Positions 1 through 56,495 of a stretch of DNA of 56,495 bases are shown piece after piece. Source of the DNA: Oscillospiraceae bacterium. Lineage in GTDB: Bacteria; Bacillota; Clostridia; Oscillospirales; Oscillospiraceae. The notes under the pieces are model-generated. The model was not told the origin of the DNA. It ran no database searches and saw only the letters and a list, made by a program, of their open reading frames with translations. Numbering within the stretch: the stretch's first letter is position 1; each line of letters opens with the position of its first letter. A program made the translations under genes and the position numbers. The stretch is taken from contig JAFYVL010000079.1 of NCBI GenBank assembly GCA_017549125.1, forward strand, positions 1-56,495, read 5' to 3'.

Positions 1-85
1 GAGGGGTTAACGGAGATTGAGATCTGCTAACCCCTCAGTCGCTTCGCGACAGCTCCCCGACAAGGGGAGCCTTGTGTGCGTTAAA
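1..85. repeat. Dispersed repeat, truncated by the window edge
   Basis: The segment ends in a run (CCCCTCAGTC, then GACAGCTCCCC, ACAAGGGGAGCCTTGTGTGCG) that recurs almost base for base at about 25,272-25,324. It therefore looks like the right-hand part of the same small dispersed element, cut by the window start. It contains short GC-rich inverted repeats and no ORF. It lies just beyond the nagB terminator. Confidence 0.6.
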
Positions 86-101
86 GTTGAAGTTTCAAAA
101 G

Positions 102-134
102 AAAACGGAGTTGCCACACCGGCAACTCCGTTTT
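102..134 (-). terminator. Rho-independent terminator of nagB
   Basis: Perfect 14-bp stem (102-115 with 121-134) and 5-nt loop. Read on the minus strand it follows the nagB stop codon within a few bases and ends in a TTTTCTTTT run. The A/T ends make it potentially active in both directions. Confidence 0.85.
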
Positions 135-137
135 TGC

Positions 138-923
138 TTACTTTTCGTTCTTGTAGATTTCCTTAAAATACGTGTAGGTATCTACCTTCAGCTCGCCGCA
201 AGCGTCCTCATCGCAAGCGATGATGCCGTCCTGATGCAGCTGCAGAGCGCTGATGGTCCAAGCGTGGTCAACACCACCCTCAACACAGTGGCGCAGAGCG
301 CGAGCCTTGTTGTGGCCGCTGATCAGCAGCAGAACCTGCTTGGAATCGCAGACAGTGCCAACACCAACGGACAGTGCGGTCTTGGGCACCTTATTGGGGT
401 CGTTGTCGAAGAAACGGGAGTTGGCAATCAGCGTGTCCTGGGTCAGGGCACGGATGCCGGTACGGGAGGTCAAAGAGGTGAAGGGTTCATTGAAAGCAAT
501 GTGACCGTCCACACCGCTACCGCCCAGGAACAGGTCGATGCCGCCATAGGAAGCGATCTTCTCTTCGTAACGCTTGCACTCGCCTTCCAGATCCTCAGCC
601 ATGCCGTTGAGAATGTTGATGTTCTCAGCAGGAATGTCGATGTGATCAAACAGGTTCTCGTGCATAAAATACCAGTAGCTCTGGTCATGCTCACGGGGCA
701 GACCTACGTACTCGTCCATGTTGAAGGTGACCACGTTCTTGAAGGTCAGAGTGCCGGCCTTGTTCATAGCAACCAGGCGCTTGTACACGCCCAGAGGGGA
801 AGAACCGGTGGGCAGACCCAGCACGAAAGGACGATTTTCCTTATGGTTGTTGATAGCGTCAGCAATATGCTCAGCAGCCCACTGGCACATAGCCTCATAG
901 TCGTTCTTAATAATCAGTTTCAT
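138..923 (-). CDS. nagB: Glucosamine-6-phosphate deaminase
   Basis: 261-aa cytoplasmic enzyme that converts glucosamine 6-phosphate to fructose 6-phosphate and ammonia, feeding amino-sugar carbon into glycolysis. Family motifs are visible: the phosphate-binding [11 protein letters not shown] near residue 40, FNMDEYVGL near 70 with the catalytic Asp, and [11 protein letters not shown] near 140 with the catalytic His. Length matches the usual 240-270 aa. I place the start at the ATG at 923, because GGAG lies 8-9 nt upstream; an in-frame TTG 15 bases earlier would overlap that ribosome binding site. The gene is monocistronic, with its own promoter (972-1001) and terminator (102-134). No nagA or amino-sugar transporter is next to it here. 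Confidence 0.95.
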
Positions 924-971
924 ATGCACACACTCCAAGTGTCAAATTCAGGGCAAAACCCTACGGATAGG

Positions 972-1001
972 ATTATACTATGCCCACCTGCATCCTGTCA
1001 A
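972..1001 (-). promoter_or_regulatory. Sigma-A-type promoter of nagB
   Basis: Read on the minus strand: TTGACA (996-1001), 18-nt spacer, TATAAT (972-977). Both hexamers match consensus. The leader to the nagB start is about 40 nt. No obvious operator palindrome overlaps it. Confidence 0.85.
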
Positions 1002-1064
1002 TAGGTTCTTTGCATATTCCAACAATTTCTTTATCATTTTCGCTTGCGTTGCATTTTGGAAACG

Positions 1065-1259
1065 TTATTTTTTTGCAGCATCCTCGCCAGGAACAGGGAT
1101 TATCCCTTCTCGTTCCTCAAAATCCTTAATACATTGCCGTATTAAATACAGAATTTGTCCGTTGCCGGAACGCCCCTCATATTTGGCAATATAATGAAGC
1201 TTGTAATGCAGCCCCGGATCAATCTCGATACCCAGATGCTTGTTATTCTTGTTACGCAT
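1065..1259 (-). CDS. Arc-type ribbon-helix-helix DNA-binding protein
   Basis: 64-aa protein. The segment HLGIEIDPGLHYKLHYIAKYE followed by GRSGNGQILYLIRQCIKDFE fits the strand-helix-helix layout of small Arc/MetJ-like repressors: an N-terminal basic tail, one beta-strand near residues 8-14, and helices near 16-28 and 31-49. It starts at the ATG at 1259 behind a good GAGGTGG site. It is divergent from a 51-codon ORF. Two palindromes lie in the shared intergenic space, one of them over the divergent promoter, so autoregulation and repression of the neighbour are likely. It could be the antitoxin-like half of a two-gene cassette, but I see no recognisable toxin. Family assignment is from pattern only. 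Confidence 0.65.
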   Translation of the reverse strand: MRNKNNKHLGIEIDPGLHYKLHYIAKYEGRSGNGQILYLIRQCIKDFEEREGIIPVPGEDAAKK

Positions 1260-1270
1260 AATTCCACCTC

Positions 1271-1306
1271 AAAACATCTTAATGTAAGTATATTTTAAGA
1301 TGTTTT
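1271..1306. promoter_or_regulatory. Palindromic operator candidate 1
   Basis: Perfect 12-bp inverted repeat AAAACATCTTAA (1271-1282) and TTAAGATGTTTT (1295-1306) around a 12-nt AT-rich centre. It sits about 12 bp upstream of the ribbon-helix-helix gene, within its 5' leader or promoter. The AT-rich arms and lack of a U tract argue for a protein-binding site rather than a terminator. Confidence 0.5.
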
Positions 1307-1316
1307 ATCCTGTGAC

Positions 1317-1346
1317 TTGACAGTGTATACTTATTTTAAGTATACT
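1317..1346 (+). promoter_or_regulatory. Promoter of the 51-codon ORF
   Basis: TTGACA (1317-1322), 18-nt spacer, TATACT (1341-1346), about 25 bp before the ribosome binding site. The spacer and the -10 box are almost wholly covered by the second palindrome (1325-1345), so a repressor bound there would block RNA polymerase. Confidence 0.75.
1325..1345. promoter_or_regulatory. Palindromic operator candidate 2
   Basis: Perfect 9-bp inverted repeat GTATACTTA / TAAGTATAC with a 3-nt centre, overlapping the spacer and -10 of the rightward promoter. The motif TAAGTATA also occurs in the centre of the upstream palindrome, which suggests one regulator binds both. Confidence 0.6.
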
Positions 1347-1375
1347 AAATCTATTCCAAAAAGGAGGATATGCAG

Positions 1376-1531
1376 TTGGATTACAGTATCTATGGCTATT
1401 TATGTCAGCAAAGCGATGCATGGCTGGCAAATATATTGAAATATTACGAAAAACAAGAAAAATCCGATTACCATGAGGAAATCATACAAATGATATTACA
1501 GATCATTGCAGATCGACAAAAGCAGACATAA
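1376..1531 (+). CDS. Small hypothetical protein (51 aa)
   Basis: A short ORF of 51 codons read from a TTG at 1376. AAGGAGG ends 8 nt before this TTG, whereas the in-frame ATG at 1370 is only 2 nt from the same site, so TTG is the better start. The product is acidic and probably helical (YGYLCQQSDAWLANILKYYE, then a hydrophobic IIQMILQIIADR end). I do not recognise the family. The consensus promoter, strong ribosome binding site and operator control argue that it is expressed. Divergent pairing with the ribbon-helix-helix gene suggests a repressor-controlled two-gene unit. Confidence 0.55.
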   Translation: MDYSIYGYLCQQSDAWLANILKYYEKQEKSDYHEEIIQMILQIIADRQKQT

Positions 1532-1604
1532 AGGGTCGATGTGGGCATCGACCCCTACAAAGGGAGTATTTATGTTTTTGGGGGAGGGTCATTGACCCTC
1601 CCCC
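1531..1604. repeat. Degenerate TGTAGGGG-family repeat hairpins
   Basis: Two hairpins. The first, GGGTCGATG-TGGG-CATCGACCCCTACA (1533-1559), is nearly the reverse complement of the left end of the element at 52,624. The second has 12-bp arms (1580-1591 and 1593-1604). No coding capacity. This looks like a partial or decayed member of the dispersed family. Confidence 0.55.
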
Positions 1605-1647
1605 ATATCTGTTTTTTCGACTATTTCAAAGTTTTAAAAAACCGCCG

Positions 1648-1738
1648 TGTAGGGGAGGGGTTCACCCCTCCCACAACCGTCGATATCAACCGCAGTACAA
1701 TTGTTGGGTGCAAGGGAGGGGTAAACCCCTCCCCTACA
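1648..1738. repeat. 91-bp dispersed element with long inverted ends
   Basis: Begins TGTAGGGGAGGGG and ends CCCCTCCCCTACA. The ~26-bp inverted ends (1648-1673 and about 1713-1738) are near-perfect, and each folds on itself as a hairpin. It has exactly the same length (91 bp) and the same end sequence as the copy at 6,723-6,813, while the centre differs. It lies directly after the purL stop codon and may act as a transcription-end hairpin there. Confidence 0.75.
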
Positions 1739-1754
1739 GCGCAACAAAATGACA

Positions 1755-4700
1755 TTATTTAAAGTATTTCACTGCAGAGGCGAACATACGGATATCGTAC
1801 TCGCCGGGGACGTTCTGGTACAGGTGCTTGCCAATACGCTCACTGTGTCCCATCTTGCCCAGCACACGACCGTCGGGGCTGGTGATGCCCTCGATAGCCA
1901 TGGCAGAACCGTTGGGGTTGAAGGCAGCATCCATGGTGGGATTGCCTGCCAGATCCACATACTGGGTAGCGATCTGACCGTTGGCGGCCAGCTGTGCGAT
2001 CAATTCCTTGGATGCGAAGAAGCGACCCTCGCCATGGGAAATGGGCACATTCACAATGTCGCCCACCTGCATTCCCTGCAACCAGGGGCTATCATTGGAT
2101 GCGATCCGGGTACGGACGATGCGGCTCTGGTGACGACCAATGGTATTGAAGGTCAAGGTGGGGCAGGATGCATCGGTGTCGATAATCTTGCCATAGGGTA
2201 CAAGACCCAGCTTGATCAGTGCCTGGAAGCCGTTACAAATACCGCACATCAGACCGTCACGCTCTTCCAGCAATCGAGTCACCTGCTCACGGATAGCAGG
2301 ATTACGGAAGAAGGCAGTGATGAACTTAGCAGAGCCGTCGGGCTCGTCACCACCGGAGAAGCCACCGGGAATGAAGATCATCTGGCTCTCAGCGATCTGC
2401 TTAGCCACCAGTTCCACACTACGGGAAACATCGTCGGCGGTCAGGTTGCGGATCACGGTGATCTCAGCCTCGCCACCGGCGGCCATCACCGCACGGGCGG
2501 AATCGTACTCACAGTTAGTACCGGGGAACACAGGGATCAGCACCTTGGGCTTGGCGGTTTTCACCGCAGGAGCGGCAAACTTCACACCGGTTGCGCCATA
2601 GGTGGGGATCTGTACCTGGGTCTCGGTGGTCTGGGTGGGATATACATCTTCCAGCACACCGGCATTGATGTTATAGAGTTCCTCGATGGATGCGCTGTCT
2701 GCGCCATAGGTCACAGTTTCCTCGGCGGTGGTCTGGCCGATCTTTACACCGAAGTCACAAGGCTCGGTCAGCTCGGCAAGAATACTGCCGTAGATAGGAG
2801 CGGCATTGACCACATCGCCCTTAAAGCCAATGCGGTTACCGAAGGACATCTTCATGACCGCCTCAGCCACACCGCCGTCGGTGATAGCCCATGCGGACTT
2901 GACCTTACCGGCCTGGCACAGATCATGGAACTTGCTCCAAATGTTCTGCCAGCCTGCATAGTCGCACAGGTTCTCTGCGCTGAACAGGTACACAGGATTG
3001 CCAGCTTCCTTGAACTCATTGGAGATCACATCCTGTGCCTTCACAGGCGCAATTGCAAAGGAAATCAAGGTAGGCGGCACATCCTTATCCAAGAAAGTAC
3101 CGGACATGGAGTCCTTACCGCCAATAGCGGCAGCTTTCAGACCCAACTGGGCATCCAATGCACCCAGCAGCGCACGGAAGGGCTTGCCCCAACGAGCAGG
3201 CTCGTTGCGCAGCTTCTCAAAGAACTCCTGGAGGGTCAGATATGCCTTTTCATAATCTGCACCGGCAGCCACGATCTTAGCCATGGAAGACAGGATGGAT
3301 GCCTGTGCACCCATGTAGGGATCGGCAGACAGCAGATCCGGATCGCAACCCCATGCCATCAGGCTCGCCTGGTCAGTTTCCTGTCCGGGCAGAACCGGCA
3401 TCATAGCGGCCATAGCCTGGGTGGGGGTAGCCTGGTGCTTGCCGCCAAAGGGCATCAGCACAGAGCCTGCGCCCACGGTAGCATCAAAACGCTCCACCAG
3501 ACCTCTCTGGGAAGCATATTTCAGATCTGCCGCCAGCTGACGCAGAGACTTCTGCTGGGCAGCCACAGTTGTGCCGGGGGCAACCTGCACATCGGTGGTC
3601 TTGATCGCACCGTTGGTATTCAGGAACGCTCTGGACAGGTTGGCAATTTGCTGACCCTTCCAGGTCATGACCATACGAGCCTCTTCGGTGACCACAGCCA
3701 CACGGTAGGCTTCCAGGTTCTCCTCCTGTGCCAAAGCGATGAAGGTATCCACATCCTCAGGAGCAACCACCACAGCCATACGCTCCTGGGACTCAGAAAT
3801 AGCCAGTTCTGTGCCGTCCAGACCGTCGTACTTCTTGCGGACAGCGTCCAGGTCGATCTGCAGACCGTCGGCCAGCTCACCGATAGCAACGGATACACCG
3901 CCTGCGCCAAAGTCATTGCAACGCTTGATCAGACGAGTGACCTTGCTGTTGCGGAACAGACGCTGGATCTTACGCTCCTCAGGGGCATTGCCCTTCTGGA
4001 CTTCAGAAGCCATGGTGGTCAGAGATTTCATATTATGGCTCTTGGAAGAACCGGTTGCGCCGCCGATGCCGTCACGGCCGGTACGACCGCCCAACAGCAC
4101 CACCACGTCGCCGGGCGCAGGACACTCTCTGCGCACATTGGAGGCAGGTGCGGCAGCTACCACAGCGCCACATTCCAGACGCTTGGCAATATAGCCGTCA
4201 TGGTACAGTTCTGCCACATGACCGGTAGCCAGACCGATCTGGTTGCCATAGGAAGAGTAACCGGCAGCGGCAGTTTGGCAAAGCTTTCTCTGGGGCAGCT
4301 TGCCGGGAATGGTATCTGCCAGAGACACACGGGGGTCACCTGCACCGGTCACACGCATGGCCTGGTGGACATAGGCACGGCCGGACAGGGGGTCACGGAT
4401 ACAGCCGCCGATACAGGTGGCGGCGCCGCCGAAGGGTTCGATCTCCGTGGGGTGGTTGTGGGTCTCGTTCTTGAACATCAGCAGCCAATCCTGCTGCTCA
4501 CCGTCTACGGTGGTGGGCACATGGATGGAGCAGGCATTGATCTCCTCACTCTCATCCAGCTCCGGCAGCAGACCACGCTTTTTCAGGGTCTTTGCACCGA
4601 TGGTAGCAATGTCCATGAGGGTCTGGGGACGCTTGGCGGCCTTCTCCTCACCGTAAACCTCCACACGGGCAGCCAGATAACGCTCATAAGCGGCCTGCAC

Positions 4701-5420
4701 AGCCGGATCGGTGATCTGCACATTCTGCAGGTGGGTGGAGAAGGTGGTATGACGGCAGTGGTCAGACCAATAGGTATCCACCACACGGATTTCGGTAATG
4801 GTGGGATCACGACCCTCGTCATCCCGGAAATAAGCCTGCAGGAACTTCAGATCGTCCAGATCCATGGCAAGACCCAAATTGTCCAGCAGTTCATTCAGAC
4901 CCGCTTCGTCCAGGCCAATGAAGCCTTCCACCACAGCCACACTCTTGGGTGCGGTGTACTCAGCGGTCAAGGTCTCCGGCAGAGCCAGGTCAGCCAGACG
5001 GCTTTCCACCTTATTGACCACATGATCCTGGATGCGCTTCAGCTGATCCTCGGTCAGATCGCCTTCCAGCACATAGACCTTGGCGGTACGGATCACAGGA
5101 CGGTTGCCCTGGGAAATGATCTGGATACACTGAGCGGCAGAGTCTGCACGCTGGTCATACTGACCGGGCAGAGGCTCTACTGCAAATACTGTCTGGCCCT
5201 GGGGCAGATCATAGGAAACATCATCCACCTGGGGCTCAGAAAACACCGTATTGACCGCATAGGCAAAGAGGGTTTCCTCCAAATCCTGAGCATCATAACG
5301 GTTCAGCACACGAACAGCCTGCAAGCTGTCGATCTGCAGGAAATCCCGAATCTCACGAAACAGCTTGTCTGCCTCGTGGGTCTGTCCGGGCTTCTTTTCA
5401 ACATATACACGATAGACCAT
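1755..5420 (-). CDS. purL: Phosphoribosylformylglycinamidine synthase, single chain
   Basis: 1,221-aa enzyme of de novo purine synthesis. It converts FGAR, glutamine and ATP to FGAM. It is the long clostridial type with the glutaminase fused at the C terminus, so no separate PurS or PurQ is needed. The synthetase domains fill about residues 1-950, including THNHPTEIEPFGGA and the FGAGGVSVAIGELADG region. The glutaminase (about 965-1221) has GICNGFQ with Cys1062 and GHSERI with His1192 and Glu1194, so its catalytic triad is complete. I start at the ATG at 5420 (MVYRVYVEK), which has AAAGGAG upstream. It is the last gene of the pur operon, 13 bp after purD. Confidence 0.95.
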   Translation of the reverse strand: MVYRVYVEKKPGQTHEADKLFREIRDFLQIDSLQAVRVLNRYDAQDLEETLFAYAVNTVFSEPQVDDVSYDLPQGQTVFAVEPLPGQYDQRADSAAQCIQIISQGNRPVIRTAKVYVLEGDLTEDQLKRIQDHVVNKVESRLADLALPETLTAEYTAPKSVAVVEGFIGLDEAGLNELLDNLGLAMDLDDLKFLQAYFRDDEGRDPTITEIRVVDTYWSDHCRHTTFSTHLQNVQITDPAVQAAYERYLAARVEVYGEEKAAKRPQTLMDIATIGAKTLKKRGLLPELDESEEINACSIHVPTTVDGEQQDWLLMFKNETHNHPTEIEPFGGAATCIGGCIRDPLSGRAYVHQAMRVTGAGDPRVSLADTIPGKLPQRKLCQTAAAGYSSYGNQIGLATGHVAELYHDGYIAKRLECGAVVAAAPASNVRRECPAPGDVVVLLGGRTGRDGIGGATGSSKSHNMKSLTTMASEVQKGNAPEERKIQRLFRNSKVTRLIKRCNDFGAGGVSVAIGELADGLQIDLDAVRKKYDGLDGTELAISESQERMAVVVAPEDVDTFIALAQEENLEAYRVAVVTEEARMVMTWKGQQIANLSRAFLNTNGAIKTTDVQVAPGTTVAAQQKSLRQLAADLKYASQRGLVERFDATVGAGSVLMPFGGKHQATPTQAMAAMMPVLPGQETDQASLMAWGCDPDLLSADPYMGAQASILSSMAKIVAAGADYEKAYLTLQEFFEKLRNEPARWGKPFRALLGALDAQLGLKAAAIGGKDSMSGTFLDKDVPPTLISFAIAPVKAQDVISNEFKEAGNPVYLFSAENLCDYAGWQNIWSKFHDLCQAGKVKSAWAITDGGVAEAVMKMSFGNRIGFKGDVVNAAPIYGSILAELTEPCDFGVKIGQTTAEETVTYGADSASIEELYNINAGVLEDVYPTQTTETQVQIPTYGATGVKFAAPAVKTAKPKVLIPVFPGTNCEYDSARAVMAAGGEAEITVIRNLTADDVSRSVELVAKQIAESQMIFIPGGFSGGDEPDGSAKFITAFFRNPAIREQVTRLLEERDGLMCGICNGFQALIKLGLVPYGKIIDTDASCPTLTFNTIGRHQSRIVRTRIASNDSPWLQGMQVGDIVNVPISHGEGRFFASKELIAQLAANGQIATQYVDLAGNPTMDAAFNPNGSAMAIEGITSPDGRVLGKMGHSERIGKHLYQNVPGEYDIRMFASAVKYFK

Positions 5421-5433
5421 ACTGGCTCTCCTT

Positions 5434-6693
5434 TTATGCCTGTAACGCACGGCGACCAATGTCGCTGCGGCGGTAAGCATTTTCAAATTTTACATCGTCG
5501 CACAAACGGTAGGCTTCCCGGATGGCTTCTTCCAGAGAATCTGCCACAGCGGTCGTACCGGTGACTCTGCCACCGGCGGTGACCAGCTTGCCGTTTTCCA
5601 GCTTTGCGCCTGCCACATAGGTGCATTGGGCAGCTTCCGGGGTCATGGTAATCTCGAAGCCCTTTTCATAGGCCGCAGGATAACCCTTGGAAGCCTGAAT
5701 CACACAGCAGGCATGACGGTCAGCAAACCGAACCTCTGTTTCTGCCAGAGTGCCGTTCGTAGTAGCCTGCATAATGGTCAGCAGATCGCTTTCCAGCAAG
5801 GGCAGCACCACCTGGGTCTCCGGGTCACCGAAGCGGCAGTTATACTCAATGACCTTAGGGCCATTGGGGGTCAGCATCAGACCAAAGTACAAACAGCCGG
5901 TAAAGCTGCGGCCCTCGGCATTCATAGCTGCCACCGTAGGCAGGAAGATCTTCTCCATGCATTCTGCGGCCACAGCATCAGTGTAATAAGGGTTGGGCGC
6001 AACCGTACCCATACCACCGGTATTCAGACCGGTATCATTGTCACCGGCACGCTTGTGATCCATGGAAGATACCATGGGCTTGAGGGTCTTGCCATCGGTA
6101 AATGCCAGAACAGAAACCTCCGGACCAGTTAGGAATTCCTCAATGACCACACGGCTGCCGGACTTACCGAACACACCGCCCTCCATCATATCCCGAACCG
6201 CCTGGCAAGCTTCCTCCCGGGTCTGGGCGATGATCACGCCCTTACCCAGAGCCAGGCCGTCCGCCTTGACCACAGTAGGAATGGGTGCGGTCTGCAAATA
6301 GTTAAGAGCCGCCTCCATATTGTCGAAGGCTTCGTATTGTGCGGTGGGGATATTGTATTTCTTCATCAGATCCTTGGCAAAAACCTTACTGCCCTCAATG
6401 ATGGCAGCGTTGGCACGAGGGCCAAAGCAAGGGATGCCCTTTTCGGTCAGCGCATCCACACAGCCCAGCACCAGAGGATCATCGGGAGCAACCACAGCGT
6501 AGTCAATCTGATTTTCCACGGCAAATGCCACGATCTTATCAATTTCCAAAGCACCGATGGGAACGCAGGTAGCATCCTGCGCCATACCGCCATTGCCGGG
6601 TGCGGCAAAGATCTGGGTGATCTGGGGATTTTTCTTCAAGCTTTTGATGATGGCATGCTCACGACCGCCACCACCAACAACGAGGATTTTCAT
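5434..6693 (-). CDS. purD: Phosphoribosylamine-glycine ligase
   Basis: 419-aa ATP-grasp enzyme joining phosphoribosylamine and glycine to GAR, the second purine step. The N terminus MKILVVGGGGREHAI is diagnostic. The ATP-grasp part includes PTVVKADGLALGKGV, GPEVSVLAFTDG and NTGGMGTVAPNPYY. C-terminal CRFGDPETQVVLPLL is also typical. Length is normal. The start is preceded by AGGAG. It lies between purL and the AICAR transformylase gene, but a 91-bp repeat element occupies most of the 132-bp gap upstream, so purD and purL may be expressed somewhat differently from the genes before them. Confidence 0.96.
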   Translation of the reverse strand: MKILVVGGGGREHAIIKSLKKNPQITQIFAAPGNGGMAQDATCVPIGALEIDKIVAFAVENQIDYAVVAPDDPLVLGCVDALTEKGIPCFGPRANAAIIEGSKVFAKDLMKKYNIPTAQYEAFDNMEAALNYLQTAPIPTVVKADGLALGKGVIIAQTREEACQAVRDMMEGGVFGKSGSRVVIEEFLTGPEVSVLAFTDGKTLKPMVSSMDHKRAGDNDTGLNTGGMGTVAPNPYYTDAVAAECMEKIFLPTVAAMNAEGRSFTGCLYFGLMLTPNGPKVIEYNCRFGDPETQVVLPLLESDLLTIMQATTNGTLAETEVRFADRHACCVIQASKGYPAAYEKGFEITMTPEAAQCTYVAGAKLENGKLVTAGGRVTGTTAVADSLEEAIREAYRLCDDVKFENAYRRSDIGRRALQA

Positions 6694-6722
6694 AGTTAAT
6701 CTCCTATATCACAGTAATCCTA

Positions 6723-6813
6723 TGTAGGGGAGGGGTTCACCCCTCCCACATCCTAAAACATTTGCATTTGTGCGAATCCATGGGTTTTGGGAGGGGTGAA
6801 CCCCTCCCCTACA
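6723..6813. repeat. 91-bp dispersed element inside the pur operon
   Basis: Perfect 26-bp inverted ends at 6723-6748 and 6788-6813 (TGTAGGGGAGGGG...), each an internal hairpin. It fills the gap between the AICAR transformylase gene and purD. The same length and ends occur at 1648-1738. No clear target-site duplication is visible. It has no coding capacity, so if mobile it depends on a transposase elsewhere. Confidence 0.8.
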
Positions 6814-6825
6814 AACTGTTATACC

Positions 6826-8010
6826 TTAATGATGGAACAGGCGCATGCCGGTAAAGGCCATGACCATATTGTTCTTATCGCACTCGGCAATCACCAAATC
6901 GTCACGGATAGAGCCGCCGGGCTCTGCGATGTACTTTACACCGGAAGCGAAGGCACGCTTAATGTTATCGCTGAAGGGGAAGAACGCATCGCTGCCCAGC
7001 GCCACATCGGTCTGCTGTGCCAAAAATGCCTTCTTATCCTCCTCGGTCAAAGGCTCGGGACGGCTGGTGAAGTAGTTCTGCCAAATACCCTCGGCGCAAA
7101 CATCTTCCTCGTTGCCGTTGATATAACCGTCGATCACATTGTCACGGTTGGGGCGACCCAGATCCTCACGGAAAGGCAGGTTCAGGGTCTTGGGATGCTG
7201 ACGCAAGAACCAGGTGTCAGCCTTAGTGCCAGCCAGACGGGTGCAATGGATACGGCTCTGCTGACCGGCACCCACACCGATTGCCTGGCCGTCCACAGCA
7301 AAGCATACGGAGTTGGATTGGGTGTACTTCAGAGTGATCAGAGAAACGATCAGATCGATGGCCGCAGACTCGGGGATCTCCTTGTTTGCGGTAACGATAT
7401 TCTCCAGCAAATGCTTGCCGATCTTGAAATTATTACGGCCCTGCTCGAAGGTGATGCCGAATACGTCCTTAGTCTCCTGTACTTCGGGTACATAGTCTGC
7501 ATCAATGGCAACCACATTGTAGCCGCCCTTGCGCTTTGCCTTCAGAATTTCCAGAGCCTCGTCGGTGTAGCCGGGAGCGATGACGCCGTCGGAAACCTCA
7601 CGGGCAATCAGCTTTGCAGTCATTGCATCACAGGTATCAGACAGAGCCACCCAGTCACCGAAGGAGCACATACGGTCTGTGCCACGGGCACGGGCATAGG
7701 CGCAAGCCAGAGGATTTTCATCCAGACCCTCCACATCGTCCACAAAGCAAGCCTTCTTCAGGTCAGCAGACAAAGGCTTACCCACAGCGGCAGAAGTGGG
7801 AGACACATGCTTAAAGGAGGTAGCGCAGGCCATACCGGTGGCCTCTTTCAGCTCCTTGACCAGCTGCCAGGAGTTCAGCGCATCCAAAAAGTTAATGTAG
7901 CCGGGGCGGCCATTGAGAATGGTAATGGGCAGCTGGCCACCGTTTTTCATGTAAATAGAAGCAGGCTTTTGATTGGGGTTGCAGCCGTATTTCAGTTCAA
8001 AATTGATCAT
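6826..8010 (-). CDS. purH: AICAR transformylase, stand-alone (PurH C-domain type)
   Basis: 394-aa protein that formylates AICAR to FAICAR with 10-formyl-THF, the penultimate step to IMP. It has only the transformylase part of bifunctional PurH: LKYGCNPNQKPASIY near the start, then SFKHVSPTSAAVG, the counterpart of the catalytic Lys-His motif (KHANPCG in PurH), and a C-terminal DDLVIAECDKNNMVMAF-type region. No IMP cyclohydrolase domain is present; that activity is supplied by the adjacent purO. I use the ATG at 8010, because GGAGGG precedes it; an upstream ATG at 8022 overlaps the purO stop and that ribosome binding site. The symbol is by function; the architecture is not classical PurH. Confidence 0.9.
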   Translation of the reverse strand: MINFELKYGCNPNQKPASIYMKNGGQLPITILNGRPGYINFLDALNSWQLVKELKEATGMACATSFKHVSPTSAAVGKPLSADLKKACFVDDVEGLDENPLACAYARARGTDRMCSFGDWVALSDTCDAMTAKLIAREVSDGVIAPGYTDEALEILKAKRKGGYNVVAIDADYVPEVQETKDVFGITFEQGRNNFKIGKHLLENIVTANKEIPESAAIDLIVSLITLKYTQSNSVCFAVDGQAIGVGAGQQSRIHCTRLAGTKADTWFLRQHPKTLNLPFREDLGRPNRDNVIDGYINGNEEDVCAEGIWQNYFTSRPEPLTEEDKKAFLAQQTDVALGSDAFFPFSDNIKRAFASGVKYIAEPGGSIRDDLVIAECDKNNMVMAFTGMRLFHH

Positions 8011-8021
8011 GATTCCCTCCA

Positions 8022-8735
8022 TTATTGATTCTTGTTCAGAATCTTCTGGGTGTAAGCACCGGTCTTAAGATCGGTGTAACGAACGAACAGGGAGATCTTG
8101 TTGTTTTCGTCCAGGCTCTCCCACAGGGTCTTGGTAAAGGTTTCCATGTCATTTTCCATGGCCACACGCTCCGGCTCACCCTGGAAGGTGGGGATCACAG
8201 GATTACCGTCACACACATAGGTGTGCAGGAAGTGACCCAAACCGGCAATGGCAGGATACTCATAGAAGAAACGGGCGCAAGCAGAACCCTCCGGATCAGC
8301 GGCCTTCAGAATGGACATCTTATAGCTGCCGTCAAAGGCCTGGATGCCGGAAATTCTGGGCGTCCAGTTCGGACCATCGTCCTCAAACTGACGGGTACGC
8401 AGAGCAGCCTCCCAGCTTTCGCCCTTTGCCAAATACTCCCAAATGGTGTCGGTCTGGTCACCGTTGGTGACGATCAGACCACAACCGGCCTGGCGAACAG
8501 GATGGTAAATGATCAGATGGGGATCTTTCATCAGCGCAGGATCGTGGGCTTCTGTACGAATGCCATCAGGCTCCTGGATGAACACACGGTTACGGGAATT
8601 CACGCTGCGACCCATAATGAAATAAGCAGCTACTGCATGCTTGCCGTCGGGGGTCACACCCAGCATAATGCCACGGCCGGGATAGGAATTGCCCACCAGA
8701 TATTCCTGGGCAGTTTTGGTTTCATATACGTTCAT
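8022..8735 (-). CDS. purO: IMP cyclohydrolase, PurO-like
   Basis: 237-aa protein of the IMP_cyclohyd family first known from archaea, which closes FAICAR to IMP. Visible features are EYLVGNSYPGRGIMLGVTPD near residue 11, AYFIMGRSVNSRNRVF near 37 and a YHPVRQAGCGLIVTNGDQTD stretch. Its place between purN and the stand-alone AICAR transformylase supports the assignment: together the two replace bifunctional PurH. It starts behind AAAGGAG, and its stop overlaps a possible upstream ATG of the next gene (TAATG). Confidence in the family is high; the reaction is inferred from family and context. Confidence 0.88.
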   Translation of the reverse strand: MNVYETKTAQEYLVGNSYPGRGIMLGVTPDGKHAVAAYFIMGRSVNSRNRVFIQEPDGIRTEAHDPALMKDPHLIIYHPVRQAGCGLIVTNGDQTDTIWEYLAKGESWEAALRTRQFEDDGPNWTPRISGIQAFDGSYKMSILKAADPEGSACARFFYEYPAIAGLGHFLHTYVCDGNPVIPTFQGEPERVAMENDMETFTKTLWESLDENNKISLFVRYTDLKTGAYTQKILNKNQ

Positions 8736-8739
8736 ATTG

Positions 8740-9366
8740 TTACTCCTTTACAACGACCACACGGCCTTGGACAGCTAATTTATCTTGGCAGAACAGCGCC
8801 ACAGCCTTGGGTAGCAGCTTCCACTCTGCTTCTTCCATAATGCGTCTTTGCAGGGTCTCGGGGGTGTCGTTTTCCTTCACTGCCACGCTTTTTTGGGCAA
8901 TGATCGGGCCGCCGTCGCACTCTGCGGTGACAAAATGCACCGTTGCGCCAGACAGCTTCACACCATAAGCCAAGGCCGCCTCATGGACATGGAGTCCATA
9001 GTAGCCTTCGCCACAGAAGGAAGGGATCAAAGCCGGGTGAACATTCATCACCGCATTGGGATAGGCATCCACCAGTTCTTGGGTGAAGATCACCATACAG
9101 CCTGCCAGTACCACCAGATCGATCTGCAGTTCCCGGAGCATCTGCACCAAAGCTTTGGTCATGGCCTGGTTGGAATCGAAATTCTTTCGGGGCAGCACGT
9201 AGCCGGCAATACCGGCCTTTGCGGCACGCTCCAGGGCATAAGCACCCTCTTTGGAAGAGATCACAGCGGTGATCTGACCACCGGGGATCTCCCCTCTTAC
9301 CTGGGCATCGATCAGCGCCTGGAGGTTGGTTCCGCCGCCGGAAACCAGCACAGCGATCCGCTTCAT
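8740..9366 (-). CDS. purN: Phosphoribosylglycinamide formyltransferase
   Basis: 208-aa folate-dependent GAR transformylase (10-formyl-THF donor). Typical motifs are AVLVSGGGTNLQALID at the N terminus, a VMNVHPALIPSFCGEGYYGL stretch containing the catalytic region near residue 105, and GATVHFVTAECDGGPII near 140 with the conserved Asp. The start codon overlaps the purM stop by 4 bp (ATGA), indicating translational coupling. purO follows after 4 bp. Confidence 0.95.
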   Translation of the reverse strand: MKRIAVLVSGGGTNLQALIDAQVRGEIPGGQITAVISSKEGAYALERAAKAGIAGYVLPRKNFDSNQAMTKALVQMLRELQIDLVVLAGCMVIFTQELVDAYPNAVMNVHPALIPSFCGEGYYGLHVHEAALAYGVKLSGATVHFVTAECDGGPIIAQKSVAVKENDTPETLQRRIMEEAEWKLLPKAVALFCQDKLAVQGRVVVVKE

Positions 9367-10415
9367 TCCAGAACCACCTTTTCTTCGCCCTGGGTGATCT
9401 TACCGATCACGTAGGCATCCTCGCCATTGGCTTTCAGGATCTCCAAAGCGGTCTCCACCTGCTCAGCAGGTACGACCACGCTCATACCAACGCCCATGTT
9501 ATAGGTGTTGTACATATCACGCTCGGGGATATTGCCCCAGGTAGCGATCACATCAAAAATAGGCAGTACACGGATGGCGCTCTTGTCGATCACAGCGCAC
9601 AGACCGTCGGGGATGGAACGGGGAATGTTCTCATAGAAGCCGCCGCCGGTGATGTGGGAAATGCCGTGGACATCCACCTTCTCCAGCAGAGCCAGCACGG
9701 ATTTTACATAAATACGGGTAGGCACTAACAGAGCCTCGGCAATGGACTTGCCGCCCAGCTGCTCATTGGGAACATAAATGGCAGGATTGTTGTCGTCGAT
9801 ACCAAACACCTTACGGCACAAAGAGAAGCCGTTGCTGTGAATACCGGTGGAAGGCAGAGCGATGACCACGTCACCGGCCTGCATTTTGGTGTTATCCAAA
9901 ATCTTCTTCTTATCCACGATACCCACCGCAAAACCTGCCAGGTCATAATCCTCCACAGGCATCATGCCGGGATGCTCAGCGGTCTCGCCGCCGATGAGCG
10001 CAGCACCGGACTGGACACAGCCCTCAGCCACACCGCCTACGATCTGAGCGATCTTCTCGGGAATGTTCTTGCCACAGGCAATATAGTCCAGGAAGAACAG
10101 GGGCTTTGCGCCACAGCAAATAATATCGTTGACGCACATAGCCACAGCGTCAATACCGATGGTATCGTGCTGATCCATCAAAATAGCCAGCTTTACCTTC
10201 GTGCCGCAGCCATCTGTACCGGAAACCAGCACAGGCTCTTCCATACCGGCAATGGGCAGACCAAAGCAACCGCCAAAGCCGCCCACATCATCCAGGCAGC
10301 CTTCGTTACGGGTGCGTGCCACATGCTTCTTCATCAGCTCAACCGCACGGTAACCGGCAGTGATATCCACACCGGCAGCGGCATAGCTTGCAGAAAACGA
10401 ATTCTTATGATCCAT
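9363..10415 (-). CDS. purM: Phosphoribosylformylglycinamidine cyclo-ligase
   Basis: 350-aa AIR synthetase that closes FGAM to AIR with ATP. Landmarks are SYAAAGVDITAGYRAVELMK at the N terminus, LVSGTDGCGTKVKLAI near 65, IGGETAEHPGMMP near 143 and HITGGGFYENIPRSIP near 260. Normal length. It is preceded by AGGAAAGGAAT and lies 6 bp after the purF-like gene. Its stop overlaps the purN start. Confidence 0.96.
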   Translation of the reverse strand: MDHKNSFSASYAAAGVDITAGYRAVELMKKHVARTRNEGCLDDVGGFGGCFGLPIAGMEEPVLVSGTDGCGTKVKLAILMDQHDTIGIDAVAMCVNDIICCGAKPLFFLDYIACGKNIPEKIAQIVGGVAEGCVQSGAALIGGETAEHPGMMPVEDYDLAGFAVGIVDKKKILDNTKMQAGDVVIALPSTGIHSNGFSLCRKVFGIDDNNPAIYVPNEQLGGKSIAEALLVPTRIYVKSVLALLEKVDVHGISHITGGGFYENIPRSIPDGLCAVIDKSAIRVLPIFDVIATWGNIPERDMYNTYNMGVGMSVVVPAEQVETALEILKANGEDAYVIGKITQGEEKVVLE

Positions 10416-10421
10416 ATTTCG

Positions 10422-11846
10422 TTATTCCTTTCCTGTCCAACAATAGGTACACAGCTTACAGGGTTCCATGCCGATGGCCTTAATGACACCATCGAGGGAT
10501 TGGAAGCCCAAAGATGCAAAATTAAACTTCTCACAAATGGCCTTACGCATGGCCTTGCCGCGCTCGGTCTTGCCGTCTGCATATTCATCAATATGGTTCA
10601 TGCCCTCTTCCCCTTCCAGCTCCAGAATGGTCTGACGGGTCAGAAGATCCATATCACCGTTGGAACGGGAGAAGTTCAGATACTTACAAGCATACATAAT
10701 GGGCGGGCAGGCAGAGCGCATATGCACGGACTTAGCGCCGTTGTCGTAGAGGAATTCCACGGTCTCACGCAGCTGTGTGCCACGAACAATGGAGTCATCC
10801 ACAAACAGCAGGTTCTTGCTGCGGATCAGTTCCGTAACTGGGATCTGCTTCATGCGGGCGATCTTCTTCCGGTCGGATTGACGAGCCGGAGTAAAGCTAC
10901 GAGACCAAGTGGGGGTATACTTGATAAAGGCACGGGCAAAGGGAAAGCCTGTGCGGTTGGCATAGCCAATGGCATGGGGTGTGCCGGAATCCGGCACACC
11001 GCCCACATAGTCGATGTCCATGGATCGGCCTTGCTCCATGTCTCGCTGGGCGATCTCTGCGCCGTTACGATAGCGCATAGCCTCCACGTTGATACCCTCG
11101 TAGGTGGAGGTGGGGTAGCCGTAATAGCTCCACAGGAATGCGCACATCCGCATTTCCTTCTGGGGCTCTGCCAGACGGGTCATACCGCTGGGGCTCAATT
11201 CCACGATCTCACCGGGGCCCAGTTCGCATACCTTCTCATAGCCCAGCTTGGTGAAGGCAAATTCCTCGAAGGAGGCGCAATAGCCTTCCTCGTTTTTACC
11301 GATCTGCACCGGGATTCTGCCCTTTAGGTCACGGGCAGCGATCAGATTGCCGTCGTCCTTCAGCACCAGAATATTCATCGTGCCTTCAATGGAACTCTGG
11401 GCAAACCGGATGCCGTCTGCGAAGCTGCTCTTTTGGTCAATCAGCGCAGCTACCAGCTCCGTGGAATTGACTCTGCCACCGGTCATGGCATCAAAATGGC
11501 CGCCGCTGAAGGACAAATACCGGTCGATCAGGGCATCGGCATTGTTGATGATGCCAATGGTACAAATGGCATAAGTACCCAAATTGGAGCGGATCAGCAT
11601 AGGCTGGGGATCGCTGTCGGAAATACAGCCGATCACGGATGTGCCTTGCATCTCCTCAAAAATATGCTCAAACTTGGTACGAAAGGGTGCATTTTCGATG
11701 TTGTGGATCTTCCGCTGCAGGCCGATCTCTCGGTCGTAAGCGGCCATGCCGCCACGGCGAGTGCCCAGATGGGAATGGTAATCCACACCGAAGAACACAT
11801 CCATCATGCAATCACTTTTGGATGTGATTCCAAAAAATCCTCCCAT
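10422..11846 (-). CDS. purF: Amidophosphoribosyltransferase-like, catalytic Cys replaced by Gly
   Basis: 474-aa homologue of the first committed purine enzyme (PRPP to phosphoribosylamine). The phosphoribosyltransferase half is intact: VGGVPDSGTPHAIGYA near 281-296 and the PRPP loop FVDDSIVRGTQL near 348-359. Cysteines at 235, 380 or 387, and 463/466 sit where the Fe-S ligands of Bacillus-type PurF lie. The N-terminal glutaminase half is degenerate. Classical PurF begins Met-Cys-Gly with Cys as nucleophile; here the start is MGGFFGIT. The Arg of the HVRYST motif and the Asn-Gly of the HNGNL motif are also not recognisable. The start is firm, with AGAGGAGAT just upstream. It may use free ammonia or be a regulatory paralogue. 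No second purF is in the window. Confidence 0.88.
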   Translation of the reverse strand: MGGFFGITSKSDCMMDVFFGVDYHSHLGTRRGGMAAYDREIGLQRKIHNIENAPFRTKFEHIFEEMQGTSVIGCISDSDPQPMLIRSNLGTYAICTIGIINNADALIDRYLSFSGGHFDAMTGGRVNSTELVAALIDQKSSFADGIRFAQSSIEGTMNILVLKDDGNLIAARDLKGRIPVQIGKNEEGYCASFEEFAFTKLGYEKVCELGPGEIVELSPSGMTRLAEPQKEMRMCAFLWSYYGYPTSTYEGINVEAMRYRNGAEIAQRDMEQGRSMDIDYVGGVPDSGTPHAIGYANRTGFPFARAFIKYTPTWSRSFTPARQSDRKKIARMKQIPVTELIRSKNLLFVDDSIVRGTQLRETVEFLYDNGAKSVHMRSACPPIMYACKYLNFSRSNGDMDLLTRQTILELEGEEGMNHIDEYADGKTERGKAMRKAICEKFNFASLGFQSLDGVIKAIGMEPCKLCTYCWTGKE

Positions 11847-11871
11847 GGTTATCTCCTCTTTTTGCGATCAA

Positions 11872-12561
11872 TTAAGCGAAAAACAGCTTGTTCAGGGTCA
11901 TGGGGTCAACATACTGACCGTCCTTGTAAACACGCATATTGCCGGATGCCACTTCGTCAATGAGCATCACATTGCCTTCGGGGTCGTAACCGAACTCAAA
12001 CTTGATATCATACAGCTCCAGACCCTTTGCAGCCAGATCGTCAGCCACGATCTTGGTGATAGCCTGGGTCTGTGCCTTCAGGGAGTCGTACTGCTGAGCA
12101 GTCATCACACCCAGATCCACCAGACCATCCTTGGTTACCAGGGGATCACCCAGTTCGTCGTTCTTGAAGGTGGTCTCCACATAGTAAGGCAGATCCTGAC
12201 CCTCGACGCAGTAATCTCTGTAACGGCGGAGGAAAGAGCCCACAGCCTTACGGCGGCAGATGACCTCCAGACCCTTACCAAATACCTTGGCAGGCAGGAC
12301 CTCCATGGTGGTGTTTGCCAGGTCGGCATTTACATAGTGGGTACGGATGCCGGCGGCATTGATTTTCTCAAAGTAGTAAATACTCATGCGCAGATTCACG
12401 TCGCCCACGCCCTCGATGGTCAGACCCACGGAGTTTTCGCCGGGATCGAACACACCGTCCTTGCCGGTGCAGTCATCCTTAAACAGCAGCAGGCAGTTGC
12501 CATTGGGCAGAGCGTATACATTCTTGGTCTTACCGGTGTACAGCAGCTTCAAATTTTCCAT
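11872..12561 (-). CDS. purC: SAICAR synthetase
   Basis: 229-aa enzyme joining CAIR and aspartate with ATP to give SAICAR. The N terminus [20 protein letters not shown] carries the ATP-binding loop. [16 protein letters not shown] near 79-94 and [20 protein letters not shown] near 188 are characteristic. Length is usual for the short bacterial form. It is the second gene of the operon, 12 bp after purE. Ribosome binding site GAGAGGTAA precedes the ATG. Confidence 0.95.
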
Positions 12562-12573
12562 TTTTATTACCTC

Positions 12574-13068
12574 TCAATTATTTAATTCTGCCTGCAAGGC
12601 AGCATCTTTTTCCAAAACTTTCTTTGCGTCACTCTGGCGCTTGGCATCCAGCCGTGCAGCCAAAGCCTCGTCACCTACCGCCAAAATCTGGGCAGATAAC
12701 AAAGCGGCATTCACGCCTCCGTTGATGGCAACAGTCGCTACAGGGATACCGCTGGGCATCTGTACTGTTGACAGAAGGGCGTCAATGCCGTCTAAATATG
12801 TGGATTTGCAGGGAATGCCAATTACGGGCAAGGTGGTATTGGCAGCCATTGCCCCTGCCAAATGAGCGGCCATACCTGCGGCCGCAATGATTACGCCGAA
12901 GCCATTTTGGCGTGCGTTGCGTGCAAAAGCCCCTGCTTCTTCCGGAGTTCGGTGAGCAGAGTAGATATGACATTCGTAGGGAATCTCCAATTGCTTCAGA
13001 GTATCCATAGTTTTTTGCAGGATAGGCAGATCACTGTCGCTACCCATGACAATGCCGACTTTTTTCAT
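12574..13068 (-). CDS. purE: N5-CAIR mutase
   Basis: 164-aa class I PurE, converting N5-CAIR to CAIR. The motifs [14 protein letters not shown] at the N terminus, the SAHRTPE loop near residue 39 and [15 protein letters not shown] near 57-71 are diagnostic. purK, its usual partner, is not in the window. It is the first gene of the operon, behind GAGGAGG and a sigma-A-like promoter at 13,100-13,128. Confidence 0.96.
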
Positions 13069-13099
13069 GCAAAGTCCTCCTCATTCGAGTGATAATCAT

Positions 13100-13128
13100 A
13101 TCATATACCATTTCCCAGCTTTCAGCAA
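13100..13128 (-). promoter_or_regulatory. Probable promoter of the pur operon
   Basis: Read on the minus strand: TTGCTG (13123-13128), 17-nt spacer, TATGAT (13100-13105). The leader to purE would be only about 25 nt, leaving no room for a purine riboswitch downstream of it. Moderately conserved hexamers; a more distal start is not excluded. Confidence 0.5.
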
Positions 13129-13196
13129 GTAGATTTTGTTCAATACTATACCAAATTTTACTGAGAAAAATTTTTTAGATTTGTGCAAAAATTTGT

Positions 13197-13226
13197 TTTA
13201 CAAATGACATGGTTATGTATTATAAT
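13197..13226 (+). promoter_or_regulatory. Promoter of the cofE-like/guaA operon
   Basis: TTTACA (13197-13202), 18-nt spacer, TATAAT (13221-13226). The leader of about 48 nt contains a small CGGC/GCCG hairpin and the AGGAG site. It is divergent from the purine operon, with about 70 bp between the two promoters, so a shared regulator could sit between them. Confidence 0.7.
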
Positions 13227-13280
13227 GTTAGATGCGAAACAATTTTGTCGGCGTCATGCCGAATTACAGGAGTGTAGACT

Positions 13281-14477
13281 ATGAGTCGTATGTTAGGCAC
13301 CGTTTCCATGGGCCTCCGTGCCCCCATTATCCGTCAAGGTGACGATATTTCGCAAATTATGATCGATTGCGTTCGCCAGGCTATGGAGTCCGGCGAATTG
13401 ACCCCCCGGGATCGGGACGTAGTTGCTATGACCGAAGCCATCGTGGCTCGTGCCCAGGGCAACTATGCCACCGTGGAGGATATCGCTAATGATGTCCGTG
13501 CAAAGCTGGGTGGTGAAACTGTGGGTGTGATCTTCCCCATCCTCAGCCGTAACCGCTTCGCAATTTGTCTGCGCGGCATCGCCAAGGGCTGCAAGAAGGT
13601 AGTTCTGATGCTCAGCTACCCTTCCGACGAGGTGGGCAACCACTTGGTGGATTGGGATCTGATGGACAAGCACAATGTAGATCCTTACCGGGACGTCCTC
13701 AGCGAGGAGAAGTACAGAGAGCTGTTTGGCTATCTGAAGCACCCCTTCACCGGTGTGGACTATGTAGAATACTACGGCAATTTGATCCGGGAGTGCGGTG
13801 CAGAGTGCGAGATCATCTTTGCAAACGCCCCCCAGGCTATTTTGAAATATACCAAGAACGTGCTGAACTGTGACATTCACACCAGAGAGCGCACCAAGCG
13901 CCTGCTGAAAGCCGGCGGCGCAGAGCGTGTGGTTGGTCTGGATGAGATCATGACAGCTCCCGTCAATGGCAGCGGCTACAATGAGCATTACGGTCTGCTG
14001 GGCTCTAATAAGTCCACCGAGGAAACCGTGAAGCTGTTCCCCAGAGATTGTCAGGATCTGGTACTGAATATCCAGAAGAAGCTGTTGGAGCTGACCGGCA
14101 AACACATGGAAGTCATGGTCTATGGCGACGGCGCATTCAAAGATCCCGTTGGCAAGATCTGGGAGCTGGCTGACCCTGTGGTCTCCCCTGCTTACACCCC
14201 CGGTCTGGAAGGCACGCCCAACGAATTGAAGCTGAAGTATCTGGCCGATAATGATTTTGCAGGTCTGTCCGGTCAGGAATTGCAGGATGCTATCAAGTCC
14301 CGTATCCAGGATAAGGACGGCAGCAGTCTGGTAGGCCAGATGGCCGCTCAGGGTACTACTCCCCGTCGGCTTACTGATCTGATCGGTTCTCTGTGTGACT
14401 TGACCTCCGGTTCCGGCGACAAGGGCACACCTATCGTATATATTCAGGGTTATTTCGATAACTACACCAACGACTAA
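13281..14477 (+). CDS. CofE / F420-0:glutamate ligase family protein
   Basis: 398-aa protein. The N-terminal pattern LRAPIIRQGDDISQII(D) and DRDVVAMTEAIVARAQGNY near residues 42-60 match the CofE family, which adds glutamate to coenzyme F420 in archaea and actinobacteria. NAPQAILKYTKNVLNCDIHT and VNGSGYNEHYGLLGSNK are further conserved-looking blocks. Clostridia are not known as F420 producers, so the true substrate is uncertain; an amide-bond ligase acting on another metabolite is possible. It is co-transcribed with guaA (14 bp gap) and divergent from the pur operon, which hints at a role near nucleotide or glutamine metabolism. Start supported by AGGAG. Confidence 0.7.
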   Translation: MSRMLGTVSMGLRAPIIRQGDDISQIMIDCVRQAMESGELTPRDRDVVAMTEAIVARAQGNYATVEDIANDVRAKLGGETVGVIFPILSRNRFAICLRGIAKGCKKVVLMLSYPSDEVGNHLVDWDLMDKHNVDPYRDVLSEEKYRELFGYLKHPFTGVDYVEYYGNLIRECGAECEIIFANAPQAILKYTKNVLNCDIHTRERTKRLLKAGGAERVVGLDEIMTAPVNGSGYNEHYGLLGSNKSTEETVKLFPRDCQDLVLNIQKKLLELTGKHMEVMVYGDGAFKDPVGKIWELADPVVSPAYTPGLEGTPNELKLKYLADNDFAGLSGQELQDAIKSRIQDKDGSSLVGQMAAQGTTPRRLTDLIGSLCDLTSGSGDKGTPIVYIQGYFDNYTND

Positions 14478-14491
14478 CGGAGGAAATCAAT

Positions 14492-15493
14492 ATGAGTGCA
14501 AGCATCCGTCCCGAGTCTATGGCTCGTATTACCAATTTTGAATTGGCCAATGCCTTCATCGACCAGCAGGTAGCTGAGATCCGTCAGCAGGTTGGTGACA
14601 AGAAGGTGCTGTTGGCCCTGTCCGGCGGTGTGGATTCCTCTGTGGTTGCCGCTCTGCTCATTAAGGCCATTGGCAAGCAGCTGGTCTGTGTCCATGTAAA
14701 CCACGGCCTGATGCGCAAAAACGAATCCGAGAACGTGCTGAAGCTGTTCCGGGATGGCTTGGATGCCAACCTGATCTATGTGGATGCCACCGATCGCTTC
14801 CTGAACCTGTTGGCCGGTGTGGCCGACCCCGAGAGCAAGCGTAAGATCATCGGCAAGGAGTTCATTGAAGTATTTGCTGACGAGGCTCGTAAGCTGGAGG
14901 ATATCACCTTCCTGGCACAGGGTACTATTTACCCCGATATTCTGGAGTCCATCAAGGCTGCCGAGGGCAAGAAGGCTGTTAAGTCTCACCACAATGTGGG
15001 TGGTCTGCCCGAGGATCTGAAGTTCGAGCTGGTCGAGCCCGTGAAGCTGCTGTTTAAGGACGAGGTCCGTGTGGTGGGCGAGGCTCTGGGTCTGCCCCAT
15101 GCCATGGTCTACCGTCAGCCCTTCCCCGGCCCCGGTCTGGGTGTCCGCTGTCTGGGCGCTATTACCCGTGACCGCCTGCATGCTCTGCGTGAGGCCGATG
15201 CAATTCTCCGTGAGGAATTTGACAACTGCGGTCTGGCAGAAAAGACTTGGCAGTATTTTATCGCTGTACCGGATATCAAGAGCGTAGGCGTGAAGGACGA
15301 GAGCCGCTACGAAGGCTGGCCCGCCATCATCCGCGCTGTGAATACCACCGATGCTATGTCCGCTACCATCGAGGAGATCCCCTATGCGGTTCTGCATAAG
15401 ATCACCGCTCGTATCACCCACGAGGTAGAAGGCATCAACCGCGTGCTGTACGACCTGACCCCCAAGCCCATCGGCACTATCGAATGGGAATAA
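14492..15493 (+). CDS. guaA: GMP synthase, ATP pyrophosphatase subunit only
   Basis: 333-aa protein that adenylates and aminates XMP to GMP. The PP-loop VLLALSGGVDSSVVAALL lies near residues 39-56 and the C-terminal dimerisation/XMP part has YRQPFPGPGLGVRCLG near 207-222 and DLTPKPIGTIEWE at the end. Standard bacterial GuaA (about 510 aa) begins with a class I glutaminase; that domain is wholly missing, and the ORF starts cleanly at an ATG behind GGAGGAAAT. It therefore corresponds to the archaeal-type GuaAb subunit. A separate glutaminase subunit must be encoded elsewhere, or ammonia is used. It forms an operon with the CofE-like gene upstream. Confidence 0.9.
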   Translation: MSASIRPESMARITNFELANAFIDQQVAEIRQQVGDKKVLLALSGGVDSSVVAALLIKAIGKQLVCVHVNHGLMRKNESENVLKLFRDGLDANLIYVDATDRFLNLLAGVADPESKRKIIGKEFIEVFADEARKLEDITFLAQGTIYPDILESIKAAEGKKAVKSHHNVGGLPEDLKFELVEPVKLLFKDEVRVVGEALGLPHAMVYRQPFPGPGLGVRCLGAITRDRLHALREADAILREEFDNCGLAEKTWQYFIAVPDIKSVGVKDESRYEGWPAIIRAVNTTDAMSATIEEIPYAVLHKITARITHEVEGINRVLYDLTPKPIGTIEWE

Positions 15494-15583
15494 TTTGCAA
15501 GTGCTAAAAACCCTTGATTTTACAAGGCTTTTTAGGTAGCGTAGCGCTCCCTGACAGCACTTTGACAGCAATCACTTTTTTAG

Positions 15584-15613
15584 AGAACTCCGCAGATATG
15601 CGGAGTTCTTTTT
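15584..15613 (+). terminator. Terminator after guaA
   Basis: Perfect 11-bp stem (AGAACTCCGCA with TGCGGAGTTCT), GATA loop and a T run, about 90 bp after the guaA stop. The bases between the stop and this stem hold a weaker AAAACCTTG/CAAGGCTTTTT hairpin and nothing else recognisable. Confidence 0.85.
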
Positions 15614-15725
15614 CGTTCGCAGCAACTTGCAATTCAATAATGCGTTTTGCTATAGCTGTTAGTAATTTGCTGTTGCTGTTCTTTTGCGTTTCTTGTTATT
15701 GAGGGTATGAATATCAAGAAATCCA

Positions 15726-15945
15726 GTCATTGCGAGACCAGTTCGCAGTCTTGTCCCCCTCCATGAGGGGGACAAGACTGCGAAGCTGACAGGGGGAGTG
15801 TACCCCTATACAAAGGACACTCCCTCAGTCACCTATCGGTGACAGCTCCCTCAGAGAGGGAGCCGAGATTGGTCGTGGGAATCTCCGGCATAAGATTTTC
15901 CACCGGAGATCGCTACACCAGTGTGCGCTACTGGCTCGCGATGAC
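15726..15945. repeat. 220-bp element with inverted ends
   Basis: Ends GTCATTGCGAGACCAGT and ACTGGCTCGCGATGAC are inverted repeats with one mismatch and one indel. Inside are a 17-bp-arm hairpin (15745-15761 / 15765-15781), the CCTCAGTCACC...GGTGACAGCTCCC motif also seen at 25,276-25,303, and an ATCTCCGG...CCGGAGAT hairpin. There is no ORF of note. It resembles a non-autonomous miniature element or a composite of dispersed repeats. Confidence 0.55.
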
Positions 15946-16051
15946 ACCTAACTTAATGGCATTGCCTATGCGCCGCAGCGCATTTCATAGCGTCAGCTAT
16001 TTCATAACGCATAGCCGTTATTTCACAAATCCCAACGGGATTTATTTCATT
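15946..16051. repeat. Short A/T-rich palindromic repeats
   Basis: A run of alternating short inverted repeats: CGCCGCAGCGCATTTCATAG, CGTCAGCTATTTCATAACGC, ATAGCCGTTATTTCA and AATCCCAACGGGATTTATTTCA. Each unit ends in ATTTCAT or TTTCA. It looks like degenerate non-coding repeat units and I see no gene in it. Confidence 0.4.
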
Positions 16052-16085
16052 GAAAAAAGCACTTGCTTTCGCAAGTGCTTTTTTC
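16052..16085. terminator. Bidirectional terminator
   Basis: Perfect 15-bp stem GAAAAAAGCACTTGC / GCAAGTGCTTTTTTC with a 4-nt loop. The A and T runs make it a terminator on both strands. It lies at the end of the duplicated tRNA-His 3' fragment, as the terminator at 16,225 lies at the end of the real tRNA-His. Confidence 0.8.
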
Positions 16086-16087
16086 AT

Positions 16088-16107
16088 GGGGTGGGTGATG
16101 GGATTCG
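16088..16107 (-). repeat. Duplicated 3' end of tRNA-His
   Basis: TGGGGTGGGTGATGGGATTCG recurs identically as the CCA end, acceptor strand and T-arm start of tRNA-His (16262-16282). The 5' three-quarters of a tRNA are missing. Such a 3' copy is what site-specific integration into a tRNA gene leaves. About 90 bp further on, CGAATCCCATCC (16,195-16,206) repeats the T-arm part in the opposite orientation. The DNA in between has no recognisable gene. Confidence 0.6.
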
Positions 16108-16224
16108 TTTGCATTTTTGCATTGGCAAAAATTAAGGTTCGGCTCGGTCAAGCCCTCGCCGGCAACGCTCATTCGCGTTGCATTGAATTCTTCGAATCCC
16201 ATCCGCCCTAATACCCATAGAAAA

Positions 16225-16257
16225 GAAAAAAGCCGTCCCATCGGGACGACTTTTTCT
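16225..16257 (-). terminator. Terminator of the tRNA cluster
   Basis: CGTCCC-ATC-GGGACG core flanked by A and T runs. Read on the minus strand it ends GGCTTTTTTCTTTTC right after the CCA end of tRNA-His. Confidence 0.8.
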
Positions 16258-16261
16258 TTTC

Positions 16262-16339
16262 TGGGGTGGGTGATGGGATTCGAACCCACGAATACCGGAA
16301 CCACAATCCGGTGCCTTAGGCCTCTTGGCGACACCCACC
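16262..16339 (-). tRNA. tRNA-His (GUG)
   Basis: Cloverleaf on the minus strand: acceptor GTGGGTG / CACCCAC, with the extra G at position -1 pairing C73 as in tRNA-His, anticodon loop TTGTGGT (anticodon GTG), T-arm GGGTTCGAATCCC, and encoded CCA. It is last in a three-tRNA transcript. Confidence 0.95.
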
Positions 16340-16363
16340 ATATTGAATTTCCTGAATCTAAGA

Positions 16364-16440
<77 letters not shown>

Positions 16441-16447
16441 ATTTAGA

Positions 16448-16521
16448 TGGAGCGGGTGACGGGAATCGGACCCGCGTATCCAGCTTGGAAGGCTGGTGTT
16501 CTACCATTGAACTACACCCGC
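16448..16521 (-). tRNA. tRNA-Gly (UCC)
   Basis: Minus-strand cloverleaf: acceptor GCGGGTG / CACCCGC, anticodon stem-loop CCAGC-CTTCCAA-GCTGG (anticodon TCC), T-arm CGGGTCCGATTCCCG, encoded CCA. 74 nt. First gene of the Gly-Arg-His transcript. Confidence 0.95.
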
Positions 16522-16543
16522 GAATCCGCGATTCAGCCCCAAG

Positions 16544-16572
16544 ATAATAGCACATTTTTTTGCTATTGTCAA
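16544..16572 (-). promoter_or_regulatory. Promoter of the tRNA cluster
   Basis: Minus strand: TTGACA (16567-16572), 17-nt spacer, TATTAT (16544-16549). The -35 overlaps the stop codon of the HAD hydrolase gene. The 5' end of tRNA-Gly follows about 22 bp after the -10. Confidence 0.85.
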
Positions 16573-17414
16573 GGCTGAATCTGCAGAATCTTTGGTATTT
16601 TTTTATAAATTACATCCGCAACCGCACCTTCTGTGCAATTACATACGCTTTCAAACCGATCTGTCAAAATACTGTCCGCCGGGCAGAAGGCATAGTCTGC
16701 GCCCTCCAGCATGGAGATATCATTGTCGCCGTCGCCTACGCAAACCAGGATCTTCTTGCCCAATTGCATCTGCAGATCCCGGGCAATTTGCAGCTTGCTG
16801 CAGCCCTTGGCATGGATATCCACCAATCTGGGGCAGGCCTGGAACACGATCAGCCGATCCGAATAGGCCTCCGCCACATAGTCGATCACCTGCTGTAACC
16901 GCTTCTGCTCCTCCGGGTGATGCTCGTACATGGACGGCACACCGTAATCGCCGATACCGGAGTAAATGGCCAGTTTGATCAAAGGCTGGGGTACTTGATC
17001 CACCACCCAATGGTCGCAATGGCTCACCTCATTAAACCGATCCCACACCGGATCTTCATGGAAAATATGGTGACCTTCCAGCCCCTGTACCTCCAGGAGC
17101 ATATCCGGGAAACGGGATTGCAGATCCTGCACCAGGGCATCCGGATCTACGTCCAGGGGGGTGTACTGGGTCAGCTTGCCGGTGACGGTATCGTAGGCAC
17201 CGGAGCCGTTATACAACAGCAAGGGCGCATTGACCGGCACTTTGCCAATGATCTTATGGCGGCTCATAGGTACGGAACGTCCGGTATTGAGGGTAAAGGT
17301 GCCACCGTTATCCATAAAATAATGGATGGCATCCAAATTCCGCTGGGGAATGGTGGAATCCGGTGCGGTCAGCGTCCGATCAAAATCCACCGTCAATAAA
17401 ACATCAGAAAACAT
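16569..17414 (-). CDS. HAD-superfamily hydrolase, Cof type
   Basis: 281-aa cytoplasmic phosphatase-like protein of the HAD-IIB (Cof) group, which dephosphorylates small sugar or nucleotide phosphates. Motif I is VDFDRTL (the usual Gly before Thr is Arg here), motif II is LNTGRSV, and motif IV is VCVGDGDNDISML near 235, preceded by the conserved Lys in KGCSKLQIARDL. The cap lies between. Substrate cannot be predicted. Last gene of the lspA operon, 12 bp after the PHP gene. Its ribosome binding site is weak (TAGG), so translation may be coupled. Confidence 0.85.
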   Translation of the reverse strand: MFSDVLLTVDFDRTLTAPDSTIPQRNLDAIHYFMDNGGTFTLNTGRSVPMSRHKIIGKVPVNAPLLLYNGSGAYDTVTGKLTQYTPLDVDPDALVQDLQSRFPDMLLEVQGLEGHHIFHEDPVWDRFNEVSHCDHWVVDQVPQPLIKLAIYSGIGDYGVPSMYEHHPEEQKRLQQVIDYVAEAYSDRLIVFQACPRLVDIHAKGCSKLQIARDLQMQLGKKILVCVGDGDNDISMLEGADYAFCPADSILTDRFESVCNCTEGAVADVIYKKIPKILQIQP

Positions 17415-17426
17415 ACAGAACCTACA

Positions 17427-18425
17427 TTACAATTCATTGAGATAATATGCACGGGTGACGGCATAGCTGCCATCTGCAGCCTTCACGGTCACACGGAAGA
17501 AAGCATTGGGATTGCCCTGGGATTTTTCCAGCCATACGGACAGGTCGATTTCCGCCTCCGTGATGCCCTCCCCTGCTACACGCTTGGCATACCGAGCCTG
17601 GGATTGGACACAGACCTCCGCCGCCGGATCGCAGGCGACACGCAAGGTGCTGCCATCCAGGGTTAGACTATGGATCAACGGGCCGCAGGATGCGTACACA
17701 TCTCCCTTTTCCATGGCTTCGATCACGGATGCATAGGTCAATTCCTCTGCGCCGATCATAGTAAAGCTGCCGCCAACGGTATGAGGGCGGTGGGTATCGT
17801 CACAGGCTACCACGCACAAATGGTTACCCAGTTCCAGCAGATCCTGGTAGACCCGGTGGTTATTATCGTCATAGCCGTTGAGAACATTGTGGGTATTGCG
17901 AATCTCCAATGCCCACAGCCCCTTCAAGGGCGCATAATCCGGGTAGCTCTGCTTGGACCAGGTGGGGTGGTTATAAATAACCAGGAAGCCTTCTTCCCGG
18001 GCTCTTGCAATGATCTCGTTGGCGCATTCCACGCTGCAGATCCGCTCCCGCTGATCCCAATGGGCTTTTTCCGCATGGGCACGGTTTTTGTCCAGGATCT
18101 TCTTGGGCGGATAGGGCTGCCACAGGTGATCAGGATCTTTGGCGATCAGATTAAAATGGTAAGTCTTGCCAAAGAAGCTGGCGGGGGGAGCATAATCCTC
18201 AGAATCCAAGCCCAACTCGATACCGGTGAGCATGAGAAAATCCGGGTCGTTCAGTTCCGGGTGTGCCGCAATGATATGGTGATCCGTCAAAGCCATGATG
18301 CTATAACCGGCGGCTTTATAATGTGCCTTGACCTCCTCGGGGGTCATTTTGCCATCAGACACCGTGGAATGGGTGTGCAGGCTAGCCTTGAAATATTGCT
18401 CTCTTTGGGGCAGCAAATGTTTCAT
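17427..18425 (-). CDS. PHP-domain metal-dependent phosphoesterase
   Basis: 332-aa protein with the PHP signature: SLHTHSTVSDG near residues 15-25, IMALTDHHIIAAHPE near 43 and VIYNHPTWS near 148, and VVACDDTHRP near 200. These His and Asp residues form the trinuclear metal site of this family, which hydrolyses phosphate esters. The C-terminal 80 residues, rich in beta-strands, are not recognised. It sits 1 bp after the pseudouridine synthase gene and before the HAD phosphatase. Substrate unknown. Confidence 0.8.
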   Translation of the reverse strand: MKHLLPQREQYFKASLHTHSTVSDGKMTPEEVKAHYKAAGYSIMALTDHHIIAAHPELNDPDFLMLTGIELGLDSEDYAPPASFFGKTYHFNLIAKDPDHLWQPYPPKKILDKNRAHAEKAHWDQRERICSVECANEIIARAREEGFLVIYNHPTWSKQSYPDYAPLKGLWALEIRNTHNVLNGYDDNNHRVYQDLLELGNHLCVVACDDTHRPHTVGGSFTMIGAEELTYASVIEAMEKGDVYASCGPLIHSLTLDGSTLRVACDPAAEVCVQSQARYAKRVAGEGITEAEIDLSVWLEKSQGNPNAFFRVTVKAADGSYAVTRAYYLNEL

Positions 18426-18426
18426 C

Positions 18427-19332
18427 TCATTGCATCCTTTCCAGCTTTTTCAGCAAATTCTCAAAATACTCCGGCAGAGGGGCGAACACCATCACCGGTC
18501 TTTCATCCCGGGGGTGGCGGAAGCACAGGACACCGGCATGAAGCACCTGGGATTCCTGTCCCAGTTCCGGCTTCTTGCGGCCGTAGACCAGATCACCCAA
18601 AATGGGATGGCCAATATGTGCCATATGCACACGGATCTGGTGGGTACGACCGGTCTCCAGCTTACAGCGCACATGGGTATAGCCCCGATAACGGGCAATG
18701 ACTTCCCAATGGGTCACCGCATTGCGGGAGTTCCGTTCGGTCACGCACATTTTCTTGCGGTCAGAGGGATGGCGGCCAATGGGCGCATCCACCGTACCGG
18801 AATCCGCTTTCAGGTTGCCGCAAACAATACATTCATAGGTGCGCGCCATGGTGTGATCCTTCAGCTGGGATGCCAGTACCACATGCGCCAGATCGTTTTT
18901 CGCCACCGCCAGCAAACCGGAGGTATCCTTATCAATTCGATGGACGATGCCCGGGCGCAATTCGCCGTTGATACCGGACAGATTATCCCCCATGGCATAC
19001 ATCAGACCATTGACCAAGGTATCATTCTGGTGACCGGCGGCAGGATGTACCACCAAGCCCTTGGGCTTATTGATCACCAGCACATCCTCGTCCTCGTAAA
19101 CAATATCCAGTTCCATCTGGGTGGGCGCAATATCCACCGCCTTGGGTTCGGGCAAGGTAACGGTGATCTCATCCCCCAGATTCAGTTTGTCATTCTTCTT
19201 ACCGGGCTTGCCACAGCGCAGAACGCAGCCCTCTTCCAGCAATTTCTGCGCCGCAGAGCGAGTCATTCCCTCCACATTGCGCGCCAGAAAGGCATCCAGA
19301 CGTTCCCCGGCCATATCTGCAAACAGGGTCAT
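18427..19332 (-). CDS. RluD-family pseudouridine synthase
   Basis: 301-aa RNA-modifying enzyme. An S4 RNA-binding domain occupies about residues 10-70 (ERLDAFLARN...RSAAQKLLEEGCV). The catalytic domain contains PGIVHRIDKDTSGLLAVAKN near 126-145 with the catalytic Asp, YECIVCGNL near 166 and LETGRTHQIRVHMAHIGHPI near 223. The lspA neighbourhood is a common place for this gene. Its start overlaps the lspA stop by 4 bp. Target site in rRNA cannot be fixed from sequence. Confidence 0.93.
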   Translation of the reverse strand: MTLFADMAGERLDAFLARNVEGMTRSAAQKLLEEGCVLRCGKPGKKNDKLNLGDEITVTLPEPKAVDIAPTQMELDIVYEDEDVLVINKPKGLVVHPAAGHQNDTLVNGLMYAMGDNLSGINGELRPGIVHRIDKDTSGLLAVAKNDLAHVVLASQLKDHTMARTYECIVCGNLKADSGTVDAPIGRHPSDRKKMCVTERNSRNAVTHWEVIARYRGYTHVRCKLETGRTHQIRVHMAHIGHPILGDLVYGRKKPELGQESQVLHAGVLCFRHPRDERPVMVFAPLPEYFENLLKKLERMQ

Positions 19333-19808
19333 TTTTTCTTCTCGTCCTTCCAGAATTCTTTGTTAAAGAAGATCAGGTGGCATACCAGCAAAATACCGCC
19401 GCAGGTAATAAAGCAATCCGCCACATTAAAGACAGGGAATTCCATGAATTCCAGCTGGATCATATCCACCACATAGCCAAGACGCAGGCGGTCGATCATA
19501 TTGCCCACACCGCCGGCATAGATGGCAGCGATGCACCAACGTTCCATGGTAGTAAATGGCCAGCGCTTCTTGGAAAATTCCCAGATAATACCGGCGGTAA
19601 ACAGAGCAAACACCAGGGCAAACAGCCATTGCTGACCTTCAAAAGAAGACCATGCCGCGCCACGGTTCTGCACATAGGTAAAATGGAACATACCATCCCA
19701 GGCACGCACATAACCAAACAGGTCAATATTGGATACGGTCAGCCACTTGGTAAACTGATCCAAAGCCACCGCCGCACCGGCAAAAATGGCCATATACACA
19801 TACAACAC
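19329..19808 (-). CDS. lspA: Lipoprotein signal peptidase (signal peptidase II)
   Basis: 159-aa membrane aspartyl protease that cuts signal peptides of lipoproteins. Four membrane segments are visible. Family blocks are VALDQFTKWLTV, YVQNRGAAWSSF, AGGVGNMIDRLRLGYVVDMI and FPVFNVADCFI, giving the two catalytic Asp (DRLR and NVAD). I choose a GTG start at 19808 because GGGAGG lies 8 nt upstream and the product then has the usual length. A longer TTG start at 19853 lies upstream of the promoter -10 and has no ribosome binding site. First gene of the operon. The solute-binding lipoprotein at 52,716 would be a substrate. Confidence 0.92.
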   Translation of the reverse strand: MLYVYMAIFAGAAVALDQFTKWLTVSNIDLFGYVRAWDGMFHFTYVQNRGAAWSSFEGQQWLFALVFALFTAGIIWEFSKKRWPFTTMERWCIAAIYAGGVGNMIDRLRLGYVVDMIQLEFMEFPVFNVADCFITCGGILLVCHLIFFNKEFWKDEKKK

Positions 19809-19835
19809 AGGATTTTCCTCCCAAAAGTTTTTTAC

Positions 19836-19864
19836 ATAATACCATTTTTCCAAACGATATGCAA
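19836..19864 (-). promoter_or_regulatory. Promoter of the lspA operon
   Basis: Minus strand: TTGCAT (19859-19864), 17-nt spacer, TATTAT (19836-19841). Transcription would begin near 19,830, which supports the GTG start of lspA at 19808. Confidence 0.6.
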
Positions 19865-19886
19865 TGGTATTTGATCGAAAATGTCA

Positions 19887-19915
19887 TTTACTTTCTTGTA
19901 AAGATACATTATAAT
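19887..19915 (+). promoter_or_regulatory. Promoter of the ceramidase-like gene
   Basis: TTTACT (19887-19892), 17-nt spacer, TATAAT (19910-19915), about 34 bp before the ATG. It is back-to-back with the lspA promoter. Confidence 0.65.
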
Positions 19916-19949
19916 GAAAATAGGAAAATTATACTAAGGAGAAGATCGT

Positions 19950-22900
19950 ATGCGTAAATATATAGTTTTTATCCTGATTTTTATGCTGTGTTTATGCGTG
20001 ACCCCGGTCAGCGCTGCAGAAGAGCAGCACAGCCATTGCGTCTGCGGCGGCTATGCTGTAGGTGTGCAGGATCACCAGAAATGCGAGGACGTGATATGGC
20101 AACCTCTGTCCAGCGTGGTGGACCTGAAACATGTGGATTGGAAGGATGTTCCCTCCGGATATTATTATCTGGACGGTAATGTGACCGTTACATCTACCAC
20201 CGATAGCCACAGCATCGGTTCTTCTGTGGAAAACGAAGAAGACCACACTTATACCGCTGAGACTCGGCAAGTCAGCCTATGCCTCAACGGTTATAATATC
20301 AAAACCACCAAAGATCGTGTATTTAAGGGTGTATACACCGGCTCTACCCTGACTATCTGCGACTGCAGCGAAAAGGAAAACTGGGGCACCATCACAGGCG
20401 GCACTTCAGCCACCGGCGGTATTTTCTATACCTATGCCAATTCTACGGTAAATCTTTACGGCGGTAATTACACCGCCAAGACCGGTGCGGTGGCAGGTAT
20501 CGGTGGCGGTCTGTTTTATATCGCCCAGGACCGAGCCCTTGAAGGAAGCAACAATACCACAAAAAATAATGTCGATTACGCTTCTATGGTGAGTATTTAT
20601 GATGGCAATTATTTTGGCGGCAATGCCAAAAAGGGTGGTAATATCCAAGTTGCTCATCGGAGTATTTTGAATGTATACGGCGGCGCGATCTTCAACGGAA
20701 CTGCCCAGGAAAGCGGCGGTAATATCAGCGCCGGTAGCGGCACCACAGTCAATATCTGTGGTGGCGAGATCTACGGCGGCTATCCCGAGGTAGCCAAGGT
20801 GATCACCGACGGTGTGACAAGTGCAGAATGCACCCTGGCAGACGCTATCCAAAATTATAAATCCGGCAGCGTGATCCGTCTGTACCGGGATCTGGCAACC
20901 GACCTGGAGATCCCCAGCAATATCCTGCTGGATCTGAACGGTCACAGGCTGTCCGGTGTCAGTGGCAGCTTCACCTGCTTTGACTCTGCCTCTGACCGTG
21001 GCGAAACTCTGGGTGTCCTCTCCTGCACCGGTGAAGTCAAGGCCGCCCAGGGCTATGGCGCACTCCCTGCAGAAGGCGGCGTTTCCTTCTGGGCTTATAA
21101 GGTGGACATTACCCATTTCTCCATCGACCCCGCAAAAACCGCCATTGGCTATAAGACCCAGTTCTCCGGCAGTATTCCTTCCGAACAGGTAGAAAGCATT
21201 GGCTTTGAGATGTGGCTGGAGGGTTACGGTCACCGTCAATTCAGCAAGCCCAACCTGGACGGCACCATGACCCTGCGGCTGAAGAATATTCTGTCCCAGG
21301 AAAATACCAATGAGCAAAATGCCATCAACTCCGAGACACCTGTCTATGCTTTCGGTTATGTGATTTTGACAGATGGCACCAAGCTGTGCGGTGAGACCGT
21401 GGCATATTCCTTTAAGGATATGGTCAACGCAGCAGACAACTGCTACAGCACCTTGAACACCACCCAGCAGAATGCTCTGCAAACCCTGGCTCGCACCTAT
21501 TCCAATATTATGATGACCTGGGATGTAGAAAATTTCCACCATGCCCAGGGCGGCATCTGGAAGACATTTACTATTCCAAGCAAAAAAACTTATACCTATA
21601 CAACTGACAATGGAGAAACAACGGCAACTTTATATGTCATTCCAGAAGGCAGTTATGTACTAACCGGTGATATCAATCTACAAAGCAAAACCCTAGGTAT
21701 TTTGCCTGACACTACTGTCAACCTGTGCCTGAATGGACATACAATCCAAGGCACAAGCCGTTTGATGCGCATATTCGGCACATTGAATATCTGCGATTGT
21801 CACGAGCACGGAGAATCCGAAGGTACCATGACCAGCAGTTACACCAACGGTGCAAATTCTGACGGTTCGGTGAAGAAAAATTTCGGTGCTGTGTTCTATT
21901 CCTATTATGGCTCCATCATAAACCTGTATGGCGGTAATTTAAAGTCCACCGGTCAGCTGGGTTCTGCGGGTGTGGGCGCAGTGAGCCACGAAGCCCAGAA
22001 TGTTCCCACTCTAAAGGATATTCCTGCCGGTGTAATGAATATGTACGGCGGCAGCCTGTCCGGCGGCAATGTGACCGATAAAGGCGGCTTGCTGTGGGTA
22101 CTCCACGGTGCAACCTTTAATATGTACGGCGGCGAGCTGTTTGACGGCAAGGCCAAAAGCGGCGGTGCGCTCTATGTAAATACCGACGGAAGCTCCGCAA
22201 ATCTGTTGGGTGGCAAAATCTACAACTGCACCGACAGCAGCGGCTATACCCTGAGCCTTACCCTCGGCCCGGTGAGCTTTGGTGGTGATGTACAGGTGGA
22301 CAGCATTTTCCTGCCTTACAACAAAACCTTGAACACCCAGGGTCTGACCAAGGGTGCAAAGTTGCATATCACCTCTGATGTGCACGGCTATCTGGCCGAT
22401 GACCCCACCCTGGCAGATTGCTTCGTACTGGAAGAGGGCTACGAAGCCGTGAATCTAAACGGCAATCTGGTAGCGGTCAAGACCGACATCACCGATATTT
22501 CCACCGATTCCGGTTTCCGGGTAGGCTACAGCAGCGTTTGCATCAATCCCAAGCAGAAAACCGGCTATCCCATGAGTGGTTACGGTACCGCCGCTGATCG
22601 AAAGTCCACAGACATCACAGATGATCTGTATGCCAGCGCCACAGCCATTACCGATGAAAATGGTAATACCATGCTACTGATCACCAATGACATGCAGCGA
22701 ATCCAGGAATCCATTACGGATGTGATGCGTCAAAACATCAGCAAGGCTACTGGCGTGCCTGTGGAGCGGATTTTCCTCACTTCTTCCCACAGCCACTCTG
22801 TTCCCGATCTGAACAGCAGCGGCAATGAGCTGATCAAGGAATATACAATTCTGCTCCATGATCAGTTTGTACAGGCAGCAGTAGAGGCTATGGCAAACCG

Positions 22901-23915
22901 TGTGCCTGCTACCATCAAGGCGGCAAAGACCGACGCGGTCATGACCAAGAACGGAAATTACTTTAATTTCAGTCGTCACTACAAATACCTTGATTCCGAC
23001 GGAAACTGGCAATACTATGGCGACAACTTCGGTACTGCCCCAGATAAGACGGAAAAGGAAACCATGGAGCACATCACCGAGGGTGATCACTCCATGCAGC
23101 TGATCCTCTTTGACCGCGAAGACCAGAAGGATGTGCTGTGGTGCAACTTTGGTTGCCACCCCACCCTGACTGGCGGTGCGGCGCTGACCCAGATCTCCTC
23201 TGACTTTGTTGGCGCTATGCGCGCTTACGGAGAGGAGAATAGTGATTACCACTTTGTCTATATTCAAGGTGTCGCGGGTAATATGAACCCCACCTCCCGT
23301 ATCACCTCTGAGATGGATACTGCTCACGATAAGAAGGACGAATATACCGTGTATGGTCAGCGGCTGGCTCAGGCAGCTTTGAATCTGCTTAACAAGGCAA
23401 AGGAAGTACCTGCCGGTGATCTGAATTTCATCCAGCAGAACTATACCGCCAAGGTTTGGAAGCACAGCCAGGAGGAGCTGGACAGAGCCCTCCTGTTCAG
23501 CGAAGAAACAAAGGGTCTTCCCCTTGACGAGCGCACTGCATTAAGCAGGACGAAGTACGGCTTTACCAGCGTTTATCATGCCAACTCCGTGATCTCCAAA
23601 TCCAATCTGGGCGAAACCGTAGACCTGGAACTGAATGCATTCTCCATTGGCGACAGCCTGGCATTCTACACCGTTCCCGGCGAGCTGTGGTCTAACGCAG
23701 GTTTGGAGGTCAAGGGCAACTCCCCCTTCGGCATCACCTTCACTGTAGGCTACTGCAACGGTGACTGGAAATACTTTGTAGCCGGCGAAGCCGCTACCGA
23801 GTATGAAAACTATGAGTATTTCTACAGCCGATTTGTTCTGCCGGATACCACCCAACAAATGGTTGCCATTTGGCAGGAAGCTTTGGAGAATCTCTATAAC
23901 AACAAAAGCAACTAA
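19950..23915 (+). CDS. Secreted ceramidase-like protein with beta-helix repeats
   Basis: 1,321-aa exported protein. Residues 1-22 are a signal peptide ending VSAAEE. Residues 50-290 and 540-800 hold repeats such as STVNLYGGNYTAKTGA and ATFNMYGGELFDG that suggest right-handed beta-helix domains. Between them, about 295-531, is the S-x-D-P module (HFSIDPAKTAIGYKTQF) shared with three other secreted proteins in the window. Residues about 845-1321 resemble neutral/alkaline ceramidase: VGYSSVCINP, the metal-type motif TSSHSHSVPD (His947 and His949), NFGCHPT (His1070) and QGVAGNMNP. The substrate could be a sphingolipid or another amide, so the assignment is by pattern. No LPXTG or SLH anchor is seen. 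Own promoter; GGAG ribosome binding site. Confidence 0.75.
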   Translation: MRKYIVFILIFMLCLCVTPVSAAEEQHSHCVCGGYAVGVQDHQKCEDVIWQPLSSVVDLKHVDWKDVPSGYYYLDGNVTVTSTTDSHSIGSSVENEEDHTYTAETRQVSLCLNGYNIKTTKDRVFKGVYTGSTLTICDCSEKENWGTITGGTSATGGIFYTYANSTVNLYGGNYTAKTGAVAGIGGGLFYIAQDRALEGSNNTTKNNVDYASMVSIYDGNYFGGNAKKGGNIQVAHRSILNVYGGAIFNGTAQESGGNISAGSGTTVNICGGEIYGGYPEVAKVITDGVTSAECTLADAIQNYKSGSVIRLYRDLATDLEIPSNILLDLNGHRLSGVSGSFTCFDSASDRGETLGVLSCTGEVKAAQGYGALPAEGGVSFWAYKVDITHFSIDPAKTAIGYKTQFSGSIPSEQVESIGFEMWLEGYGHRQFSKPNLDGTMTLRLKNILSQENTNEQNAINSETPVYAFGYVILTDGTKLCGETVAYSFKDMVNAADNCYSTLNTTQQNALQTLARTYSNIMMTWDVENFHHAQGGIWKTFTIPSKKTYTYTTDNGETTATLYVIPEGSYVLTGDINLQSKTLGILPDTTVNLCLNGHTIQGTSRLMRIFGTLNICDCHEHGESEGTMTSSYTNGANSDGSVKKNFGAVFYSYYGSIINLYGGNLKSTGQLGSAGVGAVSHEAQNVPTLKDIPAGVMNMYGGSLSGGNVTDKGGLLWVLHGATFNMYGGELFDGKAKSGGALYVNTDGSSANLLGGKIYNCTDSSGYTLSLTLGPVSFGGDVQVDSIFLPYNKTLNTQGLTKGAKLHITSDVHGYLADDPTLADCFVLEEGYEAVNLNGNLVAVKTDITDISTDSGFRVGYSSVCINPKQKTGYPMSGYGTAADRKSTDITDDLYASATAITDENGNTMLLITNDMQRIQESITDVMRQNISKATGVPVERIFLTSSHSHSVPDLNSSGNELIKEYTILLHDQFVQAAVEAMANRVPATIKAAKTDAVMTKNGNYFNFSRHYKYLDSDGNWQYYGDNFGTAPDKTEKETMEHITEGDHSMQLILFDREDQKDVLWCNFGCHPTLTGGAALTQISSDFVGAMRAYGEENSDYHFVYIQGVAGNMNPTSRITSEMDTAHDKKDEYTVYGQRLAQAALNLLNKAKEVPAGDLNFIQQNYTAKVWKHSQEELDRALLFSEETKGLPLDERTALSRTKYGFTSVYHANSVISKSNLGETVDLELNAFSIGDSLAFYTVPGELWSNAGLEVKGNSPFGITFTVGYCNGDWKYFVAGEAATEYENYEYFYSRFVLPDTTQQMVAIWQEALENLYNNKSN

Positions 23916-23919
23916 GAAA

Positions 23920-23969
23920 TGTAGGGGGCGGATTTCCCGTCCCGCAGGAGGCGAAACACCTCCCCTACA
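23920..23969. repeat. Short TGTAGGGG-family element (50 bp)
   Basis: TGTAGGGGGCGG...ACACCTCCCCTACA: inverted ends with internal CGGATTTCCCGTCCCG palindromic bases. It begins 5 bp after the stop of the ceramidase-like gene. Smallest member of the family in this window. Confidence 0.55.
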
Positions 23970-23985
23970 AGTAATATTTGCATAG

Positions 23986-24021
23986 AAAATACGCTGTCTC
24001 AGAAATGAGACAGCGTATTTT
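23986..24021. terminator. Bidirectional terminator between convergent genes
   Basis: 16-bp stem AAAATACGCTGTCTCA / TGAGACAGCGTATTTT with a GAAA tetraloop and A/T flanks. It abuts the stop codon of the AlaX gene and serves both the rightward ceramidase-like gene and leftward alaX. Confidence 0.9.
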
Positions 24022-25170
24022 TTATGCCTTGAAGAATTGTTCAATTTCAGCTCTGGTGGTCTTGAAGCTTCCCTGGAAACAATTGGGCTTGCCACCGCCA
24101 CGGCCGTTGAGTGCCTTGGTTGCTTCTGCACCCAGAGGGCGCAGGTCGCCCTGTGTGGTGATAATACACAAGCCATAACCCGATTCATCATCGCCGGAAT
24201 ACACCGCAGCCCAGCCGCCGCAAACGGATGCAATGGCATCGGCCAACTCCCGTACCCCTGCAGAGGTCAGATCCGGCTCAAAATGCAGCACATTCCCCCG
24301 GCTGGCATACTGCGCAGCAATGGCAGTATTCAGCCGCTTCTGCAAGCCGCTGGCACGGAATTTCTCCGCGGCCAGCTGTTCGCTGATCCGCTTTGCCGCA
24401 TCGGCAGTCTCCAAAATCTGGGCAGAAAAGGTTTGTGAAACCAGGCGATTTTGCTCGTAAACCCGGCGCATATAGTCCAGCGCACGCTGACCGCACACCA
24501 ACTCCATACGGATGCCCTGGTGGAATTTCACACAGGACAAAATCTTGATGAGTCCCACCTGTCCGGTGGTAGACACATGGACACCACAGCAAGCGCAGCT
24601 GTCATACCCCGGCACTTCCACGATCCGTACCGGCCAGGGCAATTCCCGTTTGGTACGATAGCGCACCGAGGGCAATTCCTCCGGGCTGGGAATCCAGCAT
24701 TTCAGCGGAATATCCTGCCAAACGGCTTCGTTGGCCTCCCACTCGATTTTAGCCAGGGTTTCCGGGTCGATGGGGCCGTCGAAATCCACTTCCATCACAT
24801 GATCGCCCACGTGGAAGCCGCAGTTGCTATAGCCAAACAGGCGGTGGATGATTCCGGAAATAATATGCTCACCGGTATGCTGCTGCATTAAATCGAAGCG
24901 GCGCTCCCATTGGATACGTCCTTCCACGGTGCTACCAACCACCAAAGGCGCTTGGCACAGGTGAACGATTCGCTCATCCCGCTCCTGCACATCCAGCACC
25001 GGGATTTCATTCAGCGTACCCAGGTCACAGGCCTGACCGCCGCCTTCGGGGTAGAATGCCGTTTGATCCAGCACCACCCAATAGCCGCCCTCGGTAGGCT
25101 CACAGCCAATCACCTGCGCGGTAAATTCCCGCATATTCGGGTCTTGATAATATAATTGCAAGGTCTCCAT
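24022..25170 (-). CDS. Alanyl-tRNA editing protein AlaX, long form
   Basis: 382-aa free-standing editing domain that deacylates mischarged tRNA-Ala (for example Ser-tRNA-Ala). Motifs include FYPEGGGQACDLG near 37, the zinc-binding HTGEH near 96-100 and CACCGVHV near 190, followed by a coiled-coil segment (about 235-285) and a DHHA1-like C-terminal domain ending NGRGGGKPNCFQGS near 362. This is the AlaX-L layout: AlaRS without the catalytic core. I start at the ATG at 25170, which has GGAGG 7 nt upstream; the earlier ATG (25182) would contain that site. Single gene, terminated by 23,986-24,021. Confidence 0.9.
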   Translation of the reverse strand: METLQLYYQDPNMREFTAQVIGCEPTEGGYWVVLDQTAFYPEGGGQACDLGTLNEIPVLDVQERDERIVHLCQAPLVVGSTVEGRIQWERRFDLMQQHTGEHIISGIIHRLFGYSNCGFHVGDHVMEVDFDGPIDPETLAKIEWEANEAVWQDIPLKCWIPSPEELPSVRYRTKRELPWPVRIVEVPGYDSCACCGVHVSTTGQVGLIKILSCVKFHQGIRMELVCGQRALDYMRRVYEQNRLVSQTFSAQILETADAAKRISEQLAAEKFRASGLQKRLNTAIAAQYASRGNVLHFEPDLTSAGVRELADAIASVCGGWAAVYSGDDESGYGLCIITTQGDLRPLGAEATKALNGRGGGKPNCFQGSFKTTRAEIEQFFKA

Positions 25171-25217
25171 AATAACCTCCATAGTTTTTAAATACCAATT
25201 TTCCGCTTTGCCTCCCC

Positions 25218-25324
25218 TGTAGGGGAGGTGCCCCGAAGGGGCGGAGGGGTTTACAGATATTAGATTCCGTACACCCCTCAGTCACCTGCGGTGACAGCTC
25301 CCCTACAAGGGGAGCCTTGTGTGC
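25218..25324. repeat. Dispersed repeat, 90 bp plus conserved flank
   Basis: TGTAGGGGAGG (25218) to CTCCCCTACA (25307) marks the inverted ends. Inside are CCCCGAAGGGGCGGAGGGG and the CCTCAGTCACCTGCGGTGACAGCTCCC hairpin. The following AAGGGGAGCCTTGTGTGCG is shared with 66-82. The rest of the 314-bp gap between alaX and the parB-like gene contains a CCCCGGGGG palindrome near 25,358 and no gene that I can see. Confidence 0.6.
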
Positions 25325-25484
25325 GATAAATTGAAATTTCTTCTATTCTAACACAATCCCCGGGGGTTCGCAACCGGAAGAAGGAACTTGTCGAGGAGTT
25401 TCTTAAAATATGGGCTTGGTTTCGTGGGTTTTCTGGGACAAGCACCGATAAAATGGTCACACAACGCACCAAGGAGGAATGGCC

Positions 25485-26267
25485 ATGCAGTGCCAAAAAC
25501 TACGAACTTACATGGAGACCGGACGGGTGGTTTTCCTGCCCATCCGCTCCATTCAGCCCAACCCATCCCAGCCCCGACATATCTTTTCCCCGGAGGCCTT
25601 GGAGGAATTAGCCGACAGTATCCGTACCCACGGAATTTTACAGCCCTTATCCGTCCGTCGCATGGGAACGGGCTATGAACTCATTGCCGGAGAGCGCAGA
25701 TTGCGTGCCGCCCAGCTGGCCGGACTCACAGAGATCCCCTGTATCCTCATGCGTATGGACGACCGGGAATCGGGGCTGGCGGCTTTGCTGGAAAATCTGC
25801 AGCGACAGGATCTGGATTTCATCGAGGAGGCAAAAGGCATCTCCTGGCTCATGAGTCATTGGCACATGAGCCAGGAGCAAATTGCCGGTACTCTAGGCAA
25901 AAGCCAAAGTGCCATTGCCAATAAACTGCGGATCTTACGGCACAGCACCCCTGTACTCCATGCCATCCGGGAAGGGCAATTAACCGAGCGGCATGCCCGG
26001 GCATTGCTGCGGCTCACCACCGATAGCGATAAGCTCAGCGCCATTCAGGCCATTGTCCAGGCCGGTATGAGTGTGGCACGGACAGAGCGCTACATTGAAG
26101 AACTCCTCTCCCAAAAGGCCACCGCTCTCCCCAAAGCCAGCGTGGGCGCATTTCTGAAAAATGTAAACCAGACCCTGGCACGCATCCAGCAATCCGGGAT
26201 CGCCGCCATTTCGGAACGTCGGGAGACGGAAAGCCAGATCGTATTGACCATTACCATCCCAAAATAA
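25485..26267 (+). CDS. ParB/Noc-family DNA-binding protein, solitary
   Basis: 260-aa protein. The N-terminal ParB/Srx domain shows IRSIQPNPSQPRHIFSP near 20-36, LADSIRTHGILQPL near 45 and the CTP-type motif IAGERRLRAAQLAG near 67-80. The helix-turn-helix domain has LLENLQRQDLDFIEEAKG and GTLGKSQSAIANKLRILRHS near 130-149. It could segregate origins (ParB/Spo0J) or act as a nucleoid occlusion protein (Noc). No parA is next to it and I find no canonical parS site in the window. The C-terminal dimerisation part is short. Start chosen at the second ATG, 7 nt from AAGGAGG; the first ATG is 1 nt from it. Confidence 0.85.
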   Translation: MQCQKLRTYMETGRVVFLPIRSIQPNPSQPRHIFSPEALEELADSIRTHGILQPLSVRRMGTGYELIAGERRLRAAQLAGLTEIPCILMRMDDRESGLAALLENLQRQDLDFIEEAKGISWLMSHWHMSQEQIAGTLGKSQSAIANKLRILRHSTPVLHAIREGQLTERHARALLRLTTDSDKLSAIQAIVQAGMSVARTERYIEELLSQKATALPKASVGAFLKNVNQTLARIQQSGIAAISERRETESQIVLTITIPK

Positions 26268-26285
26268 TTCAAATTCATTGAAAAA

Positions 26286-26314
26286 TTGACTTTTCTCCCA
26301 TTTTCGGCTATGAT
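26286..26314 (+). promoter_or_regulatory. Promoter of the 5'-nucleotidase-like gene
   Basis: TTGACT (26286-26291), 17-nt spacer, TATGAT (26309-26314), about 35 bp before the ATG, so the gene is probably transcribed apart from the parB-like gene. Confidence 0.7.
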
Positions 26315-26349
26315 AGTGTTGAAGATTATGCCCATAGGGAGAAAAATAT

Positions 26350-28635
26350 ATGAAACGAATCCTTACGAGCCTGTTATTGGCTGTTTATATTCTGACCTCG
26401 CTGGTGATTTTCCCGGCGAAGGCCGCCGGTGGCGTTGCCGTCTGTTCCGACAACCAGCAGGTTGTCTATGCGGATTTTCAATCGGCGGTCAACGCCTGCC
26501 GCAACGGACAGTATCTGAAGATATTAGCTAATACCACCGTCAACATCACCATGCAGAAGGATCTGTATGTGGATCTGAATGGTTATAACCTAACCGGTCA
26601 AATCCAGCCTAACAGCTACCAATTCTACGGTTTTGACTCCGCCACCGACAATTATACCTCCACCGGCGGCACATTCTCCTGCACAGGGGTGACCCCCGCC
26701 CGGGTATCCACCGGTAACAACAATCGCTACTTAGCCATCTCCACAGATCAGGGCTGGCAATTCCACCGGTTCTATGCGGGTATCACCCATACCAGCCTGG
26801 ACACTGCCACCTGCGGCATCGGTTTTAAAGCCCAGTTCTGGGGCAGTGATGCGGTTATGAATCAGCTATCCGGACGTCCCCTGGAATATCGGCTGCAGCT
26901 GGAGGATTATTCTCCCCGCACTATCTTTATTTCCAAGGATCAGCTTTATTCCGGTCGCACCATTTCTTTGCGGATCAATCACTGGGATGTGGAAAATTAT
27001 GCATATGACGTCCTCTACGCATGGGTTCGGCTGAATTTAGCGGATGGTACAACCATCGACAGCGCAAAAATTACGTCGACCTTCCGGGATACTGTGGGCT
27101 ATATTGATAGCCATGCGGACAGCTTCACCTGGGAGCAATTAAAGAATGTGGCCACGCTGATCGATCTCCATCCGGTCATGAGCAGATGGGGCTTGCAAAA
27201 CATTCCGCCCCAGTGCCGCCAGCATACGGACACCGACAGCAACGGCTACTGTGACCGATGCACCGAATCGGTGACCGTCAGCTTTAATGTGTATGCCATC
27301 AACGATCTGCACGGTAAATTCAATGACGGCGACAACCACATTGGTGTGGATAAATTTACCACCTACATTAAAAATGCCCGTCAAAAGGGCAATGTGATCC
27401 TGCTGTCCTCCGGCGATATGTGGCAGGGTGGTGCGGAATCCAATTTGACCAAGGGTCAGATCGTCACCGATTGGATGAATCAGATCGGCTTTGATGCCAT
27501 GACCATGGGCAACCATGAATACGATTGGGCCAGAGCCCCCATTGAAGCCAATGCGGAATTGGCAAACTTCCCCTTCCTGGGTATCAATATTTATGATAAG
27601 AGTACCGACAACCGTGTGTCTTACTGCGACAGTTCCGTGATGGTGGATTTCGGTGATCTGCAGGTGGGCATCATCGGCGCTATCGGCAATTGCTATTCTT
27701 CCATCGCTTCCGGTCAAGCGGACGACGTGTATTTCAAGACCGGCTCTCAGCTGACTAACCTGGTCAAAGCAGAATCCCAAAAGCTTCGTCAGCAGGGTGC
27801 AGATTTCATTATCTACTCCCTCCACGACGGTTATGAGGACTACAACACCGGCACAAGTGCCACCTCTGTTACTTCCCTGGACTATTATGATGTGGCACTA
27901 TCCAACGGTTATGTGGATCTGGTCTTTGAGGGCCATACCCACCAGCGATATTTGTTAAGGGATCAATACGGTGTGTACCACATCCAGGGCGGCGGCGATA
28001 ACTCCGGCTTCTCCCAGGCTTCGGTCACTGTCAATACGGTCACCGGCAAATCCACCGTATCCAATGCCCAATCCTTGAAAACCTCCACCTATTCCAGCTT
28101 GTCTCCCGATCCGCTGATCGCAGATCTTCTGGAAAAGTATAAGGATCTGATTCGTCCTGCCTATGAGGAATTGGGCTACAACGCCAGACAGCGCAGCAGC
28201 GCCCAGATCTGCACCTGGGTTTCCCAGCTGTATCTGAAGGCAGGCCTAGAAAAGTGGGGCAGTCAGTATAATATTTACCTGGCCGGCGGCTCTATTTCCT
28301 GCCGTTCCCCCTATAAGCTCTATAAGGGACAGGTCAAATACGAAGATCTCATGACCATCTTGCCCTTCGATAACGAAATCGTGCTGTGCAAGATCCCCGG
28401 CAACAAATTGCTGACCAGATTCATCAACAACTCGGATTATGTGATTACCCGTTCCGATTACGGCAACGCCACCCCACCGGTGAATAATTCTCTGAATTAT
28501 TACTATGTGATCACCGACACCTTCACCGCCAACTATGCGCCCAACAACATGACCATCATTGATACCTTAGGGCCGAATATCTTCGCCCGGGATCTGTTGG
28601 CAGAATACATCCGCCAGGGCAATCTGGCGAAATAA
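26350..28635 (+). CDS. Secreted 5'-nucleotidase / metallophosphoesterase with S-x-D-P module
   Basis: 761-aa exported enzyme of the UshA/5'-nucleotidase type, hydrolysing nucleotides or cyclic nucleotides outside the cell. Residues 1-25 are a signal peptide. Residues about 35-285 form the shared module (DLYVDLNGYNLTG; THTSLDTATCGIGFKAQF). A small Asp/Cys motif (HTDTDSNGYCDRC) at 292-304 links to the calcineurin-like domain: INDLHG (317-322), SSGDMWQGG (353-361), GNHEYDW (387-393) and EGHTHQRY near 535 supply metal ligands. The C-terminal 5'-nucleotidase domain includes LAGGSISCR and ILPFDNEIV. No cell-wall anchor is visible. Possible purine salvage role, in line with the purine genes nearby, though that link is only inference. 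Confidence 0.88.
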   Translation: MKRILTSLLLAVYILTSLVIFPAKAAGGVAVCSDNQQVVYADFQSAVNACRNGQYLKILANTTVNITMQKDLYVDLNGYNLTGQIQPNSYQFYGFDSATDNYTSTGGTFSCTGVTPARVSTGNNNRYLAISTDQGWQFHRFYAGITHTSLDTATCGIGFKAQFWGSDAVMNQLSGRPLEYRLQLEDYSPRTIFISKDQLYSGRTISLRINHWDVENYAYDVLYAWVRLNLADGTTIDSAKITSTFRDTVGYIDSHADSFTWEQLKNVATLIDLHPVMSRWGLQNIPPQCRQHTDTDSNGYCDRCTESVTVSFNVYAINDLHGKFNDGDNHIGVDKFTTYIKNARQKGNVILLSSGDMWQGGAESNLTKGQIVTDWMNQIGFDAMTMGNHEYDWARAPIEANAELANFPFLGINIYDKSTDNRVSYCDSSVMVDFGDLQVGIIGAIGNCYSSIASGQADDVYFKTGSQLTNLVKAESQKLRQQGADFIIYSLHDGYEDYNTGTSATSVTSLDYYDVALSNGYVDLVFEGHTHQRYLLRDQYGVYHIQGGGDNSGFSQASVTVNTVTGKSTVSNAQSLKTSTYSSLSPDPLIADLLEKYKDLIRPAYEELGYNARQRSSAQICTWVSQLYLKAGLEKWGSQYNIYLAGGSISCRSPYKLYKGQVKYEDLMTILPFDNEIVLCKIPGNKLLTRFINNSDYVITRSDYGNATPPVNNSLNYYYVITDTFTANYAPNNMTIIDTLGPNIFARDLLAEYIRQGNLAK

Positions 28636-28640
28636 AAAAT

Positions 28641-28686
28641 CCCCTAACCATGCCGAGTATATCACCTCGGCTTGGTTAGGGGTTTT
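28641..28686. terminator. Bidirectional terminator between convergent genes
   Basis: Long hairpin: CCCCTAACCA / TGGTTAGGGG and GCCGAG / CTCGGC with one mismatch between the two stems. A run of A before and TTTTC after allow use on both strands. It ends the 5'-nucleotidase-like gene and the 26.5-kb carbohydrate operon. The 85 bp up to 28,771 hold only weak dyads. Confidence 0.88.
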
Positions 28687-28771
28687 CTATATTTCAGCAA
28701 AGACCAATCTCATGGTTTTCACGGCTAAGCCCGGTTCCGTACAACCGTTCCCGGCTGTGAACCCCATGGGT

Positions 28772-31700
28772 TTAGTTCTTTGCCAAAACCACGACCTCAG
28801 AGATTGCGTACTGGGCGCTGTCTGCCATTTGGATCTCCACGGCAACCGCCTCCGCAGGCACAGTCTTCAAAATCTGGTCAGCAGCCACACCGGTATAGCA
28901 AATGCTATCGCCATTGGCCAGGATCAAGCGAACGCTCTTCACACCGGCACAGGGCTGATCCACACCGTCATAAATGCCAATGCCATAGACTGTAGTCTTA
29001 GCAAAATCCAGACGGATGGTGGCTTCACCGCTGAACACAGCCTCGGTCACATACTTCAATGTTCTGTGGGCAATGATGCCATCGGTCAAGGTATTGACAG
29101 AACCGGAGACCAGATTGGTCACGGTGGCGTTGTCAGCCACATTGGTGTACTCACCGGCGGTCAAGGGCATATCTCCAAAGGAAGGACCGCTGACCACAGG
29201 TACTAACAGACCGCTGGAGTTCTGTGTCCAATTCAAGGTATCCACAGCGATGCCACGGGCAAAGGAATCAGAGGTCTTGACCTTGTGGGCATGGTAGACA
29301 ATGTAATCCTGTCCGTCACGGCTGACCACGGAGCAGTGACCTGTACCCTTATCCGTACCGTAGAGCAGATAACCGCCCTGGGCATCGGTCAGCTTGGTAA
29401 AGGTGCCGTCGGGGCTGTCAGACACCGCCACACGGACACTATAGCCCACATTCTTATAGTTGTTTACAGAGTACAGCAGGTAATACTTGCCGGACTTATA
29501 CAACACAAAGGGCGCTTCGTTAACAGAGCCCTCTTTCAGGGTGCTTTCTGCGGTGGTCAGGTGCTTCACGCTAGTGTAATCGGGGGTATAGTCGTCATTG
29601 AGCTTCATCACATAGTTACTGGACATTGTATAACCAAAAGCCTTGCCCAGGTCATGGCAGAAATACACATACTTCTGACCGGTGACAGGATCCACAAAGG
29701 GACTCAGGTCAATGATCTTCATATAGCCGTTGTTAGCGGTCTCATACAGAGGATCATTGACATCCATCTTGGTAAAGTCGAACACAGGCTCATAAGCCCA
29801 GATGTCATTCTCTGCATCGATCTGCACCAGATTCTTGTGCAAATACTTATTGTAAGGCACAAAAGGACCGGCAGGATCGCTGGCTACTGCAATGTCACCG
29901 TAGAAATAACCTTGGTTATCATAGCGGTCAGCATTGTAGAACATGTAGTACAGCTTGGTCTGGGCATCATAGATCACTTCCGGTGCCCAGTAATCGGTGG
30001 TCAGGTAAGATGCGATGGTGCGGCCTGCGGTGGCATCATAATAGGCACCGCCGGCATGCAGGGCTGTGGAAACACATTCCCAATTCACCAGATCCCAGGA
30101 TCTGTATGCCAGGTAGCCCTTACAGCCCAGGCTGTCAGAGGTAATATACATGTAGTAGCTGCCTGCGTCCTTACCCTCGGTGATGGCGATCACGCTGGGG
30201 TCTGCGCCCAGGACATCCAGCTGATTCTTGTAGCTGACATTCTTGGCGGTATTGCAGCCCAGCAGATAATTTTCTGCCTCAGCCTGAGAAGCAAATCGCA
30301 GAGCCACCAGATCTTCCACCACGGTAGTGCCGTTGTTGAAGCCGGTGAACTTCACGGTGCTCTCAGTCATGGGAACACGGCTGGTCTGGTATACCAGCTT
30401 GCCGTCCAGCAACAGGTTTACCTGGCCGCCCAAAACCACCAACTCAAAGGCAACGCTGTTGCGCTTGCCGTTGGTATTTTCATCGGCCACGGCCTGCCAC
30501 ACATCCCAGGAATCCTGGTCTGCCTTGGACATGGTGAAAATCTGATAATTGCCGGAGGGCAGTTTTTCCAATGCTACGAAATACTCGTTACGGGCATCCG
30601 CAGAAATAAGGATTCTTGCCTGTCCCCAATCGGCGGCGTCCTTCAGGGTCAGCTGACCACTGACGGCATAGAAATCATCACGCATCACAAAACCGTCTGC
30701 CATCACATCATCTACCAGGTGCTGGGCATCGGAATTGGTGGTGAGGGTGTAAACACCCTCAGAGGTTTCGGTGAAATAGTTGGTGCTGAGCAGGGTCTCG
30801 GGTGTGCCCTCGGTCTTATGCTCCTTCTGGGCAATGTAGGCACTAATGGCATCTCCATTGTCGAAGGTTGTCAGTTGGAGATCCTCTACCGTGGTAGTAC
30901 CGATGTTGTAACCGGTGAACTTCACGGTGCTGTCGGTCATGGTCACGCGGTCGGTCTCATAGCAAATCTTGCCATCTACCAGGAAATAGACCTTGTTGCC
31001 GTTGACGATCAGCTCGAAGTCCTGGACATTCTTGCCGGTGTCGCAGATCTTAACCCAATTGTCCCAACCGTCCTGGTCAGCCTTGGACATGGTGAAAATC
31101 TGATAGATACCGTTGTTGGTTTTCTCCAAAGCGATGAAATACTCGTTACGGGCATCCGCAGAGATCAGGATTCTGGCCTGTCCCCAATCGGCAGCGTCGG
31201 TCAGTGACAGCTTACCCTTCACGCAGTACATGCTGCTGCGCATGATCACACCGTTGGCCAGCACGTCGTCAACCTTGTGCTGGGCATCGGAATCAGTGAA
31301 CAGGGTGTATTCCCCATCCTCACCCTGGGCAAACCAGTTGGTGCTCAAGGTAGCTTCCTGCATGCCCTGGGGCTTGTAGGACTTGCCGCTCAGATAATTG
31401 GCAGCGCTCTGGCTGTCACTGAAGATCTCCAGATCCAGATCTGCCACGGTGGTCGTACCGATGTTGTAGCCGGTGAATTTCACAGTGCTCTCTGCCATGG
31501 TCACACGATCTGTCTCATAGCAAATCATGTCGTCCAGCAGCACAGTGACCTGGCTTTCGCTGACTACCAGTTCAAAATTCAGAGTATTCTTGCCGGTCTC
31601 ACCGATCTTGACCCAAGCATCCCAGTTATCCTGGTTAGCCTTGGACATAATAAAGATCTGATAATTGCCAGCAGGCAGCTGCTCCAGAGCAATGAAATAT

Positions 31701-33559
31701 TCATTGGTGGGATCTGCAGAAATCAGAATTCTGGCCTGACCCCATGCGCTGGCATCGGTCAAAGACAGCTTACCGCTGACACGGTAGTTGGCTGCACGAG
31801 CCGCAATACCGCCACGGGTCAGATCGTCCACCTTGTGCTGGGCATCGGAATCGGTGGACAGGGTGTACTCCCCATTCTCGCCCTGGGTAAACCAGTTCTC
31901 GGTCATGCCGATGGTCATGCCATTGTCCACAGCCTGCTGACCCACAGCCACAGAATAGTTGGTGGCGGTCAGAACGCTGTTGAAGGAGAAGATACCCACA
32001 GCGCCCTTGGCATCATGGAAGCCCTCCACATTATGCAGAGCCAATTTGCCATTGACAAAGAAATAGTATGCGCTGCCGTCACGAACCAGCTTCAGCTTGA
32101 TGGTATCGCTGCCGCTAAAGGACATGCCGGGTACTTCTGCGGACACAGAACCTGCCCAATCGTCGCCACCGTCGGTGGGCTGATACACAACACCCACATG
32201 GGTTGCCGCCAGCTGGGGATTCATATCCACAAAGAACTTGACCATTTCAGAAGTGCCGTTGACCAGAATACCGAACTTGGGCCAGTTATCATTGTTCAGT
32301 ACCTGGGACACATTGATCTCAGTCTCAAAGCAGAACTTATCGGTAAAGATATCGTTTAAGTAAGTATACTGGGGTGCGCCACCGGTGATGGACACGGAAG
32401 GTTCGCTACCCTGGTCCTTAGACAGATCCACACCGTCGGAGGTGCTATAGATAATGCCATCACCCTCTGCAGAGCCAAAGATTTCTCCCTTATTGCGCTC
32501 TGCTTCCGGCAGCATCGCATTCTTGGCATCCAGATCTGCCTGGGCGGTGGTCACCGCATAATCGGTAACGGTCAGACCGGTGTTGAAGCTGAAGATACCA
32601 GCCTTGGCCTTGCCTTCAAAGCCGCAAACGCTGGACATGACATAACGGCCATCCACAAACAGGTGCAGACGCTTGCCTTCCTTCAGCACACCCAGAGTCA
32701 CAGTTTCTCCATTGCCGGAGAAAGCCATGCCCTCTACGGTCACGGACTTGGCATGATCCCAATCGTCCTGGCCGTTGGTGTTGGTCATGTTACCCACCAC
32801 AGAAGCGTTCATGGCGCGGTTCATATCCACATAGAAATACTCACGGACATTGTCGCCCTCAGCCATCAGACCGAACTTGGGCCAGTTTTCACCAATGGCT
32901 ACGTCATTGGTATGGAATTTTGCTTCAAAATAGAAGTTCTCTTCTGCAAATCCATTGATGTAACCAAAGGAAATGCCGTTGGACGCTACAGTGACCTGAT
33001 CCTTCTCAGACAGGTTCACCTGCGGATTGGTGCTTTCAAAGAAATGACCAAAGATGTTCGTCAAGCCCCAGGATGCCACCTGTGCTTCATAGGTGGTACA
33101 CAGAGCCTTCACAGCTGCCTTCTGGGTCTGGTTATAGCCTGCCCAGGCGGTATTCACAGCCTGCAAAGCCTGCTTCATAGAAGTTGCCTGCCATTCGGTC
33201 TGAATGGTTTCACCGTTCACGACCACGAAAGCATAGGCTTCCAGATTGGCTTCACCGCCATTATTGGCCAGAATGTTCTTGACACGGACGGAGAATGTAC
33301 CATCGGTCAAGGTCTTCTGGATGGTATAGGTTCTTTCTGCACCGCCGTTCACTCGGAAACAGAAACCCATTTCGGTGACGGTGGAGAGGTCTCCCTCCAC
33401 CGTTGCCTTAAAGCCCAGAGCATCCTTGGCAGGATCCAGGCTTACATGGGTAATCTTCAGAGTGGGATCATCATTGCCCTGTTCTGTTGCAAATACGGCA
33501 GGCACGAGGCTTACCAGCAATGCCAGGGTCAGAAGCAGAGCCAATACTCTATTCTTCAT
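28772..33559 (-). CDS. Secreted GH43-type glycosidase with lectin-like domains
   Basis: 1,595-aa exported protein. Layout: signal peptide 1-25; S-x-D-P module about 36-170 (HVSLDPAKDALGFKA); two concanavalin/laminin-G-like domains (about 190-338, 370-540); three copies of a related jelly-roll unit with WGQARILISAD (about 553-715, 738-900, 923-1090); GH43 beta-propeller about 1110-1450; discoidin-like end 1468-1595. Likely catalytic residues are Asp1120 in GADPSVI and Glu1348 in VNEAPFV; the WAPE motif is at 1191-1194. Such enzymes release arabinose or xylose-type units from plant polysaccharides. Last gene of the operon, 17 bp after the giant gene. No LPXTG or SLH anchor. Its first 170 residues are almost identical to those of the giant protein. 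Confidence 0.85.
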   Translation of the reverse strand: MKNRVLALLLTLALLVSLVPAVFATEQGNDDPTLKITHVSLDPAKDALGFKATVEGDLSTVTEMGFCFRVNGGAERTYTIQKTLTDGTFSVRVKNILANNGGEANLEAYAFVVVNGETIQTEWQATSMKQALQAVNTAWAGYNQTQKAAVKALCTTYEAQVASWGLTNIFGHFFESTNPQVNLSEKDQVTVASNGISFGYINGFAEENFYFEAKFHTNDVAIGENWPKFGLMAEGDNVREYFYVDMNRAMNASVVGNMTNTNGQDDWDHAKSVTVEGMAFSGNGETVTLGVLKEGKRLHLFVDGRYVMSSVCGFEGKAKAGIFSFNTGLTVTDYAVTTAQADLDAKNAMLPEAERNKGEIFGSAEGDGIIYSTSDGVDLSKDQGSEPSVSITGGAPQYTYLNDIFTDKFCFETEINVSQVLNNDNWPKFGILVNGTSEMVKFFVDMNPQLAATHVGVVYQPTDGGDDWAGSVSAEVPGMSFSGSDTIKLKLVRDGSAYYFFVNGKLALHNVEGFHDAKGAVGIFSFNSVLTATNYSVAVGQQAVDNGMTIGMTENWFTQGENGEYTLSTDSDAQHKVDDLTRGGIAARAANYRVSGKLSLTDASAWGQARILISADPTNEYFIALEQLPAGNYQIFIMSKANQDNWDAWVKIGETGKNTLNFELVVSESQVTVLLDDMICYETDRVTMAESTVKFTGYNIGTTTVADLDLEIFSDSQSAANYLSGKSYKPQGMQEATLSTNWFAQGEDGEYTLFTDSDAQHKVDDVLANGVIMRSSMYCVKGKLSLTDAADWGQARILISADARNEYFIALEKTNNGIYQIFTMSKADQDGWDNWVKICDTGKNVQDFELIVNGNKVYFLVDGKICYETDRVTMTDSTVKFTGYNIGTTTVEDLQLTTFDNGDAISAYIAQKEHKTEGTPETLLSTNYFTETSEGVYTLTTNSDAQHLVDDVMADGFVMRDDFYAVSGQLTLKDAADWGQARILISADARNEYFVALEKLPSGNYQIFTMSKADQDSWDVWQAVADENTNGKRNSVAFELVVLGGQVNLLLDGKLVYQTSRVPMTESTVKFTGFNNGTTVVEDLVALRFASQAEAENYLLGCNTAKNVSYKNQLDVLGADPSVIAITEGKDAGSYYMYITSDSLGCKGYLAYRSWDLVNWECVSTALHAGGAYYDATAGRTIASYLTTDYWAPEVIYDAQTKLYYMFYNADRYDNQGYFYGDIAVASDPAGPFVPYNKYLHKNLVQIDAENDIWAYEPVFDFTKMDVNDPLYETANNGYMKIIDLSPFVDPVTGQKYVYFCHDLGKAFGYTMSSNYVMKLNDDYTPDYTSVKHLTTAESTLKEGSVNEAPFVLYKSGKYYLLYSVNNYKNVGYSVRVAVSDSPDGTFTKLTDAQGGYLLYGTDKGTGHCSVVSRDGQDYIVYHAHKVKTSDSFARGIAVDTLNWTQNSSGLLVPVVSGPSFGDMPLTAGEYTNVADNATVTNLVSGSVNTLTDGIIAHRTLKYVTEAVFSGEATIRLDFAKTTVYGIGIYDGVDQPCAGVKSVRLILANGDSICYTGVAADQILKTVPAEAVAVEIQMADSAQYAISEVVVLAKN

Positions 33560-33576
33560 GTATATTTCCCCCTAAA

Positions 33577-36500
33577 TTATAATTTGTTGCCGTATACTTC
33601 CATTTCCCAAATGCTTGCCCAAGCACCACCGGTGGTGGATTCCACGGTCACGCGGATATATCTTGCCTGTGCCTGCTGGCTCACGGTCACATCTACCAGA
33701 GCCTGTGCTTCGGGATCGCTGTATACAGACCAGTCGTTGCCATCCACAGAGGTTTCGATCTTAAAGTTCCAATCGGATTTCTGCTCAAAGAAGATATAAA
33801 CAGCTTCCAGATCGTAAACATCCTTCAGATCGATCATGAGCCACTGGGGCATAGCATCGCTGGTGGCACACCAACGGGTATCCGTATCGCTGTCAAAAGC
33901 ATGGCTTGCAGGAGAACCATTGGTGCTTGCGGACATTTCCATAGCGGAAACGTCGATTTTCTGCGCATTTTCGCTGACCTGGGCGCCGGTAATGCCCATG
34001 GATGCAAAGCAATACTTCAGATAAGAGCCTTCGCTCACCAGCTGACCTGCTTTAATATCAGCCTCGGTGATCTTGGCCATGTACATACGGCCGGTATTGA
34101 AGCGGTCATAGTCATAAACCACGTAGAACGTGCCGTTATCCTCGATCACATCGGGATAGCTGACGCCCAGACGGGCATCCAGCAAAAGGGTATAGGGCCA
34201 GGTCTTACCACCATCCTCAGACAGGAAGGCGGTCAGATTGTTTCTGCCGTTAAAGTCCTTGTGGTTGATCATCAGCAGCTTGCCGCTACTGGTCTTACCC
34301 ACATAGATGGCAGAGTTGGGATGGGCGATATTGGATACCTGGGCATTGGTCCAGGTCTTACCGCCGTCATAGGAGAAACTCTCCTTCATATTGCCTTCCA
34401 GCTGGCGCAGCAGCATCCACAAGGAGCCGTCATTGCGCTCAACGATAATGGCATTGTTATAAGTAGAACCGGTAACCTCTGCTCTACCCTTCCAGGTCCA
34501 GGTTGCGCCCTTGTCGGTGGAAGAATAGACATCGGAATAGTTTCTGTCGATCCAGTCAAAAGCGGTAGTCAGCCATTCTTCATTGGCCTGACCTTGGTTC
34601 AGAACGGTGATCTTGCCGTTGCCACGGCCATCAAACAGACGCTGGGGTGCAGACCACTTCAGTTCATCGGTAGGTGCGCCGGGGTTTTCGCAGATGGCAG
34701 CCCAAGTGCCCATTTTGCCGTCAAAGCCACCGGTACCGGTGTGCTGAGACCAGGACACCCACAATCTGCCATCTTCCATAGTCCACAACTGGGGCTTGGT
34801 CACCTGGGCGGCGGTGTCGGGGTGAACAATGGCTACCGCAGGATCTACCCAAGTAGCGCCATTGTCATCGCTATACAGCAGCACAGCCATGTTGCCGGTG
34901 GCAAGCTCCGTTTCACCGCCTGTGAACCATGCGGCCCACAAGCGGTTACCGTTAGGGCCGTCGGTGATGGTCACCACCGGACAGCCCTGCCAGTTACGGG
35001 ATGCAGGGGTATAGGTATACAGAGAATTCTGTATACCTGTTACCTCAGGATTATTATAGATGTTTGCTGCGGTGGTCACAGAGGGCATTTCGTAATAGTC
35101 CTCTGCGGCCAAAGTATCAAAGTAGACCAGGTTGTACTGACCGTAATGGATCACATCACCCACAGCCACTTCCTTCTGGTACAGCTTCTGGGCATAGCCC
35201 AGGCTCTTGCCGGGAAGTCCCTTGTTGTTACGGTAAGAACGGTATGCCACAGGGGTAAAACCGTCTGCAATCAAGGCTTCCTCCAATGCCACATAAGTGG
35301 CATTGGTATTTTTTACGGGAATCTGCACATACACAGTACCGGCTTCGGTGACAGTACCGGTAGCGCCTTCGTCAAAACCGGAATACAGGAAGCTCTTGCC
35401 GTGGAGGGCTTCCAGCTGATCGCCGGAGGCATAGTAGGTTCTGTTGTCAAAGAGACGAACATTCTGCTCGTACTTGCAAGCCTGGGTGGTAGTGCCGTCG
35501 GGAGCGATCTTTGCCAGGTTCTCAGACAGCACCAGATCACCGGAGAATACAGGAATTGCCCAAGAGGGCCAGGAAACCGTTTCCCCTGCTGCTACGGTCT
35601 TCTTGAACAGCAAGAATTCATTGCTTGCAAAGCTGGAGTGGGAAATGGCGGTAAAGGCAGGTACATCCACCTTGGTAAAGCCATCCGCCTCCAAAATCGC
35701 AGCTCTGGTCATAGACACGCCATCTACCTTGGTAGAACCGGTGTTGGTGATCATGTAGACCACACCGCCACGGGTAGCGGTGGCAGAACCTGCACCGTAG
35801 TTGCCTACGATGTAGTTCTTGCCTGCCAACCAGTAGGGCATACCGGAAATGGTATAGGTTCTGTCAGCAAATGCCAAAGTGCCGGCTTCCATGTTACCCA
35901 CGGATGCGCCCTCGGCAGGCTGCAGAATTGCCATGTCGCTGTCTGCGATCTTGTAGCAATCGGCATCCAGATTCAGCTTTTCTTCAGAAGCGATCACCAC
36001 GCTCCACTGACCCAGCTGCAGAGTCTCACCGGGCTCTACATACTTTTCATAAACCCAGATGTAGGAGGAATTGCCGGAGAAATCGCAGAACTTCCAGCCA
36101 GCCATATCCAGCTTGGTGTAGTTCATTTCGTCCAGGGTCTCTGCCTGGGAGTTATCGGTCTTGTAGGCATTGGTCAGCACATAGATATAGCCGGGCTTCT
36201 GCACGGTAATATCCACGGTCTCACCTGCCACACCATAGGAAGCCTTCACAAAGGTCTTACCCAGGAATGCTTCGGGCATGCTGGTGAACACATAATCTCT
36301 GGTGGTCCAGATGATCTTGCCCAGAGCCACAGTATCCAGCTTCTGACCATTGTTGGTCTTGATCATAGGCTCTTCCACCTTCAGGGTGGGAACGGTGTTA
36401 TAGAAGGCCTTCAGATCAGAGATATAGTCATAGGTGGTCAGATTGGATTCATGATACTCTGCATAGCAGAACACCATGTGGGTACCGATCAAAGTCGATG

Positions 36501-39500
36501 CGGTTCTGTAGGGCTTGCTGGCATTGCCGGAGGCATTGTAGTAGAACTTAATATTCAGCTCGTTCTGCAGAGTCTGGTTGGTCTGCATGACCACATCCTG
36601 CATGCTGTTGGCACTACTGCCCAGCACCATCTTTGCCACATCTGCGCCACGGGCTTCCATTTCCTTGGCCAGGGCAACACCCTCCGCCTCGGTCAGAGAA
36701 ACACCGATATGGGCAGACATGAGAACCTCAGCACCCATGTCATGGAACTCCTGGATCAGCGCCTTCTGCTGAGCGATCACATCGGGGTTCATGGACACTT
36801 CATTGGGATTTGCGCTTTCAAACACAGTACCAGCCAGGGTTGCACGGGAATCGGCATCGAAGGTATTCATAGGAATATCCACAATGGCAAAACCGGCACG
36901 AACGGCCTCCTTCATCAGCTCCACACGGTATTCCCGGTTGCTCTCATCGCCGTAGGCAATGGCCATCACAGGATAGTCGGTGCAATCTGCGATTTTCTTG
37001 AAGGACTCGTAGTTGCGATACTGGGAACTCAGAGAGGTCAAATGCACATTGAAAGCGGTTGCGCCGTCAGCCTCCATCTTTGCGATGGCGGCAATGACCT
37101 GATCGGGAGTGGAACGCTTCACACTACCGTTGAGCAGAGGTGCTTTCTGGGTGGTGTACTTGGTGGTATCTACCTGGGTATCATCCACCAGCGCATTGCC
37201 CTCGGCATCGGTAATGGTCACGGGAACAGCGACGATCATATCGTCCACGATCACGGATGCCGCATAAGCATTGGCGGTGAAGGTGGAAGGTACGGTCACA
37301 TACTGGCTGGCATCCAGCTGCGCCACATTGCCGTACTTATCAGTACCCAGCACGACCATACCGGTGGGATCAAAGCTTTCACCCAACTGGTAGGTGGTCT
37401 TGGTGGGCATCTGAGAAATGGCAATGGAAACAGGAGGCTCAGCAGGCAGCTTCTCGTTAGAACCGAAGATAGGAATGGACCAATAGCTCTTTCTGGTTCT
37501 CTCATAGTCGCCAGCCTGGACATCCTTCACATACAGGCCGTAGCCATTTTTGTTGTAGGAGGATGCAGACAGGATATTGCCATACTCCGCAGCCAGATCT
37601 ACCAGGAAGGTATAGCCTTCCTCGATAAAGTACTGTTTGCGGGTCTCAACGGTGCTGGAGATCAGGAATACCTTACCGCCCTTGGTAACAGTTGCCTGGA
37701 CAGGGTCGTTCAGATTATCCTGAATCAGATTCTGACCAATCAAGCCCTGGGGCAGATTCTGCAATTTCGCAGGATTGGAGGCATCTGCACCTCTGTCGGT
37801 GAAGGGATACACACCGTTATCCACAGCCATCAGCACACCGCCGCTGGCCTCAGTAGGCTCCATAATGGCCAACTGGTGATCGGCAAATACATAACCGCCG
37901 ATGTTATGGACAGTGGGATCCACAGGCAGCTCAGAAACGGCAACCATGTGCCAGTTGCTGTTGCCGGGAATGGTAATGGTCTCGCCGGCCTTTACGAATC
38001 TCTGGTAGATCCAATGATCCACCAGCTTGGTATACTTTGCCAGATAGAATGCGGGGGTTTCAATACGGTCGTACAGATCAATATCCAGCTCATCGGCGAT
38101 GGAATTGCCGTGACCTCTGTAAGGAGTGATCACATAGATGTAGCCGTCCTTCTTTGCGGTGAAGGAAATATCGGACTTCATCTTGTTCTGAATAAAGCTT
38201 ACGCCTGTGAATGCCTCAGGCATTTCGTAGAAGGTGTAGGTCTTGTCAGACCAGATCTTGCCGCCCAATTCCATGGTGGCAAGCTGACCTTCTGTGTGCA
38301 GGGTCAGCAGAGAATCTGCGCCCTCGGCACGGGTCACAAAGTATTCCTTCAGTTCCATACCGGTGTTGAAGCCAAAGACAGCAATATTGGCTTCACCGGT
38401 GATGGCGCTATCCAGATACAGAGCGAACTTGCCGTTCACATACAGGTACAGCTCACCGTCCACCTTCTTCAGACCCAGGGTGACATATTCGCCCTTGCCG
38501 GAGAAGTTCATGCCCTCTACGGTTTCGGTCTTAACATCGTTCCAGTTATCCACCCATGTCTCTTCGCTCATGGTGGAGGTCATAACACCCACCTTGGAAG
38601 CGGTCTTATTGGTGGTCATGTCCACATAAAAGGACTCACGGGTAGCGTCATCCTGTACCAGAATGCCGAACTTGGGATAACCGTCGTTGTTGTAGATCTC
38701 GTTTACATGTACCTTGGTTTCAAAATAGAAATCCTTAACCTCAAAATTCTTGACCCACAGGAACTCGCTCTTGCCGGAATTCACATTCACGGTGCCGACA
38801 TGGGCGCCCAGATCGCTGGACAGATCCAACTCAGCGGTGGTAAAGAAATTGAACTGAGTTCTCACAGCGCTGATCTCAGCTTCTGCTGCGTCGCCTGTCA
38901 GAACGCTGTAATTGCTTGCTGTGAATTCGGTGTTGAAGGAGAACATACCCACAGCACCGGTTTCTGCCTTGAAGCCTGCGTTGTCACGCAGTACCAAAAC
39001 ATCGTTTACATAGAAGTAGTAAGCCTGACCGTCACGAATCAGCTTCAGCTTGATGGTATCGCTGCCGGTAAAGGACATACCGGGCACTTCCACAGCCTTA
39101 GCATTTGCCCAATCATCGCCGCTGCCGGTGGGCTGGTATACAACACCAACCTGGGTGGCGGTCATATCGGTCTTCATGTCCACATAGAACTTGACCATTT
39201 CAGATGCGCCGTTCACCAGCAGACCGAACTTGGGCCATGCATCGTTATTGAGCACCTGGGACACATTGACCTGAGTCTCGAATACAAATTCATCTGTGAT
39301 CAGATCATTGATAAAGGTGTACTGGGGAGATGCGCCAAAGAAACGGATGGAGGGATTCTCGCCCTGATCGTTGGAGAAGTCCACACCGTTGGAGGTCTGG
39401 TAGTCACCGGCATTACCGAAGAAGCCCGTAGGCTCTTGCTGGAAGATCAGCTGGTACAGATAGTTAGACAGCACCTTGTAGCCCTCTTCGCTCAGATGGA

Positions 39501-42500
39501 TATTGTCGCTGACATAATAGGAAGCAACAGGATTCTTGCCATCTGCGGTGGTCATCAGATCAAACAGGTCAATGCCGGTCACATAGTCCAGGCTTGCAAC
39601 CAGTTCCTTGGACAGCTTGATAGCATCTTCGATCTTCTTGTTGGTGTATGCGCCGTTTGCATACACAGAGGGGCTGGGATTGATGTAAATATAGTAAATT
39701 TCTGCATTGGGGTTATCGGTATGGATCTTCTTCAACAGAGTTTCCAGATTTGCGGCAAACTCCTGGCCATTGTCGCCCCAAACATTGACGTCATTGTAGC
39801 CAATGTTGATGATGATGCGCTCTGCACCGAAGGGCTTTACCAGCTGATCGTAAGCCAGCAGCCAATCCCGGATGGCAGAACCGCCGATACCCACATTGTA
39901 GCCGTTTTCATACTTGGTCAGACCGGTCTGGCTTTCCCAAGTGCTCCAGAAATCCATGTAGGAGTCACCGAAAATCAGCGTGCCGCCCTTGCCGGTGCAA
40001 CCGTGCTCGGTGATGTACTCATTGTACAGGCTCTCTATGCGGCTCTGGAAGCGGCTGACATAATCGGCCTCTTCCTTGGTTGCCAGGTAAGCCTGGGCAT
40101 CTGCGCTGGAGGCAAACACCTGGGCATCCAGGTCAGAAACCAGAGCAGTTGCCACATTGGAAGCACCAAAGCCGGGGGTACTTGCGCTCATGACTGCACG
40201 GCTGCTGACATAGCAGATCTTGTCGTCGATCAGCAGAGTGATCTGACCGCCGTCTACCACCATTTCCAGATCCAGCTCGTTGCGGCTGCCGTTGACCTCA
40301 TGATGGCCGATCAGACGCCAATCGTTCCATGCGCCCTCGTTCAGACGGGACATGGTGAAGATCTGGTAGGCATTCTCCCCTACCTTCTCCAGGGCGATCA
40401 CATAGCCGTTCTGGTCGTCAGCAGTTGCCAGAATACGAGCCTGTCCCCAGGTATTGGCATTGGTCAGAGACAGGGTTGCCTTCACACGGTAGCTGGCGGC
40501 ACGAATCACTTCTGCATCCACAGCCACGGCGTCCACCATAGTATCGGTGTAGCTATTGGTAGTCAGGCTGTACTTACCAGCATCAATTTCAATAAAGTAA
40601 TCCGTAGTCAAGCTGACGCCTTCCGTATCTTCCACAGGCTGATCCTTGACCTCTACAAACAGTTCGGGGATTGCATTGTAGAATTCACGCAGATCCTTTG
40701 CGTAATCATACACATAGGCATTGATCTCATGATAGGGTGCGCAGCAGAACACAACCTGTGTACCCATCAGACCGGCAGCGGTACGGAAAGGACGGCTGGC
40801 TGCACCGGCGCAGTTATAGAAGAAGGGAACATTCAGCTCCTGCTGCAGGGTCATATTGGTCTGCAGCGTATCTTCCAGATTTGCGGTGCTTGCCAAAACG
40901 ATCTTGGCAAAATCAGCGCCACGGTTTTCCATTTCCTTTGCCAGGGCAACACCCTGGGTTTCATTCAGAGCAACACCCACATGGGCAGACATGAGAATCT
41001 CCAGATCGGGATTCATCTGACGCAGTTCTGCCATAAAGGCCTGCTGCTGAGCGATCACATCTGCATCCATGGACACTTCCTTAGGTGCAGCTGCTGCGAA
41101 GATGGTCTTACTATAGCTGGTCTTGCAGGCATCATAGGAAACGCTGAAGGTATCCATGGGGATATCCACTGCATCGAAGCCAGCCTGTACGGCCATGCGC
41201 CACAGATCCAGGCGCATTTCCAGATTGCTGTAATCACCGTAGGCCAGCGCCATCACAGGATACTCGGTGCAATCGGCGATCCGCTTCAGATTTTCCACAG
41301 TACGCTCAGACTCTGCCAAAGTGGTCAAATACACAATGAAGCCGGTTGCTCCGTCTGCCTCTTCCTTACGGATGGTGGCTACGGCCTCGGCCACAGTGCC
41401 CATAGAAATACTACCGGTCACAATGGGAGCCTTCTGTGTGGTAAAGCCGGACATATCTGCCGGTGTATAGTCGGTCAGATCCTTGCCCTCTGCATCGGTA
41501 ACGATCACGGGAATGGCGCAGATCTTGTCATTGACGATCACGGAAACTGCAGGTACGTCTGCAGACAGCACGCTGGGAGCTACCAGATACTCGTCGCTTT
41601 CCAGCACGATCTTGTTGCCCTTAGCGTCGATGCCGCTGACCACCAAACCGGTTGCATCAAAGCTTTCGCCCAGCTTGTAGGTGGTCTTGGTGGGCATTTG
41701 GGTAATTTCAATATCGGTGATACCCGCTACAGGCTCATGGGGCAGCTGCTTATCGCAGTAGAACAGCGGTACACCCCAACGACCCCAAGTAACGGTCTCG
41801 CCTTCGGTCACATCCTTTTCGTACAGCGCAAAGCCCATGGCAGCAAAGTTGCCGCCACCCAGACCTGCACCGCCCCAAGGCTCAAAGTCCAGATCCATTA
41901 CATGGCTAAAGCCTACGTCCAGATACTTCTGTCCGTTGGCTGCATTTCTGCCGATCAGATACAGCTTACCGGCCTTGGTAACGGTAGCCGTCGCACCATT
42001 CAGAGGAGCGCGGAGATAGCTCATACCAGCCATCCAATAAGGAATGGTATGGTAGTAATAGGTTGCTTCGTTGGAGAAGATCTGCTGCTTCAGCTCCACA
42101 GGCAGAGCATCATAGCTGTCAGATTCGATCACTGCCAACTGATCCTTGGCAACGGTCACGCCATTGCCGGTCAGATCCAGCTTGGTCTCAGAGCCAATGA
42201 GAACACCCCACCAAGCACCCAGCTGAATCCGCTCACCGGCGGACACCTTCAGTTCATACACCCAGGTATGGATCTTGCTATTGTAATCGGCAAAGGTCCA
42301 CTGGGGAATTTCCAGACGCTTAAAGCCATACTTGTCCAGATCCTTGGCAAAATGGCTGTCATTCCGGGGAGCGGTCACCACATACAGATAACCATTGCGG
42401 CCCACGGTCACATCCACACCGCTGTTGATGCTGCCGTAGATGTAGGACTGACCCAACAGCTGCTGGGGCATGCTGATGAAGGTGTAGGGCTTATCTTCAT

Positions 42501-44094
42501 CTGTCCAGATCTTTTCACCGATGGCTACGGTCTTCAAGGTGTTGCCATCATTGGGAATCAGCAGATCGTTCAGGTTGATCCGCTGGGCAGATACCACCAC
42601 CACAGACCAGCTGGGGTCAATGATCAAGGTCTCACCGGGATTTACCTTCCGCTCAAATACCAGAGTATCGATGGGATTGTTGTAGTTTGCAAAGCACCAA
42701 TCCGATGCAATGTTTACCTGGGTATAACCGGAGCCTTCTGCCAGAATATTATCCGGGAAGTTGCTATGGCTGGTCAAAGGGGTCATCACATACAGATAGC
42801 CACTTTGCACCACGGTCATGTCGATTCTGGTGGCGATCTTTCCAAACACGTAGGATTGACCAACCAGGGCATCCGGCACTTCCACAAAGGTGTAGCCTCT
42901 GCCGTTCCATACCTTGCCGCCCAGTTCCAGGGTTTCGATGGTATAGCTGTCACTTTCCGCCAGAATCTGATTTCTCTGCTGGTTAAAGGCCTCTGCATCG
43001 GCCTTTGCCTGGGTCAGCGCATTGGCATATTCGCTATTGTTGGCCTCTACCGTATAATCGGTCAAGGTCAGCTCTGTGCCGAAGCTAAAGAAACCGGCTA
43101 CGCCGTTTTCATCGGTCAAGTCGTTGCCAGCCAGCATCATGGTGCCATTTACATAGAAATAGTAATTGACGCCGTCACGAACCAGCTTCAAGTCCACGGT
43201 CTCGGTCTTCAGATCCAAGGGAGAATACAGAGAATTTACTGCTGCATAAGCCCAATCATCATTCTTGCCGGTGTTCTGGTGGACAGCGCCCACCTGGGAC
43301 ACCTGCTGAGCCGGTGTCATATCCAGGTAGAACTTTACCATTTCCGTCTCACCGTTAACCAGCATACCGAACTTGGGATAACCCTCATTTTCGATCACGC
43401 TGTTCACCTGAACAGTCGCCTCAAAGCTAAAGTTCTGGGTCTGCAGATCCTTGATGTAGGTATACAGGGGGGTTGCCTTGTGGGCATCCATCACCAGGCT
43501 GGGGTTCTGGCCACAATCGGTGGACAGATCGATCACGCTGCTGGTGTTGAACTTACCTGCATTGCCGAAGAAGCTGCCGAAAATGTTCTCCAAGCTCCAC
43601 AGCTTGGTCTGCTCCTCGTACTGATAGCACAGGGTTTTCACAGCTTCTTTTTGGGTGTTGCTGTAGCCGGCGGTGTACCAGGCATTGTTCACTGCCTGCA
43701 AAGCCTGCTTCATGGAAGTGGTCTGCCATTCGGTCTGAATGGTTTCACCATTCACGACCACGAAAGCATAGGCTTCCAGATTGGCTTCACCGCCACCGGC
43801 AGCCAGGATGTTCTTGACACGAATGGAGAAAGTACCATCGGTCAAGGTCTTCTGGATGGTATAGGTTCTTTCTGCGCCGCCGTTCACTCGGAAACAGAAA
43901 CCCATTTCGGTGACGGTGGAGAGGTCTCCCTCCACCGTTGCCTTAAAGCCCAGAGCATCCTTGGAAGGATCCAGGCTTACATGGGTAATCTTCAGAGTGG
44001 TATCGGCATTGCCCTGTTCCGTTGCAAATGCGGCAGGCACGAGGCTTACCAGCATTGCCAGGGTCAGAAGGAGAGCTAAAACTCTTGTCTTCAT
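33577..44094 (-). CDS. Giant secreted multidomain protein: AroD-like barrels, SGNH esterase, sialidase-like propeller
   Basis: 3,505 aa. Order: signal peptide 1-25; S-x-D-P module 35-171; LamG-like 176-352; repeat modules K1-K3 (386-785); Ig-like 793-867; AroD-like TIM barrel 884-1145; jelly-roll 1160-1335; SGNH hydrolase 1344-1552 (Ser1378 in FGDSYMD, Asp1530 and His1533 in DNIH); LamG-like 1557-1733 and 1750-1923; K4-K5 (1936-2217); Ig-like 2222-2300; second AroD-like barrel 2315-2575; K6-K8 (2585-2995); sialidase-like propeller 3020-3360 with four Asp boxes (SDDNGATW, STDKGATW, SYDGGKTW, SEDGGKTW); discoidin/CBM32-like 3375-3505. The barrels keep a His (1038, 2462) and Lys (1064, 2488) at the dehydroquinase positions. 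Probably acts outside the cell on a complex, esterified glycan. No wall anchor is seen. Preceded by a good GGGAGGTAACG site. Confidence 0.82.
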   Translation of the reverse strand: MKTRVLALLLTLAMLVSLVPAAFATEQGNADTTLKITHVSLDPSKDALGFKATVEGDLSTVTEMGFCFRVNGGAERTYTIQKTLTDGTFSIRVKNILAAGGGEANLEAYAFVVVNGETIQTEWQTTSMKQALQAVNNAWYTAGYSNTQKEAVKTLCYQYEEQTKLWSLENIFGSFFGNAGKFNTSSVIDLSTDCGQNPSLVMDAHKATPLYTYIKDLQTQNFSFEATVQVNSVIENEGYPKFGMLVNGETEMVKFYLDMTPAQQVSQVGAVHQNTGKNDDWAYAAVNSLYSPLDLKTETVDLKLVRDGVNYYFYVNGTMMLAGNDLTDENGVAGFFSFGTELTLTDYTVEANNSEYANALTQAKADAEAFNQQRNQILAESDSYTIETLELGGKVWNGRGYTFVEVPDALVGQSYVFGKIATRIDMTVVQSGYLYVMTPLTSHSNFPDNILAEGSGYTQVNIASDWCFANYNNPIDTLVFERKVNPGETLIIDPSWSVVVVSAQRINLNDLLIPNDGNTLKTVAIGEKIWTDEDKPYTFISMPQQLLGQSYIYGSINSGVDVTVGRNGYLYVVTAPRNDSHFAKDLDKYGFKRLEIPQWTFADYNSKIHTWVYELKVSAGERIQLGAWWGVLIGSETKLDLTGNGVTVAKDQLAVIESDSYDALPVELKQQIFSNEATYYYHTIPYWMAGMSYLRAPLNGATATVTKAGKLYLIGRNAANGQKYLDVGFSHVMDLDFEPWGGAGLGGGNFAAMGFALYEKDVTEGETVTWGRWGVPLFYCDKQLPHEPVAGITDIEITQMPTKTTYKLGESFDATGLVVSGIDAKGNKIVLESDEYLVAPSVLSADVPAVSVIVNDKICAIPVIVTDAEGKDLTDYTPADMSGFTTQKAPIVTGSISMGTVAEAVATIRKEEADGATGFIVYLTTLAESERTVENLKRIADCTEYPVMALAYGDYSNLEMRLDLWRMAVQAGFDAVDIPMDTFSVSYDACKTSYSKTIFAAAAPKEVSMDADVIAQQQAFMAELRQMNPDLEILMSAHVGVALNETQGVALAKEMENRGADFAKIVLASTANLEDTLQTNMTLQQELNVPFFYNCAGAASRPFRTAAGLMGTQVVFCCAPYHEINAYVYDYAKDLREFYNAIPELFVEVKDQPVEDTEGVSLTTDYFIEIDAGKYSLTTNSYTDTMVDAVAVDAEVIRAASYRVKATLSLTNANTWGQARILATADDQNGYVIALEKVGENAYQIFTMSRLNEGAWNDWRLIGHHEVNGSRNELDLEMVVDGGQITLLIDDKICYVSSRAVMSASTPGFGASNVATALVSDLDAQVFASSADAQAYLATKEEADYVSRFQSRIESLYNEYITEHGCTGKGGTLIFGDSYMDFWSTWESQTGLTKYENGYNVGIGGSAIRDWLLAYDQLVKPFGAERIIINIGYNDVNVWGDNGQEFAANLETLLKKIHTDNPNAEIYYIYINPSPSVYANGAYTNKKIEDAIKLSKELVASLDYVTGIDLFDLMTTADGKNPVASYYVSDNIHLSEEGYKVLSNYLYQLIFQQEPTGFFGNAGDYQTSNGVDFSNDQGENPSIRFFGASPQYTFINDLITDEFVFETQVNVSQVLNNDAWPKFGLLVNGASEMVKFYVDMKTDMTATQVGVVYQPTGSGDDWANAKAVEVPGMSFTGSDTIKLKLIRDGQAYYFYVNDVLVLRDNAGFKAETGAVGMFSFNTEFTASNYSVLTGDAAEAEISAVRTQFNFFTTAELDLSSDLGAHVGTVNVNSGKSEFLWVKNFEVKDFYFETKVHVNEIYNNDGYPKFGILVQDDATRESFYVDMTTNKTASKVGVMTSTMSEETWVDNWNDVKTETVEGMNFSGKGEYVTLGLKKVDGELYLYVNGKFALYLDSAITGEANIAVFGFNTGMELKEYFVTRAEGADSLLTLHTEGQLATMELGGKIWSDKTYTFYEMPEAFTGVSFIQNKMKSDISFTAKKDGYIYVITPYRGHGNSIADELDIDLYDRIETPAFYLAKYTKLVDHWIYQRFVKAGETITIPGNSNWHMVAVSELPVDPTVHNIGGYVFADHQLAIMEPTEASGGVLMAVDNGVYPFTDRGADASNPAKLQNLPQGLIGQNLIQDNLNDPVQATVTKGGKVFLISSTVETRKQYFIEEGYTFLVDLAAEYGNILSASSYNKNGYGLYVKDVQAGDYERTRKSYWSIPIFGSNEKLPAEPPVSIAISQMPTKTTYQLGESFDPTGMVVLGTDKYGNVAQLDASQYVTVPSTFTANAYAASVIVDDMIVAVPVTITDAEGNALVDDTQVDTTKYTTQKAPLLNGSVKRSTPDQVIAAIAKMEADGATAFNVHLTSLSSQYRNYESFKKIADCTDYPVMAIAYGDESNREYRVELMKEAVRAGFAIVDIPMNTFDADSRATLAGTVFESANPNEVSMNPDVIAQQKALIQEFHDMGAEVLMSAHIGVSLTEAEGVALAKEMEARGADVAKMVLGSSANSMQDVVMQTNQTLQNELNIKFYYNASGNASKPYRTASTLIGTHMVFCYAEYHESNLTTYDYISDLKAFYNTVPTLKVEEPMIKTNNGQKLDTVALGKIIWTTRDYVFTSMPEAFLGKTFVKASYGVAGETVDITVQKPGYIYVLTNAYKTDNSQAETLDEMNYTKLDMAGWKFCDFSGNSSYIWVYEKYVEPGETLQLGQWSVVIASEEKLNLDADCYKIADSDMAILQPAEGASVGNMEAGTLAFADRTYTISGMPYWLAGKNYIVGNYGAGSATATRGGVVYMITNTGSTKVDGVSMTRAAILEADGFTKVDVPAFTAISHSSFASNEFLLFKKTVAAGETVSWPSWAIPVFSGDLVLSENLAKIAPDGTTTQACKYEQNVRLFDNRTYYASGDQLEALHGKSFLYSGFDEGATGTVTEAGTVYVQIPVKNTNATYVALEEALIADGFTPVAYRSYRNNKGLPGKSLGYAQKLYQKEVAVGDVIHYGQYNLVYFDTLAAEDYYEMPSVTTAANIYNNPEVTGIQNSLYTYTPASRNWQGCPVVTITDGPNGNRLWAAWFTGGETELATGNMAVLLYSDDNGATWVDPAVAIVHPDTAAQVTKPQLWTMEDGRLWVSWSQHTGTGGFDGKMGTWAAICENPGAPTDELKWSAPQRLFDGRGNGKITVLNQGQANEEWLTTAFDWIDRNYSDVYSSTDKGATWTWKGRAEVTGSTYNNAIIVERNDGSLWMLLRQLEGNMKESFSYDGGKTWTNAQVSNIAHPNSAIYVGKTSSGKLLMINHKDFNGRNNLTAFLSEDGGKTWPYTLLLDARLGVSYPDVIEDNGTFYVVYDYDRFNTGRMYMAKITEADIKAGQLVSEGSYLKYCFASMGITGAQVSENAQKIDVSAMEMSASTNGSPASHAFDSDTDTRWCATSDAMPQWLMIDLKDVYDLEAVYIFFEQKSDWNFKIETSVDGNDWSVYSDPEAQALVDVTVSQQAQARYIRVTVESTTGGAWASIWEMEVYGNKL

Positions 44095-44112
44095 TTGCGT
44101 TACCTCCCAAAA

Positions 44113-47100
44113 TTAGTTTTTCTCGGACAAATATGCGTTGGCTGCCTGCTGATCTGCAAAAATCTCCACAGACAGATTTTCCACGATGGTAGTCGCCGTG
44201 TTGTATCCGGTGAATTTCACGGTACTTTCCGTCATAGGTACACGGGTCTTGGTGTAAACGATCTGATTGTCGATCAGGAAGGTCAGCTTGTTGCCAATGA
44301 CCAGCACCTCAAAGTCTATGCTGTTTCGGTAGGCATTCACATCCTGGTGCATAATCAGTTCCCATGCATCCCAGCCGTTTTGGTTGGCCTTGGACATGGT
44401 AAAGATCTGATACTTACCGGTGTTGGTCTTTTCCAAAGCAATGAAATACTCATTCTTGGCATCACTGCAGACCAGGATTCTGGCCTGTCCCCAATCGCCG
44501 GCGTTTGTAAGCGTCAGTTTACCCTTCACGCTGTAATACTTGGCTCGCAGAACCTGTCCGCCCTGGGTCAGGTCGTCCACCTTGTGTTCAGCATTGGAAT
44601 TGGTGGTCAGCGTAAACTTTCCGTTGCCTTGATCGGCAAACCAGTTGCAGGTCAGACTCAGCTTGGTCAGCAGAGCCGCTGCATCCTTGGCTTCTGCGAT
44701 CTGGCCGTCTGCATCCGCACCGGTAAGCACATGGTTCTTACTTGCGGTCAGTACCGTGTTGAAGGAGAAGATACCCACAGCACCCTGGGCATCCTTAAAG
44801 CCATTTTCGTTGTACATGACCAGCGTATCATTGACATACATATAATATGCGCTGCCATCACGAATCAGCTTCAACTTGACGGTATTGCTACCGGCAAAGG
44901 ACATACCCGGTACTTCGTAGGATTTAGAGCCTGCCCAATCGTCACCGCCGCCGGTGGGCTGATACACAACGCCAATCTTGGTTGCGGTCATCTGGGGAGT
45001 CATATCCACGAAGAACTTGACCATTTCGCTGCTGCCGTTGACCAGCAGACCAAACTTAGGCCATGCATCGTTGTTCAGAACGCTTTGCACATTCACTTCG
45101 GTCTCGAAGCAGTACTGATCACCATAAACACCGTGTACATAGGCATACTGGGGTGCGCCGCCAAAGATCTGGACGCTGGGATTTCCGCCCTGGTCTGCAG
45201 ACAGATCCACACCGTTGCTGGTGGTATATCCGCCGGCTGCACCGAAGGTCTCGCCACGGAAAATCAGATCATACAGCTGTTCGGAGAGCACCTTGTAGCC
45301 CTCTTCACTCAGATGGATATTGTCGCTGACATAATAGGAAGCAACAGGATTCTTACCATCTTCCGTAGTCATCCGATCAAACAGATCCACACCGGTCACA
45401 TAATCAAGACCGGCAACCAGCTGCTTGGACAGCTTGATAGCCTCTTCGATCTTCTGGTTGGTGTATGCACCGTTTGCATACACAGAGGGGCTGGGATTGA
45501 TGAAAATGTAGTAAATTTCCGTCTCGGGGAAGTCTGCATGGATCTTTTCGAACAGGGTCTTCAGATTTGCCGCAAACTCCTGGCCATTGTCGCCCCAAAC
45601 ATTGACATCATTGTAGCCAATGTTGATGATCATGCGATCTGCGCCAAAGGGCTTCACCAGCTGATCGTAAGCCAGCAGCCAATCCCGGATAGCAGATCCG
45701 CCAATGCCCACATTGTAACCGTTCACATACTTGGCAAGGCCGGTCTGGCTTTCCCAAGCACCCCAGAAATCCATGTAGGAGTCACCCAGAATCAGCGTGC
45801 CACCCTTACCCGTGCAGCCATGCTCGGTGATGTACTCATTGTACAGGCTATCCATGCGGCTCTGGAAGCGGCTGATATAGTCAGCCTGGCGCTTGGTTGC
45901 CACATAGGCCTTCGTCTCTGCGCCATTGGCGAAGGTTTGCAAGGACAGAGCCTCCACCTTGGTCGTACCCACATTATAGCCGGTGAATTTCACCGTACTC
46001 TGGGTCATGGGCACACGGTCAGAGGTGTAGCAAATGGCATTATCCACCAGGAAATACAAGGTATCTTGATCTACGATCACCTCGAAATCCAGGGAATTGT
46101 TGTTGCCGTTGACCTCTCCATGGGCAATGAGCCGCCAATCATTCCAATTGTCCTCGTTGGCCTTGGACATGGTAAAGATCTGGTAGTTTTCCTCACCGAT
46201 TTTTTCCAAGGCGATAAAGTACTCGTTCTTAGGATCGGAAGAAATGAGGATTCTGGCCTGTCCCCACATATCCGCATTGGACAGGGACAGCTTACCCTTT
46301 AAGCTATAGTAGCTCTCACGCATGACCTTACCGGCGGAAACCACATCATCCACCAGATGCTGAGCATCGGAATCCGTTGCCAGCAGGTATGCGCCATTCA
46401 GAGTCTTGGTAAAGTAATTCTGGGTCAGGGATGCGCCACTAAATACCACAGCATCTGCCTTGGCCTTGCTCAGCAGACCGTCGTACATCGTTCCGGTCTT
46501 GACCAGCTTGTAGTTAGTGACCTTCAAGGATGTACCAAAGGAGAAAATACCCATGGCACTATTCACAGCAGACAGGTCGTTGCTGGTGGCAACCAGCACA
46601 CCATCCACATAGAAATAGTAAGTCGCACCGTTTCTGAGCAGTCCCAGGGTGACCTTCTTGGCATTCAGATCCAGCTTCTGGGTCAAACTCCAGGTGGACT
46701 GACCTGCCCAATCATCGCCCTTGCCATTTTTCTGGTGGACCGCGCCTACGCCGCCAACCAGCTTATCGGTGGTCATATCCAAGTAGATCTTGACCATTTC
46801 CTTACCGTCATTGGTCATCAGACCGAACTTGGGATACTTTTCATCACCACGGATGCCGGTAACCTGTGCGGTCAGTTCCAAATAGAACTGCTTGGCGGTG
46901 GTATCCTTCACATAGGCATACAAGGGTGTACCCTTCTGGGCATCCATCACCAGGTAGGGATTGGTACCGCTGTCGGTCTTCATATTCAGCACATCGCTGG
47001 AGTGACAATCCCGGGCACTGCCGAAGAATGTACCCTGGGGATATACCTTGGGTGCTTCTGCCGGCGCTTTCACATCCGGCAAGCCAAAGCGTGCCACGAT

Positions 47101-50100
47101 ATACAGATCCTCACCGGGCATCACCAGTTTGGGATCACAGGGCTTGCCATTGGCGGTCAGGCTCACCAGCTCATAGCCCTTATCGGGGGTCAAGGTCAAG
47201 GTGACGGTCTGACCGGCCTGGGCTTCGGTGGTGCTCAGCGTCACCAAGCCGTTGGCGGTGGGCAGCACCTGGATCTTATATGTGCCGGTCTGCTGGGAGG
47301 GTGTGGTAGTTTCGGCGGCTACATTCTTCAGAATGAATCGCTGTGCCATATCCGTGGGGAAATGACCCTTGAAATACCACCAGGGATCTCCCCGGAATTT
47401 CATTTTAGGATCGGTGATCTGAGAGGGATTGCTGTAATCCTTGTCACAGGTCTTGAAAGCAAAGCCCACAGCCGCATCGCCGCTGCCGATCACTTCACGG
47501 GGTACGAAGGCCTCCATAACGGTGGTGAACGTACCGGTCACCAGATCCTCGGTGGTGACCATGGATTTTACCATGTAGCCGCTGTCACCAAACGCGGTGG
47601 CGGCAAAATGGGTATCGTTGATCCAGAATTCTGCATTGGTGTTGTAATACCACACACCACGCTCGTCCTGACCCTCGTTCCACATATAAACCTTGGGCTG
47701 GTAGCCGTGCTTGACCTCATAGGCCAGGTAAATACCCGCAGGTGTCTGGTAACCGTAGACGGTCATGGCATTGCCGCTGACGCTGTCGGTTTCCGTAGCC
47801 AGCTGGGTCTTGGCTGCCCAATCTCCCAGATCGCCGTCGATGGCGATCTCCGGCTGGTAATTTGCCATGTAATACTGCACCAGCTGCTTATCGGTCTGAT
47901 AAGCATTGACCGTAATGTCTGCGGTGGTGTTAAAGAAGAACAAACCGGGAATGGAGCCGTCCTGCAGACCCTTCACATCCACATCGGACATGACCATTCT
48001 GCCGTTGACCAGCATGACGATCTGGTTTTCGTAGCGGATCAGCTCCAGGTTGATGGTGCCGTCTCCGTCCAGACCCACACAAGAACGTGTGCCGAAGGTC
48101 TTACTGGAGCCGTTCTCCCAGCCCCAGGCTGTACCGATAAATTCGGTGGTATGGGCGGTGACACGGCCGATGCCGTTGACGTTGCCGCCGGCATAGTCCA
48201 CATAGTAAGCCAGCAAGCTATCCAGGGACTTGGACACCACACCGAATTTGGGGTAGCGGTCGCCGTTGAGGATATCGCCTACCTTGACATCCACATTCAC
48301 ATAGTAGGCATCGCTCACTTCGTCATCGAAGTAATAGAACTGGTTAGAGCCACCGGTCTGGGTGATTTGGTTGTCCTGTACCCGGAAACCGTCGGTCATC
48401 ACCGTCTGACCCTGGGCATCAATGCGATACCAGGAAGTGGGATCCTGGAAGGAAGAACCCACCATCAAGGTCCAGGTGGTTCTGCCGGATGCGTCAAAGT
48501 CCTTTCTGGTATTGAAAGAAGGTGCGCAAATCAAGCTTTCCGGCTTTTCGGTCATATTCAATGCGCTGTAGGGCACATAGGCCTCCACATCGTAGCCGGT
48601 ACACTCAGAGCTGTTCAGCTGGCCATAGATATGCACCTTGCTGACGCTTTCGATGTAGGTGCGCATATACTGGTAATTCTCGGTGGAATTCACACCGATC
48701 CAGCCTTCAATAGAGCCATCCAGACCGTAGCGCAGCTGCACCACGTTGGCGTTGAGCTTATCGCTGCCGCCCTTGCCCAGTTGGATCTCCACAGAGGAGT
48801 TCTGGAAGATGGCATGCTCGGGATTCACAAATACGTTGGTATCATTGCTATGGAAGCCAAAGAAGATACCATCTTCTGCCATCTTGGAGTACATGGTCAT
48901 GGTCACACCGTTGGTATCGGCAAAGGAGATCTTGTCGCCCTTGTATTCCTCGGGGTTCACCACACCGTCAAATTCCACCGTATCGTCTGCCGGGGCTTCC
49001 ATATTCCAGCTGGTGTCGCTTTGAATATCGGGAAGTTCCTGACGATCCTGGCGTCTTGCCATCACTGCGATTTCAGACACGGCATACTTTTCACCGGCAT
49101 CGGGCATAGAGATCTCAATGGAGGTGACCTTGACAGGATCAAAGGTAATAGCCACGCTGCCGCCGGGAATCACATAGCCTTCCTCGGTATAGTAGCTGTC
49201 CCAATCAAAATCCATATCCTTGAACAGCGCGCTGCCGCCGTCTGCCAGGTGCAGGCGAATGGATTCAATATTACTAAAGAGGTAATCGTATTCGTAGCTG
49301 TTGTACACAGCAATACCGGAAATGGTCTTGGCCTGTTTAAATTCCAGTTCGATGGTGGTATCGTCGTCGAACACCACATCCTCCACCAGACTATTGTCAC
49401 GGTGAGAGATCAGACCGTCGGTCAAAGCGCTGGCCTTGCCCTTGGCAATGCTATCTGCGCTAACCTTAGCCTCATCCGCCACATTTTCATACAAATAGGT
49501 GGTCAGAGGCATCAAAGCCGCAGAAGGACCGTTGGCCACAGGCACTAACAGACCGTCGCTGTTTTCTACCCAGTTCAGTTCGTCCATGGCAATACCACGC
49601 TTGGAGTTGCCGTTCACACGATCCAGGTGGGCATGGTAAACAATATAGTCCTGGCCGTCACGATTCACCACAGAGCAGTGACCTGTGCCGGATGCCCAGG
49701 TCCAATGGCTGTCTGCGTAGAGCAGGAAGCCGCCCTCTTTCTGGGTCAGCTTGCGGAAAGGACCTTCCGGGCTGTCGCCCACCGCCACACGGACACAGTA
49801 GGTCTTTTGGTAGTAGGCATTGGCAGAGAACAGCAGATAATACTTGCCGGACTGCTCATTATAAATCACATAGGGTGCTTCGTTGGTGCTACCCTCATTG
49901 AGAGTGGTATTCTCCATGCCGTCCAGTTCCAGGCAGTTGGGAGAGGTCAATGCCTGGATGTTGGTGTAATCCGGCATGTAATCATCCTGCAATGCCATCA
50001 CATAGATGTTAGACTGGGAAATGGCCTGCTGTTTGCTGAGGTCATGGCAGAAATACACATACTTCTTGCCACTCACAGGGTCAATGAAGGGATTCATATC

Positions 50101-50760
50101 AATGACCTTCATGTAGCCATTGGACTCGGTCTCATACAGCGGATGGGCAGGATCCATTTTGGAGAAGTCGAACACAGGCTCATAGGCCATGATCTTCTGC
50201 TTCTCGTCGATCACCACAGGCTCTTTGCCCATATACTTGTTATACTGGACGAAAGGACCTGCCGGGGATTCAGACACCGCAATATCGCCAAAGAAATACA
50301 GATCCGATTCGAAGCTGGTATCGTAGCGGTTGGCGGTGTAGAACATATAGTAGAGCTTGGTCTCGGCATCATAGATGACTTCGGGAGCCCAATAATTGGA
50401 GAAGGCATAGGAGACCGTGGTGTAACCGGTGGCCTCATCGTATGCGCCGCCGGAGCGCAAAGCCACACCGGCGCAGACCCACTCCACCAGGTCACGGGAC
50501 TTATATGCCAGGAAGCCGGCACCGTGCAGGTCGTCAGAGGTAATATACATATAGTAATAACCTGCGTCCTCACCCTCCGAGATGTAAATTACATCCGGGT
50601 CAGCGCCAACTGTCAGCAGTTCGTTCTTATAGAAGATATCTCCGCTGGAAGCTATGTATTTCTGTGACTCCTGATTCAGCAGAAGCCAAATGCCCACTAC
50701 CACAGCCGCAAGCAACAATACCACCGCAGGAATGATCCATATAAGCTTTTTCTTTTTCAT
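44113..50760 (-). CDS. Membrane-tethered GH43 / CBM / SGNH protein
   Basis: 2,215 aa. A KKKK start and hydrophobic segment 7-28 with no cleavage site suggest an N-terminal membrane anchor. Then: GH43 propeller about 45-415 (Asp54 in GADPDVI, WAPE 124-127, Glu294 in NEAPYV); discoidin-like about 416-571; CBM9-like about 590-770; LamG-like 805-955; second CBM9-like 970-1145; InlB/bacterial-repeat-like 1160-1226; LamG-like 1240-1422; jelly-roll 1445-1612; SGNH hydrolase 1625-1835 (Ser1661 in LGDSYMD, Asp1813 and His1816); LamG-like 1840-2012; jelly-roll 2034-2210. It therefore joins a glycosidase and an acetyl-esterase-like domain on one tether. Its ATG overlaps the permease stop (TAATG), so it is made together with the transporter. 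The SGNH part is nearly identical to that of the giant protein. Confidence 0.85.
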   Translation of the reverse strand: MKKKKLIWIIPAVVLLLAAVVVGIWLLLNQESQKYIASSGDIFYKNELLTVGADPDVIYISEGEDAGYYYMYITSDDLHGAGFLAYKSRDLVEWVCAGVALRSGGAYDEATGYTTVSYAFSNYWAPEVIYDAETKLYYMFYTANRYDTSFESDLYFFGDIAVSESPAGPFVQYNKYMGKEPVVIDEKQKIMAYEPVFDFSKMDPAHPLYETESNGYMKVIDMNPFIDPVSGKKYVYFCHDLSKQQAISQSNIYVMALQDDYMPDYTNIQALTSPNCLELDGMENTTLNEGSTNEAPYVIYNEQSGKYYLLFSANAYYQKTYCVRVAVGDSPEGPFRKLTQKEGGFLLYADSHWTWASGTGHCSVVNRDGQDYIVYHAHLDRVNGNSKRGIAMDELNWVENSDGLLVPVANGPSAALMPLTTYLYENVADEAKVSADSIAKGKASALTDGLISHRDNSLVEDVVFDDDTTIELEFKQAKTISGIAVYNSYEYDYLFSNIESIRLHLADGGSALFKDMDFDWDSYYTEEGYVIPGGSVAITFDPVKVTSIEISMPDAGEKYAVSEIAVMARRQDRQELPDIQSDTSWNMEAPADDTVEFDGVVNPEEYKGDKISFADTNGVTMTMYSKMAEDGIFFGFHSNDTNVFVNPEHAIFQNSSVEIQLGKGGSDKLNANVVQLRYGLDGSIEGWIGVNSTENYQYMRTYIESVSKVHIYGQLNSSECTGYDVEAYVPYSALNMTEKPESLICAPSFNTRKDFDASGRTTWTLMVGSSFQDPTSWYRIDAQGQTVMTDGFRVQDNQITQTGGSNQFYYFDDEVSDAYYVNVDVKVGDILNGDRYPKFGVVSKSLDSLLAYYVDYAGGNVNGIGRVTAHTTEFIGTAWGWENGSSKTFGTRSCVGLDGDGTINLELIRYENQIVMLVNGRMVMSDVDVKGLQDGSIPGLFFFNTTADITVNAYQTDKQLVQYYMANYQPEIAIDGDLGDWAAKTQLATETDSVSGNAMTVYGYQTPAGIYLAYEVKHGYQPKVYMWNEGQDERGVWYYNTNAEFWINDTHFAATAFGDSGYMVKSMVTTEDLVTGTFTTVMEAFVPREVIGSGDAAVGFAFKTCDKDYSNPSQITDPKMKFRGDPWWYFKGHFPTDMAQRFILKNVAAETTTPSQQTGTYKIQVLPTANGLVTLSTTEAQAGQTVTLTLTPDKGYELVSLTANGKPCDPKLVMPGEDLYIVARFGLPDVKAPAEAPKVYPQGTFFGSARDCHSSDVLNMKTDSGTNPYLVMDAQKGTPLYAYVKDTTAKQFYLELTAQVTGIRGDEKYPKFGLMTNDGKEMVKIYLDMTTDKLVGGVGAVHQKNGKGDDWAGQSTWSLTQKLDLNAKKVTLGLLRNGATYYFYVDGVLVATSNDLSAVNSAMGIFSFGTSLKVTNYKLVKTGTMYDGLLSKAKADAVVFSGASLTQNYFTKTLNGAYLLATDSDAQHLVDDVVSAGKVMRESYYSLKGKLSLSNADMWGQARILISSDPKNEYFIALEKIGEENYQIFTMSKANEDNWNDWRLIAHGEVNGNNNSLDFEVIVDQDTLYFLVDNAICYTSDRVPMTQSTVKFTGYNVGTTKVEALSLQTFANGAETKAYVATKRQADYISRFQSRMDSLYNEYITEHGCTGKGGTLILGDSYMDFWGAWESQTGLAKYVNGYNVGIGGSAIRDWLLAYDQLVKPFGADRMIINIGYNDVNVWGDNGQEFAANLKTLFEKIHADFPETEIYYIFINPSPSVYANGAYTNQKIEEAIKLSKQLVAGLDYVTGVDLFDRMTTEDGKNPVASYYVSDNIHLSEEGYKVLSEQLYDLIFRGETFGAAGGYTTSNGVDLSADQGGNPSVQIFGGAPQYAYVHGVYGDQYCFETEVNVQSVLNNDAWPKFGLLVNGSSEMVKFFVDMTPQMTATKIGVVYQPTGGGDDWAGSKSYEVPGMSFAGSNTVKLKLIRDGSAYYMYVNDTLVMYNENGFKDAQGAVGIFSFNTVLTASKNHVLTGADADGQIAEAKDAAALLTKLSLTCNWFADQGNGKFTLTTNSNAEHKVDDLTQGGQVLRAKYYSVKGKLTLTNAGDWGQARILVCSDAKNEYFIALEKTNTGKYQIFTMSKANQNGWDAWELIMHQDVNAYRNSIDFEVLVIGNKLTFLIDNQIVYTKTRVPMTESTVKFTGYNTATTIVENLSVEIFADQQAANAYLSEKN

Positions 50761-51617
50761 TAGCCTTTCTCGCCTCCTGCTGTAATACCTTCAATGAAAT
50801 ATTTCTGTACAAATACGTAAATCATAACTGTGGGGATGATCGCCACCACATTGGCCGCCAGAATGCTGGGCCAATCGCCGGAATAGCGGTCAGAGAACAC
50901 GGAAACAGCGATCTGCAGGGTCTGATAATCAGACTTTAAGTAGATCAGCGGTCCAAAGTAGTCGTTATAACCTGCCACGAAGCCCAAAATACCCTGGGAC
51001 AGCAATGCAGGCTTGACCAAAGGCAACACGATCTTCACGAAACAGCCAAAGGGACCCATGCCGTCCAGACGGCTGGCTTCGATGACGGAATCGGGAATGG
51101 AGAAGATGGCCTGGCGCATAAAGAACACACAGGCAGCTGCGCCAAACATACCGGGAATCATCAGCGGTACATAAGGTGCGGTCATGGTAATGCCCAGATA
51201 GTCCCAAATGATATAGGAAGGCACTAAGGTCACAATGCCGGGAACCATCATGGTTGCGATCAAAAGACCGAACATCACATTTTTGCCACGGAAACGCATT
51301 TTGGCAAAGGCATAGGCAGCCAGGGTGGACACCAACAGACCCAGTACCGTGGGCGGAATGATGATCCACATGGTGTTGACGAAGCCTTCCAAAATGGAGG
51401 TGGAGGATGCTACCTTCTCAAAGGCATTGACATAGCCCTTCAGGGTCATGCCCAGCTTCGGCCACCAGGTAAAGCTGCCGATGGTCTCCTCTTTATGCTT
51501 CAAAGAGGAAATCAGCATAATGGCAAAAGGAACAAGCACAAACAGCGCAAAGAGAATGAGACCCGAGTAAATTATAATTTTCCGCAGGATCTCTTTTCTT
51601 TTTCTTGCTTTAATCAT
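50760..51617 (-). CDS. Carbohydrate ABC transporter permease, MalG type
   Basis: 285-aa inner-membrane protein with six predicted membrane segments, starting with IIIYSGLILFALFVLVPFAIML. The EAA loop that contacts the ATPase reads EASRLDGMGPFGCFVKIVLP near 178-197. It pairs with the MalF-type permease upstream (8-bp overlap) and the solute-binding lipoprotein. No ATPase gene lies here, so a shared MsmK-like ATPase is presumed. Its stop codon overlaps the start of the membrane-tethered GH43 protein. Confidence 0.93.
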   Translation of the reverse strand: MIKARKRKEILRKIIIYSGLILFALFVLVPFAIMLISSLKHKEETIGSFTWWPKLGMTLKGYVNAFEKVASSTSILEGFVNTMWIIIPPTVLGLLVSTLAAYAFAKMRFRGKNVMFGLLIATMMVPGIVTLVPSYIIWDYLGITMTAPYVPLMIPGMFGAAACVFFMRQAIFSIPDSVIEASRLDGMGPFGCFVKIVLPLVKPALLSQGILGFVAGYNDYFGPLIYLKSDYQTLQIAVSVFSDRYSGDWPSILAANVVAIIPTVMIYVFVQKYFIEGITAGGEKG

Positions 51618-52515
51618 AATTCACCCACTTTCTCTGGAGCTTGAAGTTCACAAGCGTCACAGCACTAATCAGAACCGCAATGATCCAGCCCATGGCAGAT
51701 GCCACACCCAGATCAGAGCCACCGGAAGCATTAAACAGCTTGCGGTACAGGTAGAATACCACGGTCAGACCCTGGTAGCCGGGGCCGCCGTCGCTGGTCA
51801 TGATCTGGAATCTGGTAAATTCCTGCAAAGAACCGATCAGACCGATGATAAGCAAGTAAAAAATGGTGGGAGAGATCAAAGGAAGCGTGATCTTGAAGAA
51901 CCGTCTGATCTCACCTGCGCCATCCATTTCTGCCGCCTCATGGAGTTCTCTGGGCACAGCCAGCAGAGCCGCTGTGAGCAGAATGATATTAAAGCCCATG
52001 GAACTCCAAACCAGCAGAATGAACATGGCGGTACGGTAGTAATCCTCGCTGCCCAGCCAATCGATGGGTTCTTTAATCCAGCCCCACTCCATGAGCGTGG
52101 TGTTGAGCATACCGTAGTTGTAGTCGTAGATCCACTTCCACATGAAGGTAATGGCCACCATGGAGCAGACGTAAGGCACAAAATAGACAGCCTTAAAGCC
52201 CTTTGCGCCACGGACATTGGTGGCGATCAATGCGCTGACGATCACCGACAGCACCAAGGCCGTCACCGTGGCCAGCAACACAAAGGCTGTGTTGCCCAGA
52301 GATTGGTAGAACAGATCGTCCTTGAAAATCTCTTTAAAGTTCTCAAAGCCCACATATTCGGCGGTCTGGATCCGCAAGCCCTTGAAAGAGTTAAAACTCA
52401 AATAGAAGGACACGATCAGCGGCAGCAAGCCGAATATACAGAAGCCAAGCAAGGGAATGTTCGCAAAGACAATGCCTTGCACTTCCTCCTTGCGCAGTCT
52501 GTGTTTCTTTCTCAT
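51610..52515 (-). CDS. Carbohydrate ABC transporter permease, MalF type
   Basis: 301-aa inner-membrane protein with six predicted membrane segments (first: IPLLGFCIFGLLPLIVSFYL). The EAA loop is EAAEMDGAGEIRRFFKITLP near 191-210. Forms the heterodimeric channel with the next gene. A GGGAGG site precedes the ATG. The 200-bp gap to the solute-binding-protein gene holds a strong hairpin and a dispersed repeat, which may lower permease expression relative to the binding protein. Confidence 0.93.
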   Translation of the reverse strand: MRKKHRLRKEEVQGIVFANIPLLGFCIFGLLPLIVSFYLSFNSFKGLRIQTAEYVGFENFKEIFKDDLFYQSLGNTAFVLLATVTALVLSVIVSALIATNVRGAKGFKAVYFVPYVCSMVAITFMWKWIYDYNYGMLNTTLMEWGWIKEPIDWLGSEDYYRTAMFILLVWSSMGFNIILLTAALLAVPRELHEAAEMDGAGEIRRFFKITLPLISPTIFYLLIIGLIGSLQEFTRFQIMTSDGGPGYQGLTVVFYLYRKLFNASGGSDLGVASAMGWIIAVLISAVTLVNFKLQRKWVNYD

Positions 52516-52567
52516 AAGTAAAAGCCTCCCTATTCAGAAAACATAAGCTATAACATCTGGCCAAAGC

Positions 52568-52598
52568 CTCTATGGGCTGAAATTTTCAGCCCATAGAG
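52568..52598 (-). other. Intercistronic hairpin between binding protein and permease genes
   Basis: Perfect 15-bp palindromic arms (CTCTATGGGCTGAAA / TTTCAGCCCATAGAG) around a single base. There is no U tract on the minus strand, so it is more likely an mRNA-stabilising or partial-attenuation structure than a full terminator. Confidence 0.6.
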
Positions 52599-52623
52599 CC
52601 GCCGGTCAGTATCAGAATCCCCG

Positions 52624-52699
52624 TGTAGGGGTCGATGACCACATCGACCCACAAAACACGACGGTCATGGTTGGGACGGTGTGGTCACCGTCCCCTACC
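52624..52699. repeat. TGTAGGGG-family element (about 76 bp)
   Basis: Starts TGTAGGGGTCGATGACCACATCGACCCACA and ends GGGACGGTGTGGTCACCGTCCCCTAC. Each end is its own hairpin. The left end is almost the reverse complement of 1531-1559. It lies just after the solute-binding-protein stop codon in the operon. Confidence 0.6.
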
Positions 52700-52715
52700 C
52701 TGTCACCGGATAGCA

Positions 52716-54377
52716 TTATCCTTTATAATTTGTGTACTTATTCAGCTTCTTCTGGGTAGCATCTGCGTACTTTTCGAACATTTCGTCCACAGTTGCCTTG
52801 TTCTCACGAACGGTGTAGTTGAGGTAGTTTGCCCAATCGTCGATCCATGCGGAATTGGTCAGACTCCACCAGTCACCGGGACGCTGCACACCGGCAGCCT
52901 CGATGAACACGATGGAATTCTTGGGATCCTGGTCGGGCTGCAGGAAAATCTCGCTATTGGCCAGAGCCTTCTGGTTGGGGATCGCAAAACCGGCTTCTGC
53001 CTGTGCCTTCTGACCCTCTTCACCGGCCACGAACTTCAAGAACTCGAAAGCGGCCTGCTTGTTATCAGAGCCCTCGGCAATGGCCAGACCCATAGAACCG
53101 GAGTGACCGCCGGCTACACCGTGAACGGTGACGTTGCCATTGGCATCATACTCCTTGTATACGGGCAGAGGTGCTACGTTCCAGGAGCCTTCGCCCCACT
53201 TGCCAGACTTGGACATATTCTGACGGAGGGTGGGAACTTCCCAACGGCCATCTACGAACATACCGAACTTACCGGAAACGAAATAGTCCTCCGCATCGGC
53301 AGTACCCAGGGAGTTTGCGCCCATGGAAACGCCGTAGCCCAGCTGCTTGGTGCCGTCGCTGCGCGTACCAACCACAGAACCTTCCTTAGCGGTCAGCGCA
53401 ACGAACTCCAGGAATGCGTCATACATGCTGGGCAGCTCGTTCAGACTTGCCTTGTCGGTGATGGCAGCCTTGTCCACATAGGAAATCACCTGACCTGCGG
53501 TATAAGTCGTGCCATTGATGGTAACAGACTCCACATCGTCCTTAACAATGTAGTTCTTGGAGGTATCGTTCAAGGTAAACTTGTAGTAGCCCTCGGGCAT
53601 ATACTCCACCACGTCGCCGCCTACAGACCAGCCGTATGCGTACCACCACTCGTTGTAGTAGCCGTAGTCACAGCCGTCGATCTTCTGCATTTCCTTTGCC
53701 AGCTCGATGATCTCAGACCAGTTCATGGCGATCCGGTTATTGAACACACGGTTTGCAGAGTCGTAACCCTTTGCGGTGTAAGCAGTACCGTTGGTAGCAT
53801 TGTAAGCCTCCAGCTCGTTCTCGGGAACGGAGATCTCGGTGATCTGCAGCTGCTTCAGGTAAGCTGCATTGTAATACAGAACGGTAGGACCGATATCCTT
53901 AGGCAGCGCCCACAGGGGAGCATCTGCGGTGGAGGTTGCGGTCTTGGGATCGAAGCGGTAACGGGAGATAGCGTTTTCCCAGATCTCGCCGCCGGCATTG
54001 GCAAAGTCGAAATCGGTGTACTTGCCGTTGTCCAGCTGTACCAGGTACTCTGCCTCAGCCCAGGACTTTACGTACTTATCTTCCACATAGACAATATCCG
54101 GGGTGTGGTTACCGGACAGAGCCAGCGCAGCGTCGCTGGAATAGGAGGAAGAAGCCTTCTGCACATACTTGACAGTGATGTTCTTCTCCTTGCCTACGGT
54201 CTCATTGAAACGGTTGGTGATCTCCTGGAACACCTCAGCTTCCACAGCATCGCCCCAGCCCCAGAACTGCAGGGTGGTCTTGCCGTTGGAAGGCTTGCCA
54301 CCGGCAACGCTGCAGGCAGTCATGCCCAGCAGAGAAACCAGTGCCAGTACAAACGCAATGATTCTTGTGAATTTCAT
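52716..54377 (-). CDS. Extracellular solute-binding lipoprotein
   Basis: 553-aa binding protein of a carbohydrate ABC importer (family 1 type). The signal peptide ends in a lipobox, GMTAC, so Cys22 should be lipidated. The mature N terminus NGKTTLQFWGWGDAVEAEVF has the typical first strand of the fold. Further family-like parts are YVEDKYVKSWAEA, FVDGRWEVPTLRQNMS and a VAGGHSGSMGLAIAEGSDNK stretch near the hinge. It catches oligosaccharides freed by the surface enzymes of the operon and delivers them to the two permeases. Second gene of the operon, 19 bp after the GH43-like gene, behind AGGAGG. Confidence 0.92.
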   Translation of the reverse strand: MKFTRIIAFVLALVSLLGMTACSVAGGKPSNGKTTLQFWGWGDAVEAEVFQEITNRFNETVGKEKNITVKYVQKASSSYSSDAALALSGNHTPDIVYVEDKYVKSWAEAEYLVQLDNGKYTDFDFANAGGEIWENAISRYRFDPKTATSTADAPLWALPKDIGPTVLYYNAAYLKQLQITEISVPENELEAYNATNGTAYTAKGYDSANRVFNNRIAMNWSEIIELAKEMQKIDGCDYGYYNEWWYAYGWSVGGDVVEYMPEGYYKFTLNDTSKNYIVKDDVESVTINGTTYTAGQVISYVDKAAITDKASLNELPSMYDAFLEFVALTAKEGSVVGTRSDGTKQLGYGVSMGANSLGTADAEDYFVSGKFGMFVDGRWEVPTLRQNMSKSGKWGEGSWNVAPLPVYKEYDANGNVTVHGVAGGHSGSMGLAIAEGSDNKQAAFEFLKFVAGEEGQKAQAEAGFAIPNQKALANSEIFLQPDQDPKNSIVFIEAAGVQRPGDWWSLTNSAWIDDWANYLNYTVRENKATVDEMFEKYADATQKKLNKYTNYKG

Positions 54378-54396
54378 AACTTTTCCTCCTAGTGTT

Positions 54397-55293
54397 TTAT
54401 AAGATAACTTTCAATGTGCCATCTTCCAGAACCGCATCGCAGATCACAGCCTTGCGGTCGGGAGACGGTGCATTTGGATCTGTATGAATGTGGAAAGCGA
54501 TCTTCAGCTTTCCATCCCGATCCCAGAAGAATGCGTTGTGTCCGGGACCGGAAAAATCCTTGGACTTGTCGGGGTCACATACCACAATAGGCGCATCCGC
54601 CTTGGTAAACGGACCAAAGGGATTTTCTGCCTTGGCCAGGCAAATGCAGTAATCGCTGGTGTGGTAGCAGTTGGCAGAATAGGTCATGTAGTAGAACCCA
54701 TCCTTTTTCAGCACATACGGGCCTTCGTTCCAGGCCTGGTCGCCCAGGATCACAAAGTCATAGTCCTCGCTAGGTCCAAACAAGGTCACAGGCTCGCTGA
54801 CAATGTTGAGCAGATCGTCGCTGAGCTTGCACACGCACATCTGAGACACACGCAAGGTGGGGGTGATGTAGTTTTCAGAGCAGTCCTTGGAGAAATAGAA
54901 ATAGGGCTGACCGTCATCATCAATAAATACATGGCCGTCGATCACCGCATAGCCGGGATCAAACATAGGGCCCTTATGTACATCCGTAAAAGGTCCTTCG
55001 GGGCTGTCGCTGACCGCAACACCCAGGCGCAAAGAGCCATCGCTTTTTCTGCGGGCGGTATAGTGCATCACATACTTGCCCTTGTGGAAAATCACTTCCG
55101 GTGCCCAATAGTCCTGGCAAGTCCAGCTGCCGGACAGATCCAGACAAGCACCCAGATCCTCCCAGTTTTCCATGTCCTCAGACTTCCAAACCTTGAAGCC
55201 ATCCATCACAAAACTGGTAGCGTACATGTAATAAAAGTCACCGGCTCTGACAACGAACGGATCTCCGATACCGGTCACATTTGTTCGAATCAT
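54397..55293 (-). CDS. Cytoplasmic GH43-like glycosidase
   Basis: 298-aa five-bladed beta-propeller without a signal peptide, so it acts inside the cell. Likely catalytic set: Asp11 in GIGDPFVV (base), Asp119 in AVIDGHVF (pKa modulator) and Glu190 in NEGPYVL (acid). YWAPEV at 62-67 is the usual strand. It probably trims imported arabino- or xylo-oligosaccharides. Some relatives in this fold are phosphorylases, which I cannot exclude. First gene of the operon, with AGGAGG and a promoter at 55,328-55,356, and divergent from an AraC-type regulator. Confidence 0.9.
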   Translation of the reverse strand: MIRTNVTGIGDPFVVRAGDFYYMYATSFVMDGFKVWKSEDMENWEDLGACLDLSGSWTCQDYWAPEVIFHKGKYVMHYTARRKSDGSLRLGVAVSDSPEGPFTDVHKGPMFDPGYAVIDGHVFIDDDGQPYFYFSKDCSENYITPTLRVSQMCVCKLSDDLLNIVSEPVTLFGPSEDYDFVILGDQAWNEGPYVLKKDGFYYMTYSANCYHTSDYCICLAKAENPFGPFTKADAPIVVCDPDKSKDFSGPGHNAFFWDRDGKLKIAFHIHTDPNAPSPDRKAVICDAVLEDGTLKVIL

Positions 55294-55327
55294 GACAATA
55301 TCCTCCTAGCATTAGATTCCTATTATA

Positions 55328-55356
55328 GTTATACTCCTTTTTTTACGCTTTTACAA
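55328..55356 (-). promoter_or_regulatory. Promoter of the carbohydrate operon
   Basis: Minus strand: TTGTAA (55351-55356), 17-nt spacer, TATAAC (55328-55333). Just upstream, GAAATTCGTTTC (55359-55370) is an imperfect dyad and a candidate activator site. The sub-consensus -35 fits activation by the neighbouring AraC-type protein. Confidence 0.6.
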
Positions 55357-55420
55357 TAGAAATTCGTTTCACATTCGTGAGGAAAAGTTTCAATTTTTTC
55401 ATTTATTCGCCCCATTTCTA

Positions 55421-55449
55421 TTGACAATCGTTTAAAATTGGTATAAATT
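55421..55449 (+). promoter_or_regulatory. Promoter of the AraC-type regulator
   Basis: TTGACA (55421-55426) with TAAATT at 17 nt (55444-55449), or the overlapping TATAAA at 15 nt. About 30 bp before the ATG. Confidence 0.6.
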
Positions 55450-55479
55450 CGTATTAGCAACAAGGGAGGAGACAACGAA

Positions 55480-56358
55480 ATGGAAAAATATACCACCTTT
55501 GACCATATCCGTAAAAAGGATATTGCCAGCTTTACAGGCCTGGAAAACGAAGTGCTGACCTATATTTATCACAGCCCCCAGAAAGTCCCTCTGTCCATTG
55601 AATGCTTTGGTATCACCTACCCCAACCCCAATTTCCATATCAAGCGAACGGATGCCACCTATTTCATTTTGGAATACATCATGTCCGGAAAGGGCTATTT
55701 GGTGGTGGACGGACAATGCCACGAACTGAAGGCTAACGACGTATATTTGCTCGAACCCGGTTCTGCCCACGAATACTATGCCGACAAACATGACCCCTTC
55801 AAAAAGATCTGGGTCAATTTCAAAAGCGACGTATTTTTTAATATCCTCAACGAATACGGCCTAAAGCAGACCTATGTGTTCCATGATACAGATATTCTGC
55901 AGGAAATGAGCCGGATCATCGAATTGGAAAAAGTCTCCGTTTATAACGATCAGATCTATAAATCCGCCAGCAAATACCTGTTTGAGATCTTTATGAAGCT
56001 GGCAGAAAAGAACCAGGACAACACCCAGAGTTCTTCCATTGCCCAGCAGATCCTGGCAGAATTGGACAAGGCCATCGACTCCTCCGTTTCCATTGACGAT
56101 ATTTGCAACGCGCTGTTTATATCCCGATCCAAAATGATACGGGAGTTCAAAAAGCATTACCACCAGACCCCCCATGCCTATCTGTTGGGTCGAAAGATCG
56201 GATTCGCCAAAATGCTGCTTCAGGAAACCACCCACTCTATCCGATCCATCGCCAACCACCTGGGTTTTTCAGACGAACACTATTTCGCCAATGTTTTCAA
56301 GCAAAAAACCGGCTTGTCCCCCAGCCAATACCGCAAATCCCGCAGTAATATTGTATAA
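55480..56358 (+). CDS. AraC-family transcriptional regulator
   Basis: 292-aa regulator. The N-terminal cupin-like sensor domain (about 20-130) includes GKGYLVVDGQCHELKANDVY and LEPGSAHEYYADK. The C-terminal domain (about 190-290) has two helix-turn-helix units: SIDDICNALFISRSKMIREF and HSIRSIANHLGFSDEHYFAN, then VFKQKTGLSPSQYRKS, the AraC signature. It is divergent from the 26.5-kb carbohydrate operon and most likely activates it on binding a sugar. GGGAGG lies 12 nt before the ATG. The downstream boundary is an IS element. Confidence 0.93.
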   Translation: MEKYTTFDHIRKKDIASFTGLENEVLTYIYHSPQKVPLSIECFGITYPNPNFHIKRTDATYFILEYIMSGKGYLVVDGQCHELKANDVYLLEPGSAHEYYADKHDPFKKIWVNFKSDVFFNILNEYGLKQTYVFHDTDILQEMSRIIELEKVSVYNDQIYKSASKYLFEIFMKLAEKNQDNTQSSSIAQQILAELDKAIDSSVSIDDICNALFISRSKMIREFKKHYHQTPHAYLLGRKIGFAKMLLQETTHSIRSIANHLGFSDEHYFANVFKQKTGLSPSQYRKSRSNIV

Positions 56359-56411
56359 AACAAACTCCCCTGACCGCGTGAACTGAACCAGTAAAACTGG
56401 ACAATAGACAA

Positions 56412-56450
56412 AATCCCCCCTGATGTAGGATAATAACATCAGGGGGGATT
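56412..56450 (+). promoter_or_regulatory. Hairpin covering the transposase ribosome binding site
   Basis: Perfect 15-bp stem AATCCCCCCTGATGT / ACATCAGGGGGGATT with a 9-nt loop. The right arm contains the GGGGGGA that would serve as ribosome binding site 4-5 nt before the ATG at 56455, so read-through RNA would hide it. Confidence 0.55.
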
Positions 56451-56454
56451 TACT

Positions 56455-56495
56455 ATGAACAAACGAAGATACACAAAGATACAAGCGTTACTTCC
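56455..56495 (+). CDS. Transposase OrfA-like protein, 5' fragment
   Basis: Only the first 13 codons are present (MNKRRYTKIQALL), basic and followed by the window end. Beginnings of this kind are seen in small helix-turn-helix OrfA proteins of IS3-group elements. The assignment depends on the adjacent terminal repeat. Confidence 0.4.
   Translation, partial: MNKRRYTKIQALL

Follow-up and report, generated by a model that had tools for sequence, protein, structure and literature searches.

The protein of 3,505 aa encoded at positions 33577 to 44094 on the minus strand of the window (the whole 56,495-nt stretch of DNA analyzed here, from a gut bacterium of the Oscillospiraceae, which lies on contig C76 of a 2.29-Mb genome assembly) contains two copies of a domain related to type I 3-dehydroquinate dehydratase (DHQase), both of which are probably exported, catalytic members of a DHQase-I-like superfamily. 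Based on residue conservation, profile comparisons, and gene context, we propose, with a probability of roughly 60%, that the domain is an active Schiff-base lyase which functions outside the cell on a carbonyl-bearing sugar, perhaps at a reducing end. A shikimate-pathway scaffold has been recruited into exported, glycan-degrading proteins with its covalent catalytic residues intact.

The corresponding open reading frame is accompanied by a ribosome-binding site, and its product is predicted to be exported, as judged by eye from the N-terminal sequence, in which residues 1 to 25 (44020 to 44094; all features of the protein and its neighboring genes are given on the minus strand) resemble a signal peptide. 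Pfam recognizes two stretches each of DHquinase_I (PF01487) and of the Ig-like domain Big_3 (PF07523). DHQase-like copy 1 occupies residues 884 to 1145 (40660 to 41445), exactly where the original prediction had placed it, and is adjoined by a Big_3 domain with its linker at residues 801 to 883 (41446 to 41694; PF07523 at residues 801 to 839). Copy 2, at residues 2312 to 2571 (36382 to 37161), is preceded by a second Big_3-like domain at about residues 2229 to 2311 (37162 to 37410), whose extent was deduced from a block of sequence that is duplicated within the protein. The remaining Pfam assignments comprise a GDSL esterase domain (residues 1362 to 1545; 39460 to 40011; PF13472/PF00657), a sialidase-like BNR_2 domain, the best PDB matches of which are sialidases (residues 3051 to 3324; 34123 to 34944; PF13088), and an F5/8 type C domain (residues 3389 to 3498; 33601 to 33930; PF00754). 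Much of the remaining sequence is made up of modules delineated by in-house HMMs, namely, three beta-sandwich modules that are LamG-like by eye, at residues 173 to 355 (43030 to 43578), 1556 to 1745 (38860 to 39429), and 1749 to 1934 (38293 to 38850), a second module type at residues 1151 to 1345 (40060 to 40644), which recurs in both neighboring exported proteins, and eight “Y” modules of approximately 130 aa, three of which span residues 388 to 796 (41707 to 42933). None of these modules matched a Pfam family; the beta-sandwich module retrieved no PDB match at an E value of ≤1, and the Y module retrieved nothing from the PDB better than an E value of 0.63.

The surrounding region looks like a glycan utilization locus, in agreement with the glycan-degrading setting that had been anticipated for this protein and that is reflected in its GDSL and BNR_2 domains, the neighboring GH43 proteins, and the ABC transporter genes. 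The neighbors are a 2,215-aa protein harboring GH43 and GDSL domains (44113 to 50760) and a 1,595-aa GH43 protein (28772 to 33559), both of which carry shared modules according to Pfam and the in-house HMMs. Two ABC permease genes (50760 to 52515; PF00528), a gene for an ABC extracellular solute-binding protein (52716 to 54377; PF13416/PF01547), and a gene for a stand-alone GH43 enzyme (54397 to 55293; PF04616) are also present, and an AraC regulator gene (Pfam) is oriented divergently to these minus-strand glycan genes.

Profile comparisons place the homology of the exported domain to type I DHQase beyond chance. The excised copy 1 scored 25.2 bits and copy 2 scored 30.3 bits against PF01487 (cutoff, 22.2 bits), while the full-length protein matched with an E value of 5.4e-9. 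A family profile built from 46 sequences matched 20 PDB sequences at an E value of ≤0.1, 18 of which are named 3-dehydroquinate dehydratase or DHQ dehydratase/shikimate dehydrogenase (best match, 2gpt, 1.8e-14), the other two being a pentafunctional AROM protein and the aldolase MJ0400 (0.0017). Single sequences gave fainter signals, as a phmmer search of the PDB with copy 1 alone returned weak and mixed matches (arabinose-binding protein, 0.076; DHQase 2yr1, 0.31), and the orthologous proteins L080 (19.3 bits) and L081 (16.8 bits), described below, fell short of the PF01487 cutoff. Among NCBIfam models, copy 2 was matched best by the aldolase-type synthase TIGR01949 (24.5 bits; cutoff, 299) and next by TIGR01093 (aroD) at 19.1 bits, far below the equivalog cutoff of 139.3, whereas copy 1 gave no match to TIGR01093 at an E value of ≤1. 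Besides MJ0400 and TIGR01949, weak non-DHQase matches included those to the B12-binding and UxaC families (Pfam). No glycerophosphodiester phosphodiesterase (GDPD) match was returned by the Pfam, PDB, or NCBIfam searches of the domain or its family profile, and a better match to an unrelated TIM barrel, the outcome that would have spoken against the original prediction, was accordingly not found at the level of sequences and profiles.

The correspondence to AroD had been described as running from end to end, and this claim holds with respect to homology, as supported by Pfam and by the family profile against the PDB, but not as a direct alignment. When the four copies from giant proteins (two in the window protein and one in each orthologue) were compared with canonical enzymes, hhalign returned a partial match (77%; exported columns 75 to 237). 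An end-to-end relationship is instead argued for by the intracellular relatives, here termed groups A and B. Both align with canonical AroD, the alignments covering 228 columns (hhalign, 97.6% and 99.2%, respectively), and the four giant-protein copies in turn align to group A (hhalign, 100%; E value, 8e-42; 236 columns). A segment between strands 4 and 5 of the exported domain is additional to type I AroD, having no counterpart there in the alignment.

Residues are named below according to AroD numbering, in which we take E46, R48, D50, and R82 to be substrate residues, R213, S232, and Q236 to be carboxylate-side residues, and Glu86 to be a member of the catalytic triad. Consistent with the original prediction, alignment equates H1038 (codon at 40981 to 40983) and K1064 (40903 to 40905) of copy 1 with the catalytic H143 and the Schiff-base K170, and the predicted loss of the Glu and Arg of the EWRVD strand and the Arg of the TFR strand is seen in the replacement of E46 by I920, R48 by Y922, and R82 by G953. 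Further changes in copy 1 affect D50 (T924), S232 (N1125), and Q236 (Y1129), and E86 falls within a deleted loop; Arg213 is kept as R1104 (40783 to 40785). The equivalent catalytic positions of copy 2 are H2462 (36709 to 36711), K2488 (36631 to 36633), and R2530 (36505 to 36507), and the E46/R48/D50/R82 set, which reads I/Y/T/G in copy 1, reads N/H/T/G in copy 2. In the excerpted text of a study of type I DHQase, Lys170 is described as forming the Schiff base and His143 is hypothesized to have two catalytic roles (PMC4114755).

His, Lys, and Arg213 are retained in all 134 aligned rows (124 distinct cores), including each of the seven exported domains. These rows, which were found by profile and without motif selection, consist of the 7 exported domains, 45 group A members from named genomes, 40 members found within the bacterium's own family and order, 12 further members, and 30 canonical enzymes, and they include all of the canonical loci and all of the family and order members that were collected. 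While the 30 canonical rows retain all ten residues counted, E46, R48, D50, and R82 are replaced in 7/7 exported domains, and the E86 column, occupied by Glu in 30/30 canonical rows, is a gap in 7/7 exported domains. Position 236 separates the groups further, since Gln is present in 96 of the 97 other noncanonical rows and all four giant-protein copies have Tyr there, together with Asn at position 232. The strand-4 Asp and the Ser preceding the catalytic His are also shared with type I AroD (EC 4.2.1.10). The alignments, therefore, suggest that the catalytic machinery is preserved and that the pocket around it is rebuilt, differently in each group.

Sequence relationships place the domain within a DHQase-like superfamily, of which it represents an exported branch, and it is not a lone oddity. 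Matches were present in 3 of 300 genomes of its own family and in 37 of 394 genomes of its own order (the source genome being included in both counts), and those of the order-wide search that fell outside the source genome lay in open frames of ≤369 aa. A class-wide search of 391 genomes with PF01487 yielded 85 listed matches at an E value of ≤1e-5, which comprised 48 canonical enzymes (145 to 276 bits), 36 divergent proteins (40 to 65 bits), and 1 match of the window protein, the only one among those listed that lies in an open frame of >500 aa. Using a seven-row alignment and two patterns, relatives were identified in 48 of 156 candidate stretches from named genomes, all 48 of which are titled as metagenome-assembled genomes; an earlier scan of named genomes with a two-copy alignment had recovered none among 106 stretches, and none was found among 33 stretches from viral contigs. 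A herbivore host is given in 28 of the 48 record titles, and four of the relatives belong to Lentisphaerota or Verrucomicrobiota.

Export is indicated for three of these relatives (L080, L081, and L119), the other 45 being short open reading frames with no signal peptide discernible by eye. L080 (2,771 aa) and L081 (2,635 aa) carry a domain that is 85% identical to copy 1 and is joined to GDSL and GH43 domains, and L119 is a 406-aa lipoprotein whose domain is 26 to 28% identical to copy 1. The genome that encodes L119 also encodes another exported member, the lipoprotein L165 (795 aa), and among 297 genomes surrounding it, 8 contained a match, one of which is a further lipoprotein, L171. The survey of other secreted proteins that had been suggested alongside the original prediction thus uncovered five additional exported proteins, for a total of seven domains in six proteins (the window protein, two orthologues, and three lipoproteins) and five genomes. 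Most members of the superfamily are, in contrast, single-domain proteins of approximately 250 to 280 aa without a signal peptide by eye, many of which are encoded in oxidoreductase operons, and they share with the exported branch the Lys, His, and Arg described above.

Among 45 group A loci, the operons encode short-chain dehydrogenases/reductases (SDR; 25 loci), Gfo/Idh/MocA oxidoreductases (23), PIG3-family quinone oxidoreductases (23), threonine-dehydrogenase-like enzymes (22), amidohydrolases (19), epimerases (16), and EamA transporters (15), bearing in mind that each neighbor cluster was named from one representative, that EamA was assigned by eye, and that some contigs end early. Esterases recur near the exported members. 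The window protein, L080, and L081 each include a GDSL domain within the polypeptide itself. At the L171 locus, the end of the lipoprotein gene is overlapped by a gene for a SASA esterase (34.8 bits; cutoff, 24.8), whose product carries the shared beta-sandwich module (i-E value of 1.5e-18 in a five-sequence search). Four of the six exported proteins are accordingly accompanied by both an esterase and this module, either within their own chain or encoded by the adjacent gene. No esterase neighbor was seen on the stretches examined for L119 and L165, the contig of the former ending beside the gene, and L165 gave no match to the beta-sandwich module HMM. A GDSL protein is also encoded 3′ of the group A gene in L084, and its cluster includes downstream open reading frames of L085 and, five frames away, of L086.

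In phylogenetic analysis, 76 DHQase-like rows and 25 canonical rows were split by a branch with support of 100/100 (bootstrap not fully settled). Group A forms one side of a branch with support of 99/89, whereas group B forms no clean clade, and five exported rows cluster with support of 96/78 next to group A. The rows entering these trees, like those of the alignments used to equate residues with AroD positions, were in part selected by motif. EWRVD-like and KIAMP-like motifs were required of the canonical loci, which retained 25 of 30, and a motif surrounding the His was required of the order and family members, which retained 26 of 40 as group B and excluded 14; counts drawn from these rows, unlike those from the 134 rows above, are to that extent predetermined by the selection. 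When L165 and L171 were added in a quick FastTree analysis, the lipoproteins moved beside group A (0.815), and there may, therefore, have been one or two export events.

The exported domain appears to be conserved rather than decaying. In pairwise comparisons of the window protein with L080 and with L081, it showed the highest identity among eight domains (85%), whereas six others reached 54 to 80% (59% for GDSL) and the N-terminal region reached 23 to 54%. It again ranks first between L080 and L081 (92%), and a dead relic is unlikely for this reason. Its dN/dS ratio of 0.06 to 0.11 is a rough estimate, with dS near 1. Conservation by itself is no proof of catalysis, since other domains also have low dN/dS ratios (0.03 to 0.22 where computed by YN00) and, within the internally duplicated block, Big_3 has kept 53% identity beside the 55% between the two DHQase-like copies (Y modules, 31 to 32%). 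Taken together with the retention of Lys, His, and Arg, this conservation favors catalysis.

In AroD, the Lys forms an imine at C3 of the substrate, the His takes the C2 proton, and the C1 oxygen leaves, a geometry that would suit carbonyl sugars in general, provided that a leaving group occupies the beta position. By analogy with this dehydration of 3-dehydroquinate, the Lys of the exported domain would form an imine with a carbonyl on its substrate, and abstraction of the alpha-proton by the His would then be accompanied by loss of an oxygen substituent from the beta position. As no NAD is expected outside the cell to make a ketone, the carbonyl should already be present, most likely as an aldehyde exposed when the reducing end of a glycan opens or as a natural keto-sugar set free by the glycosidases and esterase that accompany the domain. 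Points that weigh against an active lyase are that no extracellular ketone-forming partner was seen, that the loop with E86 is deleted, that the direct match of the giant-protein copies to canonical enzymes is weak, with L080 and L081 below the Pfam cutoff, and that L119 and L165 showed no esterase neighbor on the stretches examined. In the intracellular relatives, an equivalent elimination is probable, with ketones supplied by oxidoreductases encoded in the respective operons as substrates, and the PIG3-family reductase could suit the resulting enone. A more specific proposal, which we consider rather doubtful at this level of detail, is that the domain is an imine-forming glycan lyase, in which K1064 grips an end aldehyde or natural ketone and the neighboring sugar is beta-eliminated, as the exported arm of the superfamily. 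The second part of this proposal, that the superfamily belongs to herbivore-gut and other bacteria and that its intracellular arms perform their elimination on ketones generated by SDR or Gfo/Idh/MocA enzymes, is put forward equally tentatively. The usual polysaccharide lyases are uronate based, from which a Schiff-base route would differ, and such an elimination, if true, would add a mechanism for glycan breakdown.

It is conceivable, if on balance unlikely, that the barrel is a pseudoenzyme serving as a noncatalytic glycan-binding or spacer domain. It sits among putative binding modules and occurs twice in the window protein, as is common for binding modules; the window copies have lost most of the residues that contact DHQ, along with E86 and Q236; and Big_3 survived the internal duplication about equally well. 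Such a role is harder to reconcile with the retention of Lys, His, and Arg in 7/7 exported domains, even at the 26 to 28% identity of L119, and with the ranking of this domain as the most conserved between orthologues. A class I aldolase performing a retro-aldol reaction instead of beta-elimination, with a 2-keto-3-deoxy sugar acid freed by the sialidase-like domain as one conceivable substrate, would draw on the same imine chemistry and on the Arg kept at the carboxylate position, some sialidases release keto-deoxy acids, and BNR_2 resembles sialidases. The best NCBIfam match of copy 2 (TIGR01949, although far below its cutoff) and the presence of MJ0400 as the one PDB match without a DHQase point in the same direction; the orthologues L080 and L081, however, gave no BNR_2 match in Pfam, and we consider this activity improbable.

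A true exported 3-dehydroquinate dehydratase of quinate or shikimate catabolism appears highly improbable. The original prediction had treated type I DHQase as a cytosolic enzyme, a view that requires a caveat in light of QuiB, the periplasmic dehydroquinate dehydratase of Acinetobacter, the type of which is not stated in the excerpted source (PMC4213383). With QuiB, the exported domain would have in common a DHQ-dehydratase-like activity outside the cytosol, presumed in the case of the latter, and an esterase could release quinate from its esters; QuiB acts on 3-dehydroquinate, however, and no fusion to glycan-degrading domains is described for it in that excerpt (PMC4213383). The four giant-protein copies carry substitutions at each of E46, R48, D50, R82, S232, and Q236, which are kept in 30/30 canonical enzymes, the TIGR01093 score of copy 2 is a fraction of the cutoff with copy 1 not listed, and no quinate dehydrogenase family was found among the 18 window open reading frames scanned with Pfam. 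A housekeeping AroD role was ruled out separately by the changed residues and by the type II AroQ that the source genome encodes, owing to which the exported domain is not needed as a shikimate enzyme. No other type I domain was detected in this genome at an E value of ≤0.001, which, at 71.5% completeness, is weak evidence for the absence of intracellular copies.

The active, exported Schiff-base lyase proposed here has a parallel in levoglucosan degradation, where a sugar dehydrogenase acts together with a beta-eliminating enzyme (PMC7676230), and the group A gene set is reminiscent of this oxidation-elimination pathway. The eliminating enzyme, LgdB1, is a 3-keto-levoglucosan beta-eliminase encoded beside the dehydrogenase and resembles the exported domain in the beta-elimination proposed for the latter, but it differs in being annotated as a sugar phosphate isomerase/epimerase, with no Schiff base mentioned in the excerpted text, and in having a small-sugar substrate and dehydrogenase partners (PMC7676230). 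The top-ranked CC-licensed PMC literature yielded no account of DHQase domains in exported proteins, of a divergent family of DHQases, or of an eliminase that cleaves glycosides through a Schiff base, and the present comparison brings to light a DHQase-like superfamily with recurring operons, of which group A is the nearest relative of the exported branch. Annotation based on Pfam would name these proteins type I 3-dehydroquinase.

The intracellular, single-domain DHQase-like proteins form large families with recurring gene sets across the loci L082 to L127 and L041 to L079 from other genomes, in which the partners are SDR proteins, Gfo/Idh/MocA proteins, PIG3-family reductases, amidohydrolases and AraC regulators. 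Those proteins that were tested carry the Pfam label of type I 3-dehydroquinase. L082 to L127 are group A loci, and L041 to L079 for the most part represent group B.

Within the exported 3,505-aa protein, a module of approximately 130 aa is present in eight copies in total (window 41707 to 42933, minus strand, and five more), for which no match was found in Pfam or among solved structures. The BNR_2 domain (34123 to 34944, minus strand) is sialidase-like by sequence, with no obvious RIP arginine motif upon inspection by eye. A very long antisense ORF (3,392 aa; 33901 to 44079, plus strand) shares its codon register with the gene of the 3,505-aa protein on the opposite strand and is, therefore, likely spurious.

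Large exported proteins are encoded directly upstream of two of the DHQase-like lipoprotein genes; one of these upstream proteins (L181, positions 4983 to 9071) harbors GLUG/InlB-type repeats as identified by Pfam, while the other (L183, positions 1448 to 4771) contains repeats that appear similar by eye only.
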